A DNA stretch of 64,000 bases from contig JAVEET010000108.1 of the NCBI GenBank assembly GCA_030840295.1, forward strand, positions 1 to 64,000, given 5' to 3'. The stretch comes from Pseudonocardiales bacterium. GTDB taxonomy: Bacteria; Actinomycetota; Actinomycetes; Mycobacteriales; Jatrophihabitantaceae. The notes under the pieces were generated by a model. The model made no database searches. It had not been told where the DNA came from and was given only the letters and a program-made list of their open reading frames with translations. Both the position numbers and the translations under genes were made by a program. Positions within the stretch are counted from its first letter, which is position 1, and every line of letters begins with the position of its first letter. Shown one piece after another: positions 1-64,000 of the stretch.

Positions 1-587
1 TCGTGTCCGCACTCACCCGCCGCGAGATCGATCTGGTCGCCGCCCTGGCGGAGAAATCCGGACGCCTTGAGCAGCGCGTCATGCTCGGCGAACTCCAAGG
101 CGATCCGGAGCCGTTCCTGGAGGAACTGTTCAAGGTCTGGTACGAGCTGCTGGCAATCCGCACCATGGCCGCACACAGCAGCGCGACCTACGGTCGGATG
201 GCGAAGCTGGCCCGGTTCCTGCCGGAGCGGGAGAAGCCACTCGTCGCCGATCTCGCAGACCGTTTCGACCTCGTCCGAAGCATGGCCGATGGGCAGAAGG
301 AGTTCCTGCACGGCGTGATCGAGTTCTACCAGACCCGCACCGGCACCCACATGACGCTCGCGGCCGAGAAACTGGCCGCCACATCCCTACAACAAAACGA
401 TGACATGCGCCGGATCACTGCCTGGGTGGCGGTGATCGCCGTGCCTACGGCGATCACCGGTTTCTTCGGGCAGAACGTCCCCTATCCCGGCTTCGGCACC
501 CGGGCGGGCTTCATCGCGTCCATGCTGCTCATGGCAACAGTTGCGACCCTCCTGTACACAATCTTCAAGCGAAAAAAGTGGCTGTAG
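1..587 (+). CDS. CorA-like divalent cation transporter, C-terminal part (5' end outside window)
   Basis: This is the C-terminal 194 residues of a CorA/MIT-type magnesium or cobalt channel. A long helical cytoplasmic stalk (about residues 5-135) is followed by two membrane helices (about 138-156 and 168-187) and a basic tail ending KRKKWL. Between the helices, the place of the family GMN motif is taken by GQN in TGFFGQNVPYPG (about 152-163). Full CorA proteins are about 310-370 residues, so the GTG at base 3 is probably an internal valine and the gene starts upstream. The GQN variant is, from memory, common in actinobacterial paralogues, so activity is likely but ion specificity is unknown. 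Confidence 0.8.
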   Translation, partial: VSALTRREIDLVAALAEKSGRLEQRVMLGELQGDPEPFLEELFKVWYELLAIRTMAAHSSATYGRMAKLARFLPEREKPLVADLADRFDLVRSMADGQKEFLHGVIEFYQTRTGTHMTLAAEKLAATSLQQNDDMRRITAWVAVIAVPTAITGFFGQNVPYPGFGTRAGFIASMLLMATVATLLYTIFKRKKWL

Positions 588-698
588 CCACGAGCTTGCG
601 CGTCGCGGCCTCCAGCACCCACTGGCTACCGGGCTCGCCGGATGCGCCTAGCGCCGCACCACGAGCCGACCGTGCCGTCCGGGTCGAGGCGGTGACTG

Positions 699-712
699 GG
701 CGGGTACCCGCC
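699..712. promoter_or_regulatory. Perfect 14-base palindrome GGCGGGTACCCGCC
   Basis: The sequence equals its own reverse complement over 14 bases and lies in noncoding DNA. It could be an operator for a dimeric regulator or simply a GC-rich coincidence. No promoter was placed beside it. Confidence 0.25.
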
Positions 713-856
713 TTCACGATGCCGGAGGCGGCTCGAGTGCGGGCGTTGCCGGCGTTGGTGGGGCGTGACGGGTGGCTGAAGCGCCCCGGGGCGAAGGCGA
801 GCCGCGGAAAGCTGTCGACGTCGTGCTTCAGGGGCCAGCGGGCCGCTGCGCCCTTC

Positions 857-880
857 GGTGACGAAACCCGACCCGTCACC
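857..880. promoter_or_regulatory. Interrupted inverted repeat GGTGACG-N10-CGTCACC
   Basis: Two 7-base arms (857-863 and 874-880) are exact reverse complements separated by ten bases. They lie about 100 bases before the small ORF starting at 981, a sensible place for an operator. No T-run follows, so it is not a clear terminator. Confidence 0.3.
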
Positions 881-980
881 CGTCATGGGACCCCGCCGCG
901 GCCGCCGGCACGCAGCTAGACTGTGGCCTACGGCACGCACAGTTCACGCGCGGTCGCCGTCACGGACACAGGGGTGCGCC

Positions 981-1289
981 ATGACCACCATTCCGGGAGC
1001 GTTGGCTGGACATCAGCCGCCTGCAAGTAACGCACACATCGGCGGGCACGCGGCGGGCATCGAGCACTACGCGGACCTCGTCGAGCAGCTGTTCCGCGAG
1101 TACGAGTCGATCCTGTCGCTGTCCGGCATCGTTGCCCTGGTCAACCAGTGTCGGCATGACCTCGCTGGCAGCCCCGCTACGGCGATGCCGGAATTGCTTG
1201 AGCGCTTGGCCCGCTGGCGACTGTCCGTCCTCGCTAAAGAGAACCCCGTCCGCCGCGAGGATCTCGGTGTGGGCGAACCGGGACGCTGA
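981..1289 (+). CDS. Small helical protein, possible three-helix bundle domain
   Basis: A 102-residue protein with a flexible N-terminus (about residues 1-24) and a mostly helical remainder containing LFREYESILSLSGIVALV and a CRHDLAGSPATAMPELLERLA segment. From memory this resembles the short three-helix dimerisation domain found at the N-terminus of actinobacterial protein-tyrosine-phosphatase or arsenate-reductase-like proteins, here without the catalytic domain. The ATG at 981 was chosen because the in-frame extension to 858 is arginine-rich, low-complexity sequence. No function is assigned. It is convergent with the Rieske gene. Confidence 0.55.
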   Translation: MTTIPGALAGHQPPASNAHIGGHAAGIEHYADLVEQLFREYESILSLSGIVALVNQCRHDLAGSPATAMPELLERLARWRLSVLAKENPVRREDLGVGEPGR

Positions 1290-1480
1290 CCGGCCCGAGG
1301 CTGAATGACAGCCGTCCCCGGTCCACGGGGCCGCAAGCTCAAGCAGTGCCAGCCGCGCGGGAAGCGGTCCTGGGGCCGGGGCTCAGTACCCACCGCTCGG
1401 TGAGCCGAACCCACAGTGCGACGGTCGTTGCGATCGACACGACGGCGGCGAGGCCGGGAGGACACCGACGGCCTTCGTCG

Positions 1481-1885
1481 TCATTCTGGAGGCTGCCCCG
1501 TGCTGCCGACGACCACGACGACGCGGCCGTCCGCTATCCGCGCCGGAAGCATCTTCAGATCGCGGCGCTTGCGCCCGAGCGCCACAAGCTGACGCGACCA
1601 GCGCGGCACCCGCCGCCCGGCAAAGCCGCTGACCCAATCCAGGTTCTCGCCGGTGCACATGTCGAAGCGGGAGTTGTGCCACGGGCATTGGACGACGCCG
1701 TCGGAGTACCTCAGCCCGCCGGGGCCGCGGGTGAGCGACAAACCCAGGTGCGGGCACCGGTTTACCGCGACATGCACCACGTCGCCAAGGCGGGCCACGA
1801 TCAAGGCGTGACCACCGACATCGACCGTTACAAGTTCTCCGTCGGCGAACTCGTCGAGGCGACCCACGGTTAGTTCGGCGTCCAT
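1481..1885 (-). CDS. Stand-alone Rieske [2Fe-2S] ferredoxin
   Basis: A 134-residue single-domain Rieske protein. The cluster ligands are visible as CPH (C44, H46) in NRCPHLG and CPWH (C67, H70) in QCPWHNSRFD, with the usual spacing. There is no signal peptide or membrane anchor, so it is probably a soluble electron carrier for an oxygenase or reductase, but no oxygenase subunit lies beside it. The ATG at 1885 is preferred over an upstream in-frame start at 1981 because GGAGGT sits five bases before it and the domain begins directly. It is divergent from the metallo-hydrolase at 2065. Confidence 0.88.
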   Translation of the reverse strand: MDAELTVGRLDEFADGELVTVDVGGHALIVARLGDVVHVAVNRCPHLGLSLTRGPGGLRYSDGVVQCPWHNSRFDMCTGENLDWVSGFAGRRVPRWSRQLVALGRKRRDLKMLPARIADGRVVVVVGSTGQPPE

Positions 1886-2064
1886 CTGACCTCCACCGGC
1901 GCACCTGCCGACCTCAACAACCCTATCGCCACGTCTCGACGCCTTGGGCGTGAACATCGCAAGCTGCGACCGTCCACGCATCCGCGGCTATCTGGGGTGT
2001 TGGCCGGCGTTCCCATAGCTTGTCGCGCCCCCTTCACCAGTGCGTCGAACGCGAGTGATGAGAT

Positions 2065-3021
2065 GTGCAGATGGATACCGACAACCCCGTCGAGCTTGTT
2101 CCCGGCGTGTGGCAGATCCGGCAGCAACTCAACGATGAGGTGCCGCTCTACCTACATCTGGTGGTCGGCACGGAGGGTTCTGCGCTGGTCGATGGCGGCC
2201 TGCCGTTCAGCCTGCCGGCCGTCGAACGGCTGATGGCGGCGGCCGGCGTACCTGACCAGGATCTGCGTTTCCTGCTCAACACCCACGCCCATCACGACCA
2301 TATCGGCACGTTTGCTGCGTTGCGGGAACGCACCGGCGCTCGAGTCGTGGCTGACCCGGCAGCTGTGCGCTGGATCGAGGATCTCGAGGTGAACCTGCGG
2401 GAATTCGCGCTGCATCGTCCGGATATTGTCTCCGACTCCCCCGAACTGCGAGCCGAGTTGGCCCCGACCTTCGGCAAGCCGTGCCCCGTCGACGTCACGA
2501 TGACTGATGGCGGCGCCGTACGACTTGGCGGCGGTCTCGTGTTGGAGGCGATCCAGCTGCCCGGACATGTCGTCGGCGAACTCGGCTGGCTGGAACGGTC
2601 ATCCCGCACGTTGTTGCTCGGCGACATCGTGACAGGTACGTCTTGGAGTTTCTTCCACGGCCATGTGCTGCCGGGGCAGTTCCGCCAGTCGCTGCACCGG
2701 CTACGCACACTGACCTTGGACGAGGACGTGCAGCTCGTGTGCCTGGCTCACTACGCCAGCCGGACCTCACACGAGTTCCTCGACCTGCTCGCCGAGGTCG
2801 AGCGATACCTCGATCAGGTCACCGAAACAATCGAGGGGGCCCTTGACGATATGCCCCGGTCACTGACCGAGGTATGGCGGCAGACCTGCGCCGAAGTGGG
2901 TCGCATTCAGGAGTTCCGAGGGCTTGCGATGGTAGCGGCGCATCTGCGCGAGGCAGTCGCTGCGGGACGCGCGCGGTGCGTCGGACCCGATCTGTACGTC
3001 GCGGTACGATCGGGCGGCTGA
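2065..3021 (+). CDS. Metallo-beta-lactamase-fold hydrolase
   Basis: A 318-residue MBL-fold protein. The zinc motif HxHxDH is seen as THAHHDH (about 73-79), followed by a downstream histidine in LPGHVVGE (about 170), the metal-bridging aspartate in LLLGDIV, and a late histidine in CLAHYAS (about 236). The C-terminal helical region after residue 240 resembles glyoxalase II/lactonase-like members. The substrate cannot be told. Two starts fit: GTG at 2065 and ATG at 2071. Neither has a strong ribosome site. A second, distinct MBL protein is encoded at 60102. Confidence 0.85.
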   Translation: MQMDTDNPVELVPGVWQIRQQLNDEVPLYLHLVVGTEGSALVDGGLPFSLPAVERLMAAAGVPDQDLRFLLNTHAHHDHIGTFAALRERTGARVVADPAAVRWIEDLEVNLREFALHRPDIVSDSPELRAELAPTFGKPCPVDVTMTDGGAVRLGGGLVLEAIQLPGHVVGELGWLERSSRTLLLGDIVTGTSWSFFHGHVLPGQFRQSLHRLRTLTLDEDVQLVCLAHYASRTSHEFLDLLAEVERYLDQVTETIEGALDDMPRSLTEVWRQTCAEVGRIQEFRGLAMVAAHLREAVAAGRARCVGPDLYVAVRSGG

Positions 3022-3122
3022 CCGGGCAGCATCAACGCATTGTGCAGGCCCGATTCTCCGGCGGCGCCAGGATCAGCTTCTGACCCGGCAGTCGGGTGTG
3101 GCACTAGCGCGATAGAGGAGCG

Positions 3123-3872
3123 ATGGACGGCAACCGGTCTGCAGTGGTCGTCGGCGGCGGTTCCGGCATCGGCGAGGCGTGCGTGGACCTACTCGACCAG
3201 CAGGGATGGCTGGTCAGCGTCGGCGATATCGCATTCGCGAGCAGGACGTCCGCCAACACCGCTGATCGCATCGTGCGACTGAAAGCCGATGCGACCTCGC
3301 CGCAGGACGCCGCCCGGCTGATGCGCGAGGCGAACGAGCGCGCCCCGCTCGCAGCGCTGGTGTACTCGGCCGGAATTGAACGACACGGCTCGGTGGTCAC
3401 CACCGACGAAAGCGCCTGGGACGCCACGCAGGCGGTGAATCTCAAAGGCATATACGTTTCCGCGCAGGCGGCGATTCCCCTCATGGCCGCCAACGGTGGG
3501 GGCGCGATCGTCATCGTGTCCTCGATTCAGGGAATCGCGACCCAGAAGTCGGTGGCAGCGTACGCAGCCGCAAAGGCGGGTGCACTCGGCCTCGTCAGGG
3601 CGATGGCACTCGACCACGCCGAGCAGGGCATCCGGGTCAACGCCGTGGCACCGGGAACCATCGACACTCCGCTGGTCCGGAAGAACGCGGCAGAGATGAC
3701 ACCGCAGGATCCGCAGGAGGCGCTTCAGGCCTGGGCCGACATGCACGCGCTCAAACGAATCGGCCGACCGCAAGAAGTCGCCACCGTAGTCGCATTTCTG
3801 CTCTCTGACGGCGCCTCGTTCGTCACGGGTGCGACCTGGGTTGTCGACGGCGGTCTTCTTGCCGCTTACTGA
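3123..3872 (+). CDS. Short-chain dehydrogenase/reductase (SDR)
   Basis: A 249-residue classical SDR with a cofactor motif GGGSGIG (about 11-17), catalytic serine in VSSIQG and YAAAK (about 150-154), and the C-terminal WVVDGG typical of the family. Acidic GDIAFA after the second strand suggests NAD preference (inference). A GAGGAG ribosome site ends two bases before the ATG. It is followed by the DUF4432 protein with little spacing, so it may act on a sugar or sugar acid in the same pathway. The exact substrate is unknown. Confidence 0.85.
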
Positions 3873-3903
3873 CACCGACGGAGAGCACCCGGAGCACGCG
3901 GGC

Positions 3904-4860
3904 ATGCTTGGTTCTGCCGAGCAACTGGCGCAGGTTTTTCACGGGGTCGCCGACGACGGACCGGCCCGAGGCAACAGGACGATCTCGATCCACCCGGCTG
4001 GAGGCCTGCAGGTACGGGTGCTGCCCGACCGCGGCTTGGACATCGGTGCCGCCTGGTTCGCCGGCTCGCCGGTCGCGTGGCTATCGCCGGTCGGTGAAAC
4101 CGCCTGGTCCGGTGACAATTGGCTGGCCGGCTGGGCTGGTGGTCTGCTGACCACCTGCGGGCTTCGCAATGTCGGCACCCCATCCGAGGGCCACCCCATG
4201 CACGGCAGCGCGACCGGCTTGCACGCGTCTGGCGTGCAGGTGACCCGCAGCTTGGAGCAGGACGGGAGCATCGCCGTCACGGTCGCAGGCACCATGATCG
4301 ACGCTTCGGCATTCGGCCCGGTGCTGCGACTGGACCGCACGATCACCGTTCATACCGGCCGGTCGGACATCGGCATCGTCGACGACACCTCGAACTTGGG
4401 GCAGCGCACGGAGCAGACACCGATTCTCTATCACGTCAACTTCGGGTATCCCTTTCTCGGCCCGTCGTCATTCGTCGACGGACGCATCATGTGGTCCGAG
4501 CCGCGCGATCCGGACTCAGCACGCGTCGGGCAAGGCTGGGCAATGATGGGTCCGCCGTTGCTTGATGACGAGGACGTCGTCGTCGAACACGGCGTCGCGG
4601 AAGGCTCTGACGGCTGGCGGACGCTGCGGGTGGCCAGTCCCGAATCCGGACAGCAAGCCAGTGTGGCCTGGGATGCTGCGACACTGCCCAGGGTGCACAC
4701 TTGGCGGCGCGCTACCCGCGGCAGCTATGCGATGGCCGTGGAACCGGCGAACTGCTCGGTGCTCGGCCGCGAGCACGATCGCACAGCCGGGACGGCACCA
4801 TGGCTCGAGCCGGGACAGCGACGCCGCACCCAGTTGCGGATCGAGTTCAGCACGCTGTGA
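3904..4860 (+). CDS. DUF4432 / aldose-1-epimerase-like protein
   Basis: A protein of about 318 residues in the galactose-mutarotase-like beta-sandwich superfamily, DUF4432 branch. Recognisable stretches are RGLDIG near the N-terminus, the GGLLTTCGLRNVG loop, HG within HPMHGSATG, and LYHVNFGYP. Members are found in sugar and sugar-acid catabolic loci, where mutarotase or isomerase-like activity is presumed. The ATG at 3904 is preferred to an upstream start at 3829, which would overlap the SDR by 44 bases. A TTG at 3859 is also possible. It converges with the UxuA-like gene, with six bases between the stops. Confidence 0.75.
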   Translation: MLGSAEQLAQVFHGVADDGPARGNRTISIHPAGGLQVRVLPDRGLDIGAAWFAGSPVAWLSPVGETAWSGDNWLAGWAGGLLTTCGLRNVGTPSEGHPMHGSATGLHASGVQVTRSLEQDGSIAVTVAGTMIDASAFGPVLRLDRTITVHTGRSDIGIVDDTSNLGQRTEQTPILYHVNFGYPFLGPSSFVDGRIMWSEPRDPDSARVGQGWAMMGPPLLDDEDVVVEHGVAEGSDGWRTLRVASPESGQQASVAWDAATLPRVHTWRRATRGSYAMAVEPANCSVLGREHDRTAGTAPWLEPGQRRRTQLRIEFSTL

Positions 4861-4866
4861 GCGGCG

Positions 4867-5901
4867 TTAGCCGATGTCGAGCCCGTTGAGAACGCCTTGT
4901 AGATAGCCGATGGCGTGGGCGCGACCGCGGCTGCAGTACGCGGCCGGTGACGTGTCGCCCCAGGTATCCAGGTCACCGATCATCGCTGGAACGTGGTCGT
5001 CGATGAGGAAGCCGTCGAAACCGGCACTGTGCAGTCGTCGAATGACGCGGGCCGGGTTCAGGTTTCCCTCGCCGAGGAAGCACTCGGTGAACCTCGGAAC
5101 GGTGCCCTGGACGTCGCGGAAGTGGACGTAGAAGAGGCGACCTCGCGGCCCGAGCAGGTCGATCACCTCGTTGACCGAATCCTCCCCCGACATCTCCGAT
5201 ACTGTGCCGATGCAGAAGTTGAGTCCCCAGGCCGGGCTTCCGCTCGAGCGCCGGTAGGCCTCGGCGATGGCCGACGGTGACGTGAAGATCCGCGTGGCCT
5301 GGCCCAGCGGCTCATCCACCGGCGGGTCATCTGGGTGCAGCGCGAGCCGGACGCCCACTTCCTCCGCCACCGGCAGGACCGCGTCCAGGAAGTACTGGTA
5401 GTTGTCCCACATCTGCGCTGCGGTGATGGGTTCGGTAATCGGCTCGCCCGGCGTGAGCTTGTACGAGGCGAGCGCGTTTCCCTCGTCTGCGCGGGCGAGG
5501 TCGAATCCGGTGACCCTTGCACCACCTCGACCGGAGCCGCCCATGACGGTACGCCAGACGTAGGTTGCGATGAAGTTGTAGCCGAGCAGATCAATGCCGA
5601 CGCGGGCCATGTTGCGGATGGTTCGGTGATAGTTCTCGATCTGTTCGTCGCGACCTGGAAGTCCGCGCTGAATTTTCCAGAACTGCGCCGCTGGCACGTT
5701 CTCCAATCCCTCGATCACCAGACCGTCTCGGTCGCAGCGATCACGCAGCGCCTGCAGCTCACCGAGGCTCCAGAAACCTTCGTGGCCGGGCAGCGCGGAG
5801 GGCGTGTGCAACTGCACGCTGCGCAGGCCGAGTTGGTGTGCGAAAGCCGCCACGGTGTCGTCGTACTCGTCGATGTGTCCGAGGGAGAGTCGGATACCCA
5901 T
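4867..5901 (-). CDS. Mannonate dehydratase (UxuA) family TIM-barrel protein
   Basis: A 344-residue xylose-isomerase-like TIM barrel. Family signatures are LALHPDDPP (about 186-194), NFCIGTVSEM, FYVHFRDVQG and LIDDHVPAM, which carry the metal-binding residues of D-mannonate dehydratase (mannonate to 2-keto-3-deoxygluconate). UxuA proteins are usually 350-400 residues, so this is slightly short and could act on another aldonate. An AAGGG ribosome site precedes the ATG. It is the last gene of the minus-strand sugar operon, separated from the SDR at 6059 by 157 bases that contain a stem-loop, so it may be transcribed partly on its own. Confidence 0.8.
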   Translation of the reverse strand: MGIRLSLGHIDEYDDTVAAFAHQLGLRSVQLHTPSALPGHEGFWSLGELQALRDRCDRDGLVIEGLENVPAAQFWKIQRGLPGRDEQIENYHRTIRNMARVGIDLLGYNFIATYVWRTVMGGSGRGGARVTGFDLARADEGNALASYKLTPGEPITEPITAAQMWDNYQYFLDAVLPVAEEVGVRLALHPDDPPVDEPLGQATRIFTSPSAIAEAYRRSSGSPAWGLNFCIGTVSEMSGEDSVNEVIDLLGPRGRLFYVHFRDVQGTVPRFTECFLGEGNLNPARVIRRLHSAGFDGFLIDDHVPAMIGDLDTWGDTSPAAYCSRGRAHAIGYLQGVLNGLDIG

Positions 5902-5935
5902 GTTCGTCTGCCCTTCTACCTGTTGTCAGGCCTGG

Positions 5936-5954
5936 CGCAGACGCTGGGTCTGCG
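5936..5954. repeat. Stem-loop CGCAGAC-5-GTCTGCG between SDR and UxuA-like gene
   Basis: Perfect 7-base arms with a 5-base loop lie about 35 bases before the UxuA-like start. No U-run follows on either strand, so it is not a standard terminator. It may be an RNA-processing or stability element, or an operator. Confidence 0.35.
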
Positions 5955-6058
5955 TGCCGAGCCTATCGATCGACAGCTGCATGATGTCGCGCGGACCGAC
6001 GTAGCGGCGACCCGGAGCGGATTGAACGTCAGGCACCTTGTAACTCAGACCGGTCGAC

Positions 6059-6787
6059 TCAGATGTCCTGATTGGACGGCAGAATCACCAGATCGCGAAT
6101 GGTGACATGCCGGGGCCGGGTCAGCATGTAGCCAACCGCGTCTGCGACATCCTCCGAACGGATCCCGGTGCCGGCAGCGACCCCCTGCTCGATGTCCTGC
6201 TCTTCAGACACCGACCAGAGCTCGTTGAGTACAACGCCGGGCCCGACCACCCCCAGCCTGACGCCGGTGCCGACGAGTTGGCGGCGCACCCCGTGCACGA
6301 AGGCGTGCAGTGCGTGCTTGGACGCGGAGTACACAGGCTCCCAGTGAATATCTTGGGTCCCTGAAACCGACCCGGTCACCAGCACGTCGCCGGTGCCCCG
6401 GGGAACCATCGACGACAGTGCGGCGTGCACCGTTCGCATGACGCCGGTGATGTTGGTCGACACCAACCGGTCGATCGCGTTCGGGTCGTTCGTCCAAAAC
6501 TCATCGGCCAGGTAGATACCCGCGTTCGCCACGGCGATGTCGACAGTGCCGAACCGCTGCTCGACCTGCTGCATCAGCGATTCGGCTGTCGCGGCCTCGG
6601 TGATGTCGGCCACGACTGCATGTGCCGGACCGGGTATCGACGCGACGGCAGCCTCGAGCCGCTCGGCCGAACGAGCGGTCACGACGACGTTGGCGCCGAG
6701 GCGGGACAGCTCGCGGGCAACGGCCAGCCCGATTCCCGAGCTGCCTCCGGTGACGACGGCAACCTTGCCGTCGAGGGCGCCTGTCAC
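6059..6787 (-). CDS. SDR, ribitol-dehydrogenase/YdfG-like
   Basis: A 242-residue classical SDR: TGGSSGIG (about 13-20), ANAG, a serine in TGSVSG and YSASK as active-site residues. The end of the protein (RDLVILPSNQDI) resembles the C-terminus of bacterial ribitol 2-dehydrogenases and YdfG-type 3-hydroxy-acid dehydrogenases, so a polyol or hydroxy acid is the likely substrate (inference). The GTG start overlaps the class II aldolase stop (GTGA), indicating translational coupling within the sugar operon. Confidence 0.82.
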   Translation of the reverse strand: MTGALDGKVAVVTGGSSGIGLAVARELSRLGANVVVTARSAERLEAAVASIPGPAHAVVADITEAATAESLMQQVEQRFGTVDIAVANAGIYLADEFWTNDPNAIDRLVSTNITGVMRTVHAALSSMVPRGTGDVLVTGSVSGTQDIHWEPVYSASKHALHAFVHGVRRQLVGTGVRLGVVGPGVVLNELWSVSEEQDIEQGVAAGTGIRSEDVADAVGYMLTRPRHVTIRDLVILPSNQDI

Positions 6788-7563
6788 GACGCGTCCCGAG
6801 CCGGAAGGTGCTCTGCGCGGTCGAGGACAGCTCGGCGGTACTGCTCATCCTCACGCTCGTCTATCCGGTCGCTGTCATTGTCGGTGAGCGGGGACAAGGC
6901 ACCGATGGCCAGGCCGGCCTGCATGATGCGGCTGACCTTGACGGCCATCTCGGTGATTCGGAGTACCTCCGCCGTCGTCGCACCCAGAGCGAACATGCCG
7001 TGGTTGGCCAGGTAGATCACCTTCGGCGGCGCGCCTTCGGCAGCGATGTGTTGGCGCAGCCGGTCACGGACCAGTCGGGCAAGCAACAGGCCCGGATCCA
7101 CATAGGGAATCAACATCGCCCTCCGCCCGAGGATGACGATCTGCTCCGGGTAGACGATCACGGACGCGAGCGTCTCGGCATGTTCGGAGCAGAGCAGCGC
7201 GTTGACCGGCACCGGGTGGGTGTGGCCGACGACCGAGGCGCCGCCCTCCTGCAGACAGATGGCGTGCAGCATCGCCTCCACCGAGGGCCGCCGTCCGGTG
7301 GCCACCCCGACTCGGTTGAACACGTCGGCAATGGATTGCTGGTCGGTATCCGGGTTGTCGAGCAGGGCGATCAGCTCCGCCAGTCCGACTTCGACGAAGT
7401 CGTCGGGTCCGGCGGTTGCGAGGTGGGCGCCGCTGGCCTTGACGAGCATCCGGTCCGCTCCGGTGCGAACGGAGGTATTGCCCTCGGCGAGAATGACCAG
7501 GTCCCGCCCTGGTGCCCCTAGCGTGCGCGACAGGCTGATGATGCGGTCGAGATCGGTGGACAT
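6784..7563 (-). CDS. Class II aldolase/adducin-family sugar-phosphate aldolase
   Basis: A 259-residue zinc aldolase-fold protein of the fuculose/ribulose-phosphate aldolase family. The catalytic glutamate lies in SVEAMLHA, two zinc histidines in GHTHPV, and the third in LANHGMFALG. GNTSV near residue 29 is the phosphate-binding loop. It could cleave a ketose 1-phosphate to DHAP and an aldehyde. Because a rhamnulose-1-phosphate aldolase domain is already encoded upstream in the same operon, this one probably handles a different intermediate or stereoisomer. Confidence 0.85.
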   Translation of the reverse strand: MSTDLDRIISLSRTLGAPGRDLVILAEGNTSVRTGADRMLVKASGAHLATAGPDDFVEVGLAELIALLDNPDTDQQSIADVFNRVGVATGRRPSVEAMLHAICLQEGGASVVGHTHPVPVNALLCSEHAETLASVIVYPEQIVILGRRAMLIPYVDPGLLLARLVRDRLRQHIAAEGAPPKVIYLANHGMFALGATTAEVLRITEMAVKVSRIMQAGLAIGALSPLTDNDSDRIDEREDEQYRRAVLDRAEHLPARDAS

Positions 7564-7618
7564 GACGCTGCCTTCTGCTCGATTGGAGACCGGCGAACTC
7601 GGTCAGGACGGATCACGG

Positions 7619-9076
7619 TCAGGGAGGTGGAGTCAACAATTCCTCGCCACGATCCCAGCGCACGGGATCGGAATCCGACGGCACGAACCGTCGTAGGTGG
7701 ACACTCATGGCTATCACGGAGCGCAGCTGCTCGATCGAACTCAACTCGCCGGTGGCCACGGCCTGCACGCCGACGTTGCCCAGGCTGGAGGCTTCCGCCG
7801 GACCGGCCAGGACGGGCACCCCACATGCGTCGGCGGTCAGTTGGCAGAGCAACGCGTTCCGGCTGCCGCCGCCGACGAGGTGGACCACGGACACGTTACG
7901 GGCTGTGAGCTCTGCCGCCCGTCGAATCGTTCGGCGGTAGGCCAGCGCAAGGCTCAGCAGGATGCAGCGGACGTACTCGGCCGGATCGTCAGGCTCGGGC
8001 TGGCCCGACGCACGGCAGGCGCGGGCGATATCGCCGGGCACGTCGGCCGAGCTGACCAGGTCCGCGGCACCGACATCGATGAACAGGTTCTGGCCGACGT
8101 GCCCGGCTCGGGCGAGTAGGTCCGGCAGCGGTGGATTCCCCCAGCTCCGCAGGCATTGCTCGAGTAGCCAGAGCCCCGTGAGGTTGCGCATCACGAGCGT
8201 GCTGCCCGCCACGCCTGCCTCGTTGGTGAATCCCGCAAGCATCGCCTCATCGCTGAGTACCGGTGTGTCGTTCTCGACCCCCACGAGGGCCCAGGTCCCG
8301 CAGGACACGAAGGCGGCACTGTGCTCCAGCGGTAGAGCGGCCACTGCGGAGGCGGTGTCGTGCGAGCCGGCGTAGAGCACCGGCACGTCCCCCTTTGAGC
8401 CGATCCGGGCCCGCACTCGTGGGGTGATTTGGCCCGCCGCAGTCGCAGAACTGCGCAATGGAGGCAGCAGTGCAAAGTCGAGACCTGACTGTGCGACGAT
8501 CTCGGTGTCCCAATCACCCGAGCGCGCGTCTACCAAACCGGTGGTCGAGGCGATGGTGCGCTCGGCCGCACGTTCACCCGTCAGCCAGTAAGTGAGCAGG
8601 TCGGGGATCAGGAGCAGCGAGGAGCCGGCGGGGACTGCAGTTCCGTTCAGCCGCTCCGGTGCCTGGTAGACCGTATTGATGGTCATCGGCTGAACCCCGG
8701 TGCGGCGGAACAGCTCGGCTTCGGAGATGCGTCGGCTGACGCGCTCCCGTGCTTGCTCGACAGCTGATCGGTAATGCCGAGCTTCCAGGACCAGCTCACC
8801 CTCGGGTCCGATAACGCCGAAGTCCACGCCCCACGTATCGACGCCGATACCGTTCGGGATCATGCCGGAGGCGAGCGCGGTTCTGCTCGCCGCGGCCAGT
8901 CCGTTCAGAGTTTGGACGTACAGGTCCTCGACGTCCCAGAACCAGTCGTCGGCAACTCGGACCGGAGCATTCCGGAAACGGTGGACCTCATGCAGCTCGA
9001 TCCGGTGCGCGGTAACCGTGCCCAGACTGACCCGGCCGCTGGTGGCACCGAGGTCGACACTGAAATAGACACCCAT
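7619..9076 (-). CDS. rhaB: L-rhamnulokinase-type FGGY sugar kinase
   Basis: A 485-residue FGGY kinase matching RhaB, which phosphorylates L-rhamnulose at O1. N-terminal ATP-fold motif DLGATSGRV (about 8-16), GVDTWGVDFG (about 77-86), RNLTGLWLLEQ, and the C-terminal VGGGSRNALLCQLTADA followed by EASSLGNVGVQA are all RhaB-like. Its stop is about 55 bases from the downstream aldolase start, and its ATG follows the bifunctional aldolase stop by ten bases. Kinase plus aldolase predicts conversion of a 6-deoxy-ketose to DHAP and lactaldehyde/lactate. No rhamnose isomerase is encoded in the window. Confidence 0.88.
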   Translation of the reverse strand: MGVYFSVDLGATSGRVSLGTVTAHRIELHEVHRFRNAPVRVADDWFWDVEDLYVQTLNGLAAASRTALASGMIPNGIGVDTWGVDFGVIGPEGELVLEARHYRSAVEQARERVSRRISEAELFRRTGVQPMTINTVYQAPERLNGTAVPAGSSLLLIPDLLTYWLTGERAAERTIASTTGLVDARSGDWDTEIVAQSGLDFALLPPLRSSATAAGQITPRVRARIGSKGDVPVLYAGSHDTASAVAALPLEHSAAFVSCGTWALVGVENDTPVLSDEAMLAGFTNEAGVAGSTLVMRNLTGLWLLEQCLRSWGNPPLPDLLARAGHVGQNLFIDVGAADLVSSADVPGDIARACRASGQPEPDDPAEYVRCILLSLALAYRRTIRRAAELTARNVSVVHLVGGGSRNALLCQLTADACGVPVLAGPAEASSLGNVGVQAVATGELSSIEQLRSVIAMSVHLRRFVPSDSDPVRWDRGEELLTPPP

Positions 9077-9086
9077 CGCGGCCTGG

Positions 9087-11129
9087 TCAGCGGAGGAACG
9101 CGGCGGCCACGCCCGCGTCCACCGGTATGTGGAGACCGGTGGTCAGCGATAGGTCGCCGCCGGTGAGAGCGAAGACGGCATCGGCTACGTGCTCGGGCAG
9201 CACTTCCCGTTTGAGCAGTGTGCGTTTGGCATAGAAGGCCCCGAGCTCTTGCTCGGGCACGCCGTACACGGCTGCGCGCTGGGCACCCCACCCGCCGGCG
9301 AATATGCCGGAGCCGCGCACCACACCGTCAGGGTTCACCCCGTTGACTCGGATGCCGTCCTCCCCCAACTCGGCGGCCAGCAGCCGCACCTGATGTGCCT
9401 GGTCCGCCTTGGCTGCGCCGTAGGCAACGTTGTTCGGTCCGGCGAAAACGCTGTTCTTGCTGGAGATGTAGACGATGTCGCCCCCTAGTCCCTGCGCGCG
9501 CATGACGCGGGCGGCCTCACGGGATACCAGGAACGAGCCCCGCGCCATGACGTCATGCTGGAGGTCCCAGTCCCGGACCGTCGTCTCGGCAAGCGGTTTG
9601 GAGATCGACAGGCCGGCATTGTTGATCACGATGTCCATGCCACCGAAGGCGAGCGTGGCCGAGACGAAGGCGGCGACGATCTGCTCCTCGTCGGTGACAT
9701 CGGCCGTGACCGCTATGGCGGTGTCGGGGGTCCCGATCTCGGCAGCGACAGTAGCTGCGTTGTCGGCGTTCAAGTCGGCTACGACGACGCAGGCACCCTC
9801 GGCGGCAAGGCGGTGCGCGATCGCACGACCGATCCCCGAACCGGCGCCGGTCACCAGCGCGACCCGGGTAGCCAGGGCCTTCGGCTTCGGCATCCGTTGC
9901 AGCTTGGCCTCTTCCAGGGACCAGTACTCGACACCGAACTTTTCCGACTCGTCGATCGGGGCGTAGGTAGAGATCGCTTCGGCGCCACGCATCACGTTGA
10001 CGGCGTTGACGTAGAACTCCCCCGCCACGCGTGCGGTCTGCTTGTCGCTACCGAAGCTGAACATGCCCACGCCCGGAACGAGGACGATGGCAGGGTCCGC
10101 ACCACGCATCGGCGGGCTGGTCTCAGTCGCGTGCCTGTCGTAGTAAGCGCGGTAGTCCTCGCGGTAAGACTGATGCAACTCCTTGATCCGCGATACCGCC
10201 TCCTCCACCGGCACGGTTGCCGGCAGGTCGAGAACCAGCGGACGAATCTTGGTACGCAGGAAATGGTCAGGGCAGGACGTGCCGAGCGCGGCCAGCCGCG
10301 GATGCTCGGCGCGGGCGAGGAAATCCAGGACGACGTCGGCGTCGATGTAGTGCCCCACCTGGGGACGGTCGGTAGACGCCAGTCCCCGGATCACCGGCGC
10401 AAGGGCGGCCGCGCGGGCATGGCGCTCGTTCTCCGGCAAGGCCGGGTACCCGTCGAGCACAGGTCCAAAGGGCTCCGCCCTGCCGTGCTCTGCGATGAAT
10501 TGCTCCGCGGTGCGGATGATTTCCAGCGATCTCGCCTCGGCTTCGTCGCTGCTGTCACCCCAGGCAGTGATGCCGTGGCCACCCAGGATGCAGCCGATCG
10601 CCCGCGGGTTGGCCTGTCTGATCGCCGCGACGTCAAGACCCAACTGAAAACCGGGGCGACGCCAGGGCAACCACACTACGCGCTCGCCGAAACACTCGGC
10701 CGTCAGCTTGGCACCCGCTTCGGCCGTCGCCAGGGCGATACCGGAGTCGGGGTGCAGGTGATCGACGTGTGCCGCTTCGACGAGGCCGTGCATCGCCGTG
10801 TCGATGGAGGGCGAGGCACCACCTTTGCCATGTAGGCAATAGTCGAACGCGGCGACCATCTCGTCCTCGTGTTCGACCCCGGGATACCTGTCGACCAGCG
10901 CGCGCAGCCGGTCCAAGTTCAGCACCGCGAGCCCGCCGGGGGTGAGGGTGCCGAGGTCACCGCCGGAGCCCTTGACCCACAGCAGTTCGACCGGCTCGGA
11001 CGTAACGGGATCGATGCCGACGCCCTTTGCGGATGTGTTGCCGCCGGCGTAGTTGGTGTTGCGCGGGTCCGAGCCCAGCCGGTTGGACCGGGCGATCAAA
11101 TCAGCAACCGGCGCCGTCGAGTTCCTCAT
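9087..11129 (-). CDS. Bifunctional rhamnulose-1-phosphate aldolase / short-chain (lactaldehyde) dehydrogenase
   Basis: A 680-residue two-domain enzyme. Residues about 1-410 form a class II aldolase domain with NYAGGNTSAKG, zinc histidines in DHLHPD and GGHGITAWG. Residues about 420-680 are an SDR domain with TGAGSGIG, ISSKNS and YGAAK. This matches the fused RhaE/RhaW type enzyme that cleaves L-rhamnulose 1-phosphate and oxidises L-lactaldehyde to L-lactate. The second ATG (11129) is preferred to 11150 because GGGAG precedes it at suitable spacing. It lies between an SDR and rhaB in one operon. Confidence 0.9.
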   Translation of the reverse strand: MRNSTAPVADLIARSNRLGSDPRNTNYAGGNTSAKGVGIDPVTSEPVELLWVKGSGGDLGTLTPGGLAVLNLDRLRALVDRYPGVEHEDEMVAAFDYCLHGKGGASPSIDTAMHGLVEAAHVDHLHPDSGIALATAEAGAKLTAECFGERVVWLPWRRPGFQLGLDVAAIRQANPRAIGCILGGHGITAWGDSSDEAEARSLEIIRTAEQFIAEHGRAEPFGPVLDGYPALPENERHARAAALAPVIRGLASTDRPQVGHYIDADVVLDFLARAEHPRLAALGTSCPDHFLRTKIRPLVLDLPATVPVEEAVSRIKELHQSYREDYRAYYDRHATETSPPMRGADPAIVLVPGVGMFSFGSDKQTARVAGEFYVNAVNVMRGAEAISTYAPIDESEKFGVEYWSLEEAKLQRMPKPKALATRVALVTGAGSGIGRAIAHRLAAEGACVVVADLNADNAATVAAEIGTPDTAIAVTADVTDEEQIVAAFVSATLAFGGMDIVINNAGLSISKPLAETTVRDWDLQHDVMARGSFLVSREAARVMRAQGLGGDIVYISSKNSVFAGPNNVAYGAAKADQAHQVRLLAAELGEDGIRVNGVNPDGVVRGSGIFAGGWGAQRAAVYGVPEQELGAFYAKRTLLKREVLPEHVADAVFALTGGDLSLTTGLHIPVDAGVAAAFLR

Positions 11130-11180
11130 CGTATGCGGCTCCCTGTGCATGTCGGAGGGAAGTCGTGCCGGAAATTGTGC

Positions 11181-11948
11181 TCAGATCGCGGTGTAAGCAC
11201 CATCGATCACGATCGACTGGCCGGTGAGGTAGGCCGAGGAATCCGAGCACAGAAACGTCACCAGACCGTCGAGGTCATGCGGCTCACCCATCCTTCCGAG
11301 CGGAATCATCGATCGCCACTGCTCGGCAAGTTCCGGATTCGACTCGGTGAACTCGCGGGTCATGTCGGACAGGAAGTAGCCCGGCGCGATCGCGTTCACC
11401 CGGATGCCGAGGTCAGCCCATTCCACCGCAAGAGCTTTCGTGAGCATCTCGACGCCGGCCTTGGACGCGTGATAGCTGGCTTGATGCTGCGGCACGTTGA
11501 CCACCTTCGCGGACATCGAGGATACGTTCACCACCACCCCGGGTGCCTGTGCGCTCCGGCAGCCACGGCCGAACGCCTGACAGGCGAGGAAGGTGCCGGT
11601 GAGGTTGACGTCGATGACCTTTTGCCACACTTTCAGTTCGGTGTCCAGGCTGTCCCCCCAGATGGTGATCCCGGCTGCGTTGATCAGGATCGTCGGTCTG
11701 CCGAGTCGTTGCGTCGCGATTCGGAAGCCGTCGGCAAGGGCGGTGTCGGACGTGACGTCCACGCTCACGCCGACCGTCTCGACGTCATGTTCCTTGGCCA
11801 GCTCTGCCGCATTGGCCTCGACCTGCTCCAGCAGATCGAAAAGCGCTATCCGCACGCCCTGTCGGGCAAGGGCGCGAGCCATGGACAAGCCGAGCCCGCG
11901 GGCGCCACCGGTGACGACGGCGATCTGGCCGAACAAGTCACTGCTCAT
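11181..11948 (-). CDS. SDR, polyol-dehydrogenase-like
   Basis: A 255-residue classical SDR with TGGARGLG (about 13-20), acidic FDLLEQ after strand two (NAD-type), NAAG, SSMSAK and YHASK. The C-terminus (TGQSIVIDGAYTAI) resembles arabitol/sorbitol dehydrogenase SDRs. A strong GGAGGGAGG ribosome site precedes the ATG at 11948. Placed between the transporter and the rhamnulose-phosphate enzymes, it may oxidise the imported polyol to the ketose that the kinase then takes. This is inference from context. Confidence 0.83.
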   Translation of the reverse strand: MSSDLFGQIAVVTGGARGLGLSMARALARQGVRIALFDLLEQVEANAAELAKEHDVETVGVSVDVTSDTALADGFRIATQRLGRPTILINAAGITIWGDSLDTELKVWQKVIDVNLTGTFLACQAFGRGCRSAQAPGVVVNVSSMSAKVVNVPQHQASYHASKAGVEMLTKALAVEWADLGIRVNAIAPGYFLSDMTREFTESNPELAEQWRSMIPLGRMGEPHDLDGLVTFLCSDSSAYLTGQSIVIDGAYTAI

Positions 11949-12035
11949 TGCCTGTCCTCCCTCCAGCGCTGTGACTGGTGAAGCGCCTCGGCGCTCGCCG
12001 TGGTTCCGACGAGCGCCGAGGCCGTTCCGTTCCGA

Positions 12036-13025
12036 TCAGCAGCTGGCCTTGTAGGCTGCAGCCTTTCCTTCCGCGCTGTTGAGATTGTCCTTCGTGATGA
12101 TGCTGAACCCGGTCTTGATGGTGGGCGTCGTTGGCTCACCCTTCAGGGCCTTGATCGCCTGCTGCACACCGTCGATGCCGATGGTGCCCGGCTGCTGGGC
12201 GATGAGAGCCTGGACCGTGCCGTCCTGCAGGGCCTTGACCTGGTCCGGACCGGCGTCGAAGCCGACGATCTTGACCGAGTTCTGCTTGCCGGCCTGCCGG
12301 ATGCCGGTTGCGGCACCGGTCGCGGAGAACAGGTTCGAGGCGAAGATACCCACGATGTCAGGGTCCTTCTGCAGCGCCGCGCTCACGATCGAGGCCGCCT
12401 TGGCCGGGTCGTTCTGCGAGTACTGCACACCGAGGTACTGATACTTCGAGTCGGCCTTCGCAGCGTCGGCGAAACCCTTGTCGCGTGCGTCGGTGGTGCT
12501 GATACCAGGCTGCACGCCGACGCCGAGAACCTTGCCGCCGGCCGGTGCGAGCTTCTTGATCGCATCGAACGCGGCCTTGCCGCCGCCGCTGTTATCCGAG
12601 GCGATGGCCGAGACGGCGACCGAAGGGTCCTTGAGGGTGGTGTCGACCAGCACGACCTTGATGCCCTGTGCCTTGGCCTGGGCGATCGGCTGCTGCATCG
12701 CCGAGACATCGGTCGGCGCGATCAGGATCGCGTCCGGCTTGCTGGCGATGACCGATTGCAGGATCGGGGTCTGCAGGGTGGGGTCGAACTTCTGAGCCCC
12801 CTGCGTTGTGACGGTCGCACCCTCTGTCTTCGCCTCGGCCTGGATACCGCATTGCATGGTGATGTAGAAGGCGTCACCGGCAACACCCTGGATGAAGGCG
12901 AGCTTGTATGCCTTGCTGCCACCACCGCTAGAGGACGACCCACCGTTCTTGGACGAGCTGCAGGCAGCGGTCATGGTAAGGGCGACGAGCGCCGACCCCA
13001 CCACCATTGCGGTCCTTCGCTTCAT
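12036..13025 (-). CDS. Sugar ABC transporter substrate-binding lipoprotein (ribose/LacI-type fold)
   Basis: A 329-residue periplasmic-binding-protein-like protein. The N-terminus is basic (KRR), then hydrophobic, then a lipobox around MTAAC (cysteine near residue 21) and a serine/glycine linker, so it is a lipid-anchored extracellular protein. The body has the type I fold of RbsB/FrcB-like proteins (KLAFIQGVAGDAFY, AILIAPTDVSAM, FASNLFSATGA). The ATG at 13025 has GAGAGGAGA upstream and lies eleven bases after the permease stop. It defines the substrate specificity of the transporter, probably a pentose, hexose or polyol. Confidence 0.9.
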   Translation of the reverse strand: MKRRTAMVVGSALVALTMTAACSSSKNGGSSSSGGGSKAYKLAFIQGVAGDAFYITMQCGIQAEAKTEGATVTTQGAQKFDPTLQTPILQSVIASKPDAILIAPTDVSAMQQPIAQAKAQGIKVVLVDTTLKDPSVAVSAIASDNSGGGKAAFDAIKKLAPAGGKVLGVGVQPGISTTDARDKGFADAAKADSKYQYLGVQYSQNDPAKAASIVSAALQKDPDIVGIFASNLFSATGAATGIRQAGKQNSVKIVGFDAGPDQVKALQDGTVQALIAQQPGTIGIDGVQQAIKALKGEPTTPTIKTGFSIITKDNLNSAEGKAAAYKASC

Positions 13026-13036
13026 ACTTTCTCCTC

Positions 13037-14119
13037 TCAAGTTCTCCTCCCGCGGTGGGAGAGGAAGGGGAATCGATAGTGCTTGCGGCCACCGACGGCG
13101 GCTGCGCGACGGAGCTGATCGACGTAGACGACGGTGACCAGCACCGCTCCCACGACGACTTGTTGCCAGAACGGCTGAACGTTGATCTGGATGAAGCCGT
13201 TCTGCAGGACGATCGGGATGAACAGCCCGATGACTGTGCCGAAGACCGAGCCCACACCACCGAAGAGGCTGGTGCCACCGATCGCGACGCCCGCGATGAC
13301 GTTGAGCGCGGTGTTGGACTGGCCACCGATCGTCGTGGACTGGAAGAAGCCCAGGTTGAGAATTCCGGCGAAACCGGCGAGCAACCCGGCCAAGGCGTAG
13401 ACCTTGATGAGGTGCCGATCCACCTTCAGCCCGACCCGCCGCCCGGCCTCGGCATTGGAGCCGATCGCATAGGTGTGCAAACCGAAACGCGTCCGGTGCA
13501 GCAGCACGATGCCGGCTAGCACCACGACGCCGGCGACCACGGCCAGGGTGGGCACCTGACCAACGATGTTGCCGAAACCAACCTTGTTGACCAGGGTCTG
13601 CGGCGCGTCGCGGAGATCAAGACCCTTGGTCAGGATCTGCGCGAAGCCCAGGGCCGCGCTGAGCGAACCCAGCGTCACGATCAGCGGCGGCACGTTGGCT
13701 TTCGCTACGAGCACGCCGTTGAGCAGACCCCAGCCGAGACCGCACCCGCAGGCGACCAGCGTTCCCAACAGAACGGTGCCCCAACCCTGACCGCCCTGGG
13801 CTGCCATCACCTTGTCGGCAACCACACCGCTGAACACCAGCACACTGCCGATGGACAGATCGATGCCGCCGGTAATGATGACAAAGGTCATTCCGACACC
13901 CAGTACCGCGAGGATCGAGGTGTTCTGGACGATGCCGCGGATGTTGAACGGCGTGAGAAAGGTGCCGGGTCGAAGGATCGTGAAGATAGCTACGGTGACC
14001 GCGAGCAGCAGCACGATCTGCAGTGCCTGGATGCGGGCGATTCGCTGCCAGCGTCCGGCCGGTACATCCTCGACCGCTGCGGTGCCGGCGGCGGTCGGTG
14101 TCGTGTCGGCGAGGGTCAT
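13037..14119 (-). CDS. Sugar ABC transporter permease (RbsC/FrcC family)
   Basis: A 360-residue membrane protein with about nine to ten hydrophobic helices, a cytoplasmic N-terminus of about 40 residues, and the BPD_transp_2 signature region GGIDLSIGSVLVFSGVVA (about 95-112) and GRRVGLKV. The ATG at 14119 overlaps the ATPase stop (ATGA); the longer frame to 14386 is antisense-type arginine-rich sequence. It forms the membrane channel with the ATPase at 14116 and the lipoprotein at 12036. Confidence 0.9.
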   Translation of the reverse strand: MTLADTTPTAAGTAAVEDVPAGRWQRIARIQALQIVLLLAVTVAIFTILRPGTFLTPFNIRGIVQNTSILAVLGVGMTFVIITGGIDLSIGSVLVFSGVVADKVMAAQGGQGWGTVLLGTLVACGCGLGWGLLNGVLVAKANVPPLIVTLGSLSAALGFAQILTKGLDLRDAPQTLVNKVGFGNIVGQVPTLAVVAGVVVLAGIVLLHRTRFGLHTYAIGSNAEAGRRVGLKVDRHLIKVYALAGLLAGFAGILNLGFFQSTTIGGQSNTALNVIAGVAIGGTSLFGGVGSVFGTVIGLFIPIVLQNGFIQINVQPFWQQVVVGAVLVTVVYVDQLRRAAAVGGRKHYRFPFLSHRGRRT

Positions 14120-14874
14120 GATGCCTCCTGGGTGACCGCGCCGGTCATGGCTGCTACGAGCTGCTCCATCGACGTGTCCTCCTTGCGATAGGTCGCCACC
14201 CGGCGACCGCGCCACATCACGTGGATCCGGTCGGCGACGTCCATCACGTGCGGCATGGAGTGACTGATGAACACCACACCGATGCCCTCGGCGCTGACCC
14301 GGCGGATCAGATCGAGCACGTTTTTGGTCTGCACGACGCCCAGCGCGGCAGTCGGCTCGTCGAGAAAGATGACTTTCTGCGCCCACGCCGCCGCCCGCGC
14401 CACGGCGATGCCCTGCCGCTGGCCACCGGACATCGCCCCGACCGGCCCGTTGAGATTTCGCACGGTCGCACCCAGCTTCTCGAACGCCTCCCGACTGCCT
14501 TTGCGCATCGACCTGGAGTCCATGAAGCCGAGCCGGCCGAGTGGGCCGGTGCGCATCACCTCGCGGCCCAGGTACATGTTCTGTACCGGCGACAGATGAG
14601 GTGCGAGCGCCAGATCCTGGAAGACGGTCTCCATGCCCAACTTCCGAGCATCGACCGGCGAGGTCAAGTGCACCTGCTTGCCCTCGAAGATCAGCTGACC
14701 AGAGCTGGCGGGCTCCGTACCCGACATGATCCGCACGAGCGTGCTCTTACCGGCGCCATTGTCACCGATCAGCGCCACGACTTCACCGGCGTTGACGTCA
14801 AAGTTCGCGCCGGCCAACGCCTCGACGTGTCCGTACTGCTTCGAGATATCCCTTGCCTCGAGAATCGGAGCCAT
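14116..14874 (-). CDS. Sugar ABC transporter ATP-binding protein (single-domain, FrcA type)
   Basis: A 252-residue ATPase with one nucleotide-binding domain, unlike the double-domain RbsA. Walker A is GDNGAGKST (about 38-46), the signature is MSGGQRQG (about 145), Walker B FLDEPTAAL, and H-loop FISHSM. Start ATG at 14874 has GGAGGT seven bases upstream and lies in a TGATG overlap with the end of an 18-codon ORF. The single-domain form matches FrcA-like fructose/mannose/ribose transporters in which the ATPase homodimerises. Confidence 0.92.
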   Translation of the reverse strand: MAPILEARDISKQYGHVEALAGANFDVNAGEVVALIGDNGAGKSTLVRIMSGTEPASSGQLIFEGKQVHLTSPVDARKLGMETVFQDLALAPHLSPVQNMYLGREVMRTGPLGRLGFMDSRSMRKGSREAFEKLGATVRNLNGPVGAMSGGQRQGIAVARAAAWAQKVIFLDEPTAALGVVQTKNVLDLIRRVSAEGIGVVFISHSMPHVMDVADRIHVMWRGRRVATYRKEDTSMEQLVAAMTGAVTQEAS

Positions 14875-14930
14875 CAGCTCACCTCCGCTTCGGTCCACGG
14901 GCGGGTGTCCGTTGTGTCGGTCATCAGCAT
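14874..14930 (-). CDS. Possible 18-codon leader ORF coupled to the ABC ATPase
   Basis: A short ORF encoding MLMTDTTDTRPWTEAEVS lies in the 136-base gap between lacI and the ATPase gene. It has its own GAGGGAG ribosome site six bases before its ATG, and its TGA overlaps the ATPase ATG by one base (TGATG), the arrangement of translationally coupled genes. No homologue is recognised. It may be a leader peptide or coupling ORF, or a chance frame. Confidence 0.4.
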   Translation of the reverse strand: MLMTDTTDTRPWTEAEVS

Positions 14931-15010
14931 GCGTGCTCCCTCTGCAATCGGTCGTGGGCGTGGGCTGGTGGTGTTTCCGGTCCAGGATTGGACGTGGCGG
15001 GGTGTACTGC

Positions 15011-16003
15011 TCATGGCGCCAGCTCCCCACTTCCCCTCGGCACGAGGTGCAGGGGCGTCGTGATGGTCTGGGTCGGCATCTCATCGCCGGCCATGCGTCG
15101 CAGTAGCCGGTCCGCCGCAAGCCGGCCGATGGACTCAGGCGAATGGTCGATCACGGTGATCGGCGGGGTGAGCGCGTCGGCCATGGCGAAGTCACCGAAG
15201 GAGACGAACGCGATGTCGGTGCGACTCAGGCGATGAAGGGTGCTGAGCACCCTCAGCGAGCAGCGCGTGTTGGCACTGAAGATGGCGGTGGGCGGCTCGG
15301 GCGTGGCCAGCAGGGCCTCCACGATTTGGCCGCCGTCCGCGAGCGAGGGGTCCATGCCGATCACGTAGTCGTCCCGCATCGCAATGCCGGCGAGTTCCAG
15401 CGATTCCCGATAGCCGTCAAGTCGTGAGCGCGCGGTGTCGATACCGAGGTGGTCGCCCAGGTAGGCGATGCGCTTATGCCCGTGCGAGATCAGGTGATCG
15501 ACCCCCAATCGTGCGCCGGCGCGGTCATCGACCAGGACGGCGTCGGAGTCCAGGTTCACCGCGACCCGGTCGATGAAAACGACGGGACACGGGGCGGCCT
15601 TGAGGTGAGCGTGGTCGTGTGAGACAGACGCGATGATCAGCCCGGCTACGCGGCGCTGCAGCAGCCCGTCGATCACGATGTGTTCGCGGTCCACCAGCCG
15701 TTGTGTGCTGGCGACGATGACCGTCATGGCGCGGTCGAGGGCCATCCGCTCGATCTCGCCGATGACACTCGCGAAGAACGGGTCGCTGACCTCGTCTACG
15801 ACGACGCCGATCGTGTCGTCGGTACCGCGGCGCAGCGAACGGGCCAACGGATCCGGTCGGTAGCCAAGTTCTCGAACCGCCTTCTCCACCCGGTCCCGAG
15901 TATCTGATCCCACCTTGGTGTGGCCGTTGATGACCCGCGACGCCGTCTTGGTGCTGGTCGCTGCCAGCGCGGCCACGTCGCTGAGACGAACCCGGCGGGT
16001 CAT
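15011..16003 (-). CDS. LacI-family transcriptional repressor of the sugar/polyol locus
   Basis: A 330-residue LacI/GalR regulator. The N-terminal helix-turn-helix is RLSDVAALAATSTKTASRVI (about 6-25), followed by the hinge LGYRPDPLARSLR and a sugar-binding type I periplasmic fold from about residue 62. The ATG overlaps the stop of the 43-codon PfkB-like stub (ATGA). It is expressed from a promoter at 16264-16292 with two copies of GGTAATCGATGTC in the leader, and a third inverted copy before manA, which it probably binds. The effector is unknown, presumably the transported sugar or a phosphorylated intermediate. Confidence 0.92.
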   Translation of the reverse strand: MTRRVRLSDVAALAATSTKTASRVINGHTKVGSDTRDRVEKAVRELGYRPDPLARSLRRGTDDTIGVVVDEVSDPFFASVIGEIERMALDRAMTVIVASTQRLVDREHIVIDGLLQRRVAGLIIASVSHDHAHLKAAPCPVVFIDRVAVNLDSDAVLVDDRAGARLGVDHLISHGHKRIAYLGDHLGIDTARSRLDGYRESLELAGIAMRDDYVIGMDPSLADGGQIVEALLATPEPPTAIFSANTRCSLRVLSTLHRLSRTDIAFVSFGDFAMADALTPPITVIDHSPESIGRLAADRLLRRMAGDEMPTQTITTPLHLVPRGSGELAP

Positions 16004-16131
16004 GCTTTGCTCCAGGTTTGCGAATCGGCCGGCGCGGCACCGACCTCAAGGGCCCGCAGAACCGCGCCGGGCACGAGGTCTGCGATCACCTGCGCGCGGT
16101 CGACGCACAGGTTCGGGTTCGCGACGAGCAC
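16000..16131 (-). pseudogene. 43-codon stub resembling the N-terminus of a PfkB-family sugar kinase
   Basis: A short ORF with a strong AGGAGG ribosome site seven bases before its GTG, ending in TGA that overlaps the lacI ATG (ATGA). Its first 30 residues (LVANPNLCVDRAQVIADLVP and the following PGAVLRA) look like the opening strand and substrate loop of 1-phosphofructokinase/PfkB kinases, which are normally about 300 residues. The GGKG motif expected next is absent, and the frame ends after a divergent tail. It may be a decayed kinase gene kept for its translation signals. It could instead be a functional leader peptide. Confidence 0.5.
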
Positions 16132-16153
16132 GATGGGGCCTCCTGATTCCCTT

Positions 16154-16172
16154 GGTAATCGATGTCACGGAG
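16154..16172 (-). promoter_or_regulatory. Probable LacI operator O1
   Basis: GGTAATCGATGTCACGGAG, with the ATCGAT core and central CG usual for LacI-family sites. It lies 23 bases upstream of the stub ORF start, inside the transcribed leader of the lacI operon. Its first 16 bases recur exactly, inverted, before manA, and 16 of its 19 bases or more recur at 16242. Confidence 0.65.
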
Positions 16173-16241
16173 TGACCGGCAGCGCTGGGATGCCCATGGC
16201 GGTACAGCTGCGACCAGACTGGATGACCACGATTCAGCGGG

Positions 16242-16260
16242 GGTAATCGATGTCGTGGAG
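16242..16260 (-). promoter_or_regulatory. Probable LacI operator O2
   Basis: GGTAATCGATGTCGTGGAG, a direct repeat of O1 differing at two bases. It begins three bases downstream of the predicted -10 box of the minus-strand promoter, so binding would cover the transcription start. Spacing from O1 is 88 bases, which would suit looping or a roadblock. Confidence 0.65.
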
Positions 16261-16263
16261 GGA

Positions 16264-16292
16264 ACTATCGCCCTCACTCGGAGGCCTGTCAA
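16264..16292 (-). promoter_or_regulatory. Predicted sigma-70-type promoter of the lacI/ABC/rhamnulose operon
   Basis: On the minus strand, TTGACA (complement of 16287-16292) and GATAGT (complement of 16264-16269) are separated by 17 bases. The -35 box is a perfect consensus. Operator O2 follows immediately and O1 88 bases later. Confidence 0.6.
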
Positions 16293-16400
16293 GATGTCCA
16301 GTACGTTTCGTTCCGCTTACGTGACCATGCCGTTGCCGAGTTAGTGATGCCACAGTGCGGTGGACAATCGGTCATCTCGGGCACGCGCTACCGTGCGCGC

Positions 16401-16967
16401 GTGACCCGAACGAATCCATCGCTGCCTGCGCTCATCGTCTGCGGACCACCGGCGAGTGGCAAGTCCACGCTGGGGCGGGCGCTCGCCTCGAGACTCGGTG
16501 CCGCGCTCTTGGACCAGGACGTGCTGACCGGGCCTCTGACCGCGGTGGTCGCACAGCTGCTCGGATCCGATGACCTCGATAGCCCTGCCCTCGCCCGTGC
16601 GACGCGGGCAGCGAGATACGAAACGCTCGCCGCGGGAGCCCAGGACAACCTGCAGATCGGACGCGCGGTCGTGCTCGTTGCCCCGTACAGCACCGAACGA
16701 CGCGACCCGGTGGCCTGGAAACGACTGGCCGAACGGCTGTCCGATGCCGGCGGGTTGGCAACACTGGTGTGGCTGCGCGTGACAGGCGAGGAATTGCTGG
16801 CCCGCATGTCCGAGCGGGCCGCCGGCCGGGACCGGGACAAGCTCGGGGACCCGGCGGCCTACTTGGCGCGCACCGATCTCAGCGAGCCGATTGTGCCGCA
16901 CGTCGCGGTCGACGCAGCTGCTGACGTCGATGCGCAATGCGGGTTCGTATTAGCCCGCATCTCTTGA
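16401..16967 (+). CDS. Small P-loop kinase (AAA_33/gluconokinase-like)
   Basis: A 188-residue P-loop protein with Walker A GPPASGKST (about residues 14-22) and a mixed alpha/beta kinase fold like gluconate kinase or zeta-toxin-type AAA_33 proteins. LVAPYSTERRDP resembles the substrate-lid part of such kinases. It probably phosphorylates a small sugar or polyol, but this is inferred only from fold and context. GTG at 16401 is chosen because homologues begin shortly before the P-loop; an ATG at 16344 gives a poorly conserved extension. It is divergent from the lacI operon and upstream of manA. Confidence 0.7.
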   Translation: MTRTNPSLPALIVCGPPASGKSTLGRALASRLGAALLDQDVLTGPLTAVVAQLLGSDDLDSPALARATRAARYETLAAGAQDNLQIGRAVVLVAPYSTERRDPVAWKRLAERLSDAGGLATLVWLRVTGEELLARMSERAAGRDRDKLGDPAAYLARTDLSEPIVPHVAVDAAADVDAQCGFVLARIS

Positions 16968-16986
16968 CGCGAGGACAGCTCAGCTC

Positions 16987-17016
16987 TTGACGAAAGCTGC
17001 ATCCGCGCGCCACAGT
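16987..17016 (+). promoter_or_regulatory. Candidate promoter of the manA operon
   Basis: TTGACG at 16987-16992 and CACAGT at 17011-17016 are 18 bases apart. The -35 box is good and the -10 box weak. The predicted start would fall just before operator O3. Confidence 0.35.
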
Positions 17017-17032
17017 GCTCTCCGTAAGCATG

Positions 17033-17048
17033 CGTGACATCGATTACC
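17033..17048 (+). promoter_or_regulatory. Probable LacI operator O3 before manA
   Basis: CGTGACATCGATTACC is the exact reverse complement of the first 16 bases of O1. It lies 24 bases before the preferred manA start and downstream of the candidate promoter. It implies that the LacI protein at 15011 also controls the manA operon. Confidence 0.65.
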
Positions 17049-17071
17049 CACCGAGCGTCAGAGGGACTCCC

Positions 17072-18115
17072 GTGCCGAATTCTGCAGCCGTAGGGGCGCT
17101 ACCTCCCATTGCGTTGCCCGCCAACCAACCGGCCGACCGGTTCTACCTGGGTGGCGACCGCATCGCTGCCTTCCGCGGCACCGCAGCACTGGGGGATCAC
17201 GTACCCGAGGACTGGGTCGCGTCGACGACGACCGTCGCCGGCTTCGACGACGTCGGGCTGACGCATCTCGACGACGGCGGCACGCTCCGCGCCGCGATAC
17301 GGGATGACCCGATCAACTGGCTCGGGCCCGATCATTCGAACAAGTACGGGGCCGATCCGGCTCTGCTGGTCAAGCTTCTTGACGCCGGCGAACGGCTACC
17401 GGTACACGTCCACCCAGACGACGCCTTCGCCCGAAGCCACTTGTCCTGCCGCACCGGTAAGACGGAGTCGTGGATCATCCTCGACGCCGACCCGGAAGCC
17501 CAGGTGTACTTAGGCTTCCGCGAGGACGTCGAGCCGGCACAGCTGTCCAGGTGGGTCGCGGACCAGGATCGAGAAGCCATGCTGTCGGCGCTGCACCCTA
17601 TCGATGTGCGGCCCGGCGATACGGTCTACGTCCCGGCCGGACTCCCGCACGCCATCGGAGCCGGCGTCTTCCTGCTCGAGCTCCAGCAAGCCGCGGATCT
17701 TTCCCTGCTGCTCGAGTACGCCGGCTTCGCGATCGACGGGACACGCGACGGCCATCTCGGAATTGGATTTGACGCGGCCTTGCCCTGCGTCCGGCATGAT
17801 GCGTTGTCCGCTGCCGAGTTGGAAAAACTGTGCGGCAAATGGGACGACGGGCACATCTTCCCTTCCGCAGCGGACCAGTTCTTCCGCGCCGAGCGCATCG
17901 CAGGAGAGGTTGACACCGTCCTGCAGCCCGGGTTTTCGGTGCTGGTCGTGACAGCGGGCTCCGGGCAACTCGCGTGGATCGATGCCGACGGCGGGCTACT
18001 GGACGTGCACGCGGGAGCCACCGTGGCCGTGCCGTTCAGTGCAGGACCGGTGCAGCTTCGCGGTGATCTCGAGGTCCTTCGTTGCCGTCCCCCGCGGCTC
18101 GATGTCAGCCGCTGA
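17072..18115 (+). CDS. manA: Mannose-6-phosphate isomerase, class I (ManA)
   Basis: A 347-residue cupin-fold zinc enzyme that interconverts mannose 6-phosphate and fructose 6-phosphate, or a related aldose/ketose phosphate. Zinc-site residues are in PVHVHPDD (about 109-116) and in the PAGLPHAIGAGVFLLELQ segment (about 190-207), as in ManA. The GTG at 17072 has GAGGGA six bases upstream. An earlier in-frame GTG at 17015 would place operator O3 inside the coding region, so it is rejected. It is the first gene of a four-gene plus-strand operon. Confidence 0.87.
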   Translation: MPNSAAVGALPPIALPANQPADRFYLGGDRIAAFRGTAALGDHVPEDWVASTTTVAGFDDVGLTHLDDGGTLRAAIRDDPINWLGPDHSNKYGADPALLVKLLDAGERLPVHVHPDDAFARSHLSCRTGKTESWIILDADPEAQVYLGFREDVEPAQLSRWVADQDREAMLSALHPIDVRPGDTVYVPAGLPHAIGAGVFLLELQQAADLSLLLEYAGFAIDGTRDGHLGIGFDAALPCVRHDALSAAELEKLCGKWDDGHIFPSAADQFFRAERIAGEVDTVLQPGFSVLVVTAGSGQLAWIDADGGLLDVHAGATVAVPFSAGPVQLRGDLEVLRCRPPRLDVSR

Positions 18116-18127
18116 CTACTTCGGCCA

Positions 18128-19627
18128 ATGACCGCCCTCAGCACGGAGGCGCTCGGGCATCTCGACCCGCGCGTACCTATCCCCAGCTATGACCGCAGCC
18201 GATGCAGCATCGGCATTGTGCACTTCGGTGTCGGGGCCTTTCACCGCTCACATGAAGCCATGTACCTCGACAGTCTCATGAACCAAGGCCAGGCGCATGA
18301 CCTGGGTATCTGCGGCGTTGGACTCCTGTCGGCCGACGCCGCGATGCGCGACGCGCTCGCCGAGCAGGACTGCCTCTACACGCTCGTACTCAAGCACCCC
18401 GACGGGCGATGGGAGCCACGCGTCATCGGTTCCATCCTCGACTACCTCTACGCACCAGAGGACCACGCCAAGGTGCAGGAGCGTCTCGTCAACCCCGAGA
18501 CCAAAATCGTGTCGCTGACGATCACAGAGGGCGGCTACAACCTCCACCGGGTCACCGGCGACTTCGACGCCAATGATCCCGCTATCGTCGCGGACCTGGA
18601 TCGGGACGCCATCCCACGTACCGTGTTCGGATTCGTGGTGCGGGCCCTGGCCGAACGCCGACGGGCCGGCATCGCCCCATTCACGATCATGTCCTGCGAC
18701 AATATGCCCTCCAACGGCCAGGTCGGCCGGCGCGCGTTCGTGGCGTTCGCAGAACTCATCGACTCTGAACTCGCGACGTGGATCCGTGACCACGTCGACT
18801 TCCCCAATTCGATGGTTGATCGCATCACGCCCGCTACGACCGATGAGGATCGTGCGGCGCTCGCCAGCCGCTTTGACATCGACGACGCATGGCCGGTGCT
18901 GTGCGAACCGTTCAGCCAGTGGGTTCTGGAGGACCAGTTCGCTTCGGGACGGCCACGCTTCGAGGACGTCGGCGTACAGGTTGTGGGTGATGTCGAACCG
19001 TACGAATTGATGAAGCTTCGCCTGCTGAACGCGAGCCATCAGGCACTGTGTTACGCCGGCTACCTCGCAGGGCACCGGCTCGTTCACGACGTCGCTCGTG
19101 ACCCGCTGTTCGCGCAGTTCCTTCTCGATTACATGAAGCTGGAAGCCATACCGAGCCTGGACCCGGTGCCGGGCATCGACCTGCAGGCCTACGCGGACAA
19201 CCTCATCGAACGGTTCTCCAATCCTGAGGTCCGTGACACCGTCGCCCGGCTCTGTGCCAACAGTTCCGACCTCATCCCGAAATTCATTCTTCCGGTCCTG
19301 CGGTTCCAGTTGGACTGCGGCGGCAGCATCTCGCGCTGCACCGCAGTCCTTGCAAGCTGGGCCCGCTACGCCGAAGGTACCGACGAACAAGGCCAGCCGA
19401 TTCACATCGTCGACCCGCTGCGTGACCGGATGACGCCGTCCGCATTACGCCAGCGGAGCGATTCGACCGCATTCTTGCGAAACCGCGATGTGTTCGGTGA
19501 CCTGATCGACAACGAGCGCTTCGTGAGCGCCTATGTCGCTGTGCTCACGAGTCTGCACGAGGCTGGAGCGCGTTTCACCCTCAGCCACCTGGCCGACCTC
19601 ACCTCGGCCACGACGGCCCACTCCTGA
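18128..19627 (+). CDS. Mannitol 2-dehydrogenase family (polyol-specific long-chain dehydrogenase)
   Basis: A 499-residue enzyme of the mannitol/fructuronate/arabinitol dehydrogenase family. N-terminal Rossmann entry is IVHFGVGAFHRSHEAMY (about 30-46), TITEGGYN (about 130) is characteristic, and the catalytic lysine-asparagine-histidine motif appears as KLRLLNASH (about 296-304). It oxidises a polyol such as mannitol, D-arabitol or sorbitol to a ketose, or does the reverse with tagaturonate-type substrates. It starts twelve bases after manA. With the SDR and xylulokinase that follow, D-arabitol or xylitol to xylulose 5-phosphate is a natural guess. Confidence 0.88.
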   Translation: MTALSTEALGHLDPRVPIPSYDRSRCSIGIVHFGVGAFHRSHEAMYLDSLMNQGQAHDLGICGVGLLSADAAMRDALAEQDCLYTLVLKHPDGRWEPRVIGSILDYLYAPEDHAKVQERLVNPETKIVSLTITEGGYNLHRVTGDFDANDPAIVADLDRDAIPRTVFGFVVRALAERRRAGIAPFTIMSCDNMPSNGQVGRRAFVAFAELIDSELATWIRDHVDFPNSMVDRITPATTDEDRAALASRFDIDDAWPVLCEPFSQWVLEDQFASGRPRFEDVGVQVVGDVEPYELMKLRLLNASHQALCYAGYLAGHRLVHDVARDPLFAQFLLDYMKLEAIPSLDPVPGIDLQAYADNLIERFSNPEVRDTVARLCANSSDLIPKFILPVLRFQLDCGGSISRCTAVLASWARYAEGTDEQGQPIHIVDPLRDRMTPSALRQRSDSTAFLRNRDVFGDLIDNERFVSAYVAVLTSLHEAGARFTLSHLADLTSATTAHS

Positions 19628-19640
19628 AGGAGGCACATAC

Positions 19641-20369
19641 ATGAAGGATTTCAATGGCAAGACCATCCTCGTCACCGGCGCGAGCGGAGGCATCGGTGGA
19701 GCGACTGTGCGCAAGCTTGCCGAACGCGGCGCGAACGTGGTGGCAGCCGGCCGCGTCGAGGCAGGACTCGACAAGATCGCCACCGACACCGGTGCGCGGA
19801 TCCTGCCGTTCGACCTGACCTCAGAAGACAGCGTCGCGTCCGCGATCGGGGACCTCGACCTGTGGGGCGTGGTCAACTGCGGCGGCTACGGCGGCGAAAT
19901 CGCCAGCCCACAGGACACCGACATCGCCGTGTTCGACAAGGTCATCGCCATCAACGCTCGGGGCGCGCTGCTCGTCACCAAGTACGCCGCGCGAACCATG
20001 ATCCGCCTCGGGCAGGGAGGGTCAATCGTGAATGTTTCGAGCCAGGCCAGCCTCGTCGCGCTCAACGGTCACATCTCCTACGGCGCGTCCAAGGCCGCCC
20101 TCGACAACATCACGCGCGTCTCGGCTCTGGAGCTCGGCCAGTACGGGATCCGGGTCAACAGCGTCAACCCGACCGTGGTCATGACCGAGATGTCGGCGTT
20201 CTACTGGGGTCGCCCCGAGATCGGGGAACCCTTCCTCGAGCAGATGCCGCTGCACAAGTGGGCCACCGAGGACGACATCGCCGGTCCGATCGTGTTCCTG
20301 CTCAGCGACGAGGCGGCCATGATCAGCGGCGTCAGCCTGCCCATCGACGGCGGCTACACCGCACGCTGA
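19641..20369 (+). CDS. SDR, L-xylulose reductase (DCXR)-like
   Basis: A 242-residue SDR with TGASGGIG (about 12-19), SSQAS and YGASK catalytic residues, and NSVNPTVVMTEM (about 173-184), a signature I associate with dicarbonyl/L-xylulose reductase and mouse lung carbonyl reductase. Basic AGRVEAG after strand two fits NADPH. It would interconvert xylitol and L-xylulose or a similar pair. AAGGAGG lies seven bases before the ATG; the frame extension to 19533 lies inside the previous gene. Confidence 0.83.
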   Translation: MKDFNGKTILVTGASGGIGGATVRKLAERGANVVAAGRVEAGLDKIATDTGARILPFDLTSEDSVASAIGDLDLWGVVNCGGYGGEIASPQDTDIAVFDKVIAINARGALLVTKYAARTMIRLGQGGSIVNVSSQASLVALNGHISYGASKAALDNITRVSALELGQYGIRVNSVNPTVVMTEMSAFYWGRPEIGEPFLEQMPLHKWATEDDIAGPIVFLLSDEAAMISGVSLPIDGGYTAR

Positions 20370-20412
20370 TGCGGCCCCACGGCGACCGGACGAGCTTCCT
20401 TAGGGTGCCAGG

Positions 20413-21900
20413 ATGACCGCTTCACTGACGCTGCTCGGCATCGATCTCGGCACCAGCTCGGTGAAAGTGGTGCTGATCGATCCCGCCGGGACGGTGCTGG
20501 CCCAGGCCGATGCCGACTACGACGTGCACCGGCCACATCCCGGCTGGGCCGAGTCCGACCCGGAGCAATGGTGGACTGCCGTCCGCGACTCCGTGTCGCG
20601 GGCGCTCGCGCAGCTTCCCGGCGCCACTCCGGCCGGCATCGGACTTTCCGGTCAGATGCACGGTGTGGTCCTCTGCGACGCAGCCGGCACGCCGGTTCGC
20701 CCAGCCATCCTGTGGGCAGACGCGCGCGCCGAGGACGAGCTGACGGTGTACCGCTCATTGGGTCCGGGCGTCCTGGCCAGGCTCGCCAACCCACTGAGTC
20801 CCGGGATGGCCGGACCCGTCCTCGGCTGGCTGCACCGAAACGAAGCCGATGCCGTCGCCTCGGCCCGCCACGCGTTACAACCGAAGGACTGGATCCGCGC
20901 GCGGCTGACCGGCCGGTTCGCCTCCGAGCCCAGTGATGCCTCGGCGACCCTGCTCTACGACGTCCTTGCCGACGGCTGGGACGAGACGGTGGTGGCAGCG
21001 CTCGGGATCCGCCGCGACCTGTTGCCTCCGCTGCTCGCCTTCTCCGGTGTCTGCGCGGGCACATTGCGGAGCGAGGTGGCGGCCGAACTCGCGCTGCCGC
21101 CGGACATTCCGGTCGCGGCGGGCGCGGGTGACACTGCGGCCGCCGCACTCGGTTCCGGACTGTTCGAGCAGGGCACCGTCCAGCTCACCATCGGTACGGG
21201 CCTACAGATCGTGACTCCGGTACCTCCGCCGACGGCAGACACCCTGAGCGGCGCACACCGGCCGGTCACCCACCTGTATCGCTCGGCGACCAGCGACGGG
21301 TGGTACGCCATGGCCGCAGGCCTCACCGGGGGCCAGACCTTGGACTGGGTTCGGCGGATGCTCGGAGTCGAGTGGTCGGAGCTGTATGCCGCGGCAGGTA
21401 GACAGGCGCGGATGGACGATCCGGTGTTCCTGCCGCAGCTGGTGGGTGAGCGGAGCCCGTATCTGGACACCTCTCTGCGCGGCGCGTGGACCGGCTTAGA
21501 TGCCCGGCACGACAGGACGGCCCTGCTCTACTCAGCACTGGAGGGCGTGGCATTCGCCGCCGCCGATGCCCTCGACGCCCTACCCGGCATCCCCGCCCTC
21601 GGACGGGATCTCCGGCTGGCCGGCGGCGGCACCACCACCCCGGCCTGGCGCGGGCTGCTGGCCGACGTACTCGACGCCCGGCTGCATGCGGTCGACGTTC
21701 CGGGCGCCTCGGCCCGAGGCGCTGCCTTACTGGCCGCGCAGGCGGCCGGGCTCGTCACGGCCCACGAGTTGACCGAGGTGGCCCGTCCGAATACGACTGT
21801 GATCGCATCGCCCGGTCCCGGTGTCGATCTGTTGCGACACCGGCGGGCTCTGTACCTCCGCACCCTGACCGCGCTGCGCCCGCTACGTTCCTCCGCTTAG
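20413..21900 (+). CDS. xylB: Xylulokinase
   Basis: A 495-residue FGGY kinase with DLGTSSVK (about 10-17), GLSGQMHG (about 77-84), AILWADARA and a C-terminal GGGTTTPAWRGLLADVL region, all typical of XylB, which makes D-xylulose 5-phosphate for the pentose-phosphate pathway. It is the last gene of the manA operon, and its TAG overlaps the convergent aldolase stop by three bases. The ribosome site is weak. Related FGGY kinases for other ketoses cannot be excluded. Confidence 0.9.
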   Translation: MTASLTLLGIDLGTSSVKVVLIDPAGTVLAQADADYDVHRPHPGWAESDPEQWWTAVRDSVSRALAQLPGATPAGIGLSGQMHGVVLCDAAGTPVRPAILWADARAEDELTVYRSLGPGVLARLANPLSPGMAGPVLGWLHRNEADAVASARHALQPKDWIRARLTGRFASEPSDASATLLYDVLADGWDETVVAALGIRRDLLPPLLAFSGVCAGTLRSEVAAELALPPDIPVAAGAGDTAAAALGSGLFEQGTVQLTIGTGLQIVTPVPPPTADTLSGAHRPVTHLYRSATSDGWYAMAAGLTGGQTLDWVRRMLGVEWSELYAAAGRQARMDDPVFLPQLVGERSPYLDTSLRGAWTGLDARHDRTALLYSALEGVAFAAADALDALPGIPALGRDLRLAGGGTTTPAWRGLLADVLDARLHAVDVPGASARGAALLAAQAAGLVTAHELTEVARPNTTVIASPGPGVDLLRHRRALYLRTLTALRPLRSSA

Positions 21901-22796
21901 GTACGGGCCAGCCGACCGTCGAGGATGGCCTCGAGCTCCCGCAGTCGGGGCAGAGCCCGGTTGGTCAGTAGCGACTCCCGAAGCTCCGGCGCCACCGCGA
22001 GGCTGTCCTTCCACAGCGACCGCCCTGCCATCGCACCGCTTGCGCCGTTCGCAAGGGCGATCTCGACCTGCTTCACGAAGGTCTCGTGATCGACACCTGC
22101 GGAAAGCACGGCCCAGGGCACGCCGTCCGCAGCGTGGGTTACCGCGGCGCAGCCCTCGGCTGAACCCGGGTAGGCCAGTTTCAGCACCTTGGCGCCGGCG
22201 GCGCGCGAGATGCGCGCGGCTTCTGCCACCAGCCGCGGGAAGGCCTGCCGGTACTGCTCGTCGGTCTCGCCGTCGAGCCGGTAGGTGAGGACCTCAACGA
22301 TCAGCAAGACCCCCTCGACCGTGCACGCACGGACGAGGTCGCGGATGTCCTGGGCCACCCGGGAGTCGATGTCCTGCTTGTCCGGTCGCATGTAGAACAG
22401 CATCTTGGCCACGTCGCCGCCCAGATCCCGCACCGTTTTGGGTGTCACACCATCGACGTAGCGGGTGTAACGCAGACCGTCGACGGTGTCAAAGCCGGAC
22501 GCGTCCATCCCCACGACGAGGGCAGTGTCGGCAAGCAGCGTGCCGTCGTCAACCACCTTGGGGAGGGCGACCTCGGGGTCCAGCAGGATCGCTGGAGCGT
22601 AGTTTGCCAGGTAGGTGACGATGTCGGACTTGGCCTCGGCAAGTTGCTCAGTAGTCACCGAGCCCGGGCCGTCCGGCGCGTCGGTCATCACCGCCTTCAT
22701 GCTGTTGCGTTGGTCAGCGGCGACGATCAGTATCTTGCTCCCCGCGGTGAGGATGCGTGCCATCGCTCGGCGTTCGAGCGTCGTCAGTTTGTTCAT
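21897..22796 (-). CDS. Class I aldolase of the LacD/YihT (tagatose-bisphosphate / sulfofructose-phosphate) family
   Basis: A 299-residue TIM-barrel aldolase. VAADQRNSM (about 27-35), the Schiff-base lysine region KVLKLAYPG (about 201-209), PWAVLSAGV and GASGAMAGRSLWKD match tagatose-1,6-bisphosphate aldolase LacD and E. coli YihT. It would cleave a ketose phosphate into DHAP and an aldehyde. AGAAGGAGA precedes the ATG. It follows an FGGY kinase and LacI regulator, so those two proteins likely make and sense its substrate. The exact sugar is unknown. Confidence 0.82.
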   Translation of the reverse strand: MNKLTTLERRAMARILTAGSKILIVAADQRNSMKAVMTDAPDGPGSVTTEQLAEAKSDIVTYLANYAPAILLDPEVALPKVVDDGTLLADTALVVGMDASGFDTVDGLRYTRYVDGVTPKTVRDLGGDVAKMLFYMRPDKQDIDSRVAQDIRDLVRACTVEGVLLIVEVLTYRLDGETDEQYRQAFPRLVAEAARISRAAGAKVLKLAYPGSAEGCAAVTHAADGVPWAVLSAGVDHETFVKQVEIALANGASGAMAGRSLWKDSLAVAPELRESLLTNRALPRLRELEAILDGRLART

Positions 22797-22815
22797 GGTT
22801 TTCTCCTTCTAATAT

Positions 22816-22842
22816 GGTGGAACGGCTGGTGGAACGGCTGGT
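22816..22842. repeat. Tandem 12-base repeat (2.25 copies) between kinase and aldolase genes
   Basis: The unit GGTGGAACGGCT occurs at 22816-22827 and 22828-22839, followed by GGT. It fills most of the 47-base spacer between the FGGY kinase stop and the aldolase ribosome site. It looks like a recent slippage duplication and may vary between strains. Confidence 0.7.
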
Positions 22843-22843
22843 C

Positions 22844-24214
22844 TCACCGCTGCGCATTGGTCTTGGCGACGGGCTCCAGGAGCCTGCTCGCAAAGAGGGC
22901 GGCACCGTAGGCCGTGTCCTGGGACCGTTGGGAGACCACAAGGCCCGGGAGCACGGCGGAGCGGGCGCGTCGGACGCTCGCCATGGCGGCCCAGCCCCCG
23001 GTGAGCACGGTCGCGCGGGCGGGCGGGACCTCCTGGTCCATCGCGTCGATGAGCAGCCTGATTTCGTCGTTTCCGTGTCGGAGGACTGCCCCGAAAATCT
23101 CGGCCGGACTTGCTCCATCACCGCGAACGGTAAGACGGAGGACGCCGTCGTCGTTGCGCGCACCGCGGACTTCGATCGCCCCGTCTGCAAGGGACCCTTC
23201 GAACGGCAGAGCGAGTACCCGCGCATCGAGCTGATCGCGACCTATCGAGTCCACGATGCCGGCGAGCTGCAGGGCACGACGCATGAGGATCCCGCTTTTC
23301 ACACCCGCGACGAGGACGTGCTGACCGGGGACGACGTGCCGAACCGAGTTGATCAGCCGCGACGCGAGCCGGGAGCGCGCTTCGAGTGACGGTGGGGCGT
23401 CCAGCACCCGGAGCAGCACCTCGGCGGTACCCATCGAAGCGTGGTAACGATCGTCCGGGATCGCTCCGCCGGAGACGGCTGAGACGAGGTGGTCGTGGCC
23501 GGCGACGGTCACCCGTGCGCCGCCGAAAGCGGCCGGAAGCCATTCGGCGTCCGCCGTGCCCAGGTCCGTGCCCGCGTCCGTTAGGGGCGGCAGGAAGTCC
23601 GGCGTGACGCCGAGGTAGTCCATCATTTCGGGCCAGGGCTTGCCGCTGTCCTGGTCGAGCAGACCAGTCCGTGAGGCGACGGAGTATTCGCTCACGGCCC
23701 GCGCCCCGAGGGCCGCGGCAACGAACTCGGGCAGGTTGAACCATCGCAGTCCGCCGAACCCGATCCCGTTCTCGCGAAGGTTCAGGAGCTTGACGACGGA
23801 GACCTGGACGCCTACGGGAAGCCCGGTGCGTCCTGCGAACTCCGCGGCCAGGTGCGACGGCAGCGCCTCGACCTGATCTCGGCCGCGCGGATCGAACCAC
23901 GCGATTGCGGGCGCTGCGGCCTTGCCGGCGGGATCAACGAGCAGACCACTTTCGCCCATCCCGGAGATCGCGATCGCAGCGACGGAGGGATTGAGATCAT
24001 CGGTCAGGGTCCTCAGCCGCTCGGCCGTGGCGACAAGGAGTTCACGTACGGTTTCCAGAAGGTCGTCGGCGGTCAGCTCGGTCGTTCCGGCTGCGCCTGA
24101 CCGCCACGGTGTCGGCCGCTGCTCGATAAGGACTTCAGTGCCGTCCTCCCGGGCGATCAGTATCTTGATGCCCGTGCTGCCGAGATCGATTCCGGCGACT
24201 AGTCGCCTGCTCAA
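22844..24214 (-). CDS. FGGY-family carbohydrate kinase
   Basis: A 456-residue FGGY kinase with DLGSTGIK (about 10-17), ISGMGESG (about 83-90), AIAWFDPRG and a C-terminal LTGGWAAMASVRRARSA region. It does not clearly fit xylulokinase, glycerol kinase or rhamnulokinase, so the sugar is unassigned. The start is TTG at 24214, overlapping the LacI stop (TTGA), which is unusual but in the right place before the ATP fold. It is the middle gene of a LacI-kinase-aldolase operon. Confidence 0.83.
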   Translation of the reverse strand: MSRRLVAGIDLGSTGIKILIAREDGTEVLIEQRPTPWRSGAAGTTELTADDLLETVRELLVATAERLRTLTDDLNPSVAAIAISGMGESGLLVDPAGKAAAPAIAWFDPRGRDQVEALPSHLAAEFAGRTGLPVGVQVSVVKLLNLRENGIGFGGLRWFNLPEFVAAALGARAVSEYSVASRTGLLDQDSGKPWPEMMDYLGVTPDFLPPLTDAGTDLGTADAEWLPAAFGGARVTVAGHDHLVSAVSGGAIPDDRYHASMGTAEVLLRVLDAPPSLEARSRLASRLINSVRHVVPGQHVLVAGVKSGILMRRALQLAGIVDSIGRDQLDARVLALPFEGSLADGAIEVRGARNDDGVLRLTVRGDGASPAEIFGAVLRHGNDEIRLLIDAMDQEVPPARATVLTGGWAAMASVRRARSAVLPGLVVSQRSQDTAYGAALFASRLLEPVAKTNAQR

Positions 24215-25254
24215 CTGATGCTCACTTTCCCAGCCCTGCGGCGCGGTTGCGCAGCCAACTCCGCGATCCGTATGAGGTGCGAGGACCGTTGTACGAATCC
24301 AGTCGGCACCTGCAGATCGACCCTGTCCAGAACGGGATTCTGGAACAGCTGGGTCAGACGATCGAAGGCGAGCGCCCCCATCGAATATGGGTCCTGGTCG
24401 ATGCAGCTGATCGTGGGGTCCACCGCGTCGGCCAGCGAGAAATCGCCGAAGGACACGACCGCGAGGTCAGTCCGGCCTAGGCTATGCGTCTCCGAAATGA
24501 CCGCGGAAGCATGGCGGGCGTTTGAGAGGAACAGCGCCGAAGGCGGCTCCGGTAGGGCGAGAACGGTTCGAAGGGCGGCCCGGGCCGCACCGCTGCCGAG
24601 GGGAACATCCGGCACTAGCTCCGCATCAACAGCGAGGCCGTGTTCGACGAGCACGTCCTCGTAGGCGGCTCGGCGCCTACGAGCGGTCTGGATTCGGCGA
24701 TCGAAACCGATCAGCCCGATGCGGCGGTGACCGCTCGCCACCAGCCGCTCGACGCCAGATCGGGCCGCGGCGTAATCGTCCACCGTCACCGAGTCAAAGC
24801 CGGGCAATGAACGGTCCACCGTCACCACCGGCATCGACGTCCGGTAGGGCTCCAGAAATTCGAGCTGCTCACCCACGGGCGCGAGGATGATGCCGCGGAC
24901 GTGCTGACTGGCCAGGCGAAGCAGCTGGTTGCGCTCCCGCTCGGGGTCAAAGCCCGAACTGCACACGACGACCCCTAGGCCGAGGCTGATCGCGCGCTGC
25001 TCGACCGCGCTCACGAGAGCGGAGAAGAACACGTCGTCGATGGAGTCGACGACCACTCCGACGGCGTTTCCAGCCCCGGTCTTGAGCGATCGGGCCATCG
25101 TGTTGGGTACGTAGTTCAATTCGACGATCGCGGTCTGGACGCGGTCGCGCAGCTCGGGCGCTACCGTGTCCAAGCCGTTGACCACCCGCGAGACCGTCTT
25201 GATGCTGACCTTCGCGGCTGTCGCGACATCTCGAATGCTGGGTCGATCGCCCAC
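24211..25254 (-). CDS. LacI-family repressor of the kinase-aldolase operon
   Basis: A 347-residue LacI/GalR regulator with helix-turn-helix SIRDVATAAKVSIKTVSRVV (about 6-25), hinge LNYVPNTMARSLK, and a type I periplasmic sugar-binding domain. GTG at 25254 is chosen because AGAGGA lies five bases before it. The longer TTG start at 25272 would sit inside the operator. Two perfect GACAACGTTGTC palindromes upstream suggest tight autoregulation of this gene and the downstream kinase and aldolase. Confidence 0.9.
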   Translation of the reverse strand: MGDRPSIRDVATAAKVSIKTVSRVVNGLDTVAPELRDRVQTAIVELNYVPNTMARSLKTGAGNAVGVVVDSIDDVFFSALVSAVEQRAISLGLGVVVCSSGFDPERERNQLLRLASQHVRGIILAPVGEQLEFLEPYRTSMPVVTVDRSLPGFDSVTVDDYAAARSGVERLVASGHRRIGLIGFDRRIQTARRRRAAYEDVLVEHGLAVDAELVPDVPLGSGAARAALRTVLALPEPPSALFLSNARHASAVISETHSLGRTDLAVVSFGDFSLADAVDPTISCIDQDPYSMGALAFDRLTQLFQNPVLDRVDLQVPTGFVQRSSHLIRIAELAAQPRRRAGKVSIS

Positions 25255-25265
25255 TTCGTTCCTCT

Positions 25266-25305
25266 CGGACAACGTTGTCTCGGCTGGTCGGACAACGTTG
25301 TCTCG
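25266..25305 (-). promoter_or_regulatory. Tandem LacI operators, two GACAACGTTGTC palindromes
   Basis: The 17-base sequence CGGACAACGTTGTCTCG occurs at 25266-25282 and again at 25289-25305. Each holds a perfect 12-base palindrome with the central CG of LacI-family sites, and centres are 23 bases apart. They occupy the space between the predicted -10 box and the ribosome site of the lacI gene at 24211. Confidence 0.85.
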
Positions 25306-25306
25306 T

Positions 25307-25336
25307 ATCCTCGCCTGTCCGCCAAGGGGCTGTCAA
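25307..25336 (-). promoter_or_regulatory. Predicted promoter of the LacI-kinase-aldolase operon
   Basis: On the minus strand TTGACA (complement of 25331-25336) and GAGGAT (complement of 25307-25312) are 18 bases apart. The -35 box is perfect and the -10 box is weak. The operators begin one base downstream. Confidence 0.5.
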
Positions 25337-25492
25337 GTCGGGTGGCGATGAGGCGAACCGGACGTCGCCCGTTCAGCAACGGGGCTGCCGACTCGAGCTG
25401 GCCGGTGACTTCGGACCGGGCGAACAGTGCGCCGCCGATGCCAGCTCCCGAGGCATAGCGAGGACACCATCGTGGCGGTGGCAGGGGCGGAT

Positions 25493-26257
25493 TCAGACCA
25501 GCGTATGGCCGCCGTCGACGTAGAGCACCTGACCGGTGATGTAGCCCGCGTCCTCCGAGGCGAAGAACGCGACCGCGGCCGCGATGTCCTCCGGCACGCC
25601 ACCCCGGCGCACTGGAACGAACGCCGCCACACTGTCACGCATCGCCTCGATGCTCGACCCGATCCGCGCAGCCGTCGCAGCCGTCATCGCCGTCTCGATG
25701 AAGCCTGGCGCGATCGCATTCGAAGTCACCCCGAACGGGCCGAGCTCGATCGCGACCGTCTTGGTGAAACCCTGCAGGCCGGCCTTGGCAGCGGCGTAGT
25801 TCGCCTGACCCCGATTGCCCAGCGCCGACATGGACGACATCGACACGACCCGGCCGTAGCGAGCCGCCACCATGTGCCGCTGCGCCGCTTGCGTGCACAG
25901 GAATGCGCCCCGCAGGTGCACGCTCATCACAGTCGACCAGTCATCATCGGTCATCTTGAACAGCATCGCATCGCGCGTCACCCCGGCGTTGTTCACTAGA
26001 ATGTGCAGTCCGCCAAAGGTCTCGGCCACCGTGTCGACCGCGGCCTGCACCTGATCGCGCTCCGATACGTCCGCGGCCAGACCGATCGCCCGGCCACCGG
26101 CCGCAACAATCTCTGCGGCAACTTCCTGCGCAGCGGCTTGCTGCCGGTCCAGAACAGCCACCAGCGCGCCGTCGGCCGCTAGCCGCCGCGCCACTGCTGC
26201 GCCAATCCCCTGGGCCGCACCAGTCACCAGGGCAACCCTCGGCTCAACACCCGCCAC
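25493..26257 (-). CDS. SDR, FabG-like 3-oxoacyl reductase
   Basis: A 254-residue classical SDR with TGAAQGIG (about 12-19), NNAG, SSMSA and YAAAK, and GQVLYVDGG near the end. It is closest in appearance to FabG/PhaB-type 3-oxoacyl-ACP or -CoA reductases and to 3-hydroxyacyl-CoA dehydrogenases; VLDRQQA after strand two suggests NAD. It is the last gene of a four-gene operon (MFS, SDR, SDR, SDR), starting six bases after the previous stop. A beta-oxidation or secondary reduction role is likely. Confidence 0.83.
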   Translation of the reverse strand: MAGVEPRVALVTGAAQGIGAAVARRLAADGALVAVLDRQQAAAQEVAAEIVAAGGRAIGLAADVSERDQVQAAVDTVAETFGGLHILVNNAGVTRDAMLFKMTDDDWSTVMSVHLRGAFLCTQAAQRHMVAARYGRVVSMSSMSALGNRGQANYAAAKAGLQGFTKTVAIELGPFGVTSNAIAPGFIETAMTAATAARIGSSIEAMRDSVAAFVPVRRGGVPEDIAAAVAFFASEDAGYITGQVLYVDGGHTLV

Positions 26258-26263
26258 GAAACA

Positions 26264-27097
26264 TCACACTCCATCGGTAGTAGGCGGCAGCACAGCAGCT
26301 ACCGCCTGGTTGAATGCACTCGACCCCGTCAGCCCCTGACCGCCATCGACCAGCACCTGGGCGCCGGTCACGTAGGCACCGAGCCGCGAGGCCAGCACCG
26401 CGACTATGGCCCCGACCTCGTCGGTGGTCCCGTAGCGCCCGAGGGGGATCATCGACGTCCAGGTGTCGCGTCCGGATACCTCGCCCAGCCGTTTCATTCC
26501 CTCCGTGCCCTCGATCGGCCCGGGTGCCACCGAGTTGCACCGGATGCCGTAGACGCCCCATTCCAGGGCGAGATTGCGCATCAGAGCGTCGACACCGGCC
26601 TTGGCGGCACCGACATGGGCCTGGTAGGCAAAGGGCACGTAGGCCTGCGCCGCGGAGATGAAGATCAGGCAGCCCTTGCTCTGGCGCAACTGCGAAAACC
26701 CCGCTCGGGAGGCGTTGAAGCTGCCCAGTAGGTCTATGTCGACGACGGTCTTGAAACCGTTGGCAGACAGGTCCTCTGCTCGCGCGACGAAGTTTCCCGC
26801 GGCCCCACAGACCACGGTGTCGACCGGGCCGAATCTTTGCTCGCTCGCGCCGAATGCCTCGGCAACGGCGGCGTAATCGCGCACGTCGGCGACCACAGTA
26901 CATACCTGGGCGCCGAGCGAGGACAGCTCCGCCGCGGCTGAGCTCAGCTTCGCCTCGGTCCGTCCGCAGATCGTGATGTTCGCCCCCAGCTGGGCGAAGA
27001 CCCGCGCGATACCGAGGTTGATGCCGCTGCCGCCACCGGTGACGAACAGCGTCCGATCCGTGAACAGGCCGGGCTTGAGGACGTCGAGAAAGCTCAT
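26264..27097 (-). CDS. SDR, 2,4-dienoyl-CoA reductase-like
   Basis: A 277-residue SDR with TGGGSGI, CGAAGNFVARAEDLS (about 95-109), DIDLLGSFNASRA and APGPIEGTEGMKRLG. The last two stretches are typical of peroxisomal/bacterial 2,4-dienoyl-CoA reductases of the SDR type, which reduce dienoyl-CoA with NADPH during oxidation of unsaturated acids. The place of the usual catalytic tyrosine reads HVGAAKAG, as in that subfamily where the YxxxK tyrosine is replaced. Start ATG at 27097 overlaps the upstream SDR stop (ATGA). Confidence 0.78.
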   Translation of the reverse strand: MSFLDVLKPGLFTDRTLFVTGGGSGINLGIARVFAQLGANITICGRTEAKLSSAAAELSSLGAQVCTVVADVRDYAAVAEAFGASEQRFGPVDTVVCGAAGNFVARAEDLSANGFKTVVDIDLLGSFNASRAGFSQLRQSKGCLIFISAAQAYVPFAYQAHVGAAKAGVDALMRNLALEWGVYGIRCNSVAPGPIEGTEGMKRLGEVSGRDTWTSMIPLGRYGTTDEVGAIVAVLASRLGAYVTGAQVLVDGGQGLTGSSAFNQAVAAVLPPTTDGV

Positions 27098-27984
27098 GTT
27101 GGCATCCAGTTCGGAATGTGAGTGGCTTGAAAGGTGAGCCGTCCACCGGCAACAGCGTCGTCGAACGCCTGCGGGCTCCAGCCCGGGGCGTGCAGCACCG
27201 AGGCGGTGTGCGGATGTGACCAGACGCCGACATCGCGGCCGTTGAAGGAGAAAACCTGCCCGGTCACCTCCGCAGACCGGTCCGATGCGAGATAGAGGAT
27301 CAGCGGCGCGATCTCGTCCGGCATGCCGATTCCGAGACCGCGCGGGTCCGGCGCTGGCTGCCCTGCCGCGCGAGCCGCGTCGCTCGCGCGCCGCAGCACC
27401 ACGGCGGACATGTCGGTCAGCGCCGCAGGTGACACGGCGTTGGCCCGGATGCCGTAGCGGCCCAGTTCCAGCGCCCATTCCACGGTCAAGGCGACCAGAC
27501 CTGCTTTGCTGGCCGCGTAGTTGGACTGGCCGACGGCACCGTAGAAGGCCACCTCGGACACGATGTTGATGATCGAACCGCCGCCCGTCTCGCGCATCGC
27601 CTCGGCAGCGAATCGACCGCACCGCCAGGCGCCGCCAAGGTTCACCGCGATCACGTCGTCGAATTCGTCCGGGCTCATCTTCAAGGTCGTCCGGTCGCGC
27701 ACGATGCCGGCGTTGTTGATCAGCGCATCGACACGTCCGAAGGACGACACGCATCGCTGGATCAGTGACCGGGCCACGTCGGTTTCGGCGACCGAACCCG
27801 CCACGCTCACCACCTCAGCGGCGCGCCCGCGCAGGTCTTCGGCCAGCGAATCGAGCGCGTCCGCATCACGCCCATTGATCACCAGCCGGGCTCCCGCGTC
27901 CGCGAGGGCAAGGGCGAACGCCCGCCCGACACCCCGGCTGGCACCGGTCACCACCACCGACCGGCCGGCCAGCTCCGCGCTCAT
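27094..27984 (-). CDS. SDR, 17-beta-HSD4/3-hydroxyacyl-CoA dehydrogenase-like
   Basis: A 296-residue SDR with TGASRGVG (about 13-20), NNAGIVRDRTTLKMS, serine in IVSEVA and YAASK. The segment NNAGIVRDR and the extended C-terminal tail (FNGRDVGVWSHP) are features of the SDR domain of multifunctional enzyme 2 and related actinobacterial 3-hydroxyacyl-CoA dehydrogenases. It is flanked by ATGA overlaps on both sides. The substrate is likely a CoA thioester. Confidence 0.8.
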   Translation of the reverse strand: MSAELAGRSVVVTGASRGVGRAFALALADAGARLVINGRDADALDSLAEDLRGRAAEVVSVAGSVAETDVARSLIQRCVSSFGRVDALINNAGIVRDRTTLKMSPDEFDDVIAVNLGGAWRCGRFAAEAMRETGGGSIINIVSEVAFYGAVGQSNYAASKAGLVALTVEWALELGRYGIRANAVSPAALTDMSAVVLRRASDAARAAGQPAPDPRGLGIGMPDEIAPLILYLASDRSAEVTGQVFSFNGRDVGVWSHPHTASVLHAPGWSPQAFDDAVAGGRLTFQATHIPNWMPT

Positions 27985-29444
27985 GCGGAACTCCAGCCTG
28001 CGCTGATGTCAGCGCCGCTGGTCGGGACGAGACCGGGACTCCGCCCGTTCCGCTGGCCGCCATCGGCTCCGAACCGGTGCGCAGGCACCACCGCGGCTGC
28101 GACGAAGGCACCCGCCGCGCTGATGGCCAGGAACCAGAAGCCGGCTCGCCAGGCGGTGGCGGTGGGGACTTCGCCGACCCGCAGACCACCGGCCACCATG
28201 CTCGACAGCACCGCGGAGCCGACACAGCCACCGAGGGTGCGCACGTTGGCCGACATGCCGCTGGCAACACCAGTCTGCGACGGTGGCACCGCCGCAACGA
28301 TGATGGTGGCCATCCCGGAGATGGCCAGGCCGAAGCTGATCCCCATGAATCCCGAGGCGAGATAGATCTGCCACTTGGCGTGACCGAACTCGGCGAACAG
28401 CACGTACGGCACGATCCCGGTCGCCGTGCCGATCAGCATCGTTGCCTTGGCACCAAGCCGTGCGGTGACCCGGCCGGACAGCAGGCCGAAGGCGAACATG
28501 CCCATGGTCTGCGGCAGCAGGAACAGGCAGCTCTCGGTCAGCGACGACGCGAAACCGTAGCCTGCCCGGCGCGGCGCCTGGACGAACTCGGGCAGGAACC
28601 CCACTATCGCGAACTGCCCGACCCCGAACAACAACGCCGCGGCATTCGTCGTCGCGACTGTCGGCAGGCTCAGCATCCTCATGTCGATCAGCGGATCGCG
28701 CGAGTGCAGCTCGTTTGCCACCCAGCCGGCGAGCAGGATCATCGCCACCACATCGAGGACCAGGCAGGCAGTTGACGCCCACCCCCAGGACGGCCCCTGG
28801 CTGATCGCCACCAGCACGCTGATCAGCCCGGAGGCAACGAGCACGGCCGACACCCGGTCGATGTGGCCCGGCCACCTCACCGGGGAGGGCGACACCACCG
28901 ATCTCACAGCGACGGCGGCCGGGATCAACACGGCGAGCGAGAGCCAAAACAACCAGCGGAAGTCCAGCATGGCCACGATCGGGCCAGCGAGCACAGCGCC
29001 CAAGCCGCCCCCGAAGGCCAGCAGCCCCGCCATGGCGCCGATCGCGCCGGCTACGCGCGCCGGCGGGAACTCGTCACGGATGATGCCGAAGGTCAGCGGC
29101 AGCACCCCGCCACCAACTCCCTGGACGCCGCGCGCCGCGATCAACCAGCCTATTGTCGGGGAGAGAGCGGCAGCAATACAGCCGATCGCCAGCACCAGCA
29201 AGGTCGCGAACAGCACGCGGTCCTTGCCGAACATGTCGCCCACCCTGCCGACGATGGGCGTCGCCACCGTCGCACTCAGCAGGTAGGCGGTCAGCACCCA
29301 GGTCACGGTGTTCTGGGTGCAACCGAAATGGTGCTGGACAGTAGGCAGGATCGGAAGGACAAGCGACTGCAGCAGCCCGAAGGACGTCACCCCGACGGCC
29401 AGTACGGCAAACGTGAGCCGAAGGTCGGCACGGGCCCGTCGCAT
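27981..29444 (-). CDS. Major facilitator superfamily transporter, 14-helix drug-exporter type
   Basis: A 487-residue integral membrane protein with about 14 hydrophobic helices. GRVGDMFGKDRVL (about 62-74) is the MFS loop 2-3 motif, and GVQGVGGGVLPL (about 106-117) the motif C-like region of DHA2 exporters. It is probably a proton-driven exporter of a metabolite or toxic acid. ATG at 29444 is chosen because the in-frame extension to 29642 has no helices and is proline/arginine-rich. It heads the operon with three SDRs and is divergent from the thiolase. Confidence 0.85.
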   Translation of the reverse strand: MRRARADLRLTFAVLAVGVTSFGLLQSLVLPILPTVQHHFGCTQNTVTWVLTAYLLSATVATPIVGRVGDMFGKDRVLFATLLVLAIGCIAAALSPTIGWLIAARGVQGVGGGVLPLTFGIIRDEFPPARVAGAIGAMAGLLAFGGGLGAVLAGPIVAMLDFRWLFWLSLAVLIPAAVAVRSVVSPSPVRWPGHIDRVSAVLVASGLISVLVAISQGPSWGWASTACLVLDVVAMILLAGWVANELHSRDPLIDMRMLSLPTVATTNAAALLFGVGQFAIVGFLPEFVQAPRRAGYGFASSLTESCLFLLPQTMGMFAFGLLSGRVTARLGAKATMLIGTATGIVPYVLFAEFGHAKWQIYLASGFMGISFGLAISGMATIIVAAVPPSQTGVASGMSANVRTLGGCVGSAVLSSMVAGGLRVGEVPTATAWRAGFWFLAISAAGAFVAAAVVPAHRFGADGGQRNGRSPGLVPTSGADISAGWSSA

Positions 29445-29567
29445 CGTCCCAGCAGACCATCGCTCCACCAAGCAGGCATAGCGGACGGCTCGGCCGCCTT
29501 GGAGCATCCGACAGCCCCGGTCGCCGATCGGCTCGTGGGGGCGAGCTGGTACTCGTACTGTCCAGGT

Positions 29568-30746
29568 ATGACCGACGTGATGGTTGTCGACGCTGTACGC
29601 ACCGCTGTGGGCAAGCGCAACGGCGGCCTGTCCGGTATCCATCCCGCACTCTCGCTGGCCTACGTCCTAAAGGCGCTGGTGACCCGCACCGGCATCGACC
29701 CGCTCGAGATCGGCCAGGTGCTCGGGGGCTGCGTGAGCCAGGTCGGCGAGCAGTCGACCAACATCACCCGGACGGGTTGGCTCACCGCCGGCCTGCCGAT
29801 GGATGTCGCTGCCACGACGCTGGATTCCCAGTGCGGCTCGTCGCAGCAGGCAACCTCGCTGGCGGCCGGACTGGTCGGGTCCGGCACGGTCGACCTGGCC
29901 GTCGGCTGCGGCGTGGAGTCGATGAGCCGGATCCCGATCGGGGCGGCGATGAATCCCGACCTAGGCCTCGGCTTCCCGATCCCCGCCGAGTACGAGCAGC
30001 ACTTCGAGTTCACCTCACAGTTCGAGGGAGCCGAGCGGATCGCTGACAAGTGGGGCGTGAGCCGGGGCGAGGCCGACGAGTTCGGGCTGAACTCACAGCG
30101 CAAGGCACGGCAGGCCTGGGACGAGGGCCGGTTCAACGGCCAGATCGTAGCCATCGACGTCCCGGTTCTCGGCGACGACAGGGCGCCTACCGGTCAGACC
30201 CGCGCCTTAACCCGGGACGAGGGGCTGCGGTCCACGTCGCTGGAGGCTCTGGCCACACTCAAACCGGTCGCTCGACCGGGCGGGGTACACACGGCCGGCA
30301 ACGCCTCACAGATCTCCGACGGGGCGTCCGCTGTGCTGCTGGCCAGCGCGGATCGGGTCGCACAGTTGGGGCTACGTCCCCGCGCCCGCATCGTGGACAG
30401 CTGCCTGGTCGGCAGCGATCCGGTGCTGATGCTCACTGGGCCGATCCCCGCCACCGAGCGGATCCTCGCCCGCAACGGGTTGTCCGTCGACGACATCGAT
30501 ATCTTCGAGATCAACGAGGCGTTCGCGTCGGTCGTGCTCGCCTGGCAACGTGAGCTGTCGGTGGACCCCGCGAAGGTCAACCCGAACGGCGGCGCCATCG
30601 CGCTGGGTCACCCACTCGGAGCCACCGGGGCATTCCTCATCACCAAGGCGCTCAACGAGCTGGAGCGGATCGGCGGCCGGTATGCCCTGGTCACGATGTG
30701 CTGCGGCGGCGGTCTGGGCACCGGCATGCTGCTCGAGAGGGTCTGA
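29568..30746 (+). CDS. Acetyl-CoA acetyltransferase / thiolase (FadA family)
   Basis: A 392-residue thiolase. The nucleophilic cysteine is in LDSQCGSSQQA (about 84-94), the histidine-containing motifs are NEAFASV and GHPLGATGA (about 345-353), and the second cysteine is in CCGGGLGTG (about 380). Sequence around the first cysteine resembles mycobacterial degradative thiolases such as FadA5/FadA6. It cleaves 3-ketoacyl-CoA to acetyl-CoA (or propionyl-CoA). The ATG is 124 bases downstream of the MFS start on the other strand. MaoC follows three bases after its stop. Confidence 0.92.
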   Translation: MTDVMVVDAVRTAVGKRNGGLSGIHPALSLAYVLKALVTRTGIDPLEIGQVLGGCVSQVGEQSTNITRTGWLTAGLPMDVAATTLDSQCGSSQQATSLAAGLVGSGTVDLAVGCGVESMSRIPIGAAMNPDLGLGFPIPAEYEQHFEFTSQFEGAERIADKWGVSRGEADEFGLNSQRKARQAWDEGRFNGQIVAIDVPVLGDDRAPTGQTRALTRDEGLRSTSLEALATLKPVARPGGVHTAGNASQISDGASAVLLASADRVAQLGLRPRARIVDSCLVGSDPVLMLTGPIPATERILARNGLSVDDIDIFEINEAFASVVLAWQRELSVDPAKVNPNGGAIALGHPLGATGAFLITKALNELERIGGRYALVTMCCGGGLGTGMLLERV

Positions 30747-30749
30747 GTC

Positions 30750-31202
30750 GTGCTGATCATCGACGGACCGGACCAGCTGAAGGCACGCGCCGGCGAAGAG
30801 CTCGGCGTCACCGACTGGATCACGATCTCCCAGGATGAGGTCGATGCCTTCGCCGATCTGACGCACGACCATCAATGGATCCACGTCGACCGTGAGCGGG
30901 CCGCGGCCAGTCCGTTCGGCGGCACCATCGCGCACGGCTACCTCACCCTGGCCCTGGTACCGCGGATGCAGACCTTGCTCTTCGAGATCAGGGGATTCTC
31001 CTTCGGGCTGAACTACGGCCTGAACCGCGTCCGCTTCCCCGCGCCGATGCCGGTGGGTGCAGCGCTGCGGATGACGGCCGTGCTCAGCGCCGTGAACGAG
31101 GTCGGCGGCAACTTGGAATATCTGGTCACGAATACCTTCGAGCGCGAGGGTGGCGACAAGCCGGTCTGCGTCGCCGAGAGCATTTTCCGCGTCTACCTCT
31201 GA
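30750..31202 (+). CDS. MaoC-like (R)-specific enoyl-CoA hydratase
   Basis: A 150-residue hot-dog-fold protein with the hydratase 2 motif: catalytic aspartate and histidine in DLTHDHQWIHVD (about 33-44), then FGGTIAHGYLTLAL. It would hydrate trans-2-enoyl-CoA to (R)-3-hydroxyacyl-CoA. GTG start; it is coupled to the thiolase and overlaps the convergent acyl-CoA ligase by ten bases at the 3' end. Confidence 0.88.
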   Translation: MLIIDGPDQLKARAGEELGVTDWITISQDEVDAFADLTHDHQWIHVDRERAAASPFGGTIAHGYLTLALVPRMQTLLFEIRGFSFGLNYGLNRVRFPAPMPVGAALRMTAVLSAVNEVGGNLEYLVTNTFEREGGDKPVCVAESIFRVYL

Positions 31203-32848
31203 GCCCCGCCGCCAGCCTCGCCGTTGGCCGCAGGCTGATTCGCGCAATCACGCAAGACGGACTTGAGGATCTTGGTCGCCGACATCGGCCACTCGGTCAC
31301 GAATTGCACCGCGCGAGGGACTTTGAACGAGGCGACCTGGCCCGCGACGAATTCGATGAGTTCCGCCTCGGTCACGGCGCCGCCCGGTAGCAGTTCGACG
31401 AAGGCGACCGGCACCTCGCCAAGTCGCTCGTCGTCGCGCCCGACCAGCTGCGCGAGGTTCACCGCCGGGTGGGTGGTCAGCAGCGCCTCGATCTCCAGTG
31501 GCGTCACGTTTTCACCGCCCACCTTGAGTATTTCCTTCAACCGGCCGAGGTAGTTGAGCCGGCCGGCCCGGTCCAGCACCCCGAGATCGCCGGTCTTTAT
31601 CCAGCCACCGGGCAGGATCGTTGCTCGGGTGGCCTCGGGGTTGCGGTAGTAGGCGTGGAAGGCCGTCTCGCTCCGAAACTGGATCTCGCCAGGCTCGGAT
31701 GGCTCGAGCGGCAAGTCGGTCACCGGATCGGCAATGCGGACCTGGTAGTTGGGAAACGCGGGCCCGGTGCTGGCCAGCCGGACCTCGGCGGGCTCGTCGG
31801 GTGGTGTGTAGGTGATCGGGCCGGCGCCCTCGGTCATGCCGAAGTTGGACGTGAGCACCGCATTGTCCGGCAGCAGGCCCTCGATCACCCGCTGCGTCTC
31901 GGGCGGGGCGACGTTGTGCACGGTGCGCAGGAAGCCGAAGTCCTGCCTGCGATAGCCCGGACTGCGCAGAACGCCCAGCGTCAGCGCCGGAAACCCGGGG
32001 AACAAATGCGTCGGACGGTGGCGCAAGAGCTGCGTCACCGTGCGGTCAGGGTCGAAATGCGGTGACGTCAGCAGCACGCCACCGGCGGCCACCATCCCGA
32101 CCAGCGGTCCGATGCCGGCGATGTGAAACATCGGGCACGGTGCCCACACCGCTTCCCCGGGCTGCAGGGCGATCAGCTCGCCCCAGCGGAACCAATTCGC
32201 GACCAGGGCGCGGTGCCGGATCTCGCAGCCCTTGGGTGCGGCGGTCGTGCCGGAGGTGTAGAGGATCAGCGCGGTCTCGTCGGCAGATCCGGGTCTGGCC
32301 GGCAATGGTTCGTCGCTCAGCGCGGCGCCAGCCCCGACGAAATCCTCGACGTCTACTGCTGGCGGCCGCCCGCCCCGGCCGAGTAGCACTATGCACCGCA
32401 GCGACGGTGCGGTCGTGAGCTGTAGCGTCCACGGATCGGGCTGCGCAGCCAGCTCCGGAAGCGTCTCGGTGATCAGCGCGATGAAGTCGACGTGCTCCTC
32501 GATCTCGTCGGTGGTGATCAGCACGGTCGGCTGGGCATGCCCGATCAGGTACTGCAGCTCATGCCGGCGGTAGCGGGCGTTGACGTTGACCGAGATGGCA
32601 CCGACCAGGCCGATGGCGAAGAAGCACGCGGCGTAGTCGGCCGAGTTCGGCAGCAAAAGTGCCACCCGGTCACCCGGAAGCACGCCGGCCGCAATCAGGC
32701 CCCGGGCCAGGTCGGTCGATCGATCGGCCAGCTCGCGATAGCTTGTCTCCTGCTCGTCGACGACAATGGCCGGCCGGTGACCGTAGCGATCGGCCTGGGC
32801 CAGCAGCAGCGCCCCGGTGTTATGCGCGCAGTTCGATGACGCACTCAC
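31193..32848 (-). CDS. Acyl-CoA synthetase (AMP-forming)
   Basis: A 551-residue ANL-superfamily adenylate-forming ligase. The P-loop is YTSGTTAAPKG (about 190-200), core motif KTGDLGVLD, and C-terminal GRLKEILKVGGENVTPLEIE (hinge) with the catalytic lysine in SATKILKS. It activates a carboxylic acid to its CoA thioester through an acyl-adenylate. GTG start with a strong AAAGGAGGA site. It ends an operon with acyl-CoA carboxyltransferase, crotonase and another ligase. Confidence 0.9.
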   Translation of the reverse strand: MSASSNCAHNTGALLLAQADRYGHRPAIVVDEQETSYRELADRSTDLARGLIAAGVLPGDRVALLLPNSADYAACFFAIGLVGAISVNVNARYRRHELQYLIGHAQPTVLITTDEIEEHVDFIALITETLPELAAQPDPWTLQLTTAPSLRCIVLLGRGGRPPAVDVEDFVGAGAALSDEPLPARPGSADETALILYTSGTTAAPKGCEIRHRALVANWFRWGELIALQPGEAVWAPCPMFHIAGIGPLVGMVAAGGVLLTSPHFDPDRTVTQLLRHRPTHLFPGFPALTLGVLRSPGYRRQDFGFLRTVHNVAPPETQRVIEGLLPDNAVLTSNFGMTEGAGPITYTPPDEPAEVRLASTGPAFPNYQVRIADPVTDLPLEPSEPGEIQFRSETAFHAYYRNPEATRATILPGGWIKTGDLGVLDRAGRLNYLGRLKEILKVGGENVTPLEIEALLTTHPAVNLAQLVGRDDERLGEVPVAFVELLPGGAVTEAELIEFVAGQVASFKVPRAVQFVTEWPMSATKILKSVLRDCANQPAANGEAGGGAQR

Positions 32849-32875
32849 CAGAATCCTCCTTTCGCATCGCCAGGA

Positions 32876-34447
32876 TCAGGCCGGCGTGATCCAGTGCAGT
32901 TTCGGTGGCGCCGTGCTGAGCCGCCGCCCCTGGTTGACGTGCAGCATGCCGATCAGCAACCGTCGGGTGTCGGCCGGGTCGATCACGTCGTCCACACCGA
33001 ACCCGGACGCCGCGCGCAGCGGGGTCGACTTGGTATAGAAGGCGTCGATGAGTTCGGCGCGCTTGGCGGCCGGATCCTCGGCAGCGGCGACATCGCGGCC
33101 GAAGACCACGTCGACCGCGCCTTCAATCCCCATCGGTGCCATCACGGCGGTCGGCCAGATCAGCGCGCCGTCGACGTTGGTACGCCCACCGCCCATCGCG
33201 ATGAAGCCGGCGCCGAAGGCCTTCCGCAGGGTCACCGTGATCACCGGCACGGTGGCGTGCGCCATCACCATGATCGGCTTCGCTGCGTGCCTGATCAGCT
33301 TCTGTGCCTCCGCCTCGCTGCCGATCAGGACGCCGGGCACGTCGATGAAGGAGATCAGCGGAAGCCCGTACGCATTGCAGAGTTCCAGAAAGCGCGACAC
33401 CTTCTCCGATGCCGGAGCGTCGATCATGCCGGCCAGCACGGACGGCTGGTTGGCGATGATCCCGACCGGATGCCCGGCCAACCGCGCCAACCCGATCACC
33501 AGGTTGCGCGCGTGGGTCTCCTGCAGCTCCAGGAAGTGGCCGTCGTCGACGATCGGACGGATCACGTCGCGAACGTCGTAGGACAACCGGCGATTGGTAG
33601 GCACGACATCGCGCAGCTCGGGAGCCCGGCGGTCGGCCGGGTCGGTCTGCGGCAGCACCGGAGCCGATTCCCTGGTGTTGGACGGCAGGTAACTCAAAAA
33701 CCGCTTGATCGCGGTGATGCAGTCCTTGTCGTCGGCAAGCACCACGTCGACGACCCCGTTGCGCCCCTGCACCAGCGAGCCGCCGAGTTCCTGCACCGTC
33801 AGGTCTTCCCCGATGCCACCGCGGACCAGCTTCGGCCCTGCTATGCCGATCGAACCCGTGCCGTGCACCATCGGCACGAAGTCGGCGAACGAGGTGAACA
33901 GCGCCGCCCCGGCGAAGGCCGGTCCCATCACCGCCGCGACCTGCGGCGTCCAGCCCGACATCCGCGCCTGGCGCATGAACGGCCCGGTATCGTTGCCGAA
34001 GGCATAAGGCCGGGCGTCGATCTCTTGGATGCGGTGGCCACCACCGTCCACCAGCATGATGTGCGGGATGCCGCGGCGCAGCGAGATGTCGGCCATGCCC
34101 TGGATCTTGCGCATGCCCACGTCGCCGAGACTGCCGCCGACGACGGTGAAGTCGGTGGCGTACACCGAGACCGGCCGCCCGTCGACCATGCCCATTGCCG
34201 CCACCACGCCGTCGGCCGGCGCGTCGAGCTGGCTGCCGTCGGGCCGGTCCTCCGGCGTCACCAGCGCGCCGACCTCGACCATCGTGCCCGGGTCGAGCAG
34301 CAGGTCGATGCGTTCGCGCGCGGTCAGCTTGCCCAGCGCGTGCTGTTTGGCTACCGCCGCCGGCCGGGCGGCGTCGCCGACCTCGGCGTGCGCACGCTGG
34401 ACATCGGCCAGAGTGGTCTCGGTGTGCGCGTTGTTGCGGATGCTCAC
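32876..34447 (-). CDS. Acyl-CoA carboxylase beta subunit (carboxyltransferase, PccB/AccD-like)
   Basis: A 523-residue biotin-dependent carboxyltransferase with two crotonase-like halves. GKLTARERIDLLLDPG (about 40-55) is the family opening; oxyanion-hole glycines lie around GGSLGDVG and GSIGIAGPK, and the C-terminal half holds PLISFIDVPGVLIGSEAE. It would carboxylate (or in reverse decarboxylate) an acyl-CoA, such as propionyl- or methylcrotonyl-type. No biotin carboxylase/carrier alpha subunit is present in the window. GTG start overlaps the crotonase stop (GTGA). Confidence 0.88.
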   Translation of the reverse strand: MSIRNNAHTETTLADVQRAHAEVGDAARPAAVAKQHALGKLTARERIDLLLDPGTMVEVGALVTPEDRPDGSQLDAPADGVVAAMGMVDGRPVSVYATDFTVVGGSLGDVGMRKIQGMADISLRRGIPHIMLVDGGGHRIQEIDARPYAFGNDTGPFMRQARMSGWTPQVAAVMGPAFAGAALFTSFADFVPMVHGTGSIGIAGPKLVRGGIGEDLTVQELGGSLVQGRNGVVDVVLADDKDCITAIKRFLSYLPSNTRESAPVLPQTDPADRRAPELRDVVPTNRRLSYDVRDVIRPIVDDGHFLELQETHARNLVIGLARLAGHPVGIIANQPSVLAGMIDAPASEKVSRFLELCNAYGLPLISFIDVPGVLIGSEAEAQKLIRHAAKPIMVMAHATVPVITVTLRKAFGAGFIAMGGGRTNVDGALIWPTAVMAPMGIEGAVDVVFGRDVAAAEDPAAKRAELIDAFYTKSTPLRAASGFGVDDVIDPADTRRLLIGMLHVNQGRRLSTAPPKLHWITPA

Positions 34448-35199
34448 TGGCCCGTCCAGACCGGCGATCGCTTCTCCGCAAAGGCCTTCGCGCCCTCACG
34501 CGCGTCCGACGAGCACAGGGCGGCACGCAGCACCGGCGCCTGGTAGGCCCAGAACTCATCCTCGGTCCGGCCCTGAGATTCACGTACCATTTGCTTCGAT
34601 CCGAGTACCCCCTGGGGTGAATTCGCCGCGATCGTCATGGCCAGTTCCAGTGCCACCCGCAGGGCATCGCCCTTGTCCACCAGGCGACAGACCAAACCGT
34701 ATTGAAAGGCGAGCTCGGCGCTGATCGGTTGGCCGGTGAGGGCCATTTCCATCGCCACCGAGTACGGCAGGCGGCGAGGCAGCCGCAACAGCCCACCGCC
34801 GCCTGCGAAAAGTCCCACCGTGGCCTCGGGAATCCCCAACTTCGCCCCAGCTGAGGCGACCAGCAGGTCGCAGGTCAGCGCGATCTCCAGGCCGCCGGCG
34901 ACCGCGAAGTTCTCGATGGCCGCGATCATCGGCTTGCGCACCGGAGTCTGGATGAACTGCTCGATGCCGCCGGGGTTGCCCATCTCGGTGAACACCTTGA
35001 GATCCATCCCGGCGCAGAACCCCGGTCCGGCCCCGGTCAGCACGCCGACCCGCAGTTCGGCGTCGGCATCGAGCTCGGTCGCGGCGGCCAGCAGCCCCTC
35101 ACCCAGCTCGGTGGTGATCGCGTTCATCGCGTGGGTCCGGTTCAGGGTGATCAGCAGCACGTGGCCCCGGCGCTCGGTCAGGACGGCGTCGGCGGTCAT
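34444..35199 (-). CDS. Enoyl-CoA hydratase/isomerase (crotonase family)
   Basis: A 251-residue crotonase. Oxyanion-hole segments are CAGMDLKVF (about 62-70) and NFAVAGGLEIALTCD (about 96-110); the catalytic glutamate region is IPEATVGLFAGGGG (about 123-136). Likely hydrates 2-enoyl-CoA to 3-hydroxyacyl-CoA. Overlaps the carboxyltransferase by GTGA and shares one base with the upstream ligase stop, so the three genes are tightly coupled. Confidence 0.87.
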   Translation of the reverse strand: MTADAVLTERRGHVLLITLNRTHAMNAITTELGEGLLAAATELDADAELRVGVLTGAGPGFCAGMDLKVFTEMGNPGGIEQFIQTPVRKPMIAAIENFAVAGGLEIALTCDLLVASAGAKLGIPEATVGLFAGGGGLLRLPRRLPYSVAMEMALTGQPISAELAFQYGLVCRLVDKGDALRVALELAMTIAANSPQGVLGSKQMVRESQGRTEDEFWAYQAPVLRAALCSSDAREGAKAFAEKRSPVWTGQ

Positions 35200-36755
35200 C
35201 AGCGGACGCCGCCGTGAGCCTGCTGGTCGAAGATCGAACCGAACTGCTTTCGTAGCTCACCCTTGAGCGTCTTGCCGACCGAGTTCTTCGGCAGCGCGCG
35301 CACGAAATGGATCTCCTTCGGCGCGTTGTACCCGGCCAACTCCTTTCGCACATAGGCCTGCAATTGCGCGGCTAGCTCGTCCGACGCGGTGGCCACGGGC
35401 TGCAGCACCACGACGGCAACCACCTTCTCTTCGTAGACGGCATCCGGTACGCCGATGACCGCGCAGTCCTGGACGGCCTCATGTAGCAGCAGGCAGTTCT
35501 CGACCTCCTTGGAGAACACGTTGTGTCCGCCGGAGCGGATGGTGTCCTTCTTCCGGTCGACGATGCGCAGAAAGCCCTGGGCATCGGCGACGGCGACGTC
35601 ACCGGTGTGCAACCATCCGCCGGCCAGGGCCGCAGCGGACTCCTCGGGCTTGTTCCAGTAGCCGGACATGACCGGCCCGCGCACACAGATCTCGCCGGCA
35701 TCCCCCGGTTTGACGGCGTTGCCCTCGTCGTCCTGCAGGGTGATCTCGACACCCGGCATTGCCCGTCCGATCGAGCCGAAATGGTCGAAGAGCTCGTGCG
35801 GGTAACAGATCGAGACGAACGGGCCGCCCTCGGTCAGGCCGTAGGTGTGCGCCATCTCGATCTTGCCCTCACGGGCCCCGAAATGGTCGGCCACCCGCAT
35901 CATGAGCCCGGACGGGTCGTAGGCGCCGTAGTACAGCAGCCTGATCGAGGACAGATCGGTGCTCTGGAAGCTGTCGTGCGACAGCAGCTCGTGCAACATG
36001 GCCGGCACCGCGAGCAGGACGGACACCCGCTCCTCGACGACGGTGCGCAGCACGGTGCCGGGTTCGAACTGGGCGAGCAGCACCACCCGGCCGCCCATCA
36101 GGTGGTACATCTTCATGTGATCCCAGTTGCCCACGTGGAACGGCGGGAAGAAGTTGATGAAGGTGTCGCTCGAACGCACTCGTAGTGCAGCCGCCATTGC
36201 CATCGCGTCATCGGTCGTCCGGGCGTGTGACAGCAGTGCGCCCTTGGGCCGTCCGGTAGTGCCCGAGGTGTACAGGATCATGTGCGGATCGGCCGGGTTC
36301 ACCTCGACGACGGGCTCGTCCACGGTGATCGCGGTGTCGAGAAAAGCCTGCCAGCCAATGTCATCGGCGGCCGAGGGCAACGGCACCACCGGCAGCCCGC
36401 GGGTCGCCGCAAGGTCCTGAACCGTAGGCAAGAACTCGTCTGCCACGAAGAAGATCCGCGGTTTGCTGTCGCCCAGCGCGTACTCGTGCTCGCCGCTGCG
36501 ATACCAGAAGTTCAGCGGTACCAGCAGCGCACCGAGCTTGGCGACGGCGTAGTAGAGGAACACGTATTCGGCACTGTTGCGTCCTAATACCGCGACCCGG
36601 TCGCCGTGGCCGATCCCGCGACCCGACAGGGCTGAGGCCACCCGGTTCACCTCGGTGTTGAACTCGGTATAGGTGTAGCGGCGAGTGGCGGTCACCAGAG
36701 CCTCGTCACCGCCCCGGCTGACCGCGTTCAGCCGGACGAAATCGCCTACCAACAT
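35199..36755 (-). CDS. Long-chain-type acyl-CoA synthetase (AMP-forming)
   Basis: A 518-residue ANL-superfamily ligase. P-loop YTSGTTGRPKG (about 163-173), GYWNKPEESAAAL, HTGDVAVADAQGFLRIVDRKKDTIRSGG with the hinge residue, and catalytic lysine in PKNSVGKTLK. It opens the four-gene set ligase - crotonase - carboxyltransferase - ligase. GAGGACA precedes the ATG. The acid is not predictable. Confidence 0.9.
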   Translation of the reverse strand: MLVGDFVRLNAVSRGGDEALVTATRRYTYTEFNTEVNRVASALSGRGIGHGDRVAVLGRNSAEYVFLYYAVAKLGALLVPLNFWYRSGEHEYALGDSKPRIFFVADEFLPTVQDLAATRGLPVVPLPSAADDIGWQAFLDTAITVDEPVVEVNPADPHMILYTSGTTGRPKGALLSHARTTDDAMAMAAALRVRSSDTFINFFPPFHVGNWDHMKMYHLMGGRVVLLAQFEPGTVLRTVVEERVSVLLAVPAMLHELLSHDSFQSTDLSSIRLLYYGAYDPSGLMMRVADHFGAREGKIEMAHTYGLTEGGPFVSICYPHELFDHFGSIGRAMPGVEITLQDDEGNAVKPGDAGEICVRGPVMSGYWNKPEESAAALAGGWLHTGDVAVADAQGFLRIVDRKKDTIRSGGHNVFSKEVENCLLLHEAVQDCAVIGVPDAVYEEKVVAVVVLQPVATASDELAAQLQAYVRKELAGYNAPKEIHFVRALPKNSVGKTLKGELRKQFGSIFDQQAHGGVR

Positions 36756-36845
36756 CGGTATGTCCTCATTCCTCGCAGATCCTGTGTCCCAGTCCCTGTC
36801 CGCCGTAAACCCCGACCGCGCTAGCTCGCTGCCCGCGGTACCGGC

Positions 36846-37763
36846 TCAGTCCAGCCCAAAAAGTCTCGCGGCGTTGGTCCCCATCCACTTGTCGAGTACG
36901 GCGTCCGACAGCGGTAACGTGCGGGTCTCGTCCACGAGCTCCTTCGGCTCAGTACGCAGCAGCGTCCAGGTGGTGCCGAAGATGACCCGGTCGGCCAGCA
37001 TCCGCGAGCCGTAGTGCAGCAGCGGACCCCAGCCCGCTTCGGGGATGGTGAAGTGTTTTGGACGGTGCGCGGAGATGTCGATGTAGACGTTGGGGTGCCG
37101 CCAGGCGATCACCATCATGTCCAGCACCCACGGCCAGCCGGCATGCACGGCCACGAGCTTCAGATCGGGAAAGCCCATGGCGATGTCGTCGATCCCCTTC
37201 GGGTGACCCAGGTCGTACGCGGTCTCGGAGAACCAGTTGACGCCGCAGTGCACCATCACCGGGACGCCCAGCGCCTCGCAACGGGCGAACACCCGGGCCA
37301 GTCGGGGATGTCCGGCCGCCAGTCCCTGCTTGAACGGTGACAGCAGCACGCCCTTGAGCCCCAGCTCGTGGACTGCCCGGTCGACCTCAGCCGCGGAGTC
37401 GTCCTGCCAGGGATCAATGCCCGCGATGCCGATAAACCGGTCGGGGTTGTGCGAGACCCACTCGGCCACCGTGTCGTTGCTCGCGTTGACCGCACCGAGC
37501 CGGGTCTCGTAGTTCTCGGTGTAGACCGCGGCGACGTCGATGCCGGCATCGTCTATCTTGGCGAGGAATTCGGCCTCGGAGGGGGTGCGGGTCAAAGCCT
37601 CCTGGTAGGCGCCGTCCATCGCCGCCAACATCTCGGCGCGGGTGCGTGGACGCTCGGCACCCATGAAGTGCTCGCGGTACCCCCGGAGCCGACCCAGCCC
37701 GGCCTCGGGCGCAGCGAAGGCGTCGGGAACCGGGATGGAACCGGACAGTGCGTCAATGATCAT
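36846..37763 (-). CDS. Amidohydrolase-2/ACMSD-like TIM-barrel protein lacking metal ligands
   Basis: A 305-residue protein of the amidohydrolase-related (PF04909) family that includes ACMSD-type decarboxylases and lactonases. The histidines VMVHCG (about 177) and VAVHAGWP (about 210) are kept. The N-terminal HxH is missing, because the first strand reads IIDALSGS, and the last-strand aspartate is missing (IFGTTWTLL where FGSD is usual). Metal-dependent catalysis is therefore doubtful. ATG overlaps the permease stop (ATGA). AGGAGA precedes it. Its presence in a Liv operon suggests it acts on the transported compound. Confidence 0.75.
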   Translation of the reverse strand: MIIDALSGSIPVPDAFAAPEAGLGRLRGYREHFMGAERPRTRAEMLAAMDGAYQEALTRTPSEAEFLAKIDDAGIDVAAVYTENYETRLGAVNASNDTVAEWVSHNPDRFIGIAGIDPWQDDSAAEVDRAVHELGLKGVLLSPFKQGLAAGHPRLARVFARCEALGVPVMVHCGVNWFSETAYDLGHPKGIDDIAMGFPDLKLVAVHAGWPWVLDMMVIAWRHPNVYIDISAHRPKHFTIPEAGWGPLLHYGSRMLADRVIFGTTWTLLRTEPKELVDETRTLPLSDAVLDKWMGTNAARLFGLD

Positions 37764-38797
37764 GTGTGCGAATCTCCTGTCAGGACGCGGGTCGACGTGG
37801 TCGACGGCGGCTTTGAGGCGGGTGGCGCCGCTGCTGACCGGCGCAGTCGTCGGGCCCGGTCGGCCAGCGATGGGACGAGGCCGCGCGGCATCAGCACGAT
37901 GACCGCGAGCAGCACCACGCCGTAGGCGATCACCTTGCTGTGCGCCTCGAGGCTGATCAGCTCCGGGACGCCGGTCAGAAAAGCAGCCCCCACCATCGGA
38001 CCCCACACCGAGCCCGCGCCGCCGACCGCCACCAGCACGAACACCTGGAACGACAGGGCGAAGAAAGTGAACGGCGGCGGCGAGATGTAGCGGATGAACC
38101 ACGCGTACAGCACGCCGGCCAGCGCCGCCATCGAGGACGAGGCGGCAAAGGCGAAGATGCGGTACGGCAACGCGGAAAAGCCCAACGACGACGCCAGCAG
38201 TTCGTCGTCGCGGGCCGCGACCAAGACCCGGGCGATCCGGCTGCGGTGATACCAAGACGCCAGGCCGACGCACAACAGCAGGATGACGACCATCATCAGG
38301 AGGAAGTACCGATCGGAGCTCGGATCGAATGCCCCGATCGCTGCAGGCCTTTCGATGCCGGCAAGGCCGAGCGGGCCGCCAGTGACCGAGATCCAGTTGC
38401 CGGTCACATCGCTGACGATGATTCCCAAGCCGAGAGTGGCCACCGCGAAGTACAGCCCCCTGGTCCGCAGCAGCGGCGGCCCGACCAGGACCGCGGCCAC
38501 GAAGCCGAGCACCGGCATGACCACCAACATCGACCAGATCGGCCAGCCGTGGTTGACGGTGAGGATCGCCGTCCCGTACGCACCCAGAGCGTAGAACGCA
38601 CCCAGACCGAGATGAATCAAGCCGGTGTAGCCCATCAGCAAGTTGAGCCCGGTTGCCAGGATCGCCCAGATGATGGTGACGATGCCGACCGTGAGCAGAT
38701 AGGCGTTACCGGTGGACACACCCACGCCGATCGCGATCACGATCACCCAGGGCGTCAGGCGCAGCAGCCCCGCGCCCGTCGGCCGCGCGCTAGTCAC
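37760..38797 (-). CDS. livM: Branched-chain-type ABC transporter permease LivM (cluster 1)
   Basis: A 345-residue integral membrane protein of the LivM branch with about ten helices. LNLLMGYTGLIHLGLGAFYALGAYG (split as GYTGLIHLGLGAFYALGAY) is the BPD_transp_2 signature, and RIARVLVAARDDELLASSLG lies in the ATPase-contact loop. GTG start overlaps LivH by eight bases. Its C-terminal 35 residues are a basic, low-complexity cytoplasmic tail. Confidence 0.9.
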   Translation of the reverse strand: MTSARPTGAGLLRLTPWVIVIAIGVGVSTGNAYLLTVGIVTIIWAILATGLNLLMGYTGLIHLGLGAFYALGAYGTAILTVNHGWPIWSMLVVMPVLGFVAAVLVGPPLLRTRGLYFAVATLGLGIIVSDVTGNWISVTGGPLGLAGIERPAAIGAFDPSSDRYFLLMMVVILLLCVGLASWYHRSRIARVLVAARDDELLASSLGFSALPYRIFAFAASSSMAALAGVLYAWFIRYISPPPFTFFALSFQVFVLVAVGGAGSVWGPMVGAAFLTGVPELISLEAHSKVIAYGVVLLAVIVLMPRGLVPSLADRARRLRRSAAAPPASKPPSTTSTRVLTGDSHT

Positions 38798-39647
38798 GGG
38801 TTTTCGCCAACGAGAACAGCCCCTGCGGGCGGACCAGCAGCACGACCAGCAGAAAGAGAAATGAGTAGGTGCTCACATAGGACGACGACAGGTAGCTGGC
38901 GCCGTAAGACTCCACCAGCCCGAGGATCAGCCCGCCCGCCCAAGCGCCCCAGATAGAGCCGAGGCCGGCGAAAATGATGATGATGAACGACTTGAGCACC
39001 AGCGTGGCACCCATGTCGACTTGAACTGGCTGGATGGTGCCCAGTAGCGCCCCGCCGAGGCCGGCCAGCGCCGAGCCGATCGCGAAGGCCAGGGTGGCAT
39101 AGCGGCGGGTCGGGATGCCCATCAATTGCGCCGCGTAGGAGTTCAGCGCCATGGCCTTCATCGCACGGCCCGAACGCGTTCGGGCGACGTAGGCAACCAG
39201 CGCGGCCGTCGCGACCAGGGTCACGACGACGATAACGAGCTTCATGGTGGTGGCACGGGCACCGAAGAGCGTGATCACCCCGTCCGGAGCGTTGGGGATG
39301 ATCCGGGGCGACTCACCCCAGATCTTGTACGCGACGGCCGGAATAATCAGCACCAGGGCCAGCGCGCAGATCAACAGGTTAGTCTCGTCCCGGTTGCGCA
39401 GCGGGTAGAACAGCAGCAGCTGCACGGCGACGCCGAGCAACACCGCGGCGACGATTCCCAGTCCGATCCCGACCAGCAGCGGCAGGCCATGATCTGCCAC
39501 GGCAACGAGGGCCACCATCCCGCCGACCATCACCGACTCACCGTGCGCGAAGTGCGGCACCCGCACCACGCCGAAGATCAGCGATAGCCCGACCGCCGCC
39601 AAAGCGAACACCGACCCCTGGATGATCCCGTTGACCAATTCCTGCAT
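38790..39647 (-). CDS. livH: Branched-chain-type ABC transporter permease LivH (cluster 1)
   Basis: A 285-residue permease with about eight helices. NGIIQGSVFALAAVGLSLIFG (about 6-26, typical LivH opening) and RTRSGRAMKAMALNSYAAQLMGI loop are visible. A strong AAAGGAGGAA ribosome site precedes the ATG at 39647; the frame extension to 39716 is not plausible. It pairs with LivM downstream. The substrate-binding gene lies 95 bases upstream. Confidence 0.92.
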   Translation of the reverse strand: MQELVNGIIQGSVFALAAVGLSLIFGVVRVPHFAHGESVMVGGMVALVAVADHGLPLLVGIGLGIVAAVLLGVAVQLLLFYPLRNRDETNLLICALALVLIIPAVAYKIWGESPRIIPNAPDGVITLFGARATTMKLVIVVVTLVATAALVAYVARTRSGRAMKAMALNSYAAQLMGIPTRRYATLAFAIGSALAGLGGALLGTIQPVQVDMGATLVLKSFIIIIFAGLGSIWGAWAGGLILGLVESYGASYLSSSYVSTYSFLFLLVVLLVRPQGLFSLAKTRD

Positions 39648-39742
39648 CGTTCCTCCTTTCCCGACGTCGAACCCCGCTTTGTCGCCGCAGCGGGGGTATC
39701 GGCGGGAGTACCGCAAACATCCGGCGACACCCCCGCCGATGT

Positions 39743-40978
39743 TCAGGTGCCCGTGATGAAGCTCTTGGCAGCGAAGTCGCCGGTGGAGGGGTCGTAGGTG
39801 CGCACCACCATCTGGTACTGCGCCTGGTGGTTGGTGAAGATCAGGCCGGACGAGCTCGGCTGCACCGAGTCGACCAGGCCCTGCACGTCCGAAGGCTTGA
39901 GCTGGTCGAGGGCGTCACGGACCTTGGCCACGTCGGTCACCGTGCCGGCCTTCTCGAATGCGGCAACGAGGATGTTGACACTGGAGTAGGCGCTGGCCGA
40001 GGTGAAGCCGGGCGGAGCGTTGTACTTGGCCTTGTAGGCCTCGTTGAACGTCTTGGCGGCTGCGCCGTAGGCGGTGCTGGTGAGTAGATCGGCCGTCGTC
40101 GGCGCGACGATGTCGACGACGTTCGTCATAGCGTTACCGGCCTGGGCGTCGGTGATCTCCTTCTTCGACAAGCCGGTGTTGGCGATGATCAGGCCCTTGT
40201 AGCCGAGCTCGCGGGCCTGCTTGATGATGCGTGCGATGTCGGCCGGGAAACCCCGCAGGTTGAGCGCCTGCGGATTGCCCTTGATCGCCGTGGTGAGCTG
40301 GGCGGAGAAGTCGGTGTCACCGAGCTTCCAGCTCCCCGCGGAGTCGACCTTCACGCCCAGGCTCTGCAGACCGGCTTTGAATGTCGGCGTCTCGGCGACG
40401 TAGCCGGCGTGCTGGGAGTCGGTCATCATCGCGATGTTCGTGATGCTGTTCGTCTTGATGTAGCTCAGGGTGGCGTTGGTGTACTGGGTCAACGTCACGC
40501 GTGGGCGGTAGACCGAGATGTTGCCGGTGACGCCGACTGCAGCCGCACCGGCCAGCACCGTGATGAAGTTCTGGTCTGTTTTGATGATGGGCAGGTACGC
40601 GCCCAGCACGGCGGAGGACACCGTGCCGACCAGGTACTTCGAGCCACCGGTCCGGATCTTCTGCACAGCGGTCACGCCGGCGGTCGGGTCGGACTTGTCG
40701 TCCTGGGTGTCTAGCTTGATGGAGTACTTCTTGCCGCCGACGTCGAAGCCGCCGGCTGCGTTGATCTGGTCCACCGCGAGTTCGATGGCGTTGGCCTGCG
40801 GGATGCCGACCGAGGAGCCGGCGCCGGTGAGCTCGGCAAGATGGCCGATCTTGACGGTGTTTCCCCCACCGCCGGACGACCCGGAGCCGGACGAGCTGCA
40901 TCCGGCGACGAGTGACACCGCGGCGATCGCGGACACGGCGAGAACGCCGCGGCCGGACCGCAGTCGAGCTGGGTTCAT
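39743..40978 (-). CDS. Branched-chain-type ABC substrate-binding lipoprotein (cluster 1)
   Basis: A 411-residue type I periplasmic-binding protein. The signal peptide has arginines at the N-terminus, a hydrophobic core and lipobox SLVAGC (cysteine about 27), followed by a serine/glycine linker. The body begins KIGHLAELTGAGSSVG, typical of LivJ/LivK-like proteins binding amino acids, aromatic acids or other carboxylates. ATGA overlap with LivF. AGGAGAG ribosome site. Confidence 0.9.
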   Translation of the reverse strand: MNPARLRSGRGVLAVSAIAAVSLVAGCSSSGSGSSGGGGNTVKIGHLAELTGAGSSVGIPQANAIELAVDQINAAGGFDVGGKKYSIKLDTQDDKSDPTAGVTAVQKIRTGGSKYLVGTVSSAVLGAYLPIIKTDQNFITVLAGAAAVGVTGNISVYRPRVTLTQYTNATLSYIKTNSITNIAMMTDSQHAGYVAETPTFKAGLQSLGVKVDSAGSWKLGDTDFSAQLTTAIKGNPQALNLRGFPADIARIIKQARELGYKGLIIANTGLSKKEITDAQAGNAMTNVVDIVAPTTADLLTSTAYGAAAKTFNEAYKAKYNAPPGFTSASAYSSVNILVAAFEKAGTVTDVAKVRDALDQLKPSDVQGLVDSVQPSSSGLIFTNHQAQYQMVVRTYDPSTGDFAAKSFITGT

Positions 40979-41715
40979 CTCAACTCTCCTGTTCTGTGCA
41001 CCGGATCCACGGTGGAACCGGTGTATGCAGCCATGAGCTCGGCGGTGTCCGTGGGCAGCGAATCGCCGTCCTGGACGATCAGTCCACCGATGAGCAGGTA
41101 GTAGCGGTCACACAGACCCGCGGCCAGGTAGGCGTTCTGTTCGACCACCAGGATCGACAATCCGAAGGCATCCCGGGCGTCGCGCAGCCGTGCCAGCACC
41201 TCGTCGACCAGGATCGGAGCGAGTCCGAGGGTCGGCTCGTCGAGGACGAGCAGTTCGGGGTCGGCCATCAGGCCGCGCCCGATGGCCAGCATCTGCTGCT
41301 CGCCACCGGACAGCGTCTGGGCCTCCTGCTTGATCCGCTCGGCCAGCCTCGGGAAGATGTCGAGCACCCGGGCCAACCGCTCACCATTGCGGTCCGGCCG
41401 GCTGAACGCGCCGAGCTGCAGATTGTCCTTCACGCTCATCTCCGGAAAGACCTGACGGCCTTCGGGCACCTGTACCAGTCGGGAGCGGACGATCTCGTGC
41501 GGCGGCAGGCCACGCAGGCTACGCCCGTCCAGCGTCCACGTGCCGGCGCGGGCCTTGACGATGCCGGACAGTACGTTGAGCAGGGTGGACTTGCCGGCTC
41601 CGTTGGGCCCGAGAACCGCGACGGCCTCGCGACGTTCGACATGCAGGTCGATGCCGTGCAGCACCTCGGCCACGCCGTAGCCGGCCGTCAGGCCGGACAC
41701 CTCGAAGAAGCTCAT
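40975..41715 (-). CDS. livF: Branched-chain-type ABC ATPase LivF (cluster 1)
   Basis: A 246-residue ABC ATPase with Walker A GPNGAGKST (about 36-44), signature LSGGEQQM (about 136-143), Walker B LLVLDEPTLGLAP and VVEQNA switch. This is the LivF pattern. It is coupled to LivG upstream and to the binding protein downstream by ATGA overlaps. Confidence 0.94.
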   Translation of the reverse strand: MSFFEVSGLTAGYGVAEVLHGIDLHVERREAVAVLGPNGAGKSTLLNVLSGIVKARAGTWTLDGRSLRGLPPHEIVRSRLVQVPEGRQVFPEMSVKDNLQLGAFSRPDRNGERLARVLDIFPRLAERIKQEAQTLSGGEQQMLAIGRGLMADPELLVLDEPTLGLAPILVDEVLARLRDARDAFGLSILVVEQNAYLAAGLCDRYYLLIGGLIVQDGDSLPTDTAELMAAYTGSTVDPVHRTGELR

Positions 41716-42515
41716 GCCGGCTTCTCCCCGACCAGGCCGGCGTGCGCACCAAGGTAGGCCTCGCGCACCGCCGGGCTGGTCCGCGCCTCGTCCGGGCCGC
41801 CGGTGAACAGCAGCGCCCCGGAATCGAGCACCACAACGCTGTCGGCGATTCGCAGCAGTGCCTCGATGTTGTGCTCCACCACGGCAACGGCGACCCCGTC
41901 GGCGCGGAATCGTTCGATGACGACCGACAACCGTTCGACGTCCTCGGCGTGCACACCGGCGAACGGCTCGTCCAGCAGCAGGACCCGAGGGCGGCTGGCC
42001 GACACCAGCGCCAGGTTGAGCACCTTCTGGATGCCGTAGGGCAGCTCGGCGATCACGGTGTCGAGGTAGGCCACCAGGCCGAAGGACTTGGCCAGGTCAT
42101 CGACCGAGGTCTGTTGGTTGAGGGCACGGGGCGCCTCGGCACCGAGGGCGAGCGCGTCGCCGACCCGCAACGTCGAGAAGATTCGCGTCCCCTGGAAGGT
42201 GCGCATCACCCCGAGCCGGGTGCGGGCGGCCAGGTTCTTACCGCTGATGTCCTCGCCGTTGAGCATGACCTTCCCGCTGGTCGGGCCGTACAGGCCGGTG
42301 AGGACGTTGATCAAGGAGGACTTTCCCGCGCCGTTCGGACCGATGATCGCCAGCGTCTTGCCCGGCTTGATCACGAGGTCGACTCCGCGCAGCGCGCGTA
42401 CGCCGCCGAAGGTCTTTACCAACTCTCGGCATTCGAGTTCGGCGGGTCCGGACGGCAGCACGGCGCCTGCCGAACCCGGCATGCGCAGAAGGGTCTTCAT
42501 CGAGCTCTCTTCCAT
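41712..42515 (-). CDS. livG: Branched-chain-type ABC ATPase LivG (cluster 1)
   Basis: A 267-residue ABC ATPase with Walker A GPNGAGKSS (about 59-67), RTFQGTRIFSTLRV (LivG-type Q-loop), Walker B LLLDEPFAGVH and VVEHNIEALL. The usual LSGG signature is replaced by a diverged ELPYGIQKVL stretch, which is common in LivG. Start ATG at 42515 is given, but ATG at 42500 with GGAAGAGAG upstream is equally likely. First gene after the promoter/operator at 42549-42612. Confidence 0.92.
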   Translation of the reverse strand: MEESSMKTLLRMPGSAGAVLPSGPAELECRELVKTFGGVRALRGVDLVIKPGKTLAIIGPNGAGKSSLINVLTGLYGPTSGKVMLNGEDISGKNLAARTRLGVMRTFQGTRIFSTLRVGDALALGAEAPRALNQQTSVDDLAKSFGLVAYLDTVIAELPYGIQKVLNLALVSASRPRVLLLDEPFAGVHAEDVERLSVVIERFRADGVAVAVVEHNIEALLRIADSVVVLDSGALLFTGGPDEARTSPAVREAYLGAHAGLVGEKPA

Positions 42516-42548
42516 CTCGAGCCTGGGACGAGGGAGTGAGAAACCTGG

Positions 42549-42572
42549 GCGAGCGCCTTACTTAGCGCTCGC
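42549..42572 (-). promoter_or_regulatory. Operator-like palindrome GCGAGCGC-8-GCGCTCGC
   Basis: Perfect 8-base arms (42549-42556 and 42565-42572) separated by CTTACTTA. It lies directly downstream of the predicted promoter of the livG operon. Its size and TAAG/CTTA centre suit a TetR-family repressor. No TetR gene is present in the window. Confidence 0.55.
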
Positions 42573-42583
42573 TCTATCGGCTT

Positions 42584-42612
42584 AGGTTATGAGTGACCGA
42601 CGATCGGGTCAA
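42584..42612 (-). promoter_or_regulatory. Predicted promoter of the first Liv operon
   Basis: On the minus strand TTGACC (complement of 42607-42612) and TAACCT (complement of 42584-42589) are exactly 17 bases apart. The operator palindrome begins 12 bases downstream of the -10 box. Confidence 0.55.
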
Positions 42613-42723
42613 CAGTGTTAACGCCTGGAAAGCAAGAGGTAAACGCCAGCGTTGTGGACTTCTCCTAGTCCACCGCAGAGCGAGTGTTGATCCGTTACCG
42701 AACAGCGGGTGTCGCCATGCTGC

Positions 42724-43497
42724 TCAGACCTTCAGATAGCCGCCGTCGATGAGCAGCGAGTCGCCGGTGTGGAAGATGTTCGCCGGATCGGCGAGGAAGG
42801 CCGCTGCCGCGCCGAAATCATCCGGCGTGCCGAAACGAGCCACCGGCGTCCGCTTGGTGATCTGCTCGACCAGCCGCGGGTGTGCCTCGCCGGTCATGTC
42901 GGTGGCTACCCAACCCGGCAGCAGAGCGTTGGCGCGAATACCCCTACGCGCGTACTCCACCGCGATGGTTTGCATCAGAGCCACCACGGCGCCTTTGCTG
43001 GCGCTGTACGGCGAGTAGTTTCGCATTCCGATCCGGGCGGCCATCGAGGCCACCCCAACGACCGAGCCGCCCTCGCCGTGCTCAAGCATGTGCGCAATGG
43101 CCGACCTCAGCGTGAACACGACACCGTCGAGGTTGACTCCCATCACCCTGCGCCATTCTGCATTCGTCTGTTCGTGAAAAGGTGTGAACGCCGAAGACGT
43201 ACCGGCATTGGCGAACACGGCATGCACAGCACCCGCCTCGGACACCGTCCGCCCGAAGGCAGCGATGACATCGTCCTCATCGGAGACGTCACACCGCTGC
43301 ACGTAGACCTTTCCACCATGACCGGAGAGCGATTGCGCTGCCGCGTCGCTGGCGCCCTGTTCGCGTCCCCAGATCACGACATCCGCACCGGCCCGGGCAC
43401 AGCCCTCGGCCAGACCCAGCCCAATACCACGGTTTCCGCCGGTGACGAGGACGGTTCGCCCGGCAAGCGGCCTGAGTGCTGGGATGGACGCGGTCAT
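42724..43497 (-). CDS. SDR
   Basis: A 257-residue classical SDR with TGGNRGIG (about 20-27), IWGREQ after strand two, ANAG, SMAAR and YSASK, and GDSLLIDGGY at the C-terminus. ATG at 43497 has GAGGAGA upstream and overlaps the acyl-CoA dehydrogenase stop (ATGA). It may oxidise a 3-hydroxyacyl-CoA or an alcohol in the same pathway. The stop is followed by 208 bases to the next operon. Confidence 0.84.
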   Translation of the reverse strand: MTASIPALRPLAGRTVLVTGGNRGIGLGLAEGCARAGADVVIWGREQGASDAAAQSLSGHGGKVYVQRCDVSDEDDVIAAFGRTVSEAGAVHAVFANAGTSSAFTPFHEQTNAEWRRVMGVNLDGVVFTLRSAIAHMLEHGEGGSVVGVASMAARIGMRNYSPYSASKGAVVALMQTIAVEYARRGIRANALLPGWVATDMTGEAHPRLVEQITKRTPVARFGTPDDFGAAAAFLADPANIFHTGDSLLIDGGYLKV

Positions 43498-44711
43498 CGG
43501 GTGTCTCCTCGAGGTTCGCGGGGCAGGCCGAGCACACCCTCGGCCAGGATGTTCAACATGATCTCGTCGGTGCCGCCCGCGAAGCGAAGTCCAGGTGCCG
43601 ACAACAGAAAGTCGGTCCACGCGAACGTGCCCCACTCGCCGGAATCAGCCAAGAACTCATCGCCCAACAACTCCGCGGCGGTGTTGGCCACCCGCTCGAG
43701 CTGGCGCGAGAACAGCAGCTTGGCGACCGAGCCGAGCGGCCCGGGGTGGTCCCGCAGTTCGGACTGCTCGTTCAGCAGCCGCATCGTGCGGTCGGCCACG
43801 AGCACCTCCGCCAACGCCCGCCTGGCACTCGGATCGTCCTGCTTGCCGAGATAGCTGATCAGGCCGTCGAGCCGCTGGATCAGCGGGGCACTCAGGGTCG
43901 ATTCCCCCGACCCGACCGAACCTCGCTCGGAGGTGAGAGTAGTGCGCGCGACCTGCCACCCGATGCCGGGCTCGCCGATCCGATTCTCGTCCGGGACATA
44001 GACGTTGTCGAGGAACACCTCGTTGAAATGTGCGCCGCCGGTCATCTGGCGCAGCGGGCGGACGTCGATGCCCGGCTGGTCCATGTCGAGCACGAACATC
44101 GTGAGGCCGTGATGCTTCGGCGCAGACGCATCGGTACGAGCCAGCAGCTCACCCACCTGGGCGACGTGTGCGTAGGACGTCCAGACCTTCTGTCCATTGA
44201 CCAGCCAACCGTCACCCTCCCGCCGGGCGGTGGTCCGCGCGCCGGCCAGATCCGATCCGGCGCCCGGCTCGCTGAACAGCTGGCAGGCGACCAAGTCACC
44301 GCGAAACAACGGCCTGAGGTACTTCCGCTTCAACGATTCGCTGCCGTGGTCGAGGATCGCCGGGGCCAGCATGTTGCGCGCGATGCCGAAGAACGCACGG
44401 CCGGGAACGTCGTATTCGGTCTCGAGCACCCGGTAGACCTCGTCAAGCACCGGCGACAACCCGGCGCCCCCGTAGGTCACCGGACCACCGAGCCAGCCGA
44501 AGCCACTGTCGAACACCCGCTGCCGCCATTGCCGCGACTCGGTGAGTTCCTGCTTCTCGATCTCGGGATCGGCATGTTCCAACAGGGGAATCCGGTCTGG
44601 GCCCTGGCCCCAGGCAGCGAACTCCGTGACCAGCCGCTTGGCGTTGGCGTCGAGAAACTGCCGCGCCCGTTGGGTGAACTCGGCCAGCTCGTCTGGTGCC
44701 ACGCCACTCAT
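43494..44711 (-). CDS. Acyl-CoA dehydrogenase, FAD-containing partner
   Basis: A 405-residue acyl-CoA dehydrogenase. CQLFSEPGAGSDLAG (about 140-154) binds FAD and substrate, NGQKVWTSYAH is family-typical, and the C-terminal flavin loop reads AGGTDEIMLN. The usual glutamate before GT is a glycine here. A glutamate in TSERGS (about 265) is placed as in isovaleryl-CoA-type dehydrogenases. It is coupled to a second dehydrogenase gene, as in the mycobacterial two-subunit FadE/ChsE enzymes. ATGA overlaps on both sides. Confidence 0.88.
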   Translation of the reverse strand: MSGVAPDELAEFTQRARQFLDANAKRLVTEFAAWGQGPDRIPLLEHADPEIEKQELTESRQWRQRVFDSGFGWLGGPVTYGGAGLSPVLDEVYRVLETEYDVPGRAFFGIARNMLAPAILDHGSESLKRKYLRPLFRGDLVACQLFSEPGAGSDLAGARTTARREGDGWLVNGQKVWTSYAHVAQVGELLARTDASAPKHHGLTMFVLDMDQPGIDVRPLRQMTGGAHFNEVFLDNVYVPDENRIGEPGIGWQVARTTLTSERGSVGSGESTLSAPLIQRLDGLISYLGKQDDPSARRALAEVLVADRTMRLLNEQSELRDHPGPLGSVAKLLFSRQLERVANTAAELLGDEFLADSGEWGTFAWTDFLLSAPGLRFAGGTDEIMLNILAEGVLGLPREPRGDTR

Positions 44712-45868
44712 GCCGCACTGCCCGCGGACGCTGCCACACCAGGTGTCTCCGCCAAGGCGGCCATCGTCAGCAGTCGCTCCCGCATTTGGTCGGCGCCGCC
44801 CAGGAGCAGCTGGGTGCTCTTGGCCCGCCGGAAATACAGGTGGCTGCTGTGCTCCCAGGTGAAGCCGATCCCGCCGTGCACGTGCAGCGCATCGGAGGCG
44901 ATCGAGAAGTAGGCATCGGAGCAGACCAGCGCGGCAAGGCTCGCGGCCGCTGCGAGATCGCGGTCCTGGCGGTCCGGCGAATCGACCACCCGGACCGCCT
45001 CGACCATGCTCGCCCGCGCACTTTCGAGGGTGATCAACATGTTCGCGCAGGTGTGTTTGATCGCCTGGAAAGACCCGATCGGGCGGCCGAACTGGACGCG
45101 ATCCTTGGCGTACTGCACCGCGGTGCGCAGGCACCGCTCGGCACCGCCGACCTGCTCGGCAGCCAGCATCGAGCGGGCCACGTCGAGGCAGCGCGTCCAA
45201 CCGGCGACCGGGTCGGGTCCACTCACCGGCCGTGCCGCCACCTCGCGGAACTCGATCAGGGCGAGCTTGCGGGTCGGATCGAGCGTAGTCAGCGACCGCC
45301 GGCTGAGGCCGGCAGCGTCCGGGTCGACGGCGAAGAAACCCAGCCCGGACGTACTCCGCGCAGCCACCAGCAGCCCGGTCGCGGTGGCGCCGTCGATCAC
45401 CTGACGAGCTCGGCCGGACAGTGACCACCCGCCCGCGTACGCGTCCGCAGTGATCTCGACCGCGGTACCTGGCGTGGTCGGCGCAGCCACAGCCAGCCTG
45501 CTGGTCCCGTCAGCGATGCCGGGTAACAGCTCAGCGCGCGCGCTTTCGTCGCCCACCTGGAGCAGCACGGTCGCCGCGAGCACGGCGGAGGACAGCAACG
45601 GCGCGCATAGCAGGACCTCGCCGGCGGCCTGCATGACCAGGCTGAGTTCGGTCAACCCCAGCCCGAGGCCGCCGTAGCACTCCGGCACAGCCAGGCCAGG
45701 GATTCCGAGGTCGGCCAGGCGACTCCACACGGCGGGGTCGAAACCGGCCTCGGTCGCCATCAACGCCCGTACCGCCGGCTCGCTGCTGTACTCGGCGAGG
45801 AACTCCGTGATCGTGCGCCCGATCTCGATCTGCTCGCCGGTGAGTCGTGGCCGATCCAACACGTTCAT
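44708..45868 (-). CDS. Acyl-CoA dehydrogenase, second subunit
   Basis: A 386-residue acyl-CoA dehydrogenase homologue. AKDRVQFGRPIGSFQAIKH (about 272-290) and HVHGGIGFTWEHSSHLYFRRA (about 335-355) are clear, but the catalytic base at the C-terminal loop is missing (LLLGGADQM). Such degenerate subunits form alpha2beta2 enzymes with a neighbour that carries the base, here the gene at 43494. ATG at 45868 follows the HpaB-like stop by five bases. Confidence 0.86.
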   Translation of the reverse strand: MNVLDRPRLTGEQIEIGRTITEFLAEYSSEPAVRALMATEAGFDPAVWSRLADLGIPGLAVPECYGGLGLGLTELSLVMQAAGEVLLCAPLLSSAVLAATVLLQVGDESARAELLPGIADGTSRLAVAAPTTPGTAVEITADAYAGGWSLSGRARQVIDGATATGLLVAARSTSGLGFFAVDPDAAGLSRRSLTTLDPTRKLALIEFREVAARPVSGPDPVAGWTRCLDVARSMLAAEQVGGAERCLRTAVQYAKDRVQFGRPIGSFQAIKHTCANMLITLESARASMVEAVRVVDSPDRQDRDLAAAASLAALVCSDAYFSIASDALHVHGGIGFTWEHSSHLYFRRAKSTQLLLGGADQMRERLLTMAALAETPGVAASAGSAA

Positions 45869-45873
45869 GGCGG

Positions 45874-47256
45874 CTACTCCCGCGGGCCGAGGCCGGCTGC
45901 CTCCCGGGCCATCTCGACTGCCTCGGCCATCGGATAGTGCTTGCGGGTAACGATCCGCTGGGCATACAAGCCGCCGCCGGACTGCACGTTGGTGACGTAA
46001 TGCCAACCACCGAAGGCGTCGGCGACCATGTCGCGGATGGCGTGCATCAAACGCAGCCGGTCCTCACCGGAGACCTCCGGGTTGCCGGTCATGTACTGGC
46101 GGATGTGGTTCTCCAGCTCGGGCACCTCGAGGTCGCCGATCGTGGGTGCGGTCAGCACCGAACCACCGGCGATGTCGATCAGGTGCCGTGCCATCACGTT
46201 GAACTCCGCCGCACCGTGGTACTTCGCGGCGTTGGTGTACAGCTCGTCCGGGTAGACGAAGCCGTCAGCGGTGCTGTGTGCGTTGGCCAGCGCGGCCTCG
46301 AGCCCGGCGCGGATGAGCGTGGCGTAGATGACCAGCTCGCTGATCTTCTCCTTGACGTGCGCCACTCTGCTGAGCCCGTTGGCCTCGGCGATCAGCTGCG
46401 CCAGGCCGACCAGCATGTCGGCGTCGTGGGCCATCTCGCCAACGCCGCCAAGGCGCTCCCACAGGCCGAGGGAGTGCGCGAAGATCGCCGAGAATTCCGT
46501 TTGCCCGTCGAGGAAGATCCGCTCGTTGGGCACGAACACGTCGTCGAAGATGACGAAGCAGTCCGGCATCTGGCGCTTGCGCGACATCGGGTAGTGGCGG
46601 TCGTCCTCGCCGCGGAAGGCGTAGGTGGTGTTGATGGTCGACACGCCGGGCGCGTCGGCCGGCACGGCGCACGCGATGGCGTAGTCCTCCTCGCCGGCGC
46701 TCATCTTCTTCGTAGGCATGACGAACAACTCGTGGGCAAGGGATGCACCGGTGATGTGCAGCTTCGCGCCACGGATGACGACCCCGTCCGGCCGGCGCTC
46801 GACGACCCGGACGTAGGCGTCCTGATCGGCCTGCTGGCCGGGCGGCAGCGCCCGGTGGCCCTTTGCGTCGGTGATGGCCTCGGTGACGCGCAGGTCGTTA
46901 TCGGCCACGAAGTTGAGGTGCGTGCGGACCCGTTCCGCGAGTTCGGGATACGTCGCATCCAGCTGCGGAAGCACCGTCAGCAGGGTCATCACGGAGGTGA
47001 ACGTGGTGTGGGCGAGCATGTCGACCCCACGCAGCAGCCCGACGATGTCGCGCAGCGCCTCGACCGACTTCGGAGGCGTCAGCAGCGGGTTGCGGGCGCC
47101 TGGCTCGGAAGAGTGGAACTTGTCGTAGCCCTGGGCCACCAGTTCCACCGCGATCCGGGTGGTCGGGTCGGTGACCAGGTCCTTGATCTGGCGGCCGTCG
47201 ATGTAGGTCCGGCGGTCGTCGTCCAGCGAGGCTACGTACTGTTCACCAGTGAGCAC
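45874..47256 (-). CDS. HpaB / 4-hydroxybutyryl-CoA dehydratase family flavoprotein without Fe-S ligands
   Basis: A 460-residue acyl-CoA-dehydrogenase-fold flavoprotein of the HpaB/4-hydroxybutyryl-CoA dehydratase (AbfD) family. The middle segment (AITDAKGHRALPPGQQAD, then VRGAKLHITGASLAHE and VMPTKKM) matches AbfD well in layout. However, the cluster-ligating cysteines and histidine of AbfD are absent: the H-x6-C equivalent reads LGLWERLGGVGEM, and the only cysteines are in AIACAV and MPDCFV. It is therefore more like an FADH2-dependent hydroxylase or an atypical dehydratase. GTG start with AGAAGGGTGA upstream. It heads the HpaB - ACAD - ACAD - SDR set. Confidence 0.8.
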   Translation of the reverse strand: MLTGEQYVASLDDDRRTYIDGRQIKDLVTDPTTRIAVELVAQGYDKFHSSEPGARNPLLTPPKSVEALRDIVGLLRGVDMLAHTTFTSVMTLLTVLPQLDATYPELAERVRTHLNFVADNDLRVTEAITDAKGHRALPPGQQADQDAYVRVVERRPDGVVIRGAKLHITGASLAHELFVMPTKKMSAGEEDYAIACAVPADAPGVSTINTTYAFRGEDDRHYPMSRKRQMPDCFVIFDDVFVPNERIFLDGQTEFSAIFAHSLGLWERLGGVGEMAHDADMLVGLAQLIAEANGLSRVAHVKEKISELVIYATLIRAGLEAALANAHSTADGFVYPDELYTNAAKYHGAAEFNVMARHLIDIAGGSVLTAPTIGDLEVPELENHIRQYMTGNPEVSGEDRLRLMHAIRDMVADAFGGWHYVTNVQSGGGLYAQRIVTRKHYPMAEAVEMAREAAGLGPRE

Positions 47257-47359
47257 GGTTTCACCCTTCTGCGGTGTAGGGGGTCGGTCTCATCATCACC
47301 TGCCACGCTATGCCAAGTAAGGGCCGCGACCGCGGGGGTTGGAGAATCCTCCGACCGGC

Positions 47360-48124
47360 TCAGCCCGTCCCCCCCAGATACGCCAGCGCGAGGTCGGTGC
47401 TGGACAGCAAATCGGCGGCGGACCCTGACGCCGCGATCCGCCCGTGGGCGATTACGTACCCGCGGTCGGCCAGCCGCAGTGCCCGCTCGGCAAGCTGCTC
47501 GACCAGCAGGACGGTGCCACCCTCGCGGCTCACCTGGGCCAGCGCGGCGAATACCTCGTCGATGATCACCGGGGCCAACCCCAGCGACGGCTCGTCCAGC
47601 ATGAGCAGGTCGGGGCGCCGGACCAGGGCCAGCGCGATCGCCAACATCTGCTGCTGGCCGCCGGACAACAGACCGGCATAGTCGGCCAGCCGCGTCTTCA
47701 GCGCGGGGAAGATGTCCAGCGCCCGCCCGATCCGCTCCTGCTCCTCGGCGCGCGACAGCTTGGTGCCGTACATGCCGAGCACGAGGTTGTCCTGCACGGT
47801 CTGCTTGCCGAACAACCGTCGACCTTCGGGCACATGCGCCAGCCCACGCCGCGCGATCTTCTGCGGCGGCACGCCCTGCAGCGGACGCCCTTCGAAGGTG
47901 ATGCTGCCGGCGAACACCGGGATCAGCCCCGAGATCGCCCGCAACAGGGTCGACTTGCCCGCGCCGTTGCTGCCGAGCAGGGCGACCGTCTCACCGCGCC
48001 GGACGGTGATGCTGACGTCGCGTAGCACCGGGACCGACCCGTACCCGGCGTCCACCCCGTCCACCTGCAGAACCGCTTCGGGTGGCGCGGCGACGTCGCC
48101 GGCCGTCTCGACCAGGCTGCTCAC
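47360..48124 (-). CDS. livF: Branched-chain-type ABC ATPase LivF (cluster 2)
   Basis: A 254-residue ABC ATPase with Walker A GSNGAGKST (about 49-57; LLGSN in place of the usual LLGPN), signature LSGGQQQM and Walker B LLMLDEPSLGLAP. GTG start overlaps the LivM-LivG fusion stop (GTGA). It is the last gene of the second Liv operon. Confidence 0.93.
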   Translation of the reverse strand: MSSLVETAGDVAAPPEAVLQVDGVDAGYGSVPVLRDVSITVRRGETVALLGSNGAGKSTLLRAISGLIPVFAGSITFEGRPLQGVPPQKIARRGLAHVPEGRRLFGKQTVQDNLVLGMYGTKLSRAEEQERIGRALDIFPALKTRLADYAGLLSGGQQQMLAIALALVRRPDLLMLDEPSLGLAPVIIDEVFAALAQVSREGGTVLLVEQLAERALRLADRGYVIAHGRIAASGSAADLLSSTDLALAYLGGTG

Positions 48125-50007
48125 GCCGACACCCCCAGGTAGGTCTCGCGGACCCGCCGGTCGGAGAAGACCGCCTCAGGATCGCCCGACGTGACCACGG
48201 TGCCCTGGTCCAGCACAGTCACGTGCGTGCAGACCTCGCGCACCCAGCCGATGTGGTGCTCGACGACGAGCACTGTGACCCCGCCGCCACCGAGGTTGCG
48301 GACCAGCCGGTCCAGCACCTCGAGCTCGTCGGCGGACAGCCCGGCCGCCGGTTCGTCCAGCAGCAGCAGTCGGGGTTCCACCATCAAGGCACGGGCGATC
48401 TCGATCATCCGCTGGTGTCCGTGCGGCAGGTCACCGGCGCGGGCGCCGGCGCGGTCGGCCAACCCGAGCGCTTCGAGCAGGTCGTTCGCCCGCTGCCCGA
48501 GCACCTTGCTCTCGCGCCGGTTGCGGGGCAGCCGGGCCAGGACCTCGGCCGCAGTGGCCTTCTCGCCGCTGTAGGACCCGAGCATCACGTTCTCCCAGGC
48601 CGAGAGGTCCTTGAGTAACCGCGGTGTTTGGAAGGTCCGGCCGATCCCGAGCTTGGCGAGCTTTGCCGGCGCGATGCCGGTCAGCGTCGTCTCGTCCAGG
48701 CTGACCGTCCCCGAGGACGGGACGTAGATGCCTGTGATCACGTTCAGCAGGGTGGTCTTACCCGACCCGTTCGGACCGACCAGCCCATACACCCGGCCCG
48801 GCTCGAGCTGAAGGGACACACCCTGCAGGGCCTTGACGCCACCGAACGCCACGGCGACGCCGTCGACGACCAGCGCACCCGAGGACGGGTTGCCGTCCGG
48901 GGCTGCACGGCGTTTGAGCAGCGCGGCGATCCTCGCGGCCGAATCCGAGACGACCGCCTCGGGGTCGAGCGCGAGGTCGGCACGCGCCGCGGGTTCGGCG
49001 GCGGATGACCGGCGGCGGACCCGCCGCCATGCGGTTTCCACTGCGCCCATAATGCCTTCGGGTGCGAATGCCATGAAGGCGAGCAGCGCGACGCCGTAGA
49101 TGACCATCCGCCATTCGGCCAGCGAGGTCAGGAACTCCGGGATGGCGAAGAATGCCAGCGCGCCGATGACCGGCCCCAGCCAGCGTCCCAGGCCGCCGGC
49201 CACGATGATGACGATGAAGAAGATCGAGAAGTACGTGGTGAACTGGTCGGGCGAGATGACCTGTTGCTCGAACGCGAACAGCGCTCCACCCACCCCGGCA
49301 TACGCGCCGCTGATACCGAACGCGATCAGCTTGATGTAGGTGGCACGAACCCCCGACACCGTCCCCGCCTCGCCGCCTTCCTTGATGGCGATCAACCCGC
49401 GCCCCAGCCGGGACTGGGCGAACGTCCGGTAGAGCACCAGCCCGACGGCGTTGATCGCCACCACAAGATAGAACAACTGCTTCGAGCTCATCGGGACGAC
49501 GATCCCGACCAGGCCGTCCGCGCCGCCGGTGAGACCGCGGAAGTGATTCACCAGTCCGACCACCACCCCGCCGAAGGCCAGCGTGGTCAGCGCGAAGTAC
49601 CAGGTGGACAGACGCAGCGATGGCAGCCCCATCACGATGCCGGTCACCGCGCCGGCCAGCAGCCCGACGATCAACGCCGGCCACATCCCCCAGCCGCGGT
49701 GCACGATCAGGCCACCGGCGACGTACGCCCCGACCGCCACGATCGCCCCCTGGCCGAGTGATACCTGCCCGCCCAGGCCGTATAGCAGATTCATGCCGAT
49801 CCCGACGATGCTGTAGATACCCACACCGCCGGCGACGAAGAAGATGTACGTGGTGTTGCTGATCATCGGGTACAGCACCGCAACAGCCAGGACCAGCCAC
49901 CAGAACCACGTGCTGCCGAACGAGTCGCGCAACCGCGGGGATCCCGAGGAGCCGGTAGCCGCCCGCGTCCGCGAAGACCGGCCGAATCGGCCCGCCAGGT
50001 CAGACAC
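48121..50007 (-). CDS. Fused LivM permease - LivG ATPase (cluster 2)
   Basis: A 628-residue protein. Residues about 30-330 form a LivM permease with about ten helices (LYGLGGQVSLGQGAIVAVGAY signature, shortened here to GLGGQVSLGQGAIVAVGAY). After a linker of about 50 residues, residues about 375-628 form a LivG ATPase with Walker A GPNGSGKTT, RTFQTPRLL, Walker B LLLDEPAAGLS and VVEHHI. Separate genes are the rule in cluster 1 of this window. The fusion fixes a 1:1 permease/ATPase ratio. GTG start with GGGAGGTC upstream. Confidence 0.92.
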   Translation of the reverse strand: MSDLAGRFGRSSRTRAATGSSGSPRLRDSFGSTWFWWLVLAVAVLYPMISNTTYIFFVAGGVGIYSIVGIGMNLLYGLGGQVSLGQGAIVAVGAYVAGGLIVHRGWGMWPALIVGLLAGAVTGIVMGLPSLRLSTWYFALTTLAFGGVVVGLVNHFRGLTGGADGLVGIVVPMSSKQLFYLVVAINAVGLVLYRTFAQSRLGRGLIAIKEGGEAGTVSGVRATYIKLIAFGISGAYAGVGGALFAFEQQVISPDQFTTYFSIFFIVIIVAGGLGRWLGPVIGALAFFAIPEFLTSLAEWRMVIYGVALLAFMAFAPEGIMGAVETAWRRVRRRSSAAEPAARADLALDPEAVVSDSAARIAALLKRRAAPDGNPSSGALVVDGVAVAFGGVKALQGVSLQLEPGRVYGLVGPNGSGKTTLLNVITGIYVPSSGTVSLDETTLTGIAPAKLAKLGIGRTFQTPRLLKDLSAWENVMLGSYSGEKATAAEVLARLPRNRRESKVLGQRANDLLEALGLADRAGARAGDLPHGHQRMIEIARALMVEPRLLLLDEPAAGLSADELEVLDRLVRNLGGGGVTVLVVEHHIGWVREVCTHVTVLDQGTVVTSGDPEAVFSDRRVRETYLGVSA

Positions 50008-50902
50008 GGGAGACCTCCCGTTCGGCGAAGATGCCTCGCGGGCGGACCAGCAGCACGACGAGCAGGACTGCGAAGGTGCCGATGCTCGACAGGTCCGGTG
50101 AGACCCGAGCGGCCATCAGGCCTTCGGCCAACGCAATCAAGTAGCCACCGACCAGCGCGCCCTTGTTGTTGCCGACGCCGCCGATCGCCACCGTCATGAA
50201 GCCCTTCACGAGCAGGGTCGGGCCGAGGGTCACCGACGCGAACATGATCGGCGCGGCCAGGATGCCGGCCAGGGCACCGATCAGGCCGCCGATGAACCAC
50301 GACGACCGGGTGAGAGCCACCGGGTCGATTCCGCGCAACAGGGCGCCGGGACGTTCCTCGGCGATTGCCCGCACCGCCCGGCCCGACCGGGTGCGGTACA
50401 GCGCCGTCAGTCCGGCTAACACGACGAACGGCACCAGGATCAAGACGAAGCTGTAGCTGGACAGCCCGGCATCGCCCACCCGCACCACGAAGTGCGCGTC
50501 GAACGGCCAGGGGTAGCGGACGATCCGGGCCTCCCCTCCCCAGACCTTGCCCATCAGGTCGTCCAGGATGAGCGAGACGGCCAGCGTGGTGATCAGCCAG
50601 CTATGCGAGGACGAATCTCGTTTGAGTACCGGCTTGATCGCCACGAAGTCGATCACGATCGCCAGCACGCCACCGGCCAACACGCCACCGATCAAAGCGA
50701 CCAGCCACGGCAGATTGGCGGCAAGCAAGGTCGAGGCCAGCAGGGCGCCGATCACCACCACCGAGCCCTGCGCGAAGTTGAAGATGTTCGTCGGCTGGAA
50801 CATCACGTTGAAGCTCATGCCCACGATGCCGTACAGGCCGCCGTAGACGAGCATGAAGAAGATGGCGTCCATCAGGATCGGATACCCCTCATAGCGTGCC
50901 AC
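50000..50902 (-). CDS. livH: Branched-chain-type ABC transporter permease LivH (cluster 2)
   Basis: A 300-residue LivH-type permease with about eight helices. FMLVYGGLYGIVGMSFNVMFQ and RTRSGRAVRAIAEERPGALLRGI are visible. GTG at 50902 overlaps the ligase stop by 14 bases. ATG at 50872 is an equally good start and gives a more usual N-terminus. It overlaps the LivM-LivG fusion by eight bases. Confidence 0.9.
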   Translation of the reverse strand: MARYEGYPILMDAIFFMLVYGGLYGIVGMSFNVMFQPTNIFNFAQGSVVVIGALLASTLLAANLPWLVALIGGVLAGGVLAIVIDFVAIKPVLKRDSSSHSWLITTLAVSLILDDLMGKVWGGEARIVRYPWPFDAHFVVRVGDAGLSSYSFVLILVPFVVLAGLTALYRTRSGRAVRAIAEERPGALLRGIDPVALTRSSWFIGGLIGALAGILAAPIMFASVTLGPTLLVKGFMTVAIGGVGNNKGALVGGYLIALAEGLMAARVSPDLSSIGTFAVLLVVLLVRPRGIFAEREVSRV

Positions 50903-52517
50903 CGTCGGCGGACGCGCTCTCAGGCGTCCAGGTGATCAGCTCACGCTTGAGCACCTTTCCGCTGGCATTCTTGGGCAATTCACTGACGAACCAGTACTCG
51001 GTGGGCACCTTGTACCGGCCGAGGTGCGCGCTGCAGTAGGTGTGGAGCTCAGCCGGCGTGATCGGCTCATCACCACGCAGCACCACCCACGCCCGTACGG
51101 CCTCACCCCAGACGGGGTCCGCCACACCGACCACCGCCACCTCGGACACCGCAGGGTGCTCGGCCATCACATGCTCGATCTCGAGGGGATAGACGTTCTC
51201 GCCACCCCGGATGATCATGTCGTTCGAGCGCCCGTTGAGCCACAGGAACCCCTCGTCGTCGAGGTAGCCCAGATCGCCGGCCCGGAACCAGCCGTCGCCG
51301 GGCAGCGACTGCGCGCTCCGCTCAGGCAGGTCGAGGTACCCCGACATCGTGGTGTTGTTGCGGGTGACGATCTCACCGACGGTGCCAACCGCAACGTCGT
51401 TGAGCTCGGCGTCGCAGATCCGCAGCTCGACCCCGATCGCCGGGCGGCCCACCGAGCCGAGTAGGTGCGCCTCCCCCGCTGCGGCGCGGCGGTGATCGGC
51501 CGGCGTCAGGAATGTCGCCGAGCCGTTCTCGGTGCCGGCGCCGAAGCTGTTGGCGAAGTCGCAGCCGAACAGGTCGATCGCCTCGCGCAGCAGGGCCGGC
51601 GGCATCGGCGAGGCCCCGTAGGTGATGATCCGCAGTTGGTCGTAGGACGCTTGCCGCGCGCCGGGAATGTTCATGACGGTCTGCAGCATGGTCGGCACCA
51701 GGAACACCGAGGTCGGCCCATCCGGCCGGGACAGCCACGACTGCACCTCGACCGGATCGAACTGCGGCAGCAGCAGCACCGGCGCCCCGAGGTAGATGCA
51801 CATCAGGGTCTGGAAGTACCCGGCCGAGTGGAACAGCGGCGACGAGGTCAGGTAGACATCGTCGCGCCGCATCTCGGTCTCGAGCATCTGCACGACGCAG
51901 ATCCCGTGTGTCATGCGGTACGAAGTCTGCACTCCCTTGGGAAGCCCTGTGGTGCCGCTGGTAAAGGCCAGCACAGCAGTATCCTCAGCGTCGGCCTGAC
52001 CCGCGGGGGGTTCGGCCTCGGACCGGCCGACCAGGACGTCCTCGTAGAACGCCGCCTCTCCGGTTGCCTCGTCGAGGCAGATCAGGTGCTTGATGGACGG
52101 GTGCTCGTTCTGCACGCCTGTGAGCAGCTCGGTGTAGCGACCGGAGTGGAACATCACGCTCGGCTCCCCCCGCTCGAGGAGCACGTCCGCCTCGCGCCTG
52201 CTCAGCCGGAAGTTCAGCGGCATGAAGGTGGCGCCGAGCTTCAGGGTGGCCAGCAGCACCTCAACATGGCGCTGACCATCGGTGGCCATGGTGGCGACCC
52301 GGGTTCCGCGTTCGACCCCGAATTCGCGCATCACATCAACGAGCTGGTTGACGCGGCGGTTGACCTGCGCGTAGGTCAGCTTCGACCCGTCACCCAGGAT
52401 GAATGCGGTGTTGTCAGCGGCACGACGGGTGGCCAGCCGCAACCAGTCGCCGGGCAGCACGTTGAACGACTGGTAGCTCCCGTCGCCGGCGTAGGTCGTG
52501 ATGGGCACCGAATTCAT
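50889..52517 (-). CDS. Acyl-CoA synthetase (AMP-forming) inside the second Liv operon
   Basis: A 542-residue ANL ligase. P-loop AFTSGTTGLPKG (about 194-205), GAGTENGSAT (A5 region), AGDLGYLDDEGFLWLNGRSN and GGENVYPLEIE, and the catalytic lysine in PKNASGKVLK. Encoded between the binding protein and the permeases, it probably activates the transported acid on entry. ATG at 52517 has GGAGTAG upstream. Confidence 0.9.
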   Translation of the reverse strand: MNSVPITTYAGDGSYQSFNVLPGDWLRLATRRAADNTAFILGDGSKLTYAQVNRRVNQLVDVMREFGVERGTRVATMATDGQRHVEVLLATLKLGATFMPLNFRLSRREADVLLERGEPSVMFHSGRYTELLTGVQNEHPSIKHLICLDEATGEAAFYEDVLVGRSEAEPPAGQADAEDTAVLAFTSGTTGLPKGVQTSYRMTHGICVVQMLETEMRRDDVYLTSSPLFHSAGYFQTLMCIYLGAPVLLLPQFDPVEVQSWLSRPDGPTSVFLVPTMLQTVMNIPGARQASYDQLRIITYGASPMPPALLREAIDLFGCDFANSFGAGTENGSATFLTPADHRRAAAGEAHLLGSVGRPAIGVELRICDAELNDVAVGTVGEIVTRNNTTMSGYLDLPERSAQSLPGDGWFRAGDLGYLDDEGFLWLNGRSNDMIIRGGENVYPLEIEHVMAEHPAVSEVAVVGVADPVWGEAVRAWVVLRGDEPITPAELHTYCSAHLGRYKVPTEYWFVSELPKNASGKVLKRELITWTPESASADGGTL

Positions 52518-52571
52518 CTCAGCTACTCCACTCCGTGAAGGTCCTTGGGTATCGATTCTCGCCGGTCTCGG

Positions 52572-53858
52572 TTACGCGCGCTCGAGCAGGAACCCGCTCA
52601 GCGACTTGGTGGCGTCACCGCCGGAGGCCGCCTTGCAGATCACCAGGGCGTCGTCGGCCAAGCCGTTGTGCGAGTCTGGGGTGAACTTGATCGTTCCGGC
52701 AACCCCGTCGTACGGGTCTAGCTGCTCCAGGGCCTGTACGACCTTGACCGGGTCTTTGCCGCCGGCCTTGTCCACCGCGAGCTTCAGCATATGAATGAAA
52801 TCGTACGGGCCGTAGACGAGCCCGGCCGTCGTCAGGCCGCCGAAGTTTCCGACTTGCGCGGTGAGCTTGGTGACGTAGTCGAGGTTCTTCTGCGACACCG
52901 GCTCGGATGCGGTGTAACTGAAGCTCTTCAGATACACGGAGTAGGTGTTCGCGTAGACCGAGGCCGGCACGGCCTTGCGCAGAACCTCCGAGCTGATGCT
53001 GGTGGTGCCGATCTTCGGGACGTCGAAGTTGAGGTTCTTGAAGGCGTTGAACATCGAGGTGGACGTGGCGACGATCGCCTGGATGCAGATCACCACATCC
53101 GGCTTGGCCGCCTGCACCTTGCTGACGTAGGGCGTCATCTCGGTGGCGTCGACGGGGTGCTCGACCTCGATGACCAGCTCGGCGCCGGCCTTGGCCGCAC
53201 GGGCCTTGATCGGGGCGACGGACTGCTGGCCGAAGGCGTCGCTGGAGTGCAGCAGCGCGATCTTCTTCCAACCCTGCTTCACCGCGAAGTCGACGATGGC
53301 ATTCATCGCCGGGGTGTTGGTCGGCCCGATCAGGAAGGTGTACGGGTAGCTCTTGACATCGTTGAGCTTGTCCGAGGTCGACACGTTCAGGTTGACGATC
53401 TTCGACGCGGTTGCCAGTGGCACCGCGGCCAGACAGGTTGTCGAGGTGTTCGGCCCGATCACGAAGTTGACCTTCTCCTGAGCGAACTGCCGGAACACGC
53501 CGGGCTCCTTGGACGGGTCGGCCTGGTCGTCCTTGAGCAGCTCCTTGATCGTCGACCCGCCGATGCCACCCGAGGCGTTCAGCTCCTGCACGGCGATGTT
53601 GGCCGGGATGAAGTAGTTGCGGTAGGTGGAGGCCGCCGGGCCGGTCGTTGCGTGCGCCTCACCCAGCAGGAATTGACCGCCGCCGGAGGCGCTGCCGCCA
53701 GCGCTGGACCCGCTGCCCTCGGCAGAACCGCAGGCGGTCAGGAGACCGGTGAATGCGGTCGCGCCACCGGCGACACCCATCAGGTTGAGAAACGAGCGAC
53801 GACTCAGGCCGTCCGAGACGAGCGAGCGGTGCTCCGTCGGGGAGTTGCTGTTGCTCAT
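52572..53858 (-). CDS. Branched-chain-type ABC substrate-binding protein, Tat lipoprotein (cluster 2)
   Basis: A 428-residue LivK-like binding protein. The N-terminus has a twin-arginine motif SRRSFLNLMG (about 19-28), a hydrophobic stretch and lipobox LLTACGS (cysteine about 44), so it is exported folded and lipidated. The mature part has the type I binding fold (LLKDDQADPSKEPGVF, NTSTTCLAAVPLA). ATG at 53858 is preferred to 53948. The partner in cluster 1 uses a Sec-type signal. Confidence 0.9.
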   Translation of the reverse strand: MSNSNSPTEHRSLVSDGLSRRSFLNLMGVAGGATAFTGLLTACGSAEGSGSSAGGSASGGGQFLLGEAHATTGPAASTYRNYFIPANIAVQELNASGGIGGSTIKELLKDDQADPSKEPGVFRQFAQEKVNFVIGPNTSTTCLAAVPLATASKIVNLNVSTSDKLNDVKSYPYTFLIGPTNTPAMNAIVDFAVKQGWKKIALLHSSDAFGQQSVAPIKARAAKAGAELVIEVEHPVDATEMTPYVSKVQAAKPDVVICIQAIVATSTSMFNAFKNLNFDVPKIGTTSISSEVLRKAVPASVYANTYSVYLKSFSYTASEPVSQKNLDYVTKLTAQVGNFGGLTTAGLVYGPYDFIHMLKLAVDKAGGKDPVKVVQALEQLDPYDGVAGTIKFTPDSHNGLADDALVICKAASGGDATKSLSGFLLERA

Positions 53859-53997
53859 GAGATCTCTTTCTTCTCTGGCTCGGCACTCGGCCGGGCTGAT
53901 GTCGTCCCGGAGTCGGGGGTGGGCGCTTAGCAGTGTGCTGGGACACAAAGCCCACAGGCGGTGTGGAATTCCGTGCCGTTAGCCGAACCTCCAAAAG

Positions 53998-54876
53998 CTA
54001 TGCGTCCTCGACCAGCGCCCGTGCATCGCCAACCTGGCGCCATCGGGTCACGTAATCGGGCAGATCCGTCGAGACCCGCATCGGGAAGTGCGGCGCCCGC
54101 TTGTCGAGAAATGCATGCACGCCTTCCTTGCAGTCGGCGCTGCGGCCGAGGAAGAAGATCCCGCGGGAATCGAGCTCGTGGGCCAGCTCGGGACCACCGT
54201 CGGCCAGCATCTGCCAGAGCATTCGCCGCGCGATCGCCACCGCGACCGGTGCGCTGGCGCTGGTGAGTTCGCGGGCGAGCGCGTACGCCGCCGGCAACAG
54301 CTCGTCCGGTTCATGCAGGCTGCGGACCAACCCGGCCCGCAACGCCTCGTCGGCCTCGAATACCCTCCCGGAATAAACCCATTCCAGGGCCTGGCTGATC
54401 CCCACCAACCGCGGCAGGAACCAGCTGGACGAGGCCTCGGGCACCAGGCCACGCCGGGTGAAGACGAAGCCGAAGCGCGCCGTCGTCGAGGCCAGCCGGA
54501 TATCCATCGGCAGCGTGGATGAGATCCCGATTCCCACTGCCGGGCCGTTGATGGCCGCGATCAACGGCTTGGTGCTGTCATAGAACCGCCGCGCGATCAT
54601 GCCGCCGTAGTCGGCATCGCGGTCCATCCGGAAGTCGCCGGACTCGTCGCCCTCGAAGATGTCGGTGCCCTCGGACAGATCGGCGCCGGCGCAGTAGGCC
54701 CGCCCCCGGCCGGTGAACACCACCGCCCGCACCTCGTCGTCGGCGTCGATCTCGTCCATCACCCGGATGAGTTCGGCGCCCATCGCCTCGGTGAAGGCGT
54801 TGAGCCGGTCAGGGCGATCGAGGATCACCGTGGCGATCGAGTCGGTCACGCTGTAGTCGAGAAACTGGTACGTCAT
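53998..54876 (-). CDS. Enoyl-CoA hydratase (crotonase family)
   Basis: A 292-residue crotonase. Oxyanion-hole segments CAGADLSEG (about 62-70) and GPAVGIGISSTLPMDIRLAS are clear, while the catalytic loop reads LVPEASSSWFLPRLVG (about 142-157). The glycine-rich AVGIGIS and Pro-Glu-Ala pattern fit hydratases from mycobacterial degradative clusters. It follows the phosphotransferase by twelve bases, and 139 bases separate it from the binding-protein gene. Confidence 0.86.
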   Translation of the reverse strand: MTYQFLDYSVTDSIATVILDRPDRLNAFTEAMGAELIRVMDEIDADDEVRAVVFTGRGRAYCAGADLSEGTDIFEGDESGDFRMDRDADYGGMIARRFYDSTKPLIAAINGPAVGIGISSTLPMDIRLASTTARFGFVFTRRGLVPEASSSWFLPRLVGISQALEWVYSGRVFEADEALRAGLVRSLHEPDELLPAAYALARELTSASAPVAVAIARRMLWQMLADGGPELAHELDSRGIFFLGRSADCKEGVHAFLDKRAPHFPMRVSTDLPDYVTRWRQVGDARALVEDA

Positions 54877-54888
54877 GAGCCCTCCGGG

Positions 54889-55989
54889 TCAGAGACCGGC
54901 GAAGCCGGCGGCTTCGTCCAGCAGTCGAGGTACGTCAGTGGCGAGGCCGCGGGCGTAGTCGGAGTCGAGTTCGCCGGCACGAAACCGTGCATAGGCACCC
55001 TCGACGATGGCGGCCAGCTTGAACAGCGCCAGGGTCAGATACCAGTCCAGGTGCTCGATCGAGCGACCGGACAGCTTCGCGTAGTGGTCGGCGAGCTCCG
55101 TCCGGCTCGGGGCCCCGGCGCCGCGGGTCAGCGCCTGCACCTGAGGCATCGCCACCGGAACCGGACGGTCATCACCCCAGAAGGCCAGCAGCAGGCCGAG
55201 GTCGACCAGCGGATCGCCGATGGTGGCCAGTTCCCAGTCGATGATCGCGTTCACCCGGATCGCCGGATACTGCTCCTGCGGTGGCAGGAACAGGCAGTTG
55301 TCCAGGTGGTAGTCGCCGTGCAACAGCGCCGGCTCGGTGTCCGGCGGCCGGTGCCGGTCGAGCCAGTCGGCCACCGGGTCGAACAGCGGAAGGTCACGCG
55401 TCTGGTTCGTGGCGTATTGCGACCGCCAGCGGGGCACCTGCCGCGCCAGGTACCCGTCGGGCCGGCCGAAGCCGAGCAGTCCGACCTGCTGCCAGTCAAC
55501 CGCGTGCAGCGCTGCCAACGCCTCGACGGCGGCTCTGCCGGTGGCAGCCACCGCGGTGCGCTCGCCGACGCGCACCGGCCACTCGCTTGGGAAGCTGTCG
55601 GTCAACGCCGTACCGGCCATGTCTTGCAGGACCAGCACCGGCGTCTCGGCCACCGCCCGGTCGTCTGTGAACGCGACCGAGCGTGGGGCCGGAATCGGCT
55701 GATCGGCGAGGGCGGACAGCACTCGGTGCTCGCGCGCCAAGTTGTGCGCGGCCCGTGCGATGCTGGCGGCGGGTGGTCTCCGCACGATCCAGCTGCCGGC
55801 CGGGCCGACCAGGCGGTAGGTCTCGTTGGAATTGCCGCCGGACAGCCTGCTCAGCGTGAACGGCCCGTCGTCGTGCACGGACTCGGCCAGCCAGCGCGCC
55901 AGTGACGCCGGCAGGCAGCGGGATACCGGGCCATCGGACTGGGCAGCTGCGGGCGCGCCGGAGTCCGTCCTGGCAACGGTTGGCTTCAC
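54889..55989 (-). CDS. APH-family phosphotransferase, ACAD10/11 (LvaA/FadE36)-type
   Basis: A 366-residue aminoglycoside-phosphotransferase-fold kinase. LHGDYHLDN (about 206-214) is the Brenner catalytic loop and IIDWELATIGDPLVDLG (about 229-245) the metal-binding DFG-like motif. Relatives in degradative clusters and in human ACAD10/11 phosphorylate 4-hydroxyacyl-CoA so that a dehydrogenase partner can eliminate phosphate. GTG at 55989 overlaps the SDR stop (GTGA). SDR, kinase and crotonase form one operon under the GAF regulator. Confidence 0.85.
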   Translation of the reverse strand: MKPTVARTDSGAPAAAQSDGPVSRCLPASLARWLAESVHDDGPFTLSRLSGGNSNETYRLVGPAGSWIVRRPPAASIARAAHNLAREHRVLSALADQPIPAPRSVAFTDDRAVAETPVLVLQDMAGTALTDSFPSEWPVRVGERTAVAATGRAAVEALAALHAVDWQQVGLLGFGRPDGYLARQVPRWRSQYATNQTRDLPLFDPVADWLDRHRPPDTEPALLHGDYHLDNCLFLPPQEQYPAIRVNAIIDWELATIGDPLVDLGLLLAFWGDDRPVPVAMPQVQALTRGAGAPSRTELADHYAKLSGRSIEHLDWYLTLALFKLAAIVEGAYARFRAGELDSDYARGLATDVPRLLDEAAGFAGL

Positions 55990-56756
55990 CGCGGGCCGCC
56001 GTCGACTGTGATGACGGCGCCGGTGGTGAAGCTGGAGGCGTCGCTGGCCAGGTAGAGCGTGGTGCCAACGATCTCGTCCGGTTCGGCGACCCGCCCCAGC
56101 GCGACCCTTGATGCGTAGCGCTCGGTGGTGACCGCGTCCCAGTGCCGGGCGACGTCGGTGGCGAAGGAGCCCGGCCGGATGCTGTTCACCCGCACGCTCG
56201 GGCCGTATTCCTGGGCCAGCGCGACCGTGACGACGTCGAGGCCGGCCTTCGCGGCCGCGTACGGCAACGCCCGCGCCTCGGGACGGTGGGCACCGAGGCT
56301 GGAGATGTTGATGATCGAGCCGCCGCGCTCGGCGCGCATCCGCTCCGCCGCAAGGACGGCCAGCCGGAACGGACCCTTGAGGTTCAAGGCGACTGTCCGG
56401 TCGAACAGGTCTTCGGAGACCGTAGCGAGCGAGTCGTACAGCACCGACGAGCCGGCGTTGTTGACGAGCACATCGAGGCGTCCGAACCGGTCGTAGGCCG
56501 AGTCGAGCAGCGGTTGGAGCTCGTCCCAATGCCCGACGTGGCAGGCGTGGGCAAGTGCCTGGCCACCGGCGGCGGTAATCTCCTCGGCCACCGAACGACA
56601 TGCCGCCAACGTGCGGCTGGCCACCACCACCGACGCTCCGGCCTCGGCCAGCGCCAGGCTCATCGCCCGGCCGAGGCCCCGGCTGCCTCCGGTGAGGACA
56701 ACTACCTTGCCGGACAGCGAAAACCGGTCCGACACGGCGCTCGCTCGCGGCTGCAT
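55986..56756 (-). CDS. SDR of the kinase operon
   Basis: A 256-residue classical SDR with TGGSRGLG (about 22-29), ASRTLA after strand two (NADP-like), NNAG, ISSLGA and YAAAK, and VITVDGG near the end. ATG at 56756 is preferred to TTG at 56831. In the levulinate operon of Pseudomonas an SDR (LvaD) reduces the 4-keto to 4-hydroxyacyl-CoA before phosphorylation, and this gene sits beside the kinase in the same way. That role is inferred. Confidence 0.83.
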   Translation of the reverse strand: MQPRASAVSDRFSLSGKVVVLTGGSRGLGRAMSLALAEAGASVVVASRTLAACRSVAEEITAAGGQALAHACHVGHWDELQPLLDSAYDRFGRLDVLVNNAGSSVLYDSLATVSEDLFDRTVALNLKGPFRLAVLAAERMRAERGGSIINISSLGAHRPEARALPYAAAKAGLDVVTVALAQEYGPSVRVNSIRPGSFATDVARHWDAVTTERYASRVALGRVAEPDEIVGTTLYLASDASSFTTGAVITVDGGPR

Positions 56757-56836
56757 CGTGCCACCAAACCACGCGGACCGACGGTGCGTACCGGCCCGCG
56801 GGCCTGCTGTTGTCGGACTCGACAGCGACAACCGAG

Positions 56837-58705
56837 TCAGCCGGTTCCGGCAGGTTCGAACAGGCTCTGCACCTGCATCGCCATCGAGACGCTCAGGAGT
56901 GCGTCGAGCCGCTCGGGTTCGATCGAGGACACCTCGCGGATGCGATTGAGCCGGTACCGGACGGTGTTCTCATGGACGCCGAGAATCGTCGATGTCGCCC
57001 TGATCTGCGCCTGGCACGCAATGAAGGCCTTCAACGTCTCGACCAGCGCGCCACCGGTCGCGCTGTCGTGCTCGACCAGCGGCCGCAGCATGTCCTCGGC
57101 ATGCCGCCGCGCGCCGTGCACGCCCTCGCGGCGGGTCACCAGCCGCAGCAGCTCGAGCTCGCGGGTGAAAGAGATCCGCGGCTGATCGGTGGTCTCGCGC
57201 AGCAAGCCTGCCACCTCGCGAACCTTCTCCGCGGTGGACGGCAGCTCGCCCAGGGACCGGCACGGGTCTGATACCACCGCGAAGCGCGCTCCGACCTTGG
57301 TGACCAGGGTGGGAAAAACCGCCTGCAGCGCGAGGCCAACGGGACCGGTGGTCAACCCGGTCTCGGACGGGTCGACCTCGATCAGCGCCAGATCGGCACC
57401 GGGGACACTGGTGCACGCCACCACGCGGCCAAGCTCTGCCAGCTGATCGTTGATCATTGAGGTGACAGCGGTCCGCCGCTTCTGGCCGGTCGAACTGTCG
57501 TCGTCGCGTTCGAGGGCGTACTGCAGCCTGATCACGACGTGCCGCTTGCTGACGTCGAATCCGAAGGATTCAGCCCGCCGCGTCAGGGAATCCAGATCGC
57601 GCCGGCCGTAAAGGATGTCGGCGAGGTACTCCTCACGCTCCTGCCGGTGGATCTCCTTGTTCCGCTGGACCGTCAGCAGCTTCAGCGCCACCGCCATGGA
57701 CGCCTGCTCGAGGGCTTTGCTGTCCACCTGGCTGAACGAGCGGCCGAGCTCGCAGAGTTCCAGGTAGCCAACGCACTGCCGGTCGACGACCATCCGCACC
57801 AGCAGGCGGCGGCACCGGGTCTCCGGGGTCGCGCGCAACATGATGCTCGGGCTGCCGTTGTGCAGTTCGGCGATGGTGTTGCGCACCCACGGAAGGTTGA
57901 GTTGGGTGGCGGTCAGCCCGGGGCAGCGGGCGCCGTCGGCCGCATCCGGCGCTCCCCAGGACACCACCTGCAACTTGGGGTTGTAGAGGACTACAGGCTT
58001 GCCCAGCAGCTCGACGATCAGGTGCAGTATCGCGTCGATGTCAGCGCCGTCGAGCACTGCCCGGGTGACCCGGCCGTGGACGAGCGCGCTCTCGCCGAGC
58101 ACCCGCCGCTGGTGGTCGATGATCTTCGCCCGCTCACCGAGCTTCTTGTACAGCCAGGCCTGCCGGACGGCCAGCGCGCTGAGCCCGGCGAAGGCCTGGG
58201 CCAGTTTGATGTCACGCTGGGTGTAGTCGTGCGGTTCGCCCTGATTGTCGACATAGATGATGCCGATCACCTCGCCGTCGACGACGAGGGGAACGCCCAC
58301 CATGTCGCGGACTCCCCATTGACGCATGGTCCGCTGGATGGTGCGCGGGTCGTGGGAGGCGTCGCGCACGACGACCGGCGACGTGGTGGCGATGATCTCG
58401 GCGGTGAAGAGGTCGTCGTCGACGCCCGACACGAGCTTGCTGACGCCCGCGTCGATGTTGCGACGGCCGACGCAGTACCCGACCTGGCCCTGGAACCGGC
58501 CATCGTCACGGCGCAGGTAGACCGAGCACCGGTTGACGCCGAGCAACTCACAAAGCCGCTGACCTACCAGGCGCAGCACGTCGTTGAGCGGGATCGAATC
58601 GCTGGTCGTCATGAGGGCGACCTCTTCGAACGCACCGACGACCTGCCCGTACAGATCGCCAAGATCGTCCGACACATCGGGCATAAAGTACTGTGAAATG
58701 GTCAT
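56837..58705 (-). CDS. GAF-domain, PucR/CdaR-type transcriptional regulator
   Basis: A 622-residue regulator. Residues about 45-190 form a GAF domain (VGQRLCELLGVNRCSVYLRR and VVDGEVIGIIYVDNQG), about 200-350 a second sensory-like region (LLGKPVVLYNPKLQVVSWG), about 365-510 a CdaR GGDEF-like region, and the last 70 residues a PucR-type helix-turn-helix (LRATSTILGVHENTVRYRLNRIREV shown here in part as GVHENTVRYRLNRIREV). It probably senses an aromatic or acyl-CoA compound and controls the genes on both sides. AAGGGAG precedes the ATG. It is divergent from the acyl-CoA dehydrogenase. Confidence 0.88.
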   Translation of the reverse strand: MTISQYFMPDVSDDLGDLYGQVVGAFEEVALMTTSDSIPLNDVLRLVGQRLCELLGVNRCSVYLRRDDGRFQGQVGYCVGRRNIDAGVSKLVSGVDDDLFTAEIIATTSPVVVRDASHDPRTIQRTMRQWGVRDMVGVPLVVDGEVIGIIYVDNQGEPHDYTQRDIKLAQAFAGLSALAVRQAWLYKKLGERAKIIDHQRRVLGESALVHGRVTRAVLDGADIDAILHLIVELLGKPVVLYNPKLQVVSWGAPDAADGARCPGLTATQLNLPWVRNTIAELHNGSPSIMLRATPETRCRRLLVRMVVDRQCVGYLELCELGRSFSQVDSKALEQASMAVALKLLTVQRNKEIHRQEREEYLADILYGRRDLDSLTRRAESFGFDVSKRHVVIRLQYALERDDDSSTGQKRRTAVTSMINDQLAELGRVVACTSVPGADLALIEVDPSETGLTTGPVGLALQAVFPTLVTKVGARFAVVSDPCRSLGELPSTAEKVREVAGLLRETTDQPRISFTRELELLRLVTRREGVHGARRHAEDMLRPLVEHDSATGGALVETLKAFIACQAQIRATSTILGVHENTVRYRLNRIREVSSIEPERLDALLSVSMAMQVQSLFEPAGTG

Positions 58706-58830
58706 TGCGCTCCCTTAGCGATCGTTAGCACAGTCTCAATCTGCCCGACACTTGTTGGAAATACCAGAGCCGAGTTCCATTTGTTAGCGATTTCGTTGAC
58801 ATCACCAAGCCCGGTGGCGAAGGTGAGGCC
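58706..58830. promoter_or_regulatory. Divergent control region of the GAF regulator and ACAD11-like gene
   Basis: In 125 bases, TTAGCGAT occurs at 58715-58722 and 58784-58791, and the first copy continues into a quasi-palindrome (TAGCGATCGTTA). GTTAGC occurs in both. These are candidate sites for the PucR-type regulator. AT-rich TTGTTGGAAATACC lies between them. Confidence 0.45.
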
Positions 58831-60105
58831 ATGGCCTGGGACTTCAGCACGGACGCCGAGTACGCCGCGAAGCTGGACTGGGCACGCCAGGTCGTCCAGG
58901 ACGAGATCTACCCGCTGGAGGTGCTCGGCCTCGATCACCGAGCGTTTCGCGAGCTGGCCAAACCCCTGCAGGAAAAGGTCAAGGCCAACGGGCTGTGGGC
59001 CGCACATCTGGACCCCCAACTCGGCGGCCAGGGGTACGGGCAGGTCAAGCTCGGGCTGCTGCACGAGATCCTCGGCGCCAGTGACCTCGCCCCCTACGTT
59101 TTCGGCTGCCAGGCCCCGGACTCGGGCAATGCCGAACTGATCGCGCTCGCGGCCACGCCCGCACAGCGCACGACCTGGCTCGAGCCGCTGCTGGCTGGTG
59201 AGCTCTACAGCGCCTACTCGATGACCGAGCAGGGCACCGGTTCGGATCCGAAGCAGTTCACCACCCGCGCCGTCCGCGAGGGCGACTCCTACGTTCTGAA
59301 CGGCCAGAAGTGGTTCGTGGGCAACGCTTCGCGCAGCGACTTCCACATCGTCATGGCGGTCACGAACCCGGACGTCCACCCCTACGAGGGGATGTCCATG
59401 CTGATCGTGCCGACCAACACGCCCGGCATCACGATGCGGCCGCTGGCCAACATGCACGACGTAGCCCTGGACGATCCCCTGTATATCCACGACGAGGTCA
59501 CATACACCGACGTACGCATCCCGGTCGAGAACCTACTGGGCAACGAGGGCGGCGCCTTCGTCCTGGCACAGAAACGCCTCGGCCCCGGACGGATCCACCA
59601 CAGCATGCGCTGGATAGGGCAGTGTCGCCGCGCGTTCGACATGCTGTGCGAGCGCGCGGTGACCATCAGCGTCCACGGCGGCCGACTGGCCGAAAAGCAG
59701 ATGGTGCAGCAGTGGGTAGCCGAGTCCGCGGCCGCCATCGAAGCCGCCCGATTGCTCACGTTGCAAGCGGCCTGGAAGATCGACCAGACCGGCTCCAGCA
59801 GCGCCCGGGTGGAGATCGCGATGATCAAGTACCACGGGGCGTACGTGCTGCACGACGTGCTCGACCGCGCGATCCAAATCTACGGCTCACTCGGTTACTC
59901 TGCCGACATGCCGCTCGAGGCGATGTACCGCTGGTCGCGAGCCGCACGCCTCTACGACGGGCCGGACGAGGTTCACAAGGTCAGCGTCGCCAAGCAGATG
60001 CTGCGCGGATACTCCCCTGCCCTGCCGCCGACGGAGCACATTCCGACGCGGCAGGCCGCGGCCCGCGAGAAGTACGCCTCCGAGCTGAAGCGGATCGGGC
60101 TCTGA
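58831..60105 (+). CDS. ACAD10/11-like acyl-CoA dehydrogenase
   Basis: A 424-residue acyl-CoA dehydrogenase of the ACAD11 type. YSMTEQGTGSDPKQFTT (about 129-145) binds flavin and substrate, NGQKWFVGNA is conserved, and the C-terminal flavin loop is LYDGPDEVHKVSVAK with the DGPDEVH motif of ACAD10/11. Such enzymes work with the APH kinases, eliminating phosphate from 4-phosphoacyl-CoA to give enoyl-CoA. Both kinase genes are in the window (54889, 61148). ATG with GAAGGTGAGG upstream. Confidence 0.88.
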   Translation: MAWDFSTDAEYAAKLDWARQVVQDEIYPLEVLGLDHRAFRELAKPLQEKVKANGLWAAHLDPQLGGQGYGQVKLGLLHEILGASDLAPYVFGCQAPDSGNAELIALAATPAQRTTWLEPLLAGELYSAYSMTEQGTGSDPKQFTTRAVREGDSYVLNGQKWFVGNASRSDFHIVMAVTNPDVHPYEGMSMLIVPTNTPGITMRPLANMHDVALDDPLYIHDEVTYTDVRIPVENLLGNEGGAFVLAQKRLGPGRIHHSMRWIGQCRRAFDMLCERAVTISVHGGRLAEKQMVQQWVAESAAAIEAARLLTLQAAWKIDQTGSSSARVEIAMIKYHGAYVLHDVLDRAIQIYGSLGYSADMPLEAMYRWSRAARLYDGPDEVHKVSVAKQMLRGYSPALPPTEHIPTRQAAAREKYASELKRIGL

Positions 60106-61130
60106 GCACGTCGCAGGAGGACTGGAGCGCCCCCGGGCTCTACGAGCTGGCCGACGGCGTCTACCGGATTCCACTTCCGCTGCCGCAGGACGGGCTGCGC
60201 GCGGTCAACGTCTATGCGCTTGCCCGCGACGACGACCTGGTGCTGATCGACTCCGGCTGGGCGATCCCCGAAGCCCGCGAGCAGCTTTCCCATGCCCTGG
60301 CGAGCGCCGGATTCAGCCCGTCCGATATCCGCCGGTTCCTCATCACCCACGTGCACCGCGATCACTACACGCACGCGGTTGCCCTGCGGCGCGAGTTCGG
60401 CACCCGGGTGACGCTCGGCGCCGGTGAGCAGCGGTCGCTCGAGGTCGCCAGAATGCCTGGCCGCCCAGGGCTGACCGATCAGTTCGAGTACCTGCACCTG
60501 ATGGGCGGTGCCGCGATCGTGGCGGCGCTGGCACCACACCCGGATGCCCACGCGAGCCCGCACGCCGACGACTGGGAGTTGCCCGACGACTGGTTCATCG
60601 GTGGCGAGCAGATCGAGGCCGCCGGCCGCCGGCTGGACGTCATCAACACCCCCGGGCATACCCAGGGCCATGTGGTCTTTCACGACGTCATGAACGCGGC
60701 GCTGTTCGCCGGCGACCACGTGCTGCCGCAGATCACTCCGTCCATCGGCTTCGACGGCAGCGCCTCGGTCAACCCACTCCGCGACTTCCTGCGCTCACTG
60801 GCTCTCGTTCGCGCGCTGCCGGACGCAGCGCTCTACGCCGCGCACGGCCCGGTGGCGCCGAGCGTGCACCAACGGGTCGACGAGCTGGTCGACCACCACG
60901 GTGCTCGGCTCGAGCAGACCGAGCGGGTGGTGTCCGCAGGAGTGGCCATCGGGCTCGAGATCGCGGCGCAACTCACCTGGACGCGGCGCGAACGACGGTT
61001 CGCCGACCTGGACCTCTTCAACCAGATGCTGGCAGTCTGTGAGACCGGCGCGCACCTGGATCTGCTGGAATCACAGGGCAGACTCGTCGTCGAGACGGTG
61101 GACGGCGTCCGCCACTACCGGCTCGCCTGA
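60102..61130 (+). CDS. Metallo-beta-lactamase-fold hydrolase, non-canonical start
   Basis: A protein of about 342 residues with ITHVHRDHYTH (HxHxDH, about 82-92), a histidine in TPGHTQGHVV, an aspartate in LFAGDHVLP and a histidine in AAHGPV. A thioesterase/lactonase-like role within the CoA pathway is plausible. No ATG or GTG fits the fold start; the first in-frame GTG (60240) would delete the first beta-hairpin (YELADGVYRI). CTG at 60102 overlaps the previous stop as CTGA, analogous to ATGA coupling. AGGAGG at 60115-60120 is out of place for that start. Alternatively the reading frame is broken here by a sequence error. Confidence 0.75.
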   Translation: MSTSQEDWSAPGLYELADGVYRIPLPLPQDGLRAVNVYALARDDDLVLIDSGWAIPEAREQLSHALASAGFSPSDIRRFLITHVHRDHYTHAVALRREFGTRVTLGAGEQRSLEVARMPGRPGLTDQFEYLHLMGGAAIVAALAPHPDAHASPHADDWELPDDWFIGGEQIEAAGRRLDVINTPGHTQGHVVFHDVMNAALFAGDHVLPQITPSIGFDGSASVNPLRDFLRSLALVRALPDAALYAAHGPVAPSVHQRVDELVDHHGARLEQTERVVSAGVAIGLEIAAQLTWTRRERRFADLDLFNQMLAVCETGAHLDLLESQGRLVVETVDGVRHYRLA

Positions 61131-61147
61131 CGGCACCCGCTCGGAGT

Positions 61148-62163
61148 TCAGAGGTCCTCCAGGGCGGCGTGTGCTGCCTCGGCCAGCCGCACGACCAACA
61201 AGGCCTGCGCCTCGATGTCGAACCCGTCGTTGCCCATCACGCCGGCCCGGTAGCGGCTGTAGATGCCCTCGCCGATGCAGGTCAACCGCCACAGGGCGAA
61301 CGCCCGGTACCAGCCGATGTCGGAGACGTCGTGGCCAGTCTGCTCGGAGTACCGGTTGATCAACTCCGCCCGGCTCAACCACCCCGGATGCGCGGTCGGT
61401 GACTCCAGCAGCTCGGGCTCACCAGGCATCCGCCAGGTGGCCACCAGCCAGCCGAGGTCGGCCAGGGTATCGCCCAGGGTGGCCAGTTCCCAGTCGAGGA
61501 CGGCGTTGACGCGCCCGACCGGGCTGAGCAGCACGTTGCCCGGCCGAAGGTCGCCGTGCACGAGGCCGGTGAACTTCTGCGGCGGGATGGCCGATGAGAG
61601 CCGCCGGTGCACCTCGTCGACCAGCGGCAGGTCCCGGTCGCTGGACTCGTGGAACTGGCGGTGCCAGCGGCGCAGTTGGCGCTGGCCGTAATCCTCCTTG
61701 CGGCCGAGCGCGCCCAGGCCCACCTCGTCGACGTCGAGCAGGTGGATACGCGCCATGATGTCGACCAGGTCGATCGAGGCGAGGGTGCGCGATTCAACCG
61801 GATACTCCGAGCCCTCCGAATCGACAGCTACGACGATTCCCGGTACCAGGTTCATCACGTAGAACGGCGCACCGAAGACGGACGGATCGGTGCACAGACC
61901 GTAGGAATGCGGCACCGGCACGCCGCTGCCGTCCAGCGCCGAGATGATCCGGTGCTCGCGAGCGACGTCGTGCGCACTCTGCAGGACATTGCCCATCGGC
62001 GGCCGGCGCAGCACGTAGCTGCGCCCGGCCGCGTCGTCGGCCTGGTAGGTCAGGTTCGACCGGCCACCGGCGATCAGGGTGAGCCGGACCGGCTCGGTCA
62101 GGTCGATGCCGTTCGCGTCGAACCAGCGCGCCAGTTGGGATGCGTCGACGTCTGCGGACAGGC

Positions 62164-62167
<4 letters not shown>
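61148..62167 (-). CDS. APH-family phosphotransferase, second ACAD10/11-type kinase
   Basis: A 339-residue kinase with the APH fold. VLRRPP near residue 51 is the nucleotide-loop region, LVHGDLRPGNVLL (about 201-213) the catalytic loop, and LDWELATLGDTLADLGW (about 222-238) the metal site. It is diverged from the kinase at 54889 and likely acts on a different 4-hydroxyacyl-CoA chain length. GTG start overlaps the LLM stop (GTGA). Convergent with the MBL gene. Confidence 0.86.

Positions 62168-64000
<1,833 letters not shown>

Follow-up and report, generated by a model that had tools for sequence, protein, structure and literature searches.

Genes encoding a LacI-family repressor, an orphan carbohydrate kinase of the FGGY family and a class I aldolase of the DeoC/LacD family form a single minus-strand operon, located downstream of paired palindromes, in the window analysed here, a 64,000-nucleotide stretch of DNA from a Pseudonocardiales bacterium. 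The operon is part of a larger sugar-catabolism cluster common to many soil actinobacteria. Most likely, its products phosphorylate an uncommon keto-sugar (D-tagatose or D-mannoheptulose, a heptose) and split it to ordinary metabolites. The complete reading, in which kinase and class I aldolase serve ketose catabolism, their own LacI represses via the paired operators, and the substrate is D-tagatose or D-mannoheptulose, has in our judgement about an even chance of being correct.

The kinase (22844-24214, minus strand) is placed among FGGY carbohydrate kinases by an FGGY_N domain (76.8 bits, above the Pfam cut-off), a full-length FGGY fold (TM-scores, normalized to the query, of 0.74-0.83 in the 50 matches listed) and the catalytic Asp241, which falls in the same alignment column as Asp233 of XylB and Asp246 of GlpK. 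Of the seven E. coli kinases shown, six share this column and RhaB does not. Unlike the E. coli enzymes, with which it has the fold in common, the kinase gives no FGGY_C match in Pfam, and forms its own clade on a long stem in a tree including kinases from 24 of the 80 aldolase loci surveyed and eight E. coli references (XylB, LyxK, FucK, RhaB, GlpK, AraB, LsrK and YgcE); several reference branches are long, and the position of the kinase next to AraB is untrustworthy. No class was reached among the NCBIfam FGGY equivalogs, the best score being that of XylB (74.9 bits against a cut-off of 380.25). Assignment to an E. coli class was rejected on the tree, and the original prediction of a kinase outside the named FGGY classes holds, as it groups with none of the eight compared; it represents a branch with no known function. 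The TTG start, predicted as well, overlaps the lacI stop and agrees with where the Rhodococcus orthologue begins. An FGGY paralogue is found in a second Microbacterium cluster, accompanied instead by a manA-like gene, a class II aldolase and a 1-PFK-like kinase.

The aldolase (21897-22796, minus strand) matches PF01791 at 78.7 bits, above the Pfam cut-off, and its assignment to class I is supported. The AlphaFold model (pLDDT 93.7) has the fold of LacD and YihT, and the resemblance to both, noticed earlier, corresponds to about 24% identity. Residues Lys131, Glu168, Lys206 and Arg259 are conserved with LacD and YihT in the alignment, and Lys206 is presumably the Schiff-base position. Roles for the catalytic Lys and Glu of LacD-type aldolases are named in passages of PMC9007349. 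In a phylogeny of the window aldolase and those of 29 of the 80 loci, the family (support 98/92) is separate from the LacD clade (100/100) and from the YihT sample, and thus lies outside both; it joins Rhizobiales aldolases at 100/99, and the window protein has 41-44% identity with the five plasmid-borne forms listed from Rhizobiales. Membership in LacD, the tagatose-1,6-bisphosphate aldolase, was rejected on this phylogeny and on the score against the LacD equivalog TIGR01232 (63.3 bits, cut-off 432.2), although fold, catalytic Lys and Glu, and Schiff-base Lys are in common. Nor did the aldolase group with enzymes whose established substrate has no link to a kinase product. The tree also took in a set of remoter actinobacterial relatives (L009-L024; 30-36% identity). 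Plasmid records call the family 'tagatose-bisphosphate aldolase'. The active-site comparison tied no aldolase residue to a distal phosphate, and does not discriminate a 1-phosphate from a 1,6-bisphosphate substrate.

The third gene encodes LacI_2 (24211-25254, minus strand), matching PF00356 and PF13377 (Peripla_BP_3) above the Pfam cut-offs. The mechanically called reading frame opens with a TTG at 25272, within an operator; by comparison with the Rhodococcus orthologue, the probable start is the GTG at 25254, behind GAGAGGAA. Two identical, perfect 12-bp palindromes, GACAACGTTGTC, lie at 25291-25302 and 25268-25279 (no strand assigned), 23 bases apart start to start exactly as predicted, the second about 14 bases upstream of this GTG. 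No other identical perfect 12-bp palindromes lie within 60 bases of each other in the window, and no such pair arose in 200 windows simulated by a first-order Markov model. The same 12-mer is present in all 13 loci with an orthologous LacI_2. The helix-turn-helix and ligand-binding domains, along with palindromes near its own start, mark LacI_2 as a LacI-family regulator predicted to bind them. The promoter originally proposed, TTGACA-N18-GAGGAT, is present (25307-25336, minus strand; TTGACA at 25331-25336), but is judged a weak candidate because GAGGAT matches TATAAT by eye at three of six positions, and a consensus scan of 21700-25600 returned no sigma-70-like promoter. The first operator begins four bases past GAGGAT, not one as had been stated.

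Regulation of the module looks self-contained, as first proposed. The pathway does not: the aldolase is accompanied by an ABC transporter, a further kinase of the P-loop type, a mannitol-type dehydrogenase and additional enzymes. In the window, the minus strand carries genes for a CUT2 sugar-binding protein (12036-13040), a CUT2 ABC permease (13037-14116; 56% identical to that of locus L032), a CUT2 ABC ATPase (14116-14874; PF00005) and LacI_1, a second LacI-family repressor recognized by its Pfam profile (15011-16003). On the plus strand follow the P-loop kinase (16344-16967; AAA_33, gntK-like by Pfam), proposed as second kinase, a mannose-6-phosphate-isomerase-like gene (17015-18115; TIGR00218 58.6 bits, below cut-off; PDB 1qwr, E 7e-16), a mannitol-2-dehydrogenase-type polyol dehydrogenase (18128-19627; PDB 1lj8, E 8.8e-139), an SDR dehydrogenase resembling L-xylulose reductase (SDR_d; 19641-20369; PDB 1pr9, E 1.3e-43), and, convergent with the module, a xylulokinase-like FGGY kinase which groups with E. 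coli XylB (20413-21900; TIGR01312 349.9 bits). Weighing against the overall reading, P-loop kinase and transporter genes form transcription units separate from the operon, beside LacI_1, and no copy of GACAACGTTGTC was found at these units in the window, allowing up to two mismatches.

The aldolase family occurs in 23 named actinomycete genera. In a scan of named genomes, 80 actinomycete aldolase loci included the FGGY kinase in 66 cases, P-loop kinase homologues in 70, the ABC transporter in 55, the mannitol-type dehydrogenase in 46, the SDR in 41, and D-mannose-isomerase-like AGE enzymes, scoring below the cut-off of the D-mannose isomerase model, in 10. A homologue of the mannose-6-phosphate-isomerase-like gene opens the gene series holding kinase and aldolase in L115 and L116. 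In 73 of 87 loci, the FGGY gene lies upstream of the aldolase gene on the same strand, at most 320 bases away, and the two are joined in one open reading frame at six loci (86 sources scanned). The gene pair is thus best read as encoding two steps, kinase then aldolase, that lead from some ketose to DHAP, as had been suggested. The remaining 14 of the 80 loci lack an FGGY gene, 12 of these genomes have no relative of the kinase at E 1e-15, and 13 of the 14 loci carry a PRK09270-type kinase, suggesting that the aldolase can work without the FGGY partner. In Rhizobiales, the aldolase lies beside an ABC transporter in the three loci examined, none of which has a mannitol-type polyol dehydrogenase next to it, and the two kinases profiled are ROK proteins fused to an AAA_33 P-loop domain. 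That the Rhizobium ROK kinase is a mis-annotated FGGY enzyme was rejected by BLASTP and by its Pfam domains.

Clues to the substrate come from the transporter. The best PDB match of the window binding protein is 5dkv (198.6 bits, next 121.6), which we take to be Avi_5339 holding D-tagatose. All 12 pocket residues are the same as in a Rhizobium protein encoded beside the same aldolase family, which matches 5dkv at 547.8 bits. The 12 residues are shared by 17 distinct cluster proteins, whereas 26 controls share 2-8 of them. The comparison took 11 proteins hand-picked by genus from a family of 43 members, L032, the second Microbacterium copy, two Rhizobiales proteins and proteins fetched later, several of which duplicate earlier ones, so that 17 is a hand count; L170 was dropped for want of a usable binding protein. 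Avi_5339, the Agrobacterium relative of this Rhizobium protein, binds mannoheptulose, similar to D-tagatose, according to an unpublished observation quoted in a passage of PMC5507952. The ketose, originally called unknown, is hence no longer wholly so: the pocket points to the D-tagatose/D-mannoheptulose class, though its identity across proteins could reflect common descent without the same ligand.

In the proposed mechanism, LacI_2 bound at the paired operators would repress its own operon in response to a presumed effector. A ketose configured like D-tagatose at C3 and C4, either D-tagatose or D-mannoheptulose, would be imported by the adjacent CUT2 transporter; alternatively, it may arise intracellularly through the action of the mannitol-type dehydrogenase or the SDR on the corresponding polyol, or of an isomerase on an aldose. 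The FGGY and P-loop kinases would then phosphorylate the ketose, the likely product being the 1,6- or 1,7-bisphosphate. Via a Lys206 Schiff base, the aldolase would cleave this product to DHAP and a second fragment, glyceraldehyde-3-phosphate in the case of tagatose and erythrose-4-phosphate in that of mannoheptulose. Computation shows the order of the genes, the operators, the catalytic residues, the co-conservation, the single-frame fusions and the shared pocket; we infer the substrate, the positions and order of phosphorylation, and the substrate of the second kinase.

IolC is a PfkB-type, not an FGGY kinase, and IolC-DUF2090 acts on another substrate. It nevertheless provides a precedent for the fusions, as passages of PMC9007349 describe a protein of myo-inositol catabolism in which sugar kinase and LacD-like aldolase are fused and catalyse consecutive steps. 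The literature searched (titles, abstracts and passages) held nothing that brought together FGGY kinases, aldolase, polyol, Rhodococcus and LacI, and a related locus only in PMC5507952. There, in the passages seen, the Rhodobacteraceae bin08 locus is predicted to serve mannoheptulose utilization by way of a ROK kinase, a P-loop kinase and a COG3684 aldolase. The actinobacterial cluster has in common with it a CUT2 transporter with an Avi_5339-type binding protein (on our assumption about 5dkv), a DeoC/LacD (COG3684) aldolase and two kinases, one a small P-loop protein; it differs in having FGGY in place of ROK as first kinase, a LacI with its own operators, and, in actinomycetes, additional polyol dehydrogenases, isomerase-like genes and HAD-fused kinases. 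By analogy, it may be read as an actinobacterial variant of the two-kinase-plus-aldolase mannoheptulose locus, the orphan FGGY kinase replacing ROK. A narrower proposal is tentative and rather doubtful: a heptulose pathway in which an FGGY kinase of new function and the P-loop kinase form D-mannoheptulose 1,7-bisphosphate, cleaved to DHAP and erythrose-4-phosphate, the sugar perhaps deriving from the heptitol perseitol via the mannitol-type dehydrogenase, and kinase and aldolase being in some species a single polypeptide.

For the mannitol-type dehydrogenase and D-mannose-isomerase-like genes, D-fructose is the simpler fit. D-mannitol or D-mannose could yield D-fructose, the FGGY enzyme acting as ketohexokinase, the aldolase releasing DHAP and D-glyceraldehyde from fructose-1-phosphate, and the P-loop kinase phosphorylating the latter. 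The frequency of both gene types (46 and 10 of the 80 loci) and the failure to find PTS HPr in the genome agree with this route, and PMC11519228 describes a mannitol-to-fructose-1-phosphate route using ketohexokinase in Haloarcula. Yet the binding pocket is of the 5dkv/Avi_5339 type, fructose-1-phosphate would not need the aldolase because a gene scoring above the curated cut-off for the 1-phosphofructokinase family is present in the genome, and the D-mannose isomerase label is loose, since that model gives 500.9 bits for E. coli YihS as well. Moreover, the familiar substrates of LacD-family enzymes have an anionic distal group. The fructose route is on balance unlikely. Phosphorylation of a pentulose such as L-xylulose or L-ribulose at C1, followed by cleavage to DHAP and glycolaldehyde, is distinctly improbable. 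Rhamnulokinase and fuculokinase are FGGY kinases acting at C1, and L-xylulose-reductase-like and xylulokinase-like genes adjoin the module; but known substrates of LacD/YihT-type aldolases are hexuloses, the adjacent XylB-like kinase could already serve D-xylulose, and the three Rhizobiales loci examined show no mannitol-type dehydrogenase beside the aldolase.

A sulfo-EMP-like pathway for a sulfosugar (sulfofructose), raised by the resemblance to the sulfofructose-1-phosphate aldolase YihT, deserves next to no credence and was rejected. The nearest solved proteins include YihT and a sulfohexulose-1-phosphate aldolase, YihT has fold, length and catalytic residues in common, and the AGE enzymes in 10 of 80 loci belong to the YihS family. 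The reading fails because the trees separate the aldolase from YihT, and the kinase from E. coli FGGY kinases: the well supported aldolase clade stands apart from YihT and from a sulfo-EMP-type Arthrobacter plasmid aldolase, Tyr172 occupies the position of an Arg in the YihT group, and the kinase is FGGY, not PfkB. Among the genes profiled (14.1-25.3 kb), neither a PfkB kinase nor a sulfolactaldehyde reductase or dehydrogenase (YihU- or SlaB-like) was found, in keeping with the earlier remark that sulfosugar-specific partners were lacking. Kinase and aldolase might also act on separate substrates and be merely co-regulated, as the 14 loci without FGGY and the Microbacterium paralogue with its manA-like gene, class II aldolase and 1-PFK-like kinase would allow; the six fusions and the adjacency in 73 of 87 loci make this very improbable.

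The D-tagatose or D-mannoheptulose reading proposes a concrete function for an orphan FGGY subfamily and its aldolase family, and connects both with a transporter for whose binding protein the structure of a relative is available. At stake is a route for rare C6 and C7 ketoses, among which mannoheptulose is abundant in avocado. The single-frame kinase-aldolase fusions could serve the production of rare sugars.

The module is transcribed from the minus strand in the order LacI repressor (24211-25254), FGGY kinase (22844-24214), class I aldolase (21897-22796). The TTG start of the kinase overlaps the lacI stop, the aldolase gene starts 47 bases past the kinase gene, preceded by a good ribosome-binding site, and its end overlaps by 4 bases that of a convergent xylulokinase-like gene (20413-21900). 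The mechanical TTG start of lacI falls within an operator, and GTG at 25254, in the same place as the Rhodococcus start, is the more likely true start. Two identical 12-bp palindromes are present upstream of lacI (25268-25279 and 25291-25302), and an equally close identical pair was found in none of 200 simulated windows. The candidate promoter TTGACA-N18-GAGGAT (25307-25336) held in part: the hexamer pair is present, but the second hexamer is poor, and a scan of 21700-25600 found no consensus promoter. Of the 118 loci scanned, 16 contain the predicted operator GACAACGTTGTC, and it is present in all 13 carrying a LacI_2 orthologue. Rhodococcoides fascians (L045) has one copy between lacI and the divergent P-loop kinase gene, another within the FGGY gene, and another just upstream of the aldolase. 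Loci L115 and L116 carry one copy about 130-140 bases ahead of a one-strand gene series (manA-like, ABC, SDR, FGGY, aldolase); the single match in L103 lies well away from the module. This distribution among relatives supports the notion that GACAACGTTGTC is a real operator, and that the module is autoregulated.

A larger cluster surrounds the module, which is its regulated core: the 12.0-20.4 kb region of the window carries genes for an ABC transporter (12036-14874), a P-loop kinase (16344-16967), a manA-like protein (17015-18115), a mannitol-type dehydrogenase (18128-19627) and an SDR (19641-20369). Scanning one genome per species for relatives yielded 80 loci, aldolases being 59-96% identical. 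In these loci, some of which are short contigs, LacI was counted in 77, P-loop kinase in 70, FGGY in 66, ABC transporter in 55, mannitol-type dehydrogenase in 46, SDR_d in 41 and PRK09270-type kinase in 28; AGE isomerase (10) and manA-like genes (2) are rarer partners. In 73 of 87 loci an FGGY gene precedes the aldolase on the same strand, no more than 320 bases away. Among 86 sources scanned, the two genes form one stop-free frame in six loci (L051, L052, L096, L097, L104, L109); the aldolase start codon is retained inside, and internal initiation may thus take place. One FGGY-aldolase pair (L094, 10001-10891) resides in a metagenome bin labelled Pseudomonadota, which may reflect mis-binning or transfer. 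Fusion of the P-loop kinase with a HAD sugar-phosphatase domain is frequent (L077, 7247-8503; L032, 6411-7631), an odd kinase-phosphatase pairing.

The window FGGY kinase has a full-length FGGY fold and the catalytic Asp. None of the FGGY class models scored on it exceeded the cut-off, and in the tree its family forms a clade of its own, apart from eight E. coli kinases. A paralogous kinase (53%) was found in a Microbacterium cluster (2514-13257 of L140, near L082), next to ABC genes of the same pocket type, manA-like, DUF4432, 1-PFK-like kinase and class II aldolase genes and, as judged by eye, a DhnA/LsrF-like aldolase.

FGGY is absent from 14 of the 80 loci, 12 of which belong to Arthrobacter or Pseudarthrobacter. 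Whole-genome searches at E 1e-15 found no relative in 12 of these 14 genomes, and found one in all four positive-control genomes. The P-loop kinase is kept in 14/14 and the PRK09270-type kinase in 13/14 of the FGGY-less loci. Three plasmid loci of Rhizobiales have the aldolase next to an ABC transporter, a regulator with a sugar-binding domain and a kinase whose gene is annotated as ROK; two of these kinases were profiled, and both are fusions of ROK with an AAA_33 P-loop domain. On the basis of the FGGY-less and Rhizobiales loci, the identity of the first kinase differs from locus to locus (FGGY, ROK, perhaps PRK09270), and the P-loop kinase and aldolase are retained.

The predicted aldolase model (pLDDT 93.7) matches LacD, YihT and a sulfohexulose-1-phosphate aldolase at 22-26% identity, and the alignment shows Lys131, Glu168, Lys206 and Arg259 to be shared with LacD and YihT. 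Tyr occupies position 172 in the window aldolase and in LacD, against Arg in the YihT group. A 64-row tree places the window family in a single clade (98/92) that joins the Rhizobiales forms (100/99); LacD (100/100) and YihT samples stand apart, though the deepest split is weak. Further DeoC/LacD-family aldolases, 30-36% identical (L009-L024), are common in the same taxonomic order, and are separate from YihT, LacD and the window family. An Arthrobacter plasmid cluster (L122, 6049-10149) includes a PfkB kinase, a YihT-clade aldolase, a succinate-semialdehyde-type dehydrogenase and a TauE exporter, and resembles the actinobacterial sulfo-EMP layout. The window itself hosts a second sugar cluster (3829-11948; DUF4432, UxuA-like, SDR, class II aldolase, rhamnulokinase-like, aldolase-SDR fusion, SDR), whose SDR_b, SDR_c and class II aldolase types are also seen next to the FGGY-aldolase pair in loci of Herbiconiux, Mycetocola and Agromyces.

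The known LacD-family substrates carry a distal anionic group. A ketose phosphorylated twice, and then cleaved by the aldolase, would therefore be the favoured order of reactions; alternatively, the 1-phosphate could be cleaved first, and the aldehyde then phosphorylated by the P-loop kinase. A search of the window's genome for a PTS HPr gave no match.

As to the ketose, the best PDB match of the window binding protein (12036-13040) is 5dkv (198.6 bits vs 121.6 for the next), and the aldolase-adjacent binding protein of Rhizobium scores 547.8 bits against 5dkv. This entry probably corresponds to Avi_5339 and names D-tagatose. Twelve positions of the ribose-binding-protein pocket are all identical in the cluster proteins tested from the window, Rhizobiales and actinomycetes (17 distinct), even though overall identity between actinomycete and Rhizobium proteins is only 37-44%. 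In 26 controls, four of them E. coli proteins and the other 22 drawn from six relatives and the window's genome, 2-8 of the 12 positions agree; as the controls are more distant overall (18-33% identity to the Rhizobium protein), kinship may account for part of the contrast. According to an unpublished observation cited in PMC5507952, Avi_5339 of Agrobacterium vitis binds mannoheptulose, the resemblance of which to D-tagatose is remarked upon there. The route proposed in the same text involves a ROK kinase, a P-loop kinase and an aldolase, and leads to DHAP and erythrose-4-phosphate.

The module is real and conserved; its parts are ordinary, and their combination is new so far as the literature searched shows. 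It is best read as an FGGY version of a pathway that PMC5507952 predicted with a ROK kinase instead.
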